Shown in pieces: positions 1-36,837 of a stretch of 36,837 bases of DNA (position 1 is the first letter of the stretch; every line of letters starts with the position of its first letter). Source of the DNA: Beijerinckiaceae bacterium (GTDB lineage Bacteria; Pseudomonadota; Alphaproteobacteria; Rhizobiales; Beijerinckiaceae). The stretch lies in NCBI GenBank assembly GCA_947453205.1, contig CANGFT010000043.1:1-36837 (forward strand). The letters are read 5' to 3'. The notes under the pieces are model-generated. The model saw only the letters and a list, made by a program, of their open reading frames with translations. It made no database searches and had not been told where the DNA came from. A program made the translations under genes and the position numbers.

Positions 1-1
1 T

Positions 2-343
2 TATGTCGGCTGGGCGCCGGGCAAGGACTGGGTGGCCAAGGGGACCGGCGATTTTAATGGCGATGGCAAGAGCGATGTCCTTCTGCAGAACGCCACCGAC
101 GGCTCCTGCTACATCTGGGAGCTCAACGGGAAGACCCTCGTCGACAGCGGCTTTGTCGGCTGGACGCCGGGCTCCGCCTGGCAGGTGAAGGGGACAGGCG
201 ACTTCAATGGCGATGGCAAGAGCGATATACTCCTGCGCAACGCCAACGACGGCTCCTGCTATGTCTGGGAGCTCAACAACAAGATTCTTGTCGACTATGG
301 CTATGTCGGCTGGGCGCCGGGGCTTGATTGGCAGGCGACGGCG
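2..343 (+). repeat. 150-bp in-frame tandem repeat coding FG-GAP blades
   Basis: Two complete 150-bp units (2-151 and 152-301) and a partial third from 302 are similar at DNA level as well as protein level. The stretch coding NGDGKSD is nearly identical in both copies. The repeat edges coincide with the YVGW/FVGW motif. Confidence 0.8.
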
Positions 344-346
344 TGA
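2..346 (+). CDS. FG-GAP/VCBS repeat protein, C-terminal fragment
   Basis: This is the 3' end of a gene that begins before the window; the frame is open from base 2 to a TGA at 344-346. It encodes about 114 residues made of two full 50-residue units and the start of a third. Each unit carries DFNGDGKSD, the calcium-binding-like loop of FG-GAP/VCBS repeats that fold as beta-propeller blades, followed by a segment of the type DGSCYxWELN. Such repeats occur mainly in secreted or surface proteins, but the N-terminus, signal peptide and other domains lie outside, so no specific function can be given. It does not look connected to the catabolic genes that follow. The family call is firm; the role is unknown. 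Confidence 0.8.
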   Translation, partial: YVGWAPGKDWVAKGTGDFNGDGKSDVLLQNATDGSCYIWELNGKTLVDSGFVGWTPGSAWQVKGTGDFNGDGKSDILLRNANDGSCYVWELNNKILVDYGYVGWAPGLDWQATA

Positions 347-416
347 GGTCTTTTAACGATCAGGCGTACGCGTTTCTCTAGGTTCTGCTTGCCGGTCGAG
401 GCATGAGTCTCAGGTC

Positions 417-443
417 CGTCATTGGTGCAGCATTGCAATGACG
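417..443. other. Hairpin in the 347-600 intergenic stretch
   Basis: The arms CGTCATTG (417-424) and CAATGACG (436-443) are perfectly complementary over 8 bp with an 11-base loop. It lies about 70 bases after the FG-GAP stop codon and no T-run follows, so it is at best a weak transcription end. Nothing else recognisable was seen between 347 and 600. Confidence 0.3.
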
Positions 444-600
444 TAGACGTGTTCGGCTTTATCCTTATCAGCGCGCAAGCATGTTCAGTCTCAGAGCATC
501 AGGCGCCGGCGCCATGTTTAGGGTGAAATCAATCCAGGCATACCCGACCGGGGCTAGCCTCGAAAGTCGCATGCGCCTGAACAGGAATGGCGTGGAATCG

Positions 601-1107
601 TCAGCCGGGGTCTTTACCAAATGCGACCAATTCAAGCGGGCTGAAGAGTTCGTGATACGCGCTCTCGCCTATGCGTTTCAGAATGCGCATCTCATGGTCC
701 TGTGCGCTTTTATGGAGCTTCACCATTAATGTCTCTCCTTTGCGTGTGAGAAACAGGCCATGGATTCGGCGATCCTGCTTGGAAGGCTCGCGTCGCACGA
801 GGTCGCGATCTTTGAGTGCGCCGATCATGGCGACGAAATTCGTCTTCTGGATGCCGAGCGCCTCCGCCACCCGTCCCTGAGGCAGACCGGGGTTATGTTC
901 GATGAGGGTCAGGACCGAATATTGAGCCGGGCGCAGGTCGTGTTCGCTGAAGGCCTCGAAAAAGTCCTGAAAGACTGCGACCTGCGCGCGCCGCAGCACA
1001 TATCCGAGGCGTTGCTTCAGAGGGCCATAGTCGACCGGGCTTGGCCCAGCGTCGCGGGGCGGGGCGCATTCAGTAGCTTTTGCTCGTTGTTTCAGAACCT
1101 TGTCCAT
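601..1107 (-). CDS. MarR-family regulator of the hydroxycinnamate operon (CouR-like)
   Basis: A 168-residue MarR-type winged-helix repressor. The core runs from the dimer helix around LGYVLRRAQVAVFQDFFEAF through AQYSVLTLIEHNPGLPQGRVAEALG and the recognition helix QKTNFVAMIGALKDRDLVRRE to the wing SKQDRRIHGLFLTRKG. I chose the ATG at 1107 because GAGGAAG lies just upstream. A GTG at 1152 would extend it by 15 residues, but its GGAGG abuts the codon. It is divergent from the ABC transporter/CoA-ligase operon, with a palindrome on that operon's promoter, so it probably represses the operon. By analogy with CouR of Rhodopseudomonas and Rhodococcus, the inducer may be a hydroxycinnamoyl-CoA; this ligand is inference. 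Confidence 0.85.
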   Translation of the reverse strand: MDKVLKQRAKATECAPPRDAGPSPVDYGPLKQRLGYVLRRAQVAVFQDFFEAFSEHDLRPAQYSVLTLIEHNPGLPQGRVAEALGIQKTNFVAMIGALKDRDLVRREPSKQDRRIHGLFLTRKGETLMVKLHKSAQDHEMRILKRIGESAYHELFSPLELVAFGKDPG

Positions 1108-1191
1108 ATGCTTCCTCACCCGCGAAGTCTGGATGGAGGCGCTGCGTCTCACCTCCGACCAAAGTCCAATAAGCCCGACCGTGTCGAGCGT

Positions 1192-1222
1192 TTGACGGAA
1201 ATATAGTTATGTTCTATAACTA
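1192..1222 (+). promoter_or_regulatory. Promoter of the transporter/CoA-ligase operon with MarR operator on its -10 box
   Basis: TTGACG (1192-1197) and TATAAC (1215-1220) are separated by 17 bp, a good sigma-70-type promoter pointing at the gene starting at 1297. A perfect inverted repeat, TAGTTAT-N5-ATAACTA (1204-1222), covers the -10 box. On the other strand TTGAAA (1225-1230) with a weak ACTATA (1202-1207) could drive the MarR gene. The arrangement suits repression of the operon plus autoregulation. Confidence 0.7.
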
Positions 1223-1296
1223 ATTTCAAGCAGAAAGGAGCCGGGAACGGCCCGGCGTCCGATCAGGTCGAAGAACCGGAACAGGAGGGATCATTC

Positions 1297-2445
1297 ATGC
1301 GTCAATCCATTCGCATCGCTTTGCTTTCGGGAGGCGTGTGCCTCGTCGGCACCACAACCCTGGCGCAGGTCAATGTCGGCATCACCGTTTCCCAGACGGG
1401 CCCGGCGGCGGCCCTCGGGATTCCCCAGAAAAATTCGGTGGCCCAATTGCCCAAGGAGATCGCCGGTCAGAAGGTGGACTATGTCGTGCTTGACGACGCC
1501 ACTGATCCGACCAAGGCGGTGGCCAATGCCCGCAAGATGATCGCCGAGAACAAGATTGATTATCTCATCGGCTCCTCCGCCACGCCCGCGACGATGGCGC
1601 TTGTCGACGTGGCGGCTGAAACCAAAACCCCATATTGCGCGATGGTTCCGTCCAAGGCCGTCGTCGACCCCGTGGATGAGAAGCGCAAATGGACCTTCAA
1701 GGCCCCCCAGAACGACGCCATCATGGCTGAATCCCTCGCCGAGCACATGGCCGCCAATGGCGTGAAGTCGGTCGCCTTCCTGGGGTTCACCGACGGCTAC
1801 GGTCAGGGGTGGCTCGAGGAGGTCGAGAAGGCGATGCCCGCCAAGGGAATCAAGATCACCGCCGTGGAGCGTTTCCAGCGCACCGACACCAGCGTCACCG
1901 GCCAGGTGCTGAAAATCCTCGCCAGCAGTCCCGACGCAGTCCTCATCGCCGCTTCTGGAACCGTGGCGGTGATGCCCCAGAAAACAATCAAGGAGCAGGG
2001 TTACAACAAACCCATCTACCAGACCCATGGCGTCGGCACGATGGATTTCGTGCGCGTCGGGGGCAAGGATGTCGACGGCACCGTCTTCCCCGCCGGCCCC
2101 GTTGTGGTCGCAGACCTGCTGCCCGACAGCCATCCTTCAAAGAAGGTCGGGCTGGAATATATCAAGGCCTATGAGGCTAATAATAAAACGCCCTTCGCGG
2201 TCTTTGGCGCGCATCTCGCGGACTGCATGTCCATCGCCGCCAACAGCGTCAAGCCAGCCCTCGAAAAGGGCAAGCCCGGCACGGCGGAGTTCCGCAGCGG
2301 GTTGCGCGACGCCATCGAGACGACGAAGGAGCTGCCTGCGACTCATGGCGTTTACAACTATTCGCCGACAGACCATGCGGGCCTCGACAATCGCTCTCGT
2401 GTGCTCATCAAGATCGTCAACGGCAAGTGGACCCTGCTGCCCTGA
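1297..2445 (+). CDS. ABC transporter periplasmic substrate-binding protein, LivK/aromatic-acid type
   Basis: A 382-residue precursor of the type I periplasmic-binding fold used by branched-chain amino acid and aromatic acid importers. A signal peptide is visible in about the first 23 residues (charged MRQSIR, a hydrophobic stretch, then TTLAQ). The mature part starts VNVGITVSQTGPAAALG, as in LivK-like proteins, and continues with KIDYLIGSSATPATMALVDVA. AGGAGGG at 1283-1289 sits 7 bases before the ATG. It is the first gene of the operon, followed by the permeases, ATPases and CoA ligase. The ligand is therefore likely a phenylpropenoid or hydroxycinnamate rather than an amino acid; the ligand is inference from context. 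Confidence 0.88.
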   Translation: MRQSIRIALLSGGVCLVGTTTLAQVNVGITVSQTGPAAALGIPQKNSVAQLPKEIAGQKVDYVVLDDATDPTKAVANARKMIAENKIDYLIGSSATPATMALVDVAAETKTPYCAMVPSKAVVDPVDEKRKWTFKAPQNDAIMAESLAEHMAANGVKSVAFLGFTDGYGQGWLEEVEKAMPAKGIKITAVERFQRTDTSVTGQVLKILASSPDAVLIAASGTVAVMPQKTIKEQGYNKPIYQTHGVGTMDFVRVGGKDVDGTVFPAGPVVVADLLPDSHPSKKVGLEYIKAYEANNKTPFAVFGAHLADCMSIAANSVKPALEKGKPGTAEFRSGLRDAIETTKELPATHGVYNYSPTDHAGLDNRSRVLIKIVNGKWTLLP

Positions 2446-2452
2446 GATGACG

Positions 2453-2481
2453 GTCCGGCGTCCTCGCGGCGCCGGACTTTT
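2453..2481 (+). terminator. Terminator-like hairpin between the binding-protein and permease genes
   Basis: GTCCGGCG (2453-2460) pairs perfectly with CGCCGGAC (2470-2477) and is followed by TTTT. It lies 8 bases after the binding-protein stop codon and before the permease at 2516. Partial termination or 3'-end protection here would raise binding protein over membrane components, as is common in ABC operons. Confidence 0.6.
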
Positions 2482-2515
2482 CACCGCATAGCCATCGCTC
2501 CCATCGGGGTTCGGC

Positions 2516-3556
2516 ATGAATTCGACGATCGCACTCTTCCTTTTGCAGGACGGGGTCATCAACGGCGCGATCTACGCCTTGTTAGGCGTCACGCTGGTCC
2601 TGATCTTCGCTGTCACGCGCGTCATCTTCGTGCCTCAAGGCGAATTCGCCGCGTGGGGCGCGCTGACCCTGGCTTCGCTGGAATCGGGCGCGACGCCCGG
2701 AACGGCTTTGCTGCTCGTCGTGCTCGGCGTCAGCGCGGCTGTGGTTGAGACGATTCGTGAGCGCGCCTCCATGAGGCCCGCGCGCCTTGGCGTCATGGCT
2801 GTGCGCGACGTCGCCATGCCCATCGCTCTGCTGCTGATCGTGAGCACGATCGCGCCGACCAAGCCGGCGCTATGGCTGAGCGTGCTGCTCACCCTGGCGC
2901 TCGTCGTTCCGCTGGGGCCGCTGGTCTATCGCCTTGCCTTTCAACCCATCGCGGATGCGACGGTGCTGACGCTCTTCATCGCCGCCATTGGCGTTCATTT
3001 CGCCATGATCGGCCTTGGCTTGATCTTCTTCGGGGCAGAGGGCTTCCGCAACGAGCCCTTCATTGCGGGCGTGTTTCCGCTGGGGCCGCTGATGTTCAAG
3101 GGGCAAAGCCTCGTGATCCTCGCGGCGACTGCGGCTTTGCTCGCCGCGCTCTGGTTCTTCTTTGAACATTCCATGCTGGGCAAAGCGCTGCGCGCGACCG
3201 CCATCAATCGCCTTGGCGCGCGGCTGGTCGGCATTCCCACCCGCGCCACGGGGCGCATCGCCTTCGCGCTGGCGGCCGCCATAGGCGCCCTGTCCGGCAC
3301 ATTGATCGGCTCGCTGACCACGATTTCCTATGATAGCGGCTTCATCATCAGCTTGAAGGGGTTCGTCGCAGCGATCGCAGCCGGCCTCGCGAGCTATCCG
3401 GTCACGGTGGTGGCGGCGATCGGCGTCGGCGTGCTTGAATCCTTCGCCGCCTTCTTCGCCAGCGCATATAAGGAGGTCATCGTCTTCTCGCTGATCATTC
3501 CCTTGCTGATCTGGCGCTCCCTCGTCACTGCGCATCATGACGAAGAGGAGGAGTGA
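2516..3556 (+). CDS. Branched-chain-type ABC transporter permease, LivH family
   Basis: A 346-residue membrane protein with about eight or nine hydrophobic segments. The N-terminal [20 protein letters not shown] is the family signature, with the characteristic [21 protein letters not shown] and [20 protein letters not shown] cytoplasmic stretch. It is longer than common LivH proteins (about 290-310 residues); the extra length is a segment around residues 65-125 holding additional hydrophobic stretches. The ATG at 2516 has only a weak CGGGG upstream, so it may be partly coupled to the preceding gene. It should pair with the permease half of the fused gene that follows to form the import channel. 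Confidence 0.88.
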
Positions 3557-3557
3557 C

Positions 3558-5336
3558 ATGAAGGAATTCTCCTCCGCGCCTCTGCTCTGGATCGCCGTCA
3601 TGCTGGGCTTTGCGGCCCTTCCAATCCTGCCGGGCGTCCCTGATTTCTGGATCACGCTCTGGGATTACATCGGCATCTACAGCCTCGTCGCCATTGGGCT
3701 CGTGCTGCTGACGGGCGTCGGCGGCATGACCTCCTTCGGTCAGGCGGCCTTCGTTGGTTTCGGCGCCTATGTGACCGCCGTGCTGACGAGCCATTTCGGC
3801 TGGTCGCCCTGGCTGACGCTTCCTGCATCGCTTTGCGTGACTGGCCTGGCGGCCTTTGTTTTAGGCCTGCCGACGGTGCGCCTGTCGGGTCATTACCTGC
3901 CGCTGGGCACCATCGCCTGGGGAATCTGCGTCTTCTATCTCTTCGGGAACACCGAGGCGCTCGGTCGTTTCGATGGCATTTCCGGCCTGCCGCCCTTCAC
4001 CCTTGGGCCGATCAGCCTCATAGATTCACGCGCGGCCTTTTATCTCATCTGGTGTTGCGTGCTCCTTGCCATCGTCCTGAGCGGCAATCTGCTCGATAGC
4101 CGCATGGGCCGCGCGATACGCGCGTTGCGTGGGGGAACGCAGGCGGCGGAGTCCTTCGGCGTCCGCACGGCGCAGGCCAAGCTCACCGTCTTCATCTATG
4201 CTGCCCTGCTCGCAGGGCTCTCGGGTTGGCTCTACGCCCATGTGCAGCGCGCGGTGAGCCCCTCGCCCTTCGGGCTTCATGCCGGCATCGAATATCTGCT
4301 CATGGCGGTGCTGGGCGGCTCAGGTCATGTCCTCGGCGGCGTGTTCGGGGCCGCCGTGGTCGCCATCCTCAAGGATCATCTCCAGAGCCTTCTGCCAAAG
4401 CTGATCGGCGCCGACGGAAACTTCGAAACCATCGTCTTTGGCGTCCTCATGGTCGTGATCCTGCAGTTCGCCCGCCAGGGTCTCTGGCCCTTCGCATTGA
4501 AGCTGCTGCCTGCCCCGAAACCACGCCGGATCGAGCAGAGCGCCGCACCCCTGCCGCGCCGCGCCGTGCCGGAAGTTGGCTCGCCGCTTCTTCAGGTCGA
4601 GAAGGCGCGCAAGGTCTTCGGAGGCCTGGTCGCTGTGAATGACGTCAGCTTCAATGTGAAGGCTGGCGAGATCGTTGGCCTTATCGGACCCAATGGGGCC
4701 GGCAAGAGCACGACCTTCAACCTGTTGACGGGCGTCCTGCGTGCGACGTCAGGCTCGATCCTTTATCGCGGGCAGGAGATCGCCGGTCGCCCGGCGCGCG
4801 ATGTGGCCGCGCTTGGCGTCGCCCGCACCTTTCAGCATGTGAAGCTCATCGGGCGCATGAGCGTGCTGGAAAATGTCGCGATAGGCGCGCATCTGCGCGG
4901 CTCCAGCGGCGTCCTCTCCTCCATGCTGCTGCTCGACCGCGAGGAAGAGGAACGGCTGCTGCGCGAAGCCGCCATGCAGATCGAGCGCGTCGGACTCAAG
5001 GAGCATATGCACAAGCCCGCCGCCTCGCTGGCCCTAGGGCAGCAACGCATCGTGGAGATCGCGCGGGCGCTTTGCCTCGACCCCGCGTTGCTGCTGCTCG
5101 ACGAGCCCGCCGCCGGACTGCGCTTTGGTGAGAAGCAGGAGCTCGCCGCGCTTCTGTCGCAACTGCGCAGCGAGGGCATGAGCGTTCTTCTGGTCGAGCA
5201 CGACATGGACTTCGTGATGAATCTCACGGACCATCTCGTTGTGCTCGATTTCGGTGAGAAGATCGCCGAGGGAGCGCCCGCCAGCGTCAGCGCAGATCCT
5301 GTCGTTCTCGAAGCCTATCTCGGAGGCGTCGAATGA
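3558..5336 (+). CDS. Fused ABC transporter permease-ATPase (LivM-LivG fusion)
   Basis: A 592-residue protein joining two components that are often separate. Residues about 1-320 are a LivM-type permease ([20 protein letters not shown], then the conserved [10 protein letters not shown] loop and [16 protein letters not shown]). After a proline-rich linker, residues about 345-592 are a LivG-type ATPase with Walker [10 protein letters not shown] (about 377-385), signature LALGQQR (about 491-497) and Walker B LLLLDEP (about 511-517). I chose the ATG at 3558 because AGGAGGAG lies at 3546-3553 and it avoids a long overlap with the upstream gene. The LALGQQ signature is normal for LivG, not a defect. 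Confidence 0.9.
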
Positions 5337-6061
5337 GCGGGCCAATTCTGGAGCTCAAAAACGTAAGCGCGTCCTACGAAAAGGTCGAGGCGGTGCGCAA
5401 TGTGTCGCTACAGCTTGACCGCGGCTCAATCGTCACGGTCATCGGCGCCAATGGTGCGGGCAAGACGACCCTGCTCAACGCTATAATGGGCGTTAAGAGC
5501 GCCTCTGGCTCGCTGCGCTTCAAGGACGAGGACATCGCTGCGCTTGAAATCGAGGCGCGCGTCGGCGCGGGGCTTTGTCTCGTGCCTGAAAAGCGCGAGC
5601 TCTTCTCGACCATGAGCGTCGAGGACAATCTGCGTCTTGGCGCCTATCGCCTTGGCGGCGGCGCCGTCGCCGAGGGTCTGCAACAGGTCTTCAGACGCTT
5701 TCCGCGCTTGTTGGAGCGTCGCGCGCAAGTGGCGGGCACATTGTCCGGCGGCGAACGCCAGATGCTGGCCATGGGCCGGGCGCTCATGAGCAAGCCTGCG
5801 CTGCTGATGCTTGATGAGCCCAGCCTTGGCCTCGCGCCGCGCATCGTGAAGGATATTTTCCAGATCATCGTCGAACTGCGGCAGGCAGGCGTTTCCATCC
5901 TTCTGGTGGAGCAGAACGCGCGGGCGGCTTTGCACGTCGCTGATTACGCCTATGTCATGGAGCTCGGCGAGGTCACCATGCATGGCAGGGCGAGCGACCT
6001 CGCCGCAGATCCGCGCATCATCGAAAGCTATCTCGGCCTTGGCGGCCGCCACGACACCTGA
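5333..6061 (+). CDS. ABC transporter ATPase, LivF family
   Basis: A 242-residue ATPase with Walker A GANGAGKTT (38-46), signature LSGGERQ (136-142) and Walker B LLMLDEP (156-162). The family-typical VPEKRELFSTMSVEDNL follows the Q-loop region. Its ATG overlaps the stop of the fused permease-ATPase gene (ATGA at 5333-5336), so the two are translationally coupled. It completes the importer: binding protein, two permease domains and two ATPase domains. It is the last transport gene before the catabolic enzymes. Confidence 0.9.
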   Translation: MSGPILELKNVSASYEKVEAVRNVSLQLDRGSIVTVIGANGAGKTTLLNAIMGVKSASGSLRFKDEDIAALEIEARVGAGLCLVPEKRELFSTMSVEDNLRLGAYRLGGGAVAEGLQQVFRRFPRLLERRAQVAGTLSGGERQMLAMGRALMSKPALLMLDEPSLGLAPRIVKDIFQIIVELRQAGVSILLVEQNARAALHVADYAYVMELGEVTMHGRASDLAADPRIIESYLGLGGRHDT

Positions 6062-6070
6062 AGGTGAAAC

Positions 6071-6862
6071 ATGCCTTATGATCTTCCCTCGACCCTTCAT
6101 GCGACGCGCGATGGCGCCGTGGCGGTGCTGCGCTTGTCTCGGCCCGACAAGCGCAATGCGCTCGATGATGAAACGGTGAAGGGGCTGCGGCGCTTCTTTG
6201 CGGAGCTGGATGAAGACGTGCGCGCCGTGGTGCTCTACGGCGAGGGGGCACACTTCAGCGCTGGGCTTGATCTTGGCGAAGTCACGGGCGAGCCGGACAT
6301 CCATCGCGGCATTCTCCATTCGCAGATGTGGCACCGCGCCTTTCACGAAATCCAGTTTGCGCGCGTGCCGGTGTTCAGCGTGCTGCATGGCGCTGTCGTT
6401 GGCGGCGGCCTTGAGCTTGCAGCCTCCACCCATGTGCGCATCGCCGAAAAATCAGCCTATTACGCGCTTCCCGAGGGACAGCGCGGCATCTTTTTAGGTG
6501 GAGGCGGCTCTGTGCGCATTCCCCGCCTCATCGGCGTGCCCCTGGTGCAGGACATGATGCTGACGGGCCGCACGCTCTCGGCCGAAGAAGGCTACACATT
6601 CGGCGTCAGCCAATATCTTGTCGAGGAAGGCGCCGGCCTCGCCAAGGCCATGGAGCTCGCGAAGAAAGCGGCGGGCAACGCGGTCATGACCAATTTCGCC
6701 GTGCTTCACGCGCTCCCGCAGATCGCCGAGAGCAGTCCCTCCGCCGGTTTCTTCACGGAATCCCTCATGGCTGCGATCGCCGAGACGACTCCAGAGGCCC
6801 AACAACGCCTGCGTGACTTCCTCGAAAAGCGCGCCGCGAAGATCACACATAAAAAAGACTGA
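6071..6862 (+). CDS. Crotonase-family enoyl-CoA hydratase for hydroxycinnamoyl-CoA
   Basis: A 263-residue crotonase. The oxyanion-hole motifs HFSAGLDL (61-68) and GAVVGGGLELA (107-117) are present, as are both glutamates expected of a hydratase (E115 in GGGLELA and E135 in ALPEGQ). It begins 9 bases after the LivF stop and is followed directly by the CoA ligase. Two roles fit: hydration of a hydroxycinnamoyl-CoA to the 3-hydroxy-3-aryl-propionyl-CoA, or hydration plus retro-aldol cleavage to an aldehyde, as in HCHL/Ech enzymes. The downstream dehydrogenase and amidohydrolase, and the lack of an aldehyde dehydrogenase, favour simple hydration within a beta-oxidation-like route. This choice is inference. 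Confidence 0.82.
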   Translation: MPYDLPSTLHATRDGAVAVLRLSRPDKRNALDDETVKGLRRFFAELDEDVRAVVLYGEGAHFSAGLDLGEVTGEPDIHRGILHSQMWHRAFHEIQFARVPVFSVLHGAVVGGGLELAASTHVRIAEKSAYYALPEGQRGIFLGGGGSVRIPRLIGVPLVQDMMLTGRTLSAEEGYTFGVSQYLVEEGAGLAKAMELAKKAAGNAVMTNFAVLHALPQIAESSPSAGFFTESLMAAIAETTPEAQQRLRDFLEKRAAKITHKKD

Positions 6863-6886
6863 GCCGCAGCGGCGCGAGGGGGAGCG

Positions 6887-8728
6887 ATGATGGAGGATTT
6901 TCGCGACGTTGATCTTGGCGGGCTCGAAGCCATTCTTGAAGAGCGCGCAGATGGCTCCATGCTGGTGCGTCCCGCCCAGCCGCTTGGCCCCTATGCGGAG
7001 CGCATCACCGACGCGCTCGATCATTGGGCGCAGGCGACGCCGGACGCGGTCTTTCTGGCGCAGCGCGAGGGCGGCGGGGATTGGCGGCGCCTCACTTATG
7101 CTCAGGTGCGCGCTGCGGTGCGCCAGATTGCAAGCGGGCTTCTTGCGCGCGACCTCTCCCCCGAGCGCCCCGTCGCGATCCTCTCAGGCAATGACATCGA
7201 ACAGGCGCTGCTAGGGCTCGGCGCCATGTATGTCGGCATTCCCTTCTCGCCGATTTCACCCGCCTATTCGCTGATCTCGAGTGATTTCGAAAAACTGCGC
7301 ACCATCCTCGCCAAACTGACGCCCGGCCTCATCTATGCGACGAAGGGTGACGCTTTCGCGAAGGCTCTGGCCGCAAGTTGCGACCCCTCGATCGAGTTTG
7401 TTGCTACAAGCGGCGCAGCTAGCGATCGCACGACCACGCCCTTCACCGCCCTCCTTGACGCGTGCGAAACCGATGACCTCGACAGTGCAAACCGCAAGGT
7501 TGGACCAGACACCATCGCGAAGATCCTCTTCACCTCTGGCTCCACTGGACAGCCCAAGGGAGTCATCAACACCCAGCGCATGCTTTGCTCCAACCAGGCG
7601 ATGCTCGCCCATTGGCTGGCCTTCGGCGTGAAGACGCCTCCCGTGCTGGTGGACTGGCTGCCCTGGAACCACACATTCGGCGGCAACCATAATTTCAACT
7701 ATGCGCTGGCGAATGGCGGCGCCCTCTATATCGATGGCGGAAAGCCGACGCCCGCAGGCATTGAAGAGACCGTGCGCAACCTGCGGGAGATTTCGCCGAG
7801 CGTCTATTTCAACGTGCCCAAGGGCTATGAGGAATTGACGCTGCGGCTGCGCAACGATCAGCAGCTGCGCGAGACGTTCTTCAAAAATCTTCAGCTCACC
7901 TTCTATGCGGGCGCAGGCCTGCCGCCCCATGTGGCGCAGGAGCTCGACGATCTCGCGTACGCCACAATCGGGCGACGCATCCTCATGGTGACGAGCCTTG
8001 GCTCGACGGAAACTGCGCCGGCATCGCTCGCCAGCACCAAGGAATGTTCGGCCCCTGGCGTCGTTGGCGTTCCCTTGCCCGGCGTATCCATGAAGCTCGT
8101 CCCAGCCAGCGGCAAGCTTGAGGTGCGCGTGAAGGGGCCAAACATCATGCCGGGCTATTGGCGCGACCAGGAACAGACGGCCAAAGTCTTCGATGAGGAA
8201 GGCTTTTATTGTCTTGGCGACGCCCTGAAATTCGCGCGCGGCAGGGATCCCAACGGCGGTTTCATCTTCGATGGCCGCATCTCCGAAGATTTCAAGCTCG
8301 TCACGGGCACCTGGGTCAGCGTCGGCCCTCTGCGCGCCAAGCTCATCTCAGGCCTTGCCCCCTTCATTAAGGACGCTGTCATCGCTGGCCACGACCGCGA
8401 CGATGTCATGGCCTTGCTGTTTCCCGAAATCGACGCCTGCCGGGCGTTTCTGGGGGAGGGCGCAAAGGGCGCGTCCGACGCAACGGTTCTTTCCGCGCCC
8501 CGATTGCGCGAAGAAATAGGGGGGCGGCTTTCGCAGCTCGCGCGTGAAAGCACGGGGTCGTCGACCCGCGTCGCCAGGATCATGTTCCTCGTGGAGCCCG
8601 CCTCCATCGACGCCAACGAAATGACCGACAAGGGTTCGATCAACCAGCGGGCCGTGTTGACGCGCCGCGCAGCGCTTGTCGAATCCCTCTATGCGGCGAC
8701 GCCGCCAGCCGGCGCCATTTGCGCCTGA
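6887..8728 (+). CDS. Feruloyl/coumaroyl-CoA synthetase-like acyl-CoA ligase
   Basis: A 613-residue ANL-superfamily AMP-forming ligase. The phosphate-binding loop [10 protein letters not shown] is at 216-225, LPWNHTFGG follows near 259, and the adenine-site motif GSTETAP is near 374. The segment [19 protein letters not shown] and the phrase [13 protein letters not shown] are typical of feruloyl-CoA synthases rather than of fatty-acyl or 4-coumarate plant-type ligases. GAGGGGGAG precedes the ATG. It would convert a phenylpropenoic acid, ATP and CoA to the aryl-propenoyl-CoA, the first intracellular step and the likely source of the MarR ligand. The exact ring substitution cannot be read from sequence. 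Confidence 0.85.
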
Positions 8729-8744
8729 TCCCCGGAGCTGACCC

Positions 8745-9608
8745 ATGAATCTCGACGAACTCATCGCCATCGACGTCCATACCCATGCTGAAGTCTCCTG
8801 CAGGCAGGAGGTGGATCCGTTCTGGGCGCCTTATGACGAAGCGGCGAGCAAATATTTCAAAGTCGGCAAGCGCCCGACCATCGCCGAAACGCTCGCCCAT
8901 TATCGCGAACGCAAGATCGGGCTTGTTATGTTCACAGTTGACACCGAGTTTCAGATTGGCGCCCGCCGCATCCCCAATGAGGAAATCGCCGAGGCCGCAC
9001 GCGAGAATGCCGACATCATGATCGGCTTCGCCTCCATTGATCCGCACAAGGGGATGATGGGGGTGCGGGAAGCGCGCGCGCTCATTGAAAGCGGCGCGGT
9101 CAAGGGCTTTAAATTCCATCCGACCTGCCAGGGCTTCTTCCCGAATGACCGCCTCGCCTATAAACTTTACGAGGTCATTGCTGAATACAAGCTGCCAGCC
9201 ATCTTCCACACGGGCCATTCAGGGATCGGCACGGGCATGCGCGGAGGCGGCGGCCTGCGATTGAAATATTCGCAGCCGATCCACCTCGACGATGTCGCCG
9301 TTGACTTTCCGGACATGACGATCATCCTCGCCCATCCCTCCTGGCCATGGACAGACGAAGCCCTGTCGATCGCCTTGCATAAGCCCAATGTCTATATCGA
9401 TCTCTCGGGGTGGCTGCCGAAATATTTTCCGCCGCAGATCGTGCAATACGCCAATGGGCAACTTAAGACGAAAATGCTCTTCGGCTCCGACTTCCCGCTC
9501 ATCACCCCCGACCGCTGGATCGAGCAATTCAAGCAGGCCGGGTTCAAACCCGAGGTGCATGATCTCATTCTCAAGGAGAATGCGATCAAAGCGCTTGGTC
9601 TTCGTTAG
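8745..9608 (+). CDS. Metal-dependent amidohydrolase (ACMSD-like fold), candidate beta-ketoacyl cleaving enzyme
   Basis: A 287-residue TIM-barrel amidohydrolase of the group that includes ACMSD and resorcylate decarboxylases. Visible metal or active-site residues are HTH (H12, H14), H154/H157 in FHTGHSG, H196 in LAHPSW and D248 in FGSDFP. It sits between the CoA ligase and the 3-hydroxyacyl-CoA dehydrogenase-like SDR. A related gene, couO, has this position in the p-hydroxycinnamate cluster of Rhodococcus jostii RHA1, where as I recall it takes part in the final deacetylation. I infer the same job here: splitting the aryl-beta-keto product to an aromatic acid plus an acetyl unit in place of thiolase. 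A decarboxylase role is the main alternative. Confidence 0.75.
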   Translation: MNLDELIAIDVHTHAEVSCRQEVDPFWAPYDEAASKYFKVGKRPTIAETLAHYRERKIGLVMFTVDTEFQIGARRIPNEEIAEAARENADIMIGFASIDPHKGMMGVREARALIESGAVKGFKFHPTCQGFFPNDRLAYKLYEVIAEYKLPAIFHTGHSGIGTGMRGGGGLRLKYSQPIHLDDVAVDFPDMTIILAHPSWPWTDEALSIALHKPNVYIDLSGWLPKYFPPQIVQYANGQLKTKMLFGSDFPLITPDRWIEQFKQAGFKPEVHDLILKENAIKALGLR

Positions 9609-9619
9609 GGGAGGGCGTG

Positions 9620-10381
9620 ATGAACGTCGCAGGATATGGCGTCATCGTCACCGGAGGCGCTTCCGGACTTGGCGCCGCCAGTGCGGAAAAGCTCGCCGCG
9701 CTCGGCGCGAAGGTTGGCGTCGTCGACATCAACGCCGAGGCGGCTGAGGCCATGGCGAAGAAGATCGGCGGCGTCGCGCTGCCCGGCGATGTCGCCTCCG
9801 ATGCGCAGATGCGCGCTGCTTTCGAAAAGGCGCGCGCCGCTCATGGGCCATGCCGCGTTCTGCTGAACTGCGCTGGCGTTGGGGTCGCCAAACGCGTCGT
9901 GAGCCGCGAAGGGGCCATGCCTCTAGCAGAGTTCGAACGCGTCATACGCATCAATCTCATCGGCTCCTTCAACATGATGCGCCTCGCCGGAGAAGAAATG
10001 TCGACGGCTGAGCCGCTGGCCAATGGCGAGCGCGGCGTCATCATCTCGACCTCATCGGTCGCGGCGTTCGAAGGTCAGATCGGACAGGCCGCCTATGCGG
10101 CCTCCAAGGGCGGCATCGCCGCGCTGACGCTGCCCGTGGCGCGCGAACTTGCGAGCTTTGGAATCCGCGTCCTCACCATCGCGCCGGGACTTTTCCTGAC
10201 GCCGCTTCTGCATGCGTTGCCCGAAGACGTGCAAAAGAGCCTAGGCGCCTCCATTCCATTTCCGCGTCGGCTTGGCGCGCCCGAGGAATTCGCAAGTCTG
10301 GTCGCGCATATGGTCGAAAACACGTTCTTGAATGGCGAGACGGTGCGTCTTGATGGCGCGCTGCGTCTGCCGCCGAAATAA
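9620..10381 (+). CDS. SDR, 3-hydroxyacyl-CoA dehydrogenase type-2-like
   Basis: A 253-residue short-chain dehydrogenase. It has the nucleotide-binding TGGASGLG near the N-terminus, NCAGVGVA, the catalytic Ser in STSSVAAFEGQ and YxxxK in YAASKGG. The whole pattern, including PFPRRLGAPEEFASL and NGETVRLDGALRLPPK at the C-terminus, matches the HSD10/3-hydroxyacyl-CoA dehydrogenase type-2 group. I chose the ATG at 9620, with GGGGAGG about 5 bases upstream, over a GTG at 9617. It would oxidise the 3-hydroxy-3-aryl-propionyl-CoA made by the crotonase to the beta-keto thioester with NAD+, directly upstream of the amidohydrolase step. Confidence 0.85.
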   Translation: MNVAGYGVIVTGGASGLGAASAEKLAALGAKVGVVDINAEAAEAMAKKIGGVALPGDVASDAQMRAAFEKARAAHGPCRVLLNCAGVGVAKRVVSREGAMPLAEFERVIRINLIGSFNMMRLAGEEMSTAEPLANGERGVIISTSSVAAFEGQIGQAAYAASKGGIAALTLPVARELASFGIRVLTIAPGLFLTPLLHALPEDVQKSLGASIPFPRRLGAPEEFASLVAHMVENTFLNGETVRLDGALRLPPK

Positions 10382-10391
10382 AGGCCTGCCC

Positions 10392-12158
10392 ATGTCCTAC
10401 GTCGCGCCGGTAGAGTCCATCGCCTTCACGCTGAACGAAATCGCAGGACTGCGGTTCGACGCCGCGCGCGGCGCCGCAGGCGAGTATGCGCCCGACATGC
10501 TCGCAAGCATTCTTGATGAAGCTGGCCGTTTCGCCTCGATGCGTCTCGCGCCGCGCAATCATGAGGGCGACAAGATCGGGGCGCGATTGAACGACGGCGC
10601 GGTCAGCCTGCCCGATGGCTGGGCCGGTCTTTATCGCGAATGGGCGCAAGCCGGATGGAACGGCGTCGATCTGCCTGCAGTTTGGGGCGGCATGGGCCTG
10701 CCGACGCGCCTCGCCACGGCGGTGATGGAGATCTGGACGAGCGCCAACATGTCCTTCTCGCTTGGTCCCGTCCTGACGCAAGGCGCGGTCGACGCCCTCG
10801 TCCTTCACGCAACCCAAGACCTGCAAAGAACCTATGTTCCAAAGCTCGTCAGCGGCGAATGGTCAGCCACGATGAATCTCACTGAGCCGCAGGCGGGCTC
10901 TGATCTTGGCGCGCTGCGGACAAAGGCCGTCCGGCAGGATGATGGAACCTACCGCATCACCGGAAACAAGATTTTCATCTCCTGGGGCGAGCATGATTTC
11001 ACCGAGAACATCATCCATCTGGTGCTCGCGCGCCTCCCCGATGCGCCAGTTGGCACGAAGGGCATTTCGCTCTTTGTCGTGCCGAAGTTTCTTGTGAATG
11101 AAGATGGGACGCTCGGCGCACGGAACGATCTTCTTTGCACCGGCCTGGAACATAAGCTCGGGATCCATGCAAGCCCTACGTGCTCGATGAGCTTTGGTGA
11201 AACTGGCGGCGCTGTGGGGTGGCTCGTCGGCGAGGAAAATCGTGGCCTCAATTGCATGTTCACGATGATGAACAAGGCGCGGCTCTTTACGGGCTTGCAG
11301 GGCGTCGCGGTGGCGGAGCGGGCATATCAAATGGCGCACGCCTTCGCACAGCAACGCAAACAGGGTCGTGGGCCCGGCATGCCTGCTGGCCAATCAAGCC
11401 CGATCATCGTCCATCCTGACGTAAGGCGCAATCTCGCCACCATGCGCGCCCTGACGGCCGCAGGCCGCGCCATCGCCTATAGCGCGGCGCGCGCGATAGA
11501 CCTCGCCCATGCCGCGCCAGAGGCGCAAGAGCGTCGCCGGAACGATGAGCTTGCAGGCCTGCTGACGCCCATCACCAAGGCATGGTGCAGCGACATGGGC
11601 TTTCATGTCGCCTCCATCGGCGTGCAGGTGCATGGCGGCATGGGATATGTCGAGGAGACCGGCGCCGCGCAATTGCTCCGTGATGCCCGCATTCCGCCGA
11701 TTTACGAAGGCACGAATGGGATTCAGGCCATCGACCTGCTGTTGCGGAAGGTGCTGCGCCCGGGAAGTGAAGTTGCGCAGGACACGCTCCTTGGTTTTGC
11801 GGAAATCGGCAAGGACGCGCTCACGAATGTTGAGCCTGATGTCGTGGCCGCAGGCGAGATACTGGTGGAAGCCTGCGGCGCCTTGGAAGCTGCGACAGAA
11901 TGGCTCGCCGCGCGCCAGGTGGATCAGGAGGCCTTGCTTTGGGCTGCGACTCCCTATCTCCAACTCTGGGCTGTGACCGCTGGCTGCGCCTATCTGACTC
12001 AAGGCGCGCAATCGGCGGTGCAGTTGCGGCAGGCCGGGGGTGCGGAGAGTACTTGCGTCGTGGCGATAGCAGATGCGCGGCACTTCGCAGAGACCATAGC
12101 CATTCAAGCGCAAAGCCTCGCTCGAACGGTCATCAACAATAAAATTCCGGTTTGCTGA
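10392..12158 (+). CDS. Large acyl-CoA dehydrogenase (DmdC-like group)
   Basis: A 588-residue FAD acyl-CoA dehydrogenase, about 200 residues longer than the classical 380-residue type and resembling the 3-methylmercaptopropionyl-CoA dehydrogenase (DmdC) group. It shows MNLTEPQAGSDLGALRTKA, the FAD/substrate segment GNKIFISWGEHD, QVHGGMGYVEE and YEGTNGIQ with the probable catalytic base E439. The longer frame from 10332 has no ribosome site, so I start at 10392. As the last gene of the operon it could oxidise dihydro-hydroxycinnamoyl-CoA (3-arylpropionyl-CoA) to the enoyl-CoA. That would let saturated phenylpropanoids enter the same pathway; this substrate is inference. Confidence 0.85.
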   Translation: MSYVAPVESIAFTLNEIAGLRFDAARGAAGEYAPDMLASILDEAGRFASMRLAPRNHEGDKIGARLNDGAVSLPDGWAGLYREWAQAGWNGVDLPAVWGGMGLPTRLATAVMEIWTSANMSFSLGPVLTQGAVDALVLHATQDLQRTYVPKLVSGEWSATMNLTEPQAGSDLGALRTKAVRQDDGTYRITGNKIFISWGEHDFTENIIHLVLARLPDAPVGTKGISLFVVPKFLVNEDGTLGARNDLLCTGLEHKLGIHASPTCSMSFGETGGAVGWLVGEENRGLNCMFTMMNKARLFTGLQGVAVAERAYQMAHAFAQQRKQGRGPGMPAGQSSPIIVHPDVRRNLATMRALTAAGRAIAYSAARAIDLAHAAPEAQERRRNDELAGLLTPITKAWCSDMGFHVASIGVQVHGGMGYVEETGAAQLLRDARIPPIYEGTNGIQAIDLLLRKVLRPGSEVAQDTLLGFAEIGKDALTNVEPDVVAAGEILVEACGALEAATEWLAARQVDQEALLWAATPYLQLWAVTAGCAYLTQGAQSAVQLRQAGGAESTCVVAIADARHFAETIAIQAQSLARTVINNKIPVC

Positions 12159-12216
12159 TAACAGGCGCGCGAACGCAATCTTTGGGCGTTTGTCGTGTTC
12201 TGCTCAATTCATTTAA

Positions 12217-12255
12217 GCGCCATCCTGATCGCTGCCATCGGGCTCAGGTCGGCGC
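12217..12255. terminator. Imperfect hairpin between convergent genes
   Basis: GCGCC-AT-CCTGA (12217-12228) pairs with TCAGG-TC-GGCGC (12244-12255) in 10 of 12 positions, with a 15-base loop. It lies between the acyl-CoA dehydrogenase stop and the IclR stop, which converge, so it may end transcription from both sides. No strong T-run is present. Confidence 0.4.
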
Positions 12256-12293
12256 AATAAAGACGATTCATGCAGACCACGCATCCTCACAGT

Positions 12294-13061
12294 TCACGCT
12301 ATGGCGTGAGCGATTTCGGCGGCGGCGCGCTTCAGCGCCGGCAGGAAGCGCTGGATCAAGTCCTGTTTGCTGGCGTGGCTTTCCGACGCGCTGATGTTCA
12401 TGGCGACCTGGGGCGCGCCATGGCGGCTGGGAATGGCGATCGCGATCGATCTGATCCCCGTCTGTATCTGGCGATCGGAGATGGCGTAGCCGTCGTGCAG
12501 GGCCTTCTTCAGGGCCTGACGGATTTGCGCTTCGTCATCAAGGGTGAAGCGCGTCAGTTTCTCAAGCCGCGTGTTGTGGAAATAATCGTCGATCTCGTCT
12601 TCCGACAATTGCGCAAGAAGGATCTGGCCCATGGCGTTGACATGCGCGGGCATGCGCGTGCCAGGCTTGGTCGGCAAAAAGGATAAATGGCTCGGCGGCG
12701 TGCGGGCGATATAGACGACATCCCGCGCGTCGAGCACGCCCAAGGCGCAGGATTGGTCAAGCTCCTCCACCACACGCTGCATCACGGGCCTCGCCACCTC
12801 CCAGAGCGGAATGGACGAGAGATAGGCGTAGCCCAGCACCAGCGCCTTGGGCGTCAGGGTGAAGCTCTTTCCGTCCTGCCGCACGAAGCCCAGCGCCTCC
12901 AGCGTCAGCAGGAGACGGCGCGCCGTGCCGCGGCTGAGGCCGGTGCGGGTTGCCGCTTGCGTGATCGTGAGCGTCTCGGAGCGCGGGCCGAAAGCCGAAA
13001 TCAGCTCAAGGCCGCGCGCCAGGGCGGTCACGAAGTCAGGGTCTGTGGCGGCGATGGGCAT
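12294..13061 (-). CDS. IclR-family regulator, PcaR/PobR-like
   Basis: A 255-residue IclR regulator. An N-terminal winged helix (DFVTALARGLELISAF, TITQAATRTGLSRGTARRLLLTLEALGFV) is followed by LTPKALVLGYAYLSS and the effector domain with ARDVVYIARTPP and GTRMPAHVNAMGQILLA. This is the pattern of the PcaR/PcaU/PobR group that senses aromatic acids. The frame is open to 13148, but an ATG at 13106 would lie inside the palindromic operator and lacks a ribosome site. I therefore start at 13061, with a weak CCAGG upstream. It diverges from the Rieske/TPP operon and most likely controls it. The effector is unknown. Confidence 0.82.
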   Translation of the reverse strand: MPIAATDPDFVTALARGLELISAFGPRSETLTITQAATRTGLSRGTARRLLLTLEALGFVRQDGKSFTLTPKALVLGYAYLSSIPLWEVARPVMQRVVEELDQSCALGVLDARDVVYIARTPPSHLSFLPTKPGTRMPAHVNAMGQILLAQLSEDEIDDYFHNTRLEKLTRFTLDDEAQIRQALKKALHDGYAISDRQIQTGIRSIAIAIPSRHGAPQVAMNISASESHASKQDLIQRFLPALKRAAAEIAHAIA

Positions 13062-13074
13062 ATGTTGGCCTGGG

Positions 13075-13103
13075 TTGACGCTCTGGCGGGGCTCGCTTAT
13101 CGT
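13075..13103 (+). promoter_or_regulatory. Candidate promoter of the Rieske/TPP operon
   Basis: TTGACG (13075-13080) and TATCGT (13098-13103) are 17 bp apart and point to the oxygenase gene at 13160. The operator palindrome begins 2 bases downstream of the -10 box. The -10 match is poor, so the call is tentative. Confidence 0.4.
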
Positions 13104-13104
13104 C

Positions 13105-13135
13105 ATACGGACAAAAGTCCGTATAGCGGACAAAA
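13105..13135. promoter_or_regulatory. IclR-type operator: palindrome plus third half-site
   Basis: ATACGGAC (13105-13112) and GTCCGTAT (13117-13124) form a perfect 8-bp inverted repeat around AAAA. A third copy follows as a direct repeat: CGGACAAAA occurs at 13108-13116 and again at 13127-13135. A palindrome with an additional direct half-site is the operator architecture described for PcaU and PobR, which agrees with the PcaR/PobR-like gene next to it. Confidence 0.7.
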
Positions 13136-13159
13136 CGAACAACAACAACAGGGTCTTTC

Positions 13160-14338
13160 ATGGACAGCGAGGGATGCGTCGGACAGGCCGGGATCCAGCA
13201 ACCCACCAAGCTCCATTTGCATGAGACTGGTCGCGACACGCTTATGGGTCGGCTGATGCGGCGCTTCTGGCAACCCGTGGCGCTTGCGCGGGATGTGGAA
13301 AAGGGCAAGGCCCATGCTTTACGGATCATGGGCGAGGATCTCACGCTCTACCGTGGGGAAAGCGGCGCCCCCTATATTGTGGGCGGCCGCTGCGCCCATC
13401 GCTGCACCGTCCTGCACACCGGCGTTGTGCGCGGCGAGGAAATCTCGTGCATGTATCATGGCTGGCGTTATGACGGTGAGGGCCTTTGCACGGACATACC
13501 GGCGGAAAACCGTCCGCGCCCCGACCCCGTGCGCATCGCGGCCTATCCGGCGCGCGAATATGCTGGCCTGATCTTCGCCTACATGGGCGGGGGCCATCCG
13601 CCGGCGTTCGACCTGCCTCGCAAGCACGAGTTCGAAAGCGGCGAGCGCATGCTCTTCGCCAAGCGCGAATATTGGGATTGCAACTGGTTCCAGCAGGTTG
13701 AAAACTCTCTCGATGCTGTGCACCTCAGCTTCGCGCATCTATGGGGCGTCGCGGGCCAGTTTGGCGCGTCGATCTCTGCGGGCGGCGAGATCCCGAAGCT
13801 TGAATATGCAGAGACGAGCAGCGGCCTGCGCCAGATCGCGACGCGCTCCAACGGCAATGTGAGGATCAGCGACTGGACCTTCCCCAACAACAACCACATC
13901 GTCGTGCCCGGTCCCACCAAACAGTCTTCCTGGGGCCATGTGAGCGTATGGGCGGTGCCGATCGATGATGCACGGACCATGCGCTTTCGCATCTACGCAA
14001 CAGAGCCCGTGGATGAGGCGACGGCCGAAAGGATCCGCGGGGATCTCGATTTCGAGCCGACGGAGCATGCGCAGGCCCTGTTCAGCGGAGACCTCTCAGG
14101 TTTGAGCGACCAATCCATCATCAGCGCGCAGGATTATGTGGCTGTTCGCGGACAGGGCGCGATCTGTGATCGAGCTCAGGAAAACCTCTCGTCCTCTGAC
14201 GCGGGGATCATCATGCTGCGCAAGGTCTTCCTGCGCGAACTCACCGCCATCGCCCAGAGCGCCCAGCCCAAGACATGGTCGCGGCTGGAGAACGCCATCG
14301 ACTTGCCGCCACCGCCTGCGCCGACAGGCGTTGGCTGA
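13160..14338 (+). CDS. Rieske non-haem iron oxygenase, large subunit (phthalate dioxygenase family), first copy
   Basis: A 392-residue oxygenase. The Rieske [2Fe-2S] ligands are C78, H80, C97 and H100 (CAHRC and CMYHGW). The mononuclear iron site is D185, H188 and H193 in ENSLDAVHLSFAH, with D325 in AQDYV a likely third carboxylate ligand. The N-terminal TLMGRLMRRFWQPVALA is typical of the phthalate 4,5-dioxygenase/O-demethylase branch, which works as homo-oligomers without a beta subunit. No ferredoxin or reductase gene is adjacent. It opens a module followed by a TPP enzyme, two TctC receptors and a second Rieske oxygenase. The substrate is unknown; ring hydroxylation or O-/N-dealkylation are both possible. 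Confidence 0.82.
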   Translation: MDSEGCVGQAGIQQPTKLHLHETGRDTLMGRLMRRFWQPVALARDVEKGKAHALRIMGEDLTLYRGESGAPYIVGGRCAHRCTVLHTGVVRGEEISCMYHGWRYDGEGLCTDIPAENRPRPDPVRIAAYPAREYAGLIFAYMGGGHPPAFDLPRKHEFESGERMLFAKREYWDCNWFQQVENSLDAVHLSFAHLWGVAGQFGASISAGGEIPKLEYAETSSGLRQIATRSNGNVRISDWTFPNNNHIVVPGPTKQSSWGHVSVWAVPIDDARTMRFRIYATEPVDEATAERIRGDLDFEPTEHAQALFSGDLSGLSDQSIISAQDYVAVRGQGAICDRAQENLSSSDAGIIMLRKVFLRELTAIAQSAQPKTWSRLENAIDLPPPPAPTGVG

Positions 14339-14385
14339 ACCATTTCGCGCAAACACAAGAAAAGCCCTATCGGGAGGAAAAAATC

Positions 14386-15999
14386 ATGAGAGTGACCGAC
14401 GCGATCGCACGGGCCCTGAAGGACGAGGGCGTCGAATATCTCATCTGCTATCCCCGGCAAGCCCTGATCGATTCCTGTGCGGCCATCGGCATCAGGCCCA
14501 TCGTTTGTCGCCAGGAGCGTGTCGGCATGGGCATCGCTGATGGCGTCAGCCGCTCGACCTATGGCAAGCGCATCGGCGTTTTCTCCATGCAGGGCGGGCC
14601 GGGCGCAGAGAACACCTTCCCCGGCGTGGCGCAGGTCTTTGGAGACAATGTGCCTGTGCTCATCATGCCCGGCCACCGCATCGGCCGCAGCTTCACCCAC
14701 CCGTCCTTTGATCCCGTCCAGTCTTTCAAGCCGGTCACGAAGTGGGGGGCGGAGATCGCCGAGCCCGGGCGTGCGCTGGAGCTCGTCCGCCGCGCCTTCC
14801 ATAATCTGCGGTCTGGAAAACTGGGCCCTGTGGTGCTGGAAGTCCCAACGCAGGTCGGCGCGATGGAGATGCCCGGCGAATATGACTACAAGCCCGTGCG
14901 CACCATCACCAGCGGCCCCGACCCCGACGATGTGAAGCGCGTCGCCACCCTGCTTCTGGAATCCAAAAGTCCTGTGATCCATGCGGGTCAGGGCGTTCTG
15001 TACTCCGGCGCAACCCGTGAGCTCGTCCAGCTTGCTGAACTCCTGAACGCGCCTGTCCTGACGACCAACACGGGGAAGGGCGCCTTCCCTGAGGACCATC
15101 CGCTCTCGCTGGGCGCCATGGTGATTTCGGCCCAAAAGAGCGCCTTTCATTTCTTGAAGCAAGCCGATGTCGTGCTGGGCATGGGCACGAGCCTCACGCG
15201 CAATCCCTGGGCGCCGCAGATCCCCTCGGGCAAGCGCATCATCCACTGCACGCTCGACGCCTCCGATGTGGGCAAAGAGTTCCCGACGGAAGCCGCAATC
15301 CTTGGCGATGCGCGCCTCGTGCTTCTCGCCCTCATTGCGGAGATCGGCGAGAGACGCCGCCCGGGCGCCGACGTTGCCGGCGAGATCGCGCGCCTGCGCG
15401 CTGAATGGGAAGCGGAATGGGCGAGTGAACTGACCTCGGCCGAGCGCCCCATCAATCAATACCGCATCATCAATGACCTGCGCACAATGCTTGATCCGGC
15501 GAATGTCATCATCACCCATGACGCCGGCAGCCCCCGCGAACAGCTGATCCCCTTCTGGCGCACGGTCCGTCCGGGCGGTTACCTTGGCTGGGGCAAGAGC
15601 ACGCAGCTTGGCCATGGTCTGGGACTCATCATGGGCGCCAAGCTCGCCAATCCCGACAAGATCTGCATCAATCTGATGGGTGACGCCTCCATCGGCATGG
15701 TCGGCATGGATATTGAAACCGCCGTGCGCAACAGGCTGGGCATCCTCACCATCGTCTTCAACAATGGCGTGATGGCGGGTGAGAAAAATGGGCTCGTCGA
15801 AGCGCAGGCCTATAACGCCGCCGACCTTGGCGGCGATTACAGTCAAGTGGCGAAGGGCCTTGGCGCCTGGTCTGTCCGCCTTGAAAATCCCGACGACTTC
15901 AAACCGGCGCTCGCCACAGCGCTCAAGGCGAACGCCGAAGGCAAGCCGGCCTTGATCGAGATCGTCGCCAAGCAGAATTTCAAATATTCGCGCTACTGA
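14386..15999 (+). CDS. Thiamine-diphosphate-dependent enzyme of the acetolactate synthase/benzoylformate decarboxylase superfamily
   Basis: A 537-residue three-domain TPP enzyme. The N-terminal PYR domain carries the cofactor-activating glutamate (E44 in CRQERVG), a central domain holds VIHAGQGVLYSGA, and the C-terminal PP domain has GDAS (432-435) about 25 residues before NN (459-460), the magnesium-TPP motif. I start at the ATG at 14386, with GGGAGGAAAA upstream, not the longer frame from 14275. The family splits or joins 2-keto acids: decarboxylases, carboligases, oxalyl-CoA-type lyases. Which reaction occurs here cannot be told. Its place between two Rieske oxygenases suggests it processes a keto acid arising from, or feeding, the oxygenase substrate. 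Confidence 0.78.
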   Translation: MRVTDAIARALKDEGVEYLICYPRQALIDSCAAIGIRPIVCRQERVGMGIADGVSRSTYGKRIGVFSMQGGPGAENTFPGVAQVFGDNVPVLIMPGHRIGRSFTHPSFDPVQSFKPVTKWGAEIAEPGRALELVRRAFHNLRSGKLGPVVLEVPTQVGAMEMPGEYDYKPVRTITSGPDPDDVKRVATLLLESKSPVIHAGQGVLYSGATRELVQLAELLNAPVLTTNTGKGAFPEDHPLSLGAMVISAQKSAFHFLKQADVVLGMGTSLTRNPWAPQIPSGKRIIHCTLDASDVGKEFPTEAAILGDARLVLLALIAEIGERRRPGADVAGEIARLRAEWEAEWASELTSAERPINQYRIINDLRTMLDPANVIITHDAGSPREQLIPFWRTVRPGGYLGWGKSTQLGHGLGLIMGAKLANPDKICINLMGDASIGMVGMDIETAVRNRLGILTIVFNNGVMAGEKNGLVEAQAYNAADLGGDYSQVAKGLGAWSVRLENPDDFKPALATALKANAEGKPALIEIVAKQNFKYSRY

Positions 16000-16052
16000 C
16001 GCAAAATCAAAAACACTCGCCAAAAGGCGGGGACGAGAGGGAGGGGTGAGAC

Positions 16053-17024
16053 ATGAAGGGGCGCATTCACCATAAGCTGTCCGGCTGGGCCGTGGCGCTC
16101 GCTCTCTCGCTGACGATGGCTTGCGCCGCCAAAGCGCAGCCCCTGTCGGCGCAGCCGTTCAAGATCATCGTGCCCGCCGCCGCAGGCGGCGCCCTCGACC
16201 TCATTTCCCGCGTGCTCGTCAACAGCGTGTCCGATCAGTTTAAACAGGGCGCCTATGTCGAGAATCGTCCCGGGGCCAACTGGGTCATCGGCATGAACGC
16301 CGTGGCGAAATCGCCACCCGACGGCTATACGCTGCTGCTGGTCTCGACGTCGGGCTTCAGCATCAACCCCCATGTCTTCAAGAATGTGCCGCCGGTCAGC
16401 GACTTCACGCCGATCACAACGACGACGAAGGGAGCCTTCATTCTGCTGGTGAACCCGAAGCTCGGCGTCAAGGACATAGCCTCGTTCGTCGCCCTGCTGA
16501 AGGCGAACCCCGGCAAATACAATCACGCCTCCAACAGCGCCACGACAAAGCTGCTCTCTGAATTCTTCAAGTCTCAGGCGGGCGTCGATTATGTCGACAT
16601 CAATTATCGCGGCGCCTCACTTGCGGTGAATGACACATTCATGGGCGTCACAGATTTTTGTTTTGTGGACTATGGGAGCGCCACCAATGTGCTGCAGGAC
16701 AGATCCCTGCTGCCGCTCGCCGTGACCTCCAATGGCCGCTATGAACTCAGTCCCGAAATTCCACCGCTCAGCGATGTCCTGCCAGGCTTCTCCGTCGATG
16801 GCGGCACCACGCTTTTCGGTCCGGCGAATATGAACAGGGACCTGCTCACCTATCTCCACGGGCTCTTCACGACGGCGCTGAAATCGGAAGATGTGCTCAC
16901 GCGCTTTCGCGCCATCGGGCAGATTCCGAGGGGCGCGGATCCGCAGGAGACCGCAAGGGATCTCGCCGTTGAAGTCGACCGTTGGGCGAATCTCATCAAG
17001 GAAAAAAACATAAAGCTGGAGTGA
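16053..17024 (+). CDS. TctC/Bug-family periplasmic solute-binding protein, first copy
   Basis: A 323-residue extracytoplasmic receptor of the tripartite tricarboxylate transporter type. A signal peptide covers about residues 1-28 (KLSGWAVALALSLTMACAAKA, then Q). The mature start FKIIVPAAAGGALDLISRVL and ENRPGANWVIGMNAVAKSPPDGYTLL are the family signatures. It follows the TPP enzyme in the same operon and precedes another receptor of the same broad family. No TctA or TctB permease lies in the window, so the membrane partner must be shared from elsewhere. The ligand is probably the carboxylate handled by this module, which is inference. Confidence 0.85.
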   Translation: MKGRIHHKLSGWAVALALSLTMACAAKAQPLSAQPFKIIVPAAAGGALDLISRVLVNSVSDQFKQGAYVENRPGANWVIGMNAVAKSPPDGYTLLLVSTSGFSINPHVFKNVPPVSDFTPITTTTKGAFILLVNPKLGVKDIASFVALLKANPGKYNHASNSATTKLLSEFFKSQAGVDYVDINYRGASLAVNDTFMGVTDFCFVDYGSATNVLQDRSLLPLAVTSNGRYELSPEIPPLSDVLPGFSVDGGTTLFGPANMNRDLLTYLHGLFTTALKSEDVLTRFRAIGQIPRGADPQETARDLAVEVDRWANLIKEKNIKLE

Positions 17025-17070
17025 TCGCCACAGACGACCTGAAGGCCGCGGCGGAAAAGGGGAGGGAGTG

Positions 17071-18090
17071 ATGAGGGTCTGTTTGATCTTTGCTTGCATC
17101 GCGTGGTCCTGCGTGACGGGGGCGATCACAACCCGTGCTGATCCGGTCGCGGATTTTTACAAGGGTCGTTCCGTCACTGTGCTCAGCGCAGGTGGAGCCG
17201 GCGGCGCACATGGGCTTTACGCGCAGATCATCGCGACCCATATCAGACGGCACATTCCGGGGAACCCGAATGTCGTGGTCCAGTTCATGCCTGGCGCTGG
17301 CGGCAACACCGCCATGAACTATCTGCAGGCCGTCGCGCCCAAGGATGGGACGGTGATCGGCCTTCCCCTGCAGGACCTCGTCTTCAACGCGCGCATAGGC
17401 GTGCAGGAGGTCAAATACGATCCTGCGCAGATCCATTATCTCGGTGGCGCGGATACGACGCGCACGGTTCTCTCGATCATGCGCGCAGCGAATGTCGCCA
17501 CGCTCGAGGATGCGACGAAGCGGGAGATTCTCGTCGGCACCAATGGCAAGTCCGGCCAGTCCTATCTCGTGCCCATGGTCCTGAACGGCCTCCTCAAGAC
17601 GAAGTTCAAGCCCATCATCGGCTACAAGGACATCAGCGACATCCATTTCGCCATGGAGCGCGGCGAAGTGCAGGCGACGGCGGCCTCATGGCCGACCATC
17701 TCCAACACAAAACCCGATTGGATTCGAAACGATCTCGTCGCCAACCTCGTCACCATCGGCCTTGATCGCGACCCGGATCTGCCGCAGGCGCCGGCTTTGA
17801 CGGAGCTTGCGACGGGCGCCGATGATGCGGCCCTCGTGGAGCTGCTCTGTGCATCGGCTCAACACGGCCGCGCCTGGGTCGCCATCGGCGACATTCCAAA
17901 AGATCGCCTGGCGGCATTGCGGTCAGCCTTCGCTGCGACCATGGCTGATCCTGAATTCCGTGCCGAAGCTGCGCGACGCAACATGGCCATCAATCCCGTC
18001 TCCTGGGAGGATCAGGATCAAGCCAGGCGCAAGATACTCGCGACGCCCGACAGCGCCGTGCAACGCATCAAGCGCATCCTCGATCTGTGA
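17071..18090 (+). CDS. TctC/Bug-like periplasmic receptor, second copy (divergent subfamily)
   Basis: A 339-residue protein with a signal peptide (MRVCLIFACIAWSCVTGAIT, cleavage near RAD). The mature start DPVADFYKGRSVTVLS is followed by HIRRHIPGNPNVVVQFMPGAGGNTAMNYL and APKDGTVIGLP. This is a distinct TctC-like branch, clearly different from the preceding receptor, so the pair is not a recent duplication. I prefer the ATG at 17071, spaced from GGAGGGAG, over the GTG at 17068. It could bind a second related substrate, or deliver to a different permease encoded elsewhere. Confidence 0.8.
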   Translation: MRVCLIFACIAWSCVTGAITTRADPVADFYKGRSVTVLSAGGAGGAHGLYAQIIATHIRRHIPGNPNVVVQFMPGAGGNTAMNYLQAVAPKDGTVIGLPLQDLVFNARIGVQEVKYDPAQIHYLGGADTTRTVLSIMRAANVATLEDATKREILVGTNGKSGQSYLVPMVLNGLLKTKFKPIIGYKDISDIHFAMERGEVQATAASWPTISNTKPDWIRNDLVANLVTIGLDRDPDLPQAPALTELATGADDAALVELLCASAQHGRAWVAIGDIPKDRLAALRSAFAATMADPEFRAEAARRNMAINPVSWEDQDQARRKILATPDSAVQRIKRILDL

Positions 18091-18111
18091 GGACATCTCA
18101 AGAGGTTCAAG

Positions 18112-19326
18112 ATGCTATCGAAGGAAAATAACGAACTCCTCACCCGCATCGGCCCGGGAACGCCGATGGGGGCGGTCATGCGCCGCTACTGGATACCCGT
18201 CGCTTTCAGCGCCAGCGTTGATACGCCCGATGGGCCGCCGGTGCGGGTGCGCATGCTCGGCGAAAACCTCGTGCTGTTTCGGGACACCAGCGGCAGGATC
18301 GGGCTGCTCGATGAATATTGCCCGCATCGCACGGCCTCCATGTTCTTCGGTCGGAATGAGGAGTGCGGGTTACGCTGCGTGTATCACGGCTGGAAATTCG
18401 ACGTCGAGGGCAAATGCGTGGACATGCCGAGCGAGCCGCCGACAAGCCGCTTCCGGGAGAAGGTCCGCATCACCGCTTATCCAACCCATGAAGCGGGTGG
18501 GCTTGTGTGGGCCTATATGGGCGCGCCAGAGCTCAAGCCTGAATTCCCCGAGCTGGAATGGACATTGATCCCGGACTCCCATCGCTATGTCACGCGCCAC
18601 ATTCAGGAGTGCAACTGGCTGCAGGGCTTCGAGGGCGGCTTCGACACCAGTCACCTTTCCTTTCTGCATGCCGGGGCTGTTGATAATCGGTTCAAAGTGG
18701 TTCCAGGCCACTATGAGCTGGTGCCCCAGCCGCTTGGGTTTGTGGCGGGCACGGGGCGTGATCTTGAGGATGGCGGCACGTTCTGGACAGCCGCCGCCAT
18801 GCTGGCCCCCTTCCACAAACTCATCCCGTCGGATCCGATCGCAGCTCATGTCTGGGCGCCGATCGATGATGAGAACACCATGCTCTACAGCATCGACTTC
18901 AACCCGGAGCGTCCCCTCACCGAGGATGACCTGCGGCGCTCGAAGACCTTCAACGGAATCCATACTGAGAACATGCCGGGCACAGATCGCGCCATCCAGA
19001 ACAAGGACAACGATTATCTGATTGATCGGGCGCTGCAGGCGAGCGGGCGCTCCTTCACCGGCATGAAGGGCCTTGGCGTGCAGGATTGCGCCATTCAGGA
19101 GTCCATGGGGCCTATTGCGGACCGCACGAAGGAGCATCTTGGCGTAAGCGACACAGCGATCATCCGCCTTCGTCGGCAGTTGATGCAACTCGTGAAGGAT
19201 CAGATCGATGGCGTCACTGTAACTCCCCCGCCAGGATCGGCCTATCGGCTGCGCCCGACGCGCTTCACAGCGCGACCCGGCGAATCCTTTGCAGATCTGT
19301 TTGAGGACAAGATGCGCGCTGGCTAG
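18112..19326 (+). CDS. Rieske non-haem iron oxygenase, large subunit (phthalate 4,5-dioxygenase family), second copy
   Basis: A 404-residue oxygenase opening with MLSKENNELLTRIGPGTPMG, the N-terminus typical of phthalate 4,5-dioxygenase-family large subunits. Rieske ligands are C70, H72, C89 and H92 (CPHRTASMF and CVYHGW). The catalytic iron region is D178, H181 and H186 in GGFDTSHLSFLH, with D325 in VQDCAIQESMG as probable third ligand. It differs throughout from the first Rieske gene, so the two likely act on different intermediates. It is the last gene of the module and starts 21 bases after the second receptor. No reductase follows. The substrate is unknown. Confidence 0.85.
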   Translation: MLSKENNELLTRIGPGTPMGAVMRRYWIPVAFSASVDTPDGPPVRVRMLGENLVLFRDTSGRIGLLDEYCPHRTASMFFGRNEECGLRCVYHGWKFDVEGKCVDMPSEPPTSRFREKVRITAYPTHEAGGLVWAYMGAPELKPEFPELEWTLIPDSHRYVTRHIQECNWLQGFEGGFDTSHLSFLHAGAVDNRFKVVPGHYELVPQPLGFVAGTGRDLEDGGTFWTAAAMLAPFHKLIPSDPIAAHVWAPIDDENTMLYSIDFNPERPLTEDDLRRSKTFNGIHTENMPGTDRAIQNKDNDYLIDRALQASGRSFTGMKGLGVQDCAIQESMGPIADRTKEHLGVSDTAIIRLRRQLMQLVKDQIDGVTVTPPPGSAYRLRPTRFTARPGESFADLFEDKMRAG

Positions 19327-19636
19327 GCGTCAAAGCTATGAAGGTTGTTCCTCCGAGGCTTGGCTGAGCAACTGGGGTTGCGAAGCTCCAACTCTCAATG
19401 CAATCTGGATCATCTCATGTGGTCTTGCCGCCAGCACCCCTGAAGTGGCCGAGAAACACGATGGCGATGCTTTGCGCGTCGCTGAGCCCTCGAGGGGTGA
19501 TCCACCTTCCGACGTGATTGGCCGGGCGGGATCTTCAGGCGGGCGCTTGAAGCGGCAGGCTTGAAGATCATTCGGCGCCATCCTCGAAAGCAGGCGTCTT
19601 CACCGGCTTCCTCGCCGCTCGATTCGCTTCCCATCG
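19327..19636. other. 310-base gap with no recognisable gene
   Basis: The stretch lies between the second Rieske gene and the stop of the converging MobR-like gene. Short open frames exist on both strands, but none has a ribosome site or a recognisable protein pattern. No clear terminator with a T-run was seen. It could be a decayed remnant, but I cannot assign it. Confidence 0.4.
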
Positions 19637-20116
19637 CTACTTGGGTTTGGCGGAGGGTGCGCCTGCCCGCAAAGGGGCGCGGCTGCGGACATTTCCTGCT
19701 CTGGTGATCTTGGCGAGCAGCGCGACGAAGGTTTCACGTTCTTTCGGAGACAGATATTCGACGATGTCGTCCTGCACGCGGGCCACCCATGGACGCGCTA
19801 AATCGAGAGCTTTGGCGCCCTCGGCGCTCAGCATGAGAACCCGCGCCCGGCGATCCGTCGGACTGACCTCGCGCGTTATGAAGTTCTTTTGCGCCAGCCG
19901 ATCAACGACGCCGCCAATGGTGACGCGATCATAGGCGATCAACCCCGCTAGCGTCTGTTGATCGAGGCCTGGATGATCCCTGAGGGTCGCCAGCGCCGCG
20001 AACTGGACGGAAGTGAGATCCAGTCCCGCCTCAGCCATGCGTGCGGAAAAGAGCGAAACCGAGATTTGCTGCACACGGCGGATCAGGTGGCCGGGCAAAG
20101 TGTCGAGCTCGCTCAT
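19637..20116 (-). CDS. MarR-family regulator, MobR-like
   Basis: A 159-residue MarR repressor. A dimer helix (LPGHLIRRVQQISVSLFSARM) is followed by LTSVQFAALATLRDHPGLDQQTLAGLI, the recognition helix YDRVTIGGVVDRLAQKNFITRE and the wing PTDRRARVLMLSAEG. The ATG at 20116 has AGGGGG upstream; a TTG seven codons earlier is less likely. It begins 36 bases after the end of the mobA-like hydroxylase on the same strand, so both probably share one transcript. In Comamonas testosteroni, mobA is repressed by the MarR protein MobR and induced by 3-hydroxybenzoate. The same relation is inferred here. Confidence 0.82.
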   Translation of the reverse strand: MSELDTLPGHLIRRVQQISVSLFSARMAEAGLDLTSVQFAALATLRDHPGLDQQTLAGLIAYDRVTIGGVVDRLAQKNFITREVSPTDRRARVLMLSAEGAKALDLARPWVARVQDDIVEYLSPKERETFVALLAKITRAGNVRSRAPLRAGAPSAKPK

Positions 20117-20152
20117 GCTGGCCCCCTGGCTGGACAATGCTGGCCGCCGCCG

Positions 20153-22051
20153 TCAGGCGCCAGCCGTCAAGATCCCCGCGAAATAGTGGCTCAGCTGCGC
20201 ATGGGCGTCGAGCGGCAGAACCTGCGCGATATATTGATCGGGACGAACGACCACCATGCAACCTTGCTCCCGATTGACGCCGCGCATCTCATAGATGTCG
20301 CCCGCCTTCGGGTCGATGCAGAAGGCCTTCTCATAATCGCGCAGGCCGAGCCGGCCCTTTGTCGGCCATAGCAGCGTTGGCAACGCATCCATCGACAGGG
20401 ATTGATGCGGTTGCTGGAAGATCGCGCGAATGTCGAAGAGCGCGTCAACGTCCATATTTGCGGGCGTGTGGCGGCGCACTGGCGAGGCCGGCGCATGGCT
20501 TAGAAAGGCGCAAAGCCCGGCAAGACGCGAGCCCGGCGCCAGCCCATCCGCCCCGGCGAAGAGATAGAGGCGCCAGCGGGCATCCGCCTCAGCCACATGG
20601 CCAAGATGCATGGGCTTGGCGTCCGCAAGCCGGATGACCGGCGCCGAGTGGAAGCGCATGCCGACGATGAAGCCCTGCGCCAGATGCTGATGCGTATCAG
20701 GTCCGGTGAGCAGCGAAGGCGCATAGCGCGTCGCCGTGCCTGCGGTGAAGCGGCCCTGTTTGATGAAATAACGCTGGAATTCGGCGGGGTCGACGCCGTC
20801 ATCATCCGCCGCTGTCTTCGGCTTGGCGCTGAACATCCTCGCGAACTCGCGGTCGAAGTCGATCAGCTCCTTGGCGATCGATTGCCTTTCGCCCGAGTAG
20901 CTGTGCAGCAATGCGGGCGTCGCCCAGCCCTGCAGCACGGCGGCGAGCTTCCATCCGAGATTGAAAGCGTCCTGCATGGAGACGTTCATGCCCTGACCCG
21001 CCTTTGGGCTATGAGTGTGGCAGGCGTCCCCTGCGATGAACACCCTCGGCGCGCGCGTCGCTTCCTGCCCTGCAAGCACATCATCGAATTTATCGCAGAG
21101 CCGCTGCCCGATCTCATAGACCGACCACCACGCCACCTGCTTCACATCCAGCACATAGGGTTGGAGGATGCGCTGGGCGGCGGCGATCAACTTTTCCTGC
21201 GTGATGTTCTTCGCGACGATCCGCTCGTCCTCGCCGAGCTTGTCGAGTTCGATATAGAGCCGCACGAGATAGCCGCCCTCACGCGGAATGATCAGGATAT
21301 TGCCTTCGTTGGCCGAATGGATCGCGCATTTCAGGCGGATGTCGGGAAAATCGCTATATGCCAACACATCCATCACGCCCCAGGCCTGATTGGCGGATTC
21401 CCCCTGCAATTCGCGCCCCATTGACTTGCGCACGCCGCTTCGGGCGCCATCGCAGCCCACCACATAGCGCGCCCGAACGACTTCGATCCCGTCTTCGCCT
21501 GAAGCGTCCACCGGCTGCAGGCGAACCGTCACGGGCTCCGCAGGATCCTCGGGGATGGTGAGATCGAGCAGGCGCAGGCCATAATCAGGGTTGAGCGGGT
21601 TGGACGCATGGCGCATCCGCTCCAGATAGAAGTCATGCACGCGCGCCTGGTTCAGGATCACATGGGGGAATTCCGAAAGCCCTTCCTCCGTGTCGGGAAT
21701 GCGGCCGTGGCGAACGATCTGCCGCGTCTCGCTGTCGCCCGGTTTCCAGAAGGTGGTCTCATTGACCCAATAGGCCTCCTTCATCACTTTCTCGACGAAG
21801 CCGAAGGCGTTGAACATCTCCATGGTGCGGCAGGCGATCCCATCGGCCTGGCCCAATTCCAGCGGTCCCTTCTTCTGTTCCACGATGCGGGTGCGGATCG
21901 ACGGAAAGCTCGCGAGTTGCGCGGCCAGCGTCAGCCCGGCAGGGCCGCACCCCACGATCAGCACGTCAATCACATCTGACTGAGTGACGGTCGGAACGGG
22001 TTCCAGAATTGTCGGGTCTCCCGTGCGAAAACCGTTGAGGTGAAATTGCAT
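20153..22051 (-). CDS. mobA: 3-Hydroxybenzoate 4-monooxygenase (MobA-like FAD monooxygenase)
   Basis: A 632-residue class A flavoprotein hydroxylase starting MQFHLNGFRTGDP, very close to the start I remember for Comamonas MobA. It has the FAD-binding IVGCGPAGLTLAAQLA, GQADGIACRTMEMF, the DG motif VVGCDGARSGVRKSMG and FIAGDACHTHSPKAGQGMN, followed by the thioredoxin-like C-terminal domain ending RPDQYIAQVLPL. The frame stays open to 22213, but the ATG at 22051 has AGGAA upstream and gives the family-typical length. The expected reaction is 3-hydroxybenzoate plus NADPH and O2 to protocatechuate. A phenol 2-monooxygenase-type activity is less likely given the N-terminus. No protocatechuate-cleaving gene is present in the window. 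Confidence 0.86.
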   Translation of the reverse strand: MQFHLNGFRTGDPTILEPVPTVTQSDVIDVLIVGCGPAGLTLAAQLASFPSIRTRIVEQKKGPLELGQADGIACRTMEMFNAFGFVEKVMKEAYWVNETTFWKPGDSETRQIVRHGRIPDTEEGLSEFPHVILNQARVHDFYLERMRHASNPLNPDYGLRLLDLTIPEDPAEPVTVRLQPVDASGEDGIEVVRARYVVGCDGARSGVRKSMGRELQGESANQAWGVMDVLAYSDFPDIRLKCAIHSANEGNILIIPREGGYLVRLYIELDKLGEDERIVAKNITQEKLIAAAQRILQPYVLDVKQVAWWSVYEIGQRLCDKFDDVLAGQEATRAPRVFIAGDACHTHSPKAGQGMNVSMQDAFNLGWKLAAVLQGWATPALLHSYSGERQSIAKELIDFDREFARMFSAKPKTAADDDGVDPAEFQRYFIKQGRFTAGTATRYAPSLLTGPDTHQHLAQGFIVGMRFHSAPVIRLADAKPMHLGHVAEADARWRLYLFAGADGLAPGSRLAGLCAFLSHAPASPVRRHTPANMDVDALFDIRAIFQQPHQSLSMDALPTLLWPTKGRLGLRDYEKAFCIDPKAGDIYEMRGVNREQGCMVVVRPDQYIAQVLPLDAHAQLSHYFAGILTAGA

Positions 22052-22090
22052 GTGTCGATTCCTGCCAGAGAGTGACCGCTGTTTATATGT

Positions 22091-22117
22091 AGTATACGTC
22101 CTATCTTGATCCGTCAA
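22091..22117 (-). promoter_or_regulatory. Candidate promoter of mobA-mobR
   Basis: Read on the minus strand, TTGACG (22112-22117) and TATACT (22091-22096) are 15 bp apart. TACTAC at a 17-bp spacing is an alternative -10. The region is AT-rich compared with its surroundings and lies 40-66 bases before the ATG. No perfect MarR palindrome was found, only the 6-bp GTATAC. Confidence 0.35.
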
Positions 22118-22175
22118 CCCGCAGGAGACAGCTCGAAGAGCGGCTTTGCTTTTATCGGTGGGTGTGTCCGGCCGC

Positions 22176-22784
22176 CTACTCGTTCGCGCCAGCCCGTGGC
22201 AGATGCCAGTCATAGCTCATGGCGACGAGGCGAAGGCTGGTGGCTAAAATGGCGCCCAGAGGGGCTATGACGGCGTCTGGAACGCCAACCATGTCTCCGA
22301 GCGTCAGCAGCGCCGCTCCTCCCAGCGCCGCCAGGGCGTAGATTTCCCTTTGCAAGACCATGGGCGGACGAGCGGTCAGCACATCCGCCGCGATTCCGCC
22401 GCCCACGGCGGTGAGCATTCCCAACAGGGATGCCATCAGCGGAGACAATCCGGCGTCCAGCGCCTTGCGGGCGCCCACGACACAGAAGAGGCCCAGACCA
22501 ATCGCATCGAAGACGGCGACAGGCCGCGCCAATCTGATGATGCGTCCGGAGGCGAAGAAGCAAAGGGCGCCCGCAACGACGGCGATGCCGACATAGAGGC
22601 TGCTCTGCAGCGCTGCGGGTGGAACGGCGCCGATGAGGACATCGCGGACGATGCCGCCTGAAACCGCGGCCACAAAGGACAGGAACACAACGCCGAACGG
22701 GTCCATCCGATTCTCAACCGCGCGCATGCCCCCGCTCAGGGCGAAAGCGAAGGTCCCGATGATGTCCAGTGTGGTGAGCAGCAT
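22176..22784 (-). CDS. TRIC-type (UPF0126/YicG) cation channel-like membrane protein
   Basis: A 202-residue protein with about seven hydrophobic segments and an internal repeat. SGGIVRDVLIG in the first half corresponds to GGGIAADVLTA in the second, the hallmark of bacterial trimeric intracellular cation channel relatives (formerly UPF0126). In the second copy the usual charged position is replaced (RD becomes AD). It begins 3 bases after the stop of the MarR gene upstream, so it is co-transcribed and probably translationally coupled with it, as it lacks a good ribosome site of its own. A link to aromatic catabolism is not known; it may serve ion balance. Confidence 0.8.
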   Translation of the reverse strand: MLLTTLDIIGTFAFALSGGMRAVENRMDPFGVVFLSFVAAVSGGIVRDVLIGAVPPAALQSSLYVGIAVVAGALCFFASGRIIRLARPVAVFDAIGLGLFCVVGARKALDAGLSPLMASLLGMLTAVGGGIAADVLTARPPMVLQREIYALAALGGAALLTLGDMVGVPDAVIAPLGAILATSLRLVAMSYDWHLPRAGANE

Positions 22785-22787
22785 GTG

Positions 22788-23276
22788 TCAGGCCCGCTTT
22801 TTGATGGTCTTGCGAGCCGCTTCTGGAAAACGGCGCTCGAGCTGAGGTATGAACTCCACATTGAGCCAGGTGTTGAGTTTGTCGAGGATTGTCCGAAACT
22901 GAAGCTGTTCAGCATCGGACAGGGCGGAAAGGATCAGGCCCTCGATTTCAAGGCTCAGGGGGTCAGCGCCCTTGCGCAGGGCCTTGCCAGCTTCAGTGGC
23001 GCGCAGGCGGAACTGCCGGGCGTCATGGTCGTCGATGGCGCGCTCCACGAGCCCGGCCTTCACCAGCCTCGAGAGAATCCGCGAGGTCGCCGACCGCTCG
23101 AACCTTGTCTGCTGGGCCAGGGACGTGAAAGTCACGCCGGGTTGGTCATCGATGAGCCGCAAGACGCGCAATTCATGAACATCAAGGCCGAAGCGCTGCT
23201 CTAACAGTCGGGCCGCAGGCGTGACCGCGTTCTCCGCAATCGAAGCCAGTTGGTAGGTAAAGCTCTGACTCAACAT
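22788..23276 (-). CDS. MarR-family regulator upstream of the TRIC gene
   Basis: A 162-residue MarR protein. The DNA-binding part is VHELRVLRLIDDQPGVTFTSLAQQTRFERSATSRILSRLVKAGLVERAIDDHDARQFRLRATEAG. It has a good ribosome site (AAAGGAG, about 7 bases before the ATG) and is the first gene of a two-gene unit with the TRIC-like protein. It is divergent from the MHS transporter/hippurate-hydrolase pair. A long imperfect palindrome lies in the shared upstream region, so it may control both directions. The ligand is unknown; an N-acyl amino acid or aromatic acid would fit the neighbours. Confidence 0.83.
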   Translation of the reverse strand: MLSQSFTYQLASIAENAVTPAARLLEQRFGLDVHELRVLRLIDDQPGVTFTSLAQQTRFERSATSRILSRLVKAGLVERAIDDHDARQFRLRATEAGKALRKGADPLSLEIEGLILSALSDAEQLQFRTILDKLNTWLNVEFIPQLERRFPEAARKTIKKRA

Positions 23277-23318
23277 GTGAATCTCCTTTTCAACGGAGTT
23301 ATATCACATCGCGAAAAT

Positions 23319-23345
23319 CTTAAATAGATATAATATCAAATTAAG
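23319..23345. promoter_or_regulatory. 27-bp imperfect palindrome, candidate MarR operator
   Basis: The palindrome is centred at 23332. Outer arms CTTAA (23319-23323) and TTAAG (23341-23345) and inner arms GATAT (23327-23331) and ATATC (23333-23337) are complementary, and 11 of 13 positions per arm pair. On the minus strand TTGTAA (23350-23355) and TATATC (23327-23332) form a 17-bp-spaced promoter for the MarR gene, with the palindrome on its -10 box. Confidence 0.6.
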
Positions 23346-23431
23346 TCTATTACAAATTGCAACAATATGTGCCATAAGCGCCTATCGACAGCGCATCCGG
23401 ATGAGCGGAGGCTGTAGGGGAGGGAGAGGCC

Positions 23432-24724
23432 ATGACCATGGTGATGACAGGAGGGGCTGCGCCTGCGATGGGCAGAACGCGCCTGATTGCAGCTTGCACG
23501 ATCGGCAATGCGCTCGAATTTTACGACTTCGTGATCTACAGCTTTTTCGCCGGAACGATCGGCGCGTTGTTCTTCCCCTCGGAAGATCCGACGGTTCAGC
23601 TGTTGCTGTCCTTCGCCACCTATGGCGTGGGCTTTTTCCTGCGCCCCCTCGGCGGCATTGTCCTTGGCGCCTACGCGGATCGGCGCGGCCGCAAGGCCGC
23701 CACTGTGCTCACCTTGTTCTTGATGGCGCTGGGCACGGGCATGATCGGCCTCGCGCCGACCTATGCGCAGATTGGCGTCCTCGGGCCCATGCTGGTGGTC
23801 ACGGGCCGGCTGATCCAGGGCTTCTCAGCGGGCGGCGAAGTCGGCGCCTCCACGACCCTGCTCGCCGAATATGCGCCGCCTGCCGAACGCGGCTTTTTCG
23901 GCAGTTGGCAGCTCGCCAGCCAGGGCGCAGCCATTCTTGTGGCAGCCGGACTGTCATGGGCGATCAACACCCTGCTCACGCCGGGCGAGGTGAAGGAATG
24001 GGGCTGGCGCGTGCCCTTCCTCATCGGCATCTTCATCGTGCCCATCGGCCTTTGGCTGCGGCGCGCGCTGAAGGAGACCCATGCCAATGAAGACCGCGCC
24101 GACACGGCGCAGTTGAGTTCGCTGTCGGTCGCATTGCGCCAGCATTGGACGAAGATCGGGGTTGGCGTAGCGCTCATCATCGGCGCCACGGCGTCGAATG
24201 CGGTGATCGTGCTGTATATGTCGACCTACGCCATCCGACAGCTCTCCATGCCGCCGACCACGGCCCTCTTCGCAGGCGTCGCGGCGGGATTCATCACCCT
24301 GCTCGCAGCGCCGATCGCGGGTGTCTTGTCTGATCGTTTCGGCCGCCGAAAGCTGATCGGTCTGAGCTATGTCCTGATCGGCCTGGCGATCTACCCCGCC
24401 TTCCTGCTGGTCAATGCTTCCCCAACCTTGCCGACCTTGATCGGGGTGGTGCTGGTTCTTGGCGCCTTGAATGCGGGAGGCGGCGCACCCGCCATCATCT
24501 CGCTCGCCGAAGTCTTCCCGGCGGAGGTCAGGGCCACGGGCATGTCGCTGGTCTATGCGCTGGGCGTGGCCCTGTTCGGCGGCTTCGGCCAATTCATCGT
24601 CACCTGGCTGATCGCCGCCACCGGCGATCCGCTGGCGCCCGCCTTCTATGTGATGGCCTGCTGCACTGCGACCCTCGCGGCCGTGCGCTTCACCCCCGAA
24701 ACATCCGGCGTGAAGCTCACCTGA
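23432..24724 (+). CDS. MFS transporter, metabolite:H+ symporter (MHS) family
   Basis: A 430-residue, 12-helix major facilitator protein. Its start, CTIGNALEFYDFVIYSFFA, is the MHS-family signature. Further MFS motifs are GAYADRRGRKAA between helices 2 and 3, RLIQGFSAGGEVGASTTLLAEYAP, and DRFGRRKLIGLSY in the second half. GGGGAGGGAG precedes the ATG. MHS members carry organic acids such as citrate, ketoglutarate, proline/betaine or shikimate with protons. The gene directly downstream is a hippurate-hydrolase-like amidase, so uptake of an N-acyl amino acid, possibly hippurate, is a reasonable inference. Confidence 0.85.
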   Translation: MTMVMTGGAAPAMGRTRLIAACTIGNALEFYDFVIYSFFAGTIGALFFPSEDPTVQLLLSFATYGVGFFLRPLGGIVLGAYADRRGRKAATVLTLFLMALGTGMIGLAPTYAQIGVLGPMLVVTGRLIQGFSAGGEVGASTTLLAEYAPPAERGFFGSWQLASQGAAILVAAGLSWAINTLLTPGEVKEWGWRVPFLIGIFIVPIGLWLRRALKETHANEDRADTAQLSSLSVALRQHWTKIGVGVALIIGATASNAVIVLYMSTYAIRQLSMPPTTALFAGVAAGFITLLAAPIAGVLSDRFGRRKLIGLSYVLIGLAIYPAFLLVNASPTLPTLIGVVLVLGALNAGGGAPAIISLAEVFPAEVRATGMSLVYALGVALFGGFGQFIVTWLIAATGDPLAPAFYVMACCTATLAAVRFTPETSGVKLT

Positions 24725-24734
24725 CAGCAAACCA

Positions 24735-24761
24735 GCGGCCCATCGGATTCCGACGGGCCGC
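24735..24761. terminator. Hairpin between transporter and amidohydrolase genes
   Basis: GCGGCCC (24735-24741) pairs with GGGCCGC (24755-24761), with an inner CGG/CCG stem. No T-run follows, so it is more likely an mRNA-stability or attenuation element than a full terminator. Confidence 0.4.
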
Positions 24762-24788
24762 AACTCTTCAAAGCGAAAGATCTGCAGC

Positions 24789-25940
24789 ATGAACCTCGCC
24801 CCCGCCATCGTGGACTTCTCCAAAGAACTCACGCTCATTCGGCGAGACATTCACGCCCATCCAGAAATCGGCTTTGAGGAAAACCGCACCTCGCAGATCG
24901 TGGCCAACCATCTGCAGGCCTGGGGAGCCGAGGTTCATCGGTCGATTGGCGGGACAGGGGTCGTCGGCGTCATCAACGGCAAGGGGCCAGGTCGCCGCAT
25001 CGGCTTGCGCGCGGACATGGACGCCCTGCCAATGGCCGAAGCCACAGGGTTTTCGCATGCATCGAAAACCCCGGGCGTCTTTCACGGCTGCGGCCATGAC
25101 GGACATACGACGATGCTGCTGGGCGCGGCGCGCCATCTCGCCAGCACGCGTAATTTTGCAGGCCAGATCGTGCTGATCTTCCAGCCTGCGGAGGAGGGCC
25201 TTGGCGGCGCCCGCCGCATGATCGCCGACGGCCTTTTCGACCGTTTTCCCTGCGATGAAATCTACGGCCTGCACAATTGGCCGGGTGCGCCGCTTGGCCG
25301 CATCAGCCTGACGCGCGGCGTCGCCATGGCGGCGGCCGACACATTCGATATTCATATATCCGGACGCGGCGCCCATGGCGCCCAGCCTCATCATGCAGTC
25401 GATCCCATCATGGTCGCGACCGCCATCGCGCAGGCCCTGCAGACCATCGTCAGCCGCAACGTGGATGCGGTGAAGTCTGCAATCGTTTCAATCACGCAGA
25501 TCCACGCCGGATCAGCTTATAACGTCATCCCCGAGACCGCCTTTCTCGGCGGCACGATCCGCACTTTCGAACCTGCGGTTCGCGACTTGATAGCGCAGCG
25601 CATCACGTCTCTGGCGCGCAGCATCGCGGAAGGTTTCGGCGCGGAGGCCACCGTCGCCATCGAGCCCCGCTTCTCCGCCTTGCGCAATGACGACCGCCTG
25701 GCGGAATCGGCGATGCAGGTCGCCGCCGAGATCGTAGGCCCGACCCTCGCTGAATATGACGAACTGCCAAAAACCGGCAGCGAAGACTTTGCAGAAATGC
25801 TTGCGATCGTTCCGGGCGCCTATCTGCTGCTCGGACAGGGAGAAGGCCCGGCCCTGCACAATCCCCGCTATGACTTCAATGACGCCGCCATCCCGATCGG
25901 CGCCACTCTGCTGGCCCGCCTCGCCGAGGCGCGGGCCTGA
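24789..25940 (+). CDS. M20-family amidohydrolase, hippurate hydrolase-like
   Basis: A 383-residue metallo-amidohydrolase of the HipO/IAA-amino-acid hydrolase group. Metal and catalytic motifs are RADMDALPM (74-82), GCGHDGHT (C101, H103), QPAEEG (E135/E136), LHNWPG (H162) and KTGSEDFAEM near the C-terminus. Substrates in this family are N-acyl amino acids such as hippurate, N-acetyl amino acids or auxin conjugates. The setting favours hippurate: the transporter lies just upstream and the benzoate operon begins 1 kb downstream, so benzoate released here would feed BenABC. The specificity is inference. There is no signal peptide, so it acts in the cytoplasm. Confidence 0.84.
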   Translation: MNLAPAIVDFSKELTLIRRDIHAHPEIGFEENRTSQIVANHLQAWGAEVHRSIGGTGVVGVINGKGPGRRIGLRADMDALPMAEATGFSHASKTPGVFHGCGHDGHTTMLLGAARHLASTRNFAGQIVLIFQPAEEGLGGARRMIADGLFDRFPCDEIYGLHNWPGAPLGRISLTRGVAMAAADTFDIHISGRGAHGAQPHHAVDPIMVATAIAQALQTIVSRNVDAVKSAIVSITQIHAGSAYNVIPETAFLGGTIRTFEPAVRDLIAQRITSLARSIAEGFGAEATVAIEPRFSALRNDDRLAESAMQVAAEIVGPTLAEYDELPKTGSEDFAEMLAIVPGAYLLLGQGEGPALHNPRYDFNDAAIPIGATLLARLAEARA

Positions 25941-25963
25941 CGCCTGACACTGGCGCGGCGCCG

Positions 25964-26872
25964 TCATTTGCCAAAGGCGACGCCGTCTTTTCTATACATA
26001 TCCTTGATGATCTTCAGCATGCGCTCCACCTCGGGGGAGCGGTCGCCCTTGCGCGTGCTCATCATCACTGGCGAGACGGCCTCAGGCGCGCTGAGCGCCC
26101 TGTAGACCACATTATCGCGACGCAGCCGCTCCACGGACCCGGGCACGAGGGCGACGCCGCTATTGGCCGCCACGAGGCCAAGCGCCGTCTGCAGCTCCCG
26201 CACCTCAAGCACGGCGCGCGGCGTGATGTTTCTGTCGCGAAAGATCGACAGAACCTGATCGGCGTAGCTCGGGCGTGGAGCGCGCGGATAAACGATCAGC
26301 GTGTCCTGCGCCAACTCCTCAAGCGCAAGCGAATCCCGTCGCGCGGCCAGTGGATGTTCGAGAGGAAGCGCAGCGCATATGCTCTCGTTGCGCAAGAGGA
26401 CGCGATCTACAGCTGGATCTTGCAGCGTCAGTCTTCCAAATCCGACATCGATGCGCCCCTCCTTCAGGGCGACGAGCTGCTCAACGGTCGTCATTTCATG
26501 AAGCAGGATTTCAGTGCCGGGCCTCGCCGCGCGGTAGCGTCGGATCACCTCCGGCAAATAACCATATAGGGTGGATGCGACGAAGCCGATGGAATAGCGC
26601 GGCTTGTCGGCCTCTATCAGCCGCTTCACGGCGGCCTTCATCTCGTCCATGCGCTCAAGAACCTGCACAGACTGATCGAACAGAAGTTTCCCCGCTTCAG
26701 TGAGCGCCAGCGGACGGCTGTTGCGGTCAAAGAGTTCGGCGCCGAATTCATCCTCCAAAGCCTGGATCTGGCGGCTCAGGGGCGGCTGGGCGATGTGCAG
26801 TTTTTCGGCGGCGCGCGTGAAATTCTTCTCCCGCGCCACGGCCACGAAATAACGGAGTTGTCGCGATTCCAC
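25964..26872 (-). CDS. LysR-type regulator, BenM/CatM/CatR-like
   Basis: A 302-residue LysR regulator. The N-terminal helix-turn-helix is [50 protein letters not shown], and the effector domain includes [22 protein letters not shown], as in CatR/BenM relatives. It starts with GTG at 26872, preceded on its own strand by GGGAGG (26879-26884). It diverges from benA, and an ATAC-N7-GTAT site lies immediately upstream. It should activate ben-cat in response to cis,cis-muconate and/or benzoate, as BenM and CatM do in Acinetobacter. It is the only LysR gene in the window, so it may serve both the ben and cat parts. Confidence 0.87.
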
Positions 26873-26875
26873 GCC

Positions 26876-26890
26876 ATACCTCCCGAGTAT
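26876..26890. promoter_or_regulatory. BenM/CatM-type LysR binding site
   Basis: ATAC (26876-26879), 7 bases, then GTAT (26887-26890) is exactly the ATAC-N7-GTAT consensus for BenM/CatM. A degenerate second site, ATTC-N7-GATT, starts at 26902 toward benA. The perfect site covers the ribosome site of the LysR gene and starts 4 bases from its GTG, which suits autoregulation. Confidence 0.65.
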
Positions 26891-26969
26891 CGAGCAGACC
26901 TATTCAGTCTTGGATTTATCGCCCTCAGAGGAGCATGAAAGTCTCATGACAGTCAATCTGGAGGGGGAA

Positions 26970-28310
26970 ATGTTCGATACTCTTGATCATAAGCTTGGCG
27001 CCGCGCTTGAGGATGACGCCGCCCGCGGGCTCTACCGCGTCGACCGCGACATCTTCACAGACCCCGCGCTCTTCGAACTCGAGATGCGCCATATCTTCGA
27101 AGGCAACTGGGTCTATCTCGCGCACGAGAGCCAGGTTCCCAACCCCAACGATTACTTCACGACCCATATCGGCCGTCAGCCGATCGTCATTGCGCGCAAC
27201 CGGGCAGGGGAGCTCAACGCTTTCGTCAACGCCTGCAGCCATCGCGGCGCCATGCTGTGCCGTCACAAGCGTGGCAACAAAAGCACCTACACCTGCCCTT
27301 TTCATGGGTGGACGTTCAACAACAACGGCAAGCTGCTGAAGGTGAAGGATCCCGAAGGCGCGGGCTATCCCGAAAGCTTCAACAAGAACAGTTCGCATGA
27401 TCTGACGAAGGTCGCGCGCTTCGAGAGCTATCGCGGCTTTCTCTTCGGCAGCCTCAACCCTGAGGTGAAGCCACTCGTCGAACATCTGGGCGAGGCCGCC
27501 AAGATGATCGACCTGATCGTCGACCAGTCGCCCGAAGGTCTTGAGGTTCTGCGCGGCTCCTCGACCTATGTTTATGACGGCAACTGGAAGCTCCAGACCG
27601 AGAACGGCGCGGACGGCTACCATGTCACGGCGGTGCACTGGAACTATGCCGCCACCACGGGCCGTCGCAAGGAGGCCGCGAAGGTCGATAATGTGCGCGC
27701 CATGAGCGCAGGCGGCTGGGCCAAGCAGGGCGGCGGCTTCTACTCTTTCGAGCACGGCCATCTGCTGCTCTGGACCAACTGGGCGAACCCCGAGGATCGC
27801 CCCAACTGGGAGCGGCGCGAGGAGCTTGCTCGCGAGTTCGGCCAGGCGCGTGCGGACTGGATGGTGCAGCGCAGCCGCAATCTCTGCGTCTACCCCAACG
27901 TCTATCTGATGGACCAGTTCTCCTCGCAGATCCGGACCTATCGCCCCATCTCCGTCGATAAGACGGAGGTGACGATCTACTGCATCGCGCCCAAGGGGGA
28001 AGCGCCCGAAGCACGCGCGCGCCGCATTCGCCAGTACGAGGATTTCTTCAACGCCTCGGGCATGGCGACGCCGGACGACCTTGAGGAATTCCGCTCCTGC
28101 CAGATGGCCATGATGGGCCGGGCGGCGCGCTGGAACGACATGTGCCGCGGCGCCGACCACTGGATCGAGGGCGCCGACGAAGCCGCCCAATCCATCGGGC
28201 TCAAACCCCTGATGAGCGGCAAGCGCACAGAGGACGAAGGCCTCTTCGTTCTGCAGCACAAATACTGGCAGGAAGCGATGACCCGCGCTGTCGCCGAAGA
28301 CAAGGCTTGA
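26970..28310 (+). CDS. benA: Benzoate 1,2-dioxygenase, large (alpha) subunit
   Basis: A 446-residue terminal oxygenase subunit. Rieske ligands are C89, H91, C109 and H112 (CSHRG and CPFHGW). The catalytic iron region is [13 protein letters not shown] with D215, H218 and H223. Long blocks such as [22 protein letters not shown] and [20 protein letters not shown] are the same as in Acinetobacter BenA as I remember it. The frame runs back to a TTG at 26910, but GGAGG at 26960-26964 is well placed for the ATG at 26970, giving [10 protein letters not shown]. With BenB and BenC it converts benzoate, O2 and NADH to the cis-diol carboxylate. Confidence 0.95.
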
Positions 28311-28321
28311 GGGAGGTGGAG

Positions 28322-28843
28322 ATGCTGGTTCTCGATAAAACTTCCAACACGATGCGATTCAGCCAGGCGGAAGCCGAGCAATTTCTGTATCGCGAGGCCC
28401 GCGCCCTTGATGACAAGGACTGGGACGCATGGCTCGACCTTCACGCTGAGGATTGCGAGTTCTGGATGCCGTCATGGGATGACGACGATAAGCTCGTCGA
28501 AGATCCCCAGTCGGAAATTTCATTGATCTGGTACGGCCATAAGGGCGGACTGGAAGACCGGATCTTCCGCATCAGGACCGAGCGCTCCAGCGCGACGAGC
28601 CTTCCCGAGCCACGCACGTCTCACAACATCACCAACACCGAGATTCTCTCCACAAAGGGATCGCTGGTGGAGCTGCGCTGCAACTGGGTGACGTTGAGCT
28701 TCCGCTACAAGACCGTCGACACCTATTTCGGAACGTCCTTCTACACGATCGACCTTGCAAGCGGCGCGCCGCTCATCAAGCGCAAGAAGGTGATCCTGAA
28801 GAACGACTACATCCACCATGTCGTCGACATCTATCACCTCTGA
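28322..28843 (+). CDS. benB: Benzoate 1,2-dioxygenase, small (beta) subunit
   Basis: A 173-residue beta subunit of a ring-hydroxylating dioxygenase, with the family pattern QFLYREARALDDKDWDAWLDLHAEDCEFWMP at residues about 20-50 and the end IKRKKVILKNDYIHHVVDIYHL. It supports the alpha3-beta3 structure and has no cofactor. GGGAGGTGGAG lies directly before the ATG. It sits 11 bases after benA and 14 bases before benC, so the three are one transcript. Confidence 0.95.
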   Translation: MLVLDKTSNTMRFSQAEAEQFLYREARALDDKDWDAWLDLHAEDCEFWMPSWDDDDKLVEDPQSEISLIWYGHKGGLEDRIFRIRTERSSATSLPEPRTSHNITNTEILSTKGSLVELRCNWVTLSFRYKTVDTYFGTSFYTIDLASGAPLIKRKKVILKNDYIHHVVDIYHL

Positions 28844-28857
28844 GCGGAGCGAAGATC

Positions 28858-29883
28858 ATGACGCATCGCATTGCGCTCAATTTTGAAGATGGGGTGACCC
28901 GCTTCGTCGAGGCGCGGGCAGGGGAGACCATCGCTGACGCTTCCTATCGCGTCGGCGTCAACATTCCCCTCGATTGCCGCGACGGCGCTTGCGGGGCCTG
29001 CAAGTGCAGGGTCGAAGCCGGCGCTTATGAGAGCGGCGCCTATATCGAGGACGCATTGTCCGATGAAGAAGCGCAGGCGGGATTCGCGCTCGCCTGCCAG
29101 GCGACGCCGAAGAGCGACATGGCCATATCAATCCTCGCGTCTTCCGCCGCCTGCAAGACGAAGCAGCAGGAATGGGAGACGACGCTCGTCAAGGTGGAGC
29201 GGCTTTCCGAATCCAGCCTCGCCTTCACCCTTGAAAAGCCTGCAGGGCTGTCGTTCCTGCCCGGACAATATGTGAATGTCGGGGTTCCCGGCACGGACCA
29301 GAGCCGGGCTTATAGCTTCTCTTCGGCGCCCGCTGACGATCACCTGAGCTTCCTTGTCCGCGACGTCCCTGGCGGGCTCATGAGCGGTTGGCTGAGCGAG
29401 CGGGCGAAGGCCGGCGCGGCGATGCGTATGTCCGGTCCCTGCGGCGCCTTTTATCTGCGCGATCTTTCGCGCCCCGCGCTGTTCCTTGCAGGCGGGACGG
29501 GCCTCGCGCCCTTCCTGTCCATGCTCGGCGAGATGAAAGCGAAGGGGGATAGTTCAGCGGTGCGCCTGATCTACGGCGTCACCCATGATGAAGACCTCGT
29601 CAGCGTCGACACGCTTGAAGGTTTGGCGGCTGAGATTCCGAACTTCACCTACACGACCTGCGTGGCCTCGCCGGCCAGCAGCCATGCAGGCAAGGGCTAT
29701 GTCACCGACCACATCCTGCCTGACGACCTCAATGGCGGCGATGTCGACATCTATCTTTGCGGCCCGCCCGCCATGGTTGAGGCGGTGCGCTCCTGGCTCG
29801 GCCAGAAAGGCGTGACGCCAGCCTCGTTCCACTACGAGAAGTTCACCCCGGGCGCGGCGACCCCAGCTTCGAAGGCGGCGTGA
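28858..29883 (+). CDS. benC: Benzoate 1,2-dioxygenase electron-transfer component
   Basis: A 341-residue NADH reductase. An N-terminal plant-type ferredoxin domain binds [2Fe-2S] through C40, C45, C48 (CRDGACGACKC) and C80 (ACQA). Then comes a ferredoxin-NADP-reductase-like part with the FAD motif RAYSFSS and the NAD motif GGTGLAPFLSML, ending with CGPPAMVEAVRSWL. It passes electrons from NADH to the BenA Rieske centre. It is the only oxygenase reductase in the window, so it is a possible but unproven partner for the two orphan Rieske oxygenases upstream. Confidence 0.94.
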   Translation: MTHRIALNFEDGVTRFVEARAGETIADASYRVGVNIPLDCRDGACGACKCRVEAGAYESGAYIEDALSDEEAQAGFALACQATPKSDMAISILASSAACKTKQQEWETTLVKVERLSESSLAFTLEKPAGLSFLPGQYVNVGVPGTDQSRAYSFSSAPADDHLSFLVRDVPGGLMSGWLSERAKAGAAMRMSGPCGAFYLRDLSRPALFLAGGTGLAPFLSMLGEMKAKGDSSAVRLIYGVTHDEDLVSVDTLEGLAAEIPNFTYTTCVASPASSHAGKGYVTDHILPDDLNGGDVDIYLCGPPAMVEAVRSWLGQKGVTPASFHYEKFTPGAATPASKAA

Positions 29884-29884
29884 C

Positions 29885-30664
29885 ATGACAATTTTCGCAC
29901 ATCGCTTCAGCGGCAAGGTCGCCGTCGTCACCGGCGCCGCACAAGGCATAGGCCGCAGGGTCGCCGAGCGCATGGCCGCAGAGGGGGCGCAGGTTTTTGC
30001 GGTCGACAGGTCCGACATCGTGAAGGGAGCCTGCGCGGAGATTGGCGCAAATGCGACGCCCGTGCTCGCTGATCTCGAAACCTATGCGGGGGCTGTCTCC
30101 GCCATCGAGGCAGTCAAAGCTGCGGCCGGACGCATCGACATTCTCATCAATAATGTCGGCGGCGCCATCTGGATGCGCCCTTTCGCAGCCTTCGATGATC
30201 GGCAGATCGAGGCTGAGATCCGGCGCTCGCTGATGCCGACGCTCTGGTCTTGTCACGCCGTGCTTCCCGCCATGCTGGCGCATGGGGGCGGCGTGATCGT
30301 CAATGTTTCGTCGGTGGCGACGCGCGGCCTCAACCGTGTGCCCTATGCGGCGGCCAAGGGCGGCGTCAACGCCATCACCACCTGCCTCGCCATGGAATAC
30401 GCCAGCAAGGGCATCCGTGTCTGCGGCGTGGCGCCCGGCGGCACCGACGCTCCGCCCCGGCTCATTCCCCGCTTCGACGGCGAGCGCAGCGCGCAGGATG
30501 AAATCTGGTCGCAGGAAGTCGTCGATCAAACCATCGCGACGAGCTTCATGCGCCGATACGGCAGCGCCGACGAACAGGCCGCCGCCATTCTGTTCCTGGC
30601 CTCTGACGAGGCCTCCTACATCACCGGACTCACCCTACCTGTGGCGGGTGGGGACGCCGGCTGA
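29885..30664 (+). CDS. benD: Benzoate cis-diol (1,6-dihydroxycyclohexa-2,4-diene-1-carboxylate) dehydrogenase
   Basis: A 259-residue short-chain dehydrogenase. It has the NAD site VTGAAQGIGRRVA (15-27), INNVGGAIWMRPF, the serine in VSSVATRG and YAAAKGG (Y154, K158). INNVGGAIWMRPF and the end YITGLTLPVAGGDAG are typical of BenD/XylL. It oxidises and decarboxylates the diol made by BenABC to catechol. Only one base separates the benC stop and this ATG, so translation is coupled. Confidence 0.93.
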   Translation: MTIFAHRFSGKVAVVTGAAQGIGRRVAERMAAEGAQVFAVDRSDIVKGACAEIGANATPVLADLETYAGAVSAIEAVKAAAGRIDILINNVGGAIWMRPFAAFDDRQIEAEIRRSLMPTLWSCHAVLPAMLAHGGGVIVNVSSVATRGLNRVPYAAAKGGVNAITTCLAMEYASKGIRVCGVAPGGTDAPPRLIPRFDGERSAQDEIWSQEVVDQTIATSFMRRYGSADEQAAAILFLASDEASYITGLTLPVAGGDAG

Positions 30665-30667
30665 CCC

Positions 30668-30685
30668 AACGGTCGCCGGACCGTT
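30668..30685. terminator. Small hairpin between benD and catA
   Basis: AACGGTC (30668-30674) pairs perfectly with GACCGTT (30679-30685) around GCCG, followed by TCC. It lies 3 bases after the benD stop. It may stabilise or process the message between the ben and cat parts rather than end it. Confidence 0.45.
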
Positions 30686-30717
30686 TCCGGCATTCCTGCT
30701 CAATTGGAGGCAACGCC

Positions 30718-31647
30718 ATGACTGACAGCTTGATGAACACCAGAGAAGTCCGCAGCCTGCTCGACAAGGTCGGCGGCTTTGACAACCGCAATGGCGACGA
30801 GCGCCTGAAGCGCATCGTCCAGCGCATCGTCGCCGACACATTCCGCATCATCGAGGATTTCGACATTTCGCCCGACGAGTTCTGGTCCGCCATGAGCTAT
30901 GTCACGCGCCTCGGCCAGGCGAACGAAGTCGGCCTGCTGGTTCCCGGTCTTGGCATCGAGACCTTCCTTGACATGCGGCTCGATCAGGCTGAGCGAAAGG
31001 CCGGCCTTGAGGGCGGCACGCCGCGCACGATCGAGGGGCCGCTCTATGTTGCGGGCGCGCCGCTCTCCAAGGGCGAAGCCCGCCTTGATGACGGCACCGA
31101 GCAGGGCGAAGTGCTCTTCATGGAAGGCCAGGTCCGCGACGTCGACGGCAAGCCGGTCGCTGGCGCCATCGTGGATGTCTGGCACGCCAACACGCTCGGC
31201 GGCTATTCGTTCTTCGATCCCTCGCAGCCCAAGTATAACATGCGCTGCCGCATCGAGACCGACGCGCAGGGCCGCTATCGCTTCCGTTCGCTGCTTCCCG
31301 CCGGCTACGCCTGCCCGCCTGAAGGCGTGACCCAGCAGCTGCTCGACGCCCTCGGCCGCCACGGCCATCGCCCCGCGCATATCCACTTCTTCGTGGCTGC
31401 GCCCGGCTACCGCAAGCTGACCACCCAGATCAACATCGATGGCGATGAATATCTCCATGACGACTTCGCCTTCGCCACACGCGACGAACTGATCCCCGAG
31501 GTGCGTCGGATTGAAGACGCGGCCAAGGTTCACGCCAAGGGGCTGAACGCTCCCTATGCTGAAATCACCTTCGATTTCGTGCTGCATGCCGAGAGCGCCG
31601 CTGCGCCCGTCACCATCGTGAACCGCGAACACGCCGAAGCGGCCTGA
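30718..31647 (+). CDS. catA: Catechol 1,2-dioxygenase
   Basis: A 309-residue intradiol dioxygenase. The N-terminal helical dimer/lipid-binding domain is followed by the beta-sandwich. The four non-haem Fe(III) ligands are visible at Y163 (GGYSFF), Y197 (PAGYACP), H221 and H223 (PAHIHFF), each within 1-3 positions of those in Acinetobacter CatA. TGGAGGCAAC precedes the ATG. It opens the catechol ring to cis,cis-muconate. The length and GYACPP pattern fit CatA rather than a chlorocatechol dioxygenase (about 250-260 residues). Confidence 0.94.
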   Translation: MTDSLMNTREVRSLLDKVGGFDNRNGDERLKRIVQRIVADTFRIIEDFDISPDEFWSAMSYVTRLGQANEVGLLVPGLGIETFLDMRLDQAERKAGLEGGTPRTIEGPLYVAGAPLSKGEARLDDGTEQGEVLFMEGQVRDVDGKPVAGAIVDVWHANTLGGYSFFDPSQPKYNMRCRIETDAQGRYRFRSLLPAGYACPPEGVTQQLLDALGRHGHRPAHIHFFVAAPGYRKLTTQINIDGDEYLHDDFAFATRDELIPEVRRIEDAAKVHAKGLNAPYAEITFDFVLHAESAAAPVTIVNREHAEAA

Positions 31648-31652
31648 TCGTC

Positions 31653-31690
31653 TGCGGCGCCGGAGCCGACCGGCGCCGCATCCTTTTCCA
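31653..31690 (+). terminator. Strong hairpin after catA
   Basis: TGCGGCGCCGG (31653-31663) pairs perfectly over 11 bp with CCGGCGCCGCA (31670-31680) around a 6-base loop, followed by TCCTTTTCC. This looks like a rho-independent terminator or attenuator lying inside the cat gene run, 6 bases after the catA stop. Confidence 0.65.
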
Positions 31691-31759
31691 AACATTCTCG
31701 ATGTCCCTGGCGTGCGTCCTCCTGGACGCGCGAATGGGAGAACGCGGGCGAAAATCATC

Positions 31760-32917
31760 ATGCTTGACCAGATCGCCAGAATTCCCGCCGACATGAAGCA
31801 CGAGCTCGCGGTCCGCACAGTGACGACGACGATCGTCGATGTGCCCACAGTCCGGCAGCACAAGCTGTCGCAGACTTCGGTCAGCGCGCAGAGCTATGTG
31901 ATAGTCGAAATACTGCTCGAAAATGGCGTGATTGGCGCCGGCGAAGCTGCGACCCTTGGCGGTCCGCGCTGGAGCGAGGAAAGCGTCGAGAGCATCAAGG
32001 CCAACATTGATTCCTACCTTGCCCCCGCGCTCGTCGGCCTCGACGCATCGCAGTTCGAAAGCGCGGCATCGCGAATGGACGCCGCCGCCAAGCGCAACAA
32101 CGCCGCCAAGGCCGCGATCCAGAGCGCCCTGATCGACGCGGTCGGCAAGACCCTCGACCTTCCCGCTCATGCCTTTTTGGGCGGCCTTGTGCGCGAACGT
32201 TTTCCCGTCCTCTGGACCCTCGCATCCGGCGATCCCGCCCAGGAGGTCGAGGAAGCTGAGGCGAAGCTGGCTGCGCGCCTGCACCGCACCTTCAAGGTGA
32301 AGATCGGCGCGCAGGCGCCTGACGCTGACATGCTGCGCCTTGGCGTTCTGGCGAAGGCGCTTGGGGATCGCGCCGAGCTCATCGTCGACGCCAACCAGGC
32401 ATGGGATGAGACGACAGCGCTTCGTTGCATGCGCGAGATGGCGGACCTTGGCGTCGTGCTCGTCGAGCAGCCATTGCCTGCATGGAACATTGATGGCATG
32501 TCGCGGCTGCGCCATCGTTGTGAAACACCATTGCTCGCCGATGAAAGCGTCTTCACCACCCATGACATGATGACAGTAGCGAGAGCGGGCGCAGCTGATG
32601 CCGTCTCGCTCAAGCTCGTCAAACATGGCGGCCTGAGGGAGCTGCACAAGGTCGCGGCGGTCGCGGAAGCCGCGGGTGTGGCGCTTTATGGCGGCTGCCT
32701 GCTGGAGAGTTCCATCGGCGCTGCGGCGCATCTGCAGGCGTTCGCGGGCCTGCGGGGCCTCTCCTGGGGTTGCGAGCATTTCGGGCCGCAGATCCTCAAG
32801 CAGGATCTTGTCGTCACGCCCCTCCACTTCGAAAACTTCCATGTGCACCTGCCGAAGGGGCCTGGTCTTGGAATCGAAATTGATCCCCAACAACTCGCGC
32901 GCTTCGCACGCAAATAG
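31760..32917 (+). CDS. catB: Muconate cycloisomerase
   Basis: A 385-residue enolase-superfamily enzyme. The KxK catalytic pair is in FKVKIGAQ. The metal ligands are in VDANQAW, LVEQPLP and LADES, and the second-face lysine is in AVSLKLVKHGGL. The C-terminal GGCLLESSIGAAAHLQAFA is typical of CatB. It converts cis,cis-muconate to (+)-muconolactone. The ribosome site for the ATG at 31760 is weak, with GGGAGAAC 15 bases upstream. ATG at 31793 is another possible start, as residues before VRTVTTTIVDVPTVR are not conserved. The CatA terminator hairpin lies between it and catA. Confidence 0.92.
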   Translation: MLDQIARIPADMKHELAVRTVTTTIVDVPTVRQHKLSQTSVSAQSYVIVEILLENGVIGAGEAATLGGPRWSEESVESIKANIDSYLAPALVGLDASQFESAASRMDAAAKRNNAAKAAIQSALIDAVGKTLDLPAHAFLGGLVRERFPVLWTLASGDPAQEVEEAEAKLAARLHRTFKVKIGAQAPDADMLRLGVLAKALGDRAELIVDANQAWDETTALRCMREMADLGVVLVEQPLPAWNIDGMSRLRHRCETPLLADESVFTTHDMMTVARAGAADAVSLKLVKHGGLRELHKVAAVAEAAGVALYGGCLLESSIGAAAHLQAFAGLRGLSWGCEHFGPQILKQDLVVTPLHFENFHVHLPKGPGLGIEIDPQQLARFARK

Positions 32918-32926
32918 GAGTGGGCC

Positions 32927-33205
32927 ATGCTTTATTGCGTCCGAATGGATGTCCAGATCCCTCACGATTATCCGGCCGAGCGCATCGAGATGCTGAAGGC
33001 CGAAGAAAAGGCGAGGGCGATCGAATTGCAGCGCGCTGGGGTGTGGAGACACCTTTGGCGCATCGCCGGCGCCTACGCCAACATCAGCATCTTCGATGTG
33101 GCCAGCCACGATGAGCTTCACACTCTTCTTTCAACGCTGCCGCTCTTTCCCTTCATGGCCATCGTCGTGACGCCGCTCGCGCGTCACCCCTCCGCCATCG
33201 ATTGA
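32927..33205 (+). CDS. catC: Muconolactone delta-isomerase
   Basis: A 92-residue protein of the small decameric muconolactone isomerase family (usually about 92-97 residues). Typical features are MLYCVRMDVQIP at the start, AEEKARAIELQRAGVWRHLWRIAG and the end SLxxLPLFPFM-like segment LSTLPLFPFMAIVVTPLARHPS. It moves the double bond of muconolactone to give 3-oxoadipate enol-lactone. It starts 9 bases after catB with TAGGAG as ribosome site. Confidence 0.94.
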   Translation: MLYCVRMDVQIPHDYPAERIEMLKAEEKARAIELQRAGVWRHLWRIAGAYANISIFDVASHDELHTLLSTLPLFPFMAIVVTPLARHPSAID

Positions 33206-33277
33206 TGTGTCGCGAACCGCTCCCCGGCGGCGGATCGCACTCGAAAGGAACGCCGGAAGTTCGAGGAGGGTTTCATC

Positions 33278-34621
33278 ATGCATCAATCCACGCCCACAGA
33301 CGTCCAGGACGTCATCAACGCGCATCCATTGTCGAGCATGCAACGCTGGGTCATTGCGCTTTGCTTTCTCGTCGTCGCCATAGATGGCTTCGATACCGCG
33401 GCGATCGGCTTCATCGCACCGGCCTTGCGCGCTCAATGGGGCGTGACGCCCGCGCAACTCGCGCCATTGTTCGGCGCGGGGCTCTTCGGGCTCATGGTCG
33501 GCGCCTTCATCTTCGGCCCCTTGGCGGATAAATTCGGCCGCAGGCCGGTGCTGGTCGCGACGACCCTCTTCTTTGGCCTCGCCACCCTGGCGTCCGCGCT
33601 CGCCACATCGGTTGAGTCGCTCGTGCTCCTGCGCTTCGTCACGGGCCTTGGTCTTGGTGGGGCCATGCCGGCGGCCATCACCCTGACGTCAGAGTTCTGC
33701 CCCGAGCAGCGCCGCTCCTCGCTCGTCACGATCATGTTCTGCGGTTTCACAATCGGATCGGCTTCTGCGGGCCTCGCAGCCTCCCATGTGGTGTCCGCCT
33801 ATGGCTGGCAGGGCCTGCTCGTGCTCGGCGGGCTTCTGCCGGTGGCGCTCACCATCGTGCTGCTCGCCATGCTGCCAGAATCCGTCCGCTATCTCGTGCT
33901 CAAACAATCAAAACCCGAAAAGGTCCGCGCCCTGCTGCAGCAAATAACGGGGAAGGAGCTTCCGGAGGACGCCACGTTCACCGGAACGGTCAAGCCGTCG
34001 GGCTCGCCAGCGCTGGACCTCTTCCGCAATGGCCTCGCGGGCGGCACCCTGCTGATCTGGACGACCTTCTTCATGAGCCTGCTGGTCTTCTACCTTCTGT
34101 CGAGCTGGCTGCCCCTGCTCATCACGACTGCGGGCTTCTCCATGGCCAACGCCTCCTTGATGGCGGCGACGCTGGCCGCCGGCGGCACTGTCGGCGCCGT
34201 GGTCATCGGCCGCTTCATGGATCGGCATGACCCCCACCGCGTGCTTGCCCTCGCCTATCTCCTGGCGGGTGGATTCGTGATCGCCTTGGGGGCGACTGTA
34301 AGCGCTCCCTGGCTGCTGGTCGCGTCGATTTTTGGCGCAGGCTTTGGCGTGGCGGGCGCGCAGGTCGGCGTCAACGCGCTGGCGGCCGCTTATTACCTGA
34401 CCGCGATCCGCGCCACGGGCGTCAGTTGGGCGAACGCCGTCGGCCGCACCGGGTCGGTGCTTGGCTCTATGGTCGGCGGCTTTCTTCTGTCGCTTGGCTG
34501 GGATCTCACGACCGTCTTTTCGGTCGCCGCTGGCCCGCTGTTCATCGCCGCCGTCGCCATGCTGGTCAAAGCCTCGCTCGGCGCCCGCAAGCAAGCCCTG
34601 CAGCCTGTGGCTGCGGAGTGA
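33278..34621 (+). CDS. MFS transporter, aromatic acid:H+ symporter (AAHS) family, BenK/MucK/PcaK-like
   Basis: A 447-residue, 12-helix transporter. DGFDTAAIGFIAPAL in helix 1 is the AAHS signature, and GPLADKFGRRPVL is the loop between helices 2 and 3. RFVTGLGLGGAMPAAITLTSEFCP and PESVRYLVL follow, as in PcaK and BenK. GAGGAGGG lies before the ATG. Position after catC and before pcaD suggests import of benzoate, muconate or 4-hydroxybenzoate with protons. The exact substrate cannot be read from sequence. Confidence 0.88.
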   Translation: MHQSTPTDVQDVINAHPLSSMQRWVIALCFLVVAIDGFDTAAIGFIAPALRAQWGVTPAQLAPLFGAGLFGLMVGAFIFGPLADKFGRRPVLVATTLFFGLATLASALATSVESLVLLRFVTGLGLGGAMPAAITLTSEFCPEQRRSSLVTIMFCGFTIGSASAGLAASHVVSAYGWQGLLVLGGLLPVALTIVLLAMLPESVRYLVLKQSKPEKVRALLQQITGKELPEDATFTGTVKPSGSPALDLFRNGLAGGTLLIWTTFFMSLLVFYLLSSWLPLLITTAGFSMANASLMAATLAAGGTVGAVVIGRFMDRHDPHRVLALAYLLAGGFVIALGATVSAPWLLVASIFGAGFGVAGAQVGVNALAAAYYLTAIRATGVSWANAVGRTGSVLGSMVGGFLLSLGWDLTTVFSVAAGPLFIAAVAMLVKASLGARKQALQPVAAE

Positions 34622-34630
34622 CGTTCCCCG

Positions 34631-34651
34631 GGGCCCGGTGGATCCGGGCCC
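34631..34651. terminator. GC-rich hairpin after the AAHS transporter gene
   Basis: GGGCCCGG (34631-34638) pairs perfectly with CCGGGCCC (34644-34651) around 5 bases, followed by TATCCTTTA. It lies 9 bases after the transporter stop and about 20 bases before the BKACE gene, so it may limit or process the transcript at this point. Confidence 0.5.
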
Positions 34652-34672
34652 TATCCTTTACGGAGACAGGTC

Positions 34673-35539
34673 ATGCCCAATCCCTGCATCATCTCGGTGG
34701 CGATCACAGGTTCGGTGCCACGCAAGAAAGACAATCCGGCTGTTCCCATCACCACGGCGGAACAGATCGAGAGCACACATGAAGCCTATGAAGCCGGGGC
34801 CTCTCTTGTTCATGTTCATGTGCGCAACCCCGATGAGAGCTCCAGCAGCGATCCTGCGCTCTTCGCCGCCTTTCAGGAGGGCGTCCGCAAGCATTGTCCG
34901 GACCTGATCGTGCAGTTCTCCACCGGCGGGAGGGGGCGTGAGATGAACGCCCGGGGCTCCATGTTGCATCTCAAGCCGGATATGGCGTCTCTGGCGACCG
35001 GCAGCGTGAATTTCCCGACCATCATCTATGAGAATGCGCCGGATTTCATCCGCTCCCTCGCCCAGAAGATGAAGGACAATGGCGTGATCCCGGAGATCGA
35101 GGTGTTCGATCTCGCCATGCTCTACAGCGCCGCAAAGCTCTCGGCTGAGGGGCTCATTCCTGCAAAGCCGCACATCCAGTTTGTATTCGGCATCAAGAAC
35201 GCGCTTCCGGCTGACCGCGACGTGCTCGAATTCCAACTGAAGAAGCTGCGCAGCCTTATCCCGGGCGCGACCTGGACCGCCGCAGGCATCGGCCGGGATC
35301 AGTTGACAGCGGCCCGCTGGTCGCTGGAGCTTGGCGGCCACTGCCGCACCGGCCTTGAAGACAACATCCGGTTGGATCGTGATCGTCTTGCTCCTTCCAA
35401 CGCGTCGCTCGTCCGCCAGGTCGTGGATCTCGCCGCCACCTTCAATCGTCCCATTGCGACGCCGACGCAGGCCCGGCAAATCCTTGGATTGCAGCGCACG
35501 GGCAGCGCAGCCAGGCTGCTCGCCGAAGCTGTTGGTTGA
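34673..35539 (+). CDS. Beta-keto acid cleavage enzyme (BKACE, DUF849), candidate 3-oxoadipate-cleaving
   Basis: A 288-residue TIM-barrel zinc enzyme of the BKACE family. The zinc ligands H47 and H49 (VHVHVRN) and E229 (RTGLEDN) align within one position with those of Kce from lysine fermentation, and the catalytic arginine (R225) is present. The family converts a beta-keto acid plus acetyl-CoA to acetoacetate and a new CoA ester. At position 14, where Kce has a glutamate for its amino substrate, this protein has serine, closely followed by R17-K18-K19, which would suit an acidic substrate. Lying before pcaD, its likely substrate is 3-oxoadipate, giving succinyl-CoA and acetoacetate. The substrate is inference. 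Confidence 0.85.
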   Translation: MPNPCIISVAITGSVPRKKDNPAVPITTAEQIESTHEAYEAGASLVHVHVRNPDESSSSDPALFAAFQEGVRKHCPDLIVQFSTGGRGREMNARGSMLHLKPDMASLATGSVNFPTIIYENAPDFIRSLAQKMKDNGVIPEIEVFDLAMLYSAAKLSAEGLIPAKPHIQFVFGIKNALPADRDVLEFQLKKLRSLIPGATWTAAGIGRDQLTAARWSLELGGHCRTGLEDNIRLDRDRLAPSNASLVRQVVDLAATFNRPIATPTQARQILGLQRTGSAARLLAEAVG

Positions 35540-35542
35540 CCC

Positions 35543-36352
35543 ATGAGCTACATTGACACCCCCGGTGCGCGCCTCCTCGTCAGGGATTGCGGTCCCGCAC
35601 ACGCGCCGCCAATCGTCCTTTCGAACTCGCTCGGCACGACCCATCACATGTGGGATGAGGTCAGCTCGATCCTGTCCGAACATTTTCGGGTGATCCGCTA
35701 TGACACACGCGGCCATGGCGGATCGGTTTGGGATGGCTCTCCCTTTGAAATCGCCGACCTCGCCGCCGATGTGATCGCGATTTTAGATGAGCTGCGGATC
35801 ACTAAGGCGCATTTCGCGGGCCTTTCCCTTGGCGGGATGACCGGCCAGGTGCTCGGCGCTGATCACCCTGCGCGGATTGCTACCCTCTCGCTGTTGGCCA
35901 CCAGCGCCTATATGCCCCCGCCATCTGGCTGGACGGATCGTGCTGTTCTGGTGCGCCGCGAGGGCACGAAGGCCATTTTGCCAGCAACACTTGAGCGCTG
36001 GTTCACGCAGGGCTGCCTCAAACGACAGACGCCACAGGTGCGTCTGATTGGCGAGGAGTTCATTGACATTGATCGCGAAGGCTATGGCGCCTGTTGCGAG
36101 GCCATTTCTCGAATGGACTTGCGCGAGCTTGGGGCGAAAATAAGCGTCCCCACGCTCATCATCGCAGGGGCCAATGACGTGGCGACACCCATTGAAATGG
36201 CCCGAGATCTCCACCAAGGAATCGCGGATTCGCGGCTGGTGGTTCTGGAGCCTGCCGCCCATCTGTTGGCTGTCGAACAGCCCTTGATGGTCGCCGAACA
36301 TCTGTCCCGGCATGTGCTGGGGCTCAGCGCAGTGGGAGCGACACGCCAATGA
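35543..36352 (+). CDS. pcaD: 3-Oxoadipate enol-lactonase
   Basis: A 269-residue alpha/beta hydrolase. The nucleophile elbow GLSLGG has S95, the acid is the D in AGANDVATP near 217, and the histidine is in [12 protein letters not shown] near 239. DTRGHGGS in the N-terminal part is typical of PcaD/CatD. It hydrolyses the enol-lactone made by CatC to 3-oxoadipate. It starts 3 bases after the BKACE stop, and its own stop overlaps the next ATG (ATGA), so BKACE, lactonase and CoA transferase are tightly coupled in translation. Confidence 0.92.
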
Positions 36353-36837
36353 GGAAAATCTATCCCGACGCCACGCGCGCACTGGCAGGCCTGATCCAGG
36401 ATGGCATGACCATCATGTCCGGCGGCTTTGGCCTGTGCGGCATTCCCGAGACCCTGATCCTGGCGATCCGCGAGTCCGGCGCCAGAGATCTCACGGTCAT
36501 CTCCAACAATGCGGGCGTCGATGGCGTGGGCCTCGGCATCCTCCTGGAGACGCGCCAGATCAAGAAGATGATCTCGTCCTATGTGGGCGAGAACAAGCTC
36601 TTCGCCCAGCAGTTCCTCGCGGGCGAGCTGGAGCTGGAGTTCAACCCGCAGGGCACGCTGGCTGAGCGCATCCGCGCGGGCGGCGCGGGCATCCCCGCCT
36701 TCTTCACCAAGACGGGCTATGGCACCATCATCGCCGAGGGCAAGGAGACCCGCACCTTCGATGGCGAGCATTATGTGATGGAGCGCGGCCTCGTCGCCGA
36801 CATCGCCCTCGTCCACGCCTGGAAGGCCGACCATGAA
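36349..36837 (+). CDS. scoA: 3-Oxoacid CoA-transferase subunit A, ScoA-like, truncated by the window end
   Basis: The first 163 residues of a CoA-transferase A subunit (full length about 230-240). It has [59 protein letters not shown] and [10 protein letters not shown]. The SSYVGENK and ELEFNPQG wording is what I know from succinyl-CoA:acetoacetate transferases (ScoA). PcaI proteins usually differ there, for example with FPRQSDSYVF and IELEVVPQG. The catalytic glutamate is on subunit B, outside the window. Its ATG overlaps the pcaD stop. It may activate acetoacetate from the BKACE reaction, or serve as the 3-oxoadipate transferase itself; families overlap, so PcaI remains possible. Confidence 0.75.

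Follow-up and report, generated by a model that had tools for sequence, protein, structure and literature searches.

The benzoate cluster and its last three genes

The window analyzed here is one whole contig (C43, 36,837 bases) of a 4.2-Mb draft genome in 109 contigs. Bases 25964 to 36837 carry, in order, a BenM/CatM-like regulator, benABCD, catA, catB, catC, a PcaK-like transporter, a BKACE gene, pcaD, and the start of a CoA-transferase A-subunit gene. The LysR-type regulator (25964..26872, minus strand) is divergent from benA, and its best NCBIfam match is BenM at 275.9 bits, below the cut-off of 600. All of the other genes lie on the plus strand. The large subunit of benzoate 1,2-dioxygenase is encoded by benA (26910..28310; TIGR03229, 865 bits against a cut-off of 780.95), which is read here from a TTG, and the real start may be internal. 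The small subunit gene benB (28322..28843; PF00866, 154.6 bits against 27) has an ATG start taken from the junction sequence and is followed by benC for the electron transfer component (28858..29883; NF040810, 510 bits against 430) and benD for the benzoate diol dehydrogenase (29885..30664; NF040811, 405.9 bits against 380). The cat genes encode a catechol 1,2-dioxygenase (catA, 30718..31647; TIGR02439, 449.9 bits against 392), a muconate cycloisomerase (catB, 31712..32917, start uncertain; TIGR02534, 431.1 bits against 334.95), and a muconolactone delta-isomerase (catC, 32927..33205; PF02426, 136.1 bits against 26.7). The PcaK-like aromatic acid:H+ symporter-like MFS transporter (33278..34621) falls below the cut-offs of both PcaK NF053517 (422.5 against 770) and TIGR00895 (382 against 418.55).

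The BKACE gene (34673..35539) is separated by 3 nt from pcaD, encoding a 3-oxoadipate enol-lactonase (35543..36352; TIGR02427, 258.2 bits, passing the cut-off of 255.85), which in turn overlaps the A-subunit gene (36349..36837) by 4 nt in an ATGA. Spacings of +3 and -4 nt between genes of the same strand make translational coupling of the three plausible, in agreement with the translational cluster proposed in the preliminary description. BenABCD, CatA, CatB, CatC, and PcaD would together turn benzoate, via catechol and ortho cleavage (the beta-ketoadipate route), into 3-oxoadipate.

A BKACE predicted to act on 3-oxoadipate

The 288-residue BKACE is predicted to be a 3-oxoadipate:acetyl-CoA acetyltransferase from its family matches, its active-site residues, and the context of its relatives. 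It scores 466.2 bits on the model of that name, NF053568, whose cut-off is 350, and also passes PF05853 (315.2 bits against 24.8). This family membership speaks for the earlier suggestion that the enzyme may suit 3-oxoadipate. The three other BKACEs of the same genome reach only 163 to 196 bits on NF053568. One of these three passes the 3,5-dioxohexanoate model.

H47 and H49 (HxH), S83, R225, E229, and D230 align with the zinc and catalytic residues of Kce (2Y7D), in which we take the HxH and E to be zinc ligands and S, R, and D to be catalytic. The zinc and arginine residues that the preliminary description called intact (H47, H49, E229, and R225) are thus all present. Two further positions distinguish the protein from its three paralogs in the genome, which lack both: Arg87, which directly follows the STGG motif, is conserved in all 136 aligned relatives' rows (one contig, L028 and L167, being counted as two rows) and Ala in Kce, and Lys18 is kept as Lys in 134 of the 136. 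Arg87 may bind the far carboxylate of the substrate; as it is identical in rows with and without aromatic neighbors, it marks the family and not the context.

An assignment to Kce (lysine fermentation, NF052387) was rejected, the score being 267 bits against a cut-off of 382, with Val15 where Kce has Glu14, a residue described in the accessible part of PMC10470551 as interacting with the substrate 5-amino group. The best solved match is chain 3NO5, a protein without an assigned name, over residues 2 to 273 (272 residues), and the nearest named relative is from a Beijerinckiaceae MAG (L028), with 94% identity over 214 residues. The contig of L028 likewise breaks off, in its case within the BKACE.

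Genomic context of related BKACEs

To place the locus among its relatives, the aromatic context of BKACE loci was mapped by tblastn with a few ben, cat, pca, and hydroxyquinol queries. Aromatic ring-cleavage neighbors were found at 12 of 80 named-genome loci, 11 of 23 relatives' loci (of which one lies on the L028 contig), and 7 of 20 class loci, or 30 of 123 in total; weak intradiol dioxygenase matches (L072 and L075; 36 to 37%) and a 31% catB match (L155) were excluded. Most mapped loci have no aromatic neighbor, and because many flanks end at contig ends and the queries were few, the neighbor counts are lower bounds. The family occurs in protocatechuate operons (e.g., pcaC-H-G-BKACE-pcaB), in ben-cat clusters, and in neighborhoods with hydroxyquinol dioxygenase and maleylacetate reductase. 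The protocatechuate, catechol, and hydroxyquinol routes all converge on 3-oxoadipate.

Annotated plasmids give similar pictures. That of Ruegeria pomeroyi carries pobA-pcaC-pcaH-pcaG-BKACE, and pca operons with BKACE are also annotated on plasmids of Gemmobacter, Paracoccus yeei, and Phaeobacter. Plasmid p5 of Sulfitobacter D7 has A-B-pcaF plus a separate pcaCHG-BKACE-pcaD-pcaB operon; one BKACE of this strain comes after a 3-hydroxyacyl-CoA dehydrogenase instead of aromatic genes. In Paracoccus, Phaeobacter, Sulfitobacter, and Marinibacterium, BKACE is directly followed by genes for the A and B subunits. The BKACE-ScoAB arrangement is a minority among BKACE loci: both subunits stand beside BKACE at 1 of 103 mapped genome loci (80 plus 23; L148), at none of the 20 class loci, and at 4 of 13 plasmid loci inspected, some of which were chosen for that arrangement.

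Among 387 class genomes (22 with BKACE and 86 with pcaH, 7 of the latter scoring below the pcaH model's own cut-off), pcaH is commoner with BKACE, being present in 11 of 22 BKACE-bearing versus 75 of 365 other genomes (Fisher P = 0.003). Here the genomes of the BKACE and pcaH scans were taken as the same draw, based on equal size and matching handles where listed. A replacement of PcaI by BKACE was not statistically supported in the pcaH genomes, as PcaI-range scores occur in 2 of 11 with BKACE versus 23 of 75 without it (P = 0.50), with a proxy of at least 296 bits that misses some PcaI (L198 and L200, at about 265 bits, group with PcaI in the tree). Across 43 BKACE-bearing genomes, a PcaI-range score (>340 bits) was found in 3, only a lower, ScoA-range score in 24, and no match at E 1e-40 in 16. 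The three genomes that reach the PcaI range each have a BKACE that is part of a different aromatic cluster. In G460, one pcaH lies about 0.7 kb from PcaI and a second pcaH adjoins BKACE; of the two BKACEs in G440, one accompanies ben-cat and the other has no aromatic neighbors; and in G070, BKACE lies together with hydroxyquinol genes.

The transferase A subunit groups with ScoA

Only the first 163 residues of the A subunit are encoded before the contig end, where the reading frame is open. They match TIGR02429 with 182.9 bits (cut-off, 128.5) over profile positions 3 to 164 of 222, and this single NCBIfam subfamily covers both PcaI and ScoA. Sequence identities are more discriminating: 67.5% over 154 residues to the Bacillus subtilis ScoA chain 3CDK and 60 to 82% to other ScoA-side rows from other organisms, versus 48 to 51% to four pcaF-linked PcaI. 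The ScoA-side relatives have varied surroundings. Those beside acetyl-CoA acetyltransferase, bktB, or BKACE (Rhizobiaceae, Sphingobium, Paracoccus, and Phaeobacter) are 65 to 69% identical to the window A subunit, those adjoining acetyl-CoA acetyltransferase genes accounting for 66 to 68%; L148 is at 72%, a Microvirga copy is at 82%, and a Streptomyces A subunit adjoining fumarylacetoacetase, an enzyme that releases acetoacetate, is at 60.5%.

Neither a first tree of 22 rows nor a second of 20 separated ScoA from PcaI for the window row. In the 20-row tree (163 columns, omitting unk_Rhodobact_L173 and unk_Paracoccus_L169), an approximately unbiased (AU) test gave P = 0.393 for the genome's own rows with PcaI and P = 0.331 for all ScoA-side rows as one clade. 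The set was enlarged by 30 A subunits from 142 class genomes, with AtoD_Ecoli and unk_Rhodobact_L173 omitted for their long branches. In the resulting 50-row tree, the window row and a second copy from the same genome fall inside a 28-row ScoA clade (branch support 100/97), and the PcaI side forms a separate 20-row clade (99/96) that does not include the window row. Constraining the genome's own rows to join PcaI lowers the likelihood by 29.7 log units at an AU P of 0.105, so that this grouping is not formally rejected. Identities and tree together support a transferase of the ScoA type rather than PcaI, as the preliminary description had read it; the grouping with PcaI that would have spoken against that reading was not found in the 50-row tree.

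The second copy lies at the end of contig C23 and is 97.5% identical over the 163 residues, with the last 129 nt identical. Such near identity is probably why the assembly breaks at the end of C43, and it suggests that one of the two copies arose recently. The window gene and this copy are the genome's only A subunits above the family cut-off, each of the ScoA type and each located where a contig ends; two further matches are distant and score below it. A single scoB was found in the assembly, at the start of contig C56, which with two scoA copies leaves one pair incomplete in the assembly. The C56 scoB may belong to the C23 copy instead of the window copy; the leading 200 bases of C56, searched against the assembly, matched only C56 itself.

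The A-subunit tree also bears on how BKACE and ScoA came together. A single clade of four BKACE-linked A subunits (the window, Paracoccus aminovorans, Phaeobacter, and L148) was rejected (P = 5e-73), a result that owes part of its strength to the C23 copy, which is the sister of the window row and is not BKACE-linked. Four changes of context fall on the tree, from which the BKACE-A-B operons of Sulfitobacter CB2047 and Marinibacterium were left out, and the nearest neighbor of the BKACE-linked Paracoccus A subunit is one from Paracoccus denitrificans that lies more than 6 kb from any BKACE. It thus appears that local ScoA genes came to lie next to BKACE on more than one occasion, which is consistent with acetoacetate being what BKACE produces.

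Proposed ending of the pathway and alternatives

On these sequence comparisons, we consider it very likely that 3-oxoadipate is ended here by BKACE, a ScoA-type transferase, and a thiolase encoded elsewhere. BKACE would replace PcaIJ and PcaF, converting 3-oxoadipate and acetyl-CoA to succinyl-CoA and acetoacetate in a zinc-dependent retro-Claisen exchange. The ScoA-type succinyl-CoA:3-oxoacid CoA-transferase, presumably completed by an adjacent scoB past the contig end, would then activate acetoacetate with the CoA of succinyl-CoA, and the product would be split into two acetyl-CoA by an acetoacetyl-CoA thiolase whose gene lies at a distance. The net yield of the three enzymes would equal that of the classical PcaIJ-PcaF ending, whose net products are those of the BKACE route.

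The best surviving alternative, although an unlikely one, is a mixed or redundant ending in which BKACE is active but the transferase and a PcaF-type thiolase carry part of the flux classically, with a broad-specificity ScoAB taking 3-oxoadipate. A pcaF-type thiolase is indeed encoded on contig C11 (660 bits against a cut-off of 597), which leaves room for such an ending and makes the classical last step possible; two further thiolases (C42 and C45) have acetyl-CoA C-acetyltransferases as their best models, at scores below those models' cut-offs. Thiolases above the pcaF cut-off are also present in 27 of the 43 BKACE-bearing genomes, and the lumping of PcaI with ScoA in TIGR02429 would suit a dual role. 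However, the genome offers only its two ScoA-type A subunits above the family cut-off, the other two matches being distant, and no A- or B-subunit match was found on C11, which ends about 760 bases past the thiolase.

A fully classical ending, with an A subunit that is functionally PcaI and a BKACE serving another beta-keto acid, is very improbable. It would agree with the common position of pcaI beside other pca genes and with the AU tests, which allow a PcaI grouping in both the larger and the smaller tree (P = 0.105 and 0.393), but the well-supported ScoA clade (100/97), the higher identity to B. subtilis ScoA and other ScoA-side rows than to PcaI, and the family assignment, residues, and aromatic contexts of BKACE all point the other way. 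That BKACE or the transferase is a chance neighbor of pcaD with no role in benzoate degradation, such as a recent duplicate of a housekeeping scoA as the near-identical C23 copy might suggest, is scarcely credible given the +3- and -4-nt gaps on one strand, the recurrence of BKACE in aromatic operons of many lineages, and the BKACE-A-B order in Paracoccus, Phaeobacter, Sulfitobacter, and Marinibacterium.

Implications for aromatic degradation

The textbook beta-ketoadipate pathway is one of the main targets in converting lignin. An alternative ending by way of acetoacetate alters the reading of genomes that have no pcaIJ or pcaF, predicts leakage of acetoacetate or acetone, and offers engineers a single-enzyme step from 3-oxoadipate. 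The window provides a clean catechol-branch case with a likely acetoacetate-activating gene attached.

Such an ending could also bear on Roseovarius nubinhibens. According to the accessible portion of a 2025 report (PMC12442348), its "pcaIJ" genes lie apart from the pca cluster and are required for growth on 4-hydroxybenzoate, whereas pcaF is dispensable, its loss seemingly made good by an acetyl-CoA acetyltransferase; crosstalk with beta-oxidation is the explanation that the authors offer. If R. nubinhibens has a BKACE as in the R. pomeroyi operon, its "pcaIJ" could be ScoAB, and these data would follow. Our literature search found no paper pairing R. nubinhibens with BKACE. We put forward only tentatively, as a reading somewhat short of probable, that BKACE, ScoAB, and an ordinary acetoacetyl-CoA thiolase make up a second, widespread way to end aerobic aromatic degradation, in which a lineage's own ketone-body transferase has been recruited repeatedly and can be mistaken for PcaIJ, and which would explain the pcaF and "pcaIJ" data of R. 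nubinhibens.

Comparison with known systems

The chemistry proposed here is already known: the family is named in NCBIfam, and both its tie to beta-ketoadipate and its aromatic operons are in print. Available parts of PMC4922564 and PMC8963497 relay that the founding study of BKACEs (Bastard 2014) assigned beta-ketoadipate to some members of the family, and papers of 2019, 2022, and 2025, cited here from excerpts, connect the family with beta-ketoadipate in aromatic clusters of Ralstonia and Methylobacterium. The accessible text of the 2025 paper (PMC12379598) presents the conversion to succinyl-CoA and acetoacetate as a proposed reaction and also describes growth on protocatechuate of Methylobacterium extorquens given pcaHGBL and kce on a plasmid without pcaIJ or pcaF. 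Activation of acetoacetate following a BKACE step is discussed for deoxyribose (PMC6365646) and for phloroglucinol (PMC10470551) in the parts of those papers at hand. A GenBank record already annotates kce_5-scoA_2-scoB_2 (Marinibacterium anthonyi pLA6_004). No paper naming ScoAB as the partner for 3-oxoadipate was found in our literature search, for which subscription papers were largely out of reach. What this study adds is the spread of BKACE over protocatechuate, catechol, and hydroxyquinol operons, the apparent repeated recruitment of ScoA, and the possible explanation for Roseovarius.

The classical PcaIJ-PcaF ending differs from the one proposed in that activation precedes cleavage, and PcaI forms a clade separate from that of the window transferase. 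The phloroglucinol pathway (triacetate acetoacetate-lyase) likewise combines a BKACE-type cleavage, acetoacetate activation, and thiolysis but, as far as the available sections of PMC10470551 describe it, has another substrate and another type of transferase and is anaerobic. Closer parallels are found in the Methylobacterium pca clusters, where kce (DUF849) is present and pcaIJ and pcaF are absent according to the accessible part of PMC8963497; there, too, BKACE lies in a beta-ketoadipate operon (PMC8963497 and PMC12379598, both in part), the latter paper giving the same proposed reaction. Those clusters serve the protocatechuate branch, and the excerpts mention no ScoA-type gene, whereas the window combines the catechol branch with one. 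In Ralstonia eutropha H16, a COG3246 gene with catBCD was proposed as a possible 3-keto acid (e.g., beta-ketoadipate) cleavage enzyme (PMC6449761, 2019, in part), and this BKACE likewise accompanies catechol genes controlled by BenM/CatM; unlike in the window, no ScoA-type gene is mentioned in the available part of that paper.

Within the NF053568 family, relatives share the same active-site residues and operon types, and no difference is visible in sequence. Marinibacterium anthonyi, Sulfitobacter CB2047, and Paracoccus aminovorans have the A-subunit gene directly after BKACE, with ring-cleavage genes nearby; in their operons, scoB is visible, and gene order and upper-pathway genes differ from those of the window. 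The window is thus a clear new example of a described ending, not a new pathway, and adds useful evolutionary detail.

Contig ends and related genes elsewhere in the genome

The CoA-transferase A gene at the end of the window (positions 36349 to 36837) is near-identical to a second copy in the last 489 bases of contig C23, and both copies stop at the same base, each at a contig end. Comparison of the two ends shows that the likeness breaks off near the start codon, a pattern resembling what a recent duplication or conversion of about one gene's length would leave. The assembly yielded just a single scoB end. A more distant CoA-transferase pair on contig C67 (6478 to 8099 of the extracted locus) scores under the PcaI/ScoA cut-offs and is presumably of the larger CatI/glutaconate type. 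The genome encodes a second BKACE on contig C4 (locus positions 8305 to 9303), which passes the 3,5-dioxohexanoate:acetyl-CoA model, an activity known from phloroglucinol breakdown, at 543.8 bits (cut-off, 430); two further BKACEs, on contigs C8 and C9, score above none of the NCBIfam cut-offs listed.

Within the window, additional oxygenase genes occupy positions 13160 to 22213: two Rieske proteins (13160 to 14338 and 18112 to 19326), a thiamine-diphosphate enzyme (14275 to 15999), and a phenol-hydroxylase-like FAD monooxygenase (20153 to 22213, minus strand), with MarR regulators close by. Positions 1297 to 12158 hold a branched-chain-type ABC transporter and, after it, genes for an enoyl-CoA hydratase, an AMP-binding ligase, an amidohydrolase, an SDR, and an acyl-CoA dehydrogenase, a set that looks like another pathway for an aromatic or acyl acid.

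Comparison with Sulfitobacter plasmids

On plasmid p1 of Sulfitobacter D7 (6101 to 7819 of the locus), a relative of the window BKACE directly follows a 3-hydroxyacyl-CoA dehydrogenase and is located away from aromatic genes; therefore, proteins near NF053568 may include enzymes for other substrates. Plasmid p5 of Sulfitobacter D7 carries both endings, with CoA-transferase A and B genes and pcaF at 1 to 2396 and, separately, pcaC-H-G-BKACE-pcaD-pcaB at 10289 to 14704.
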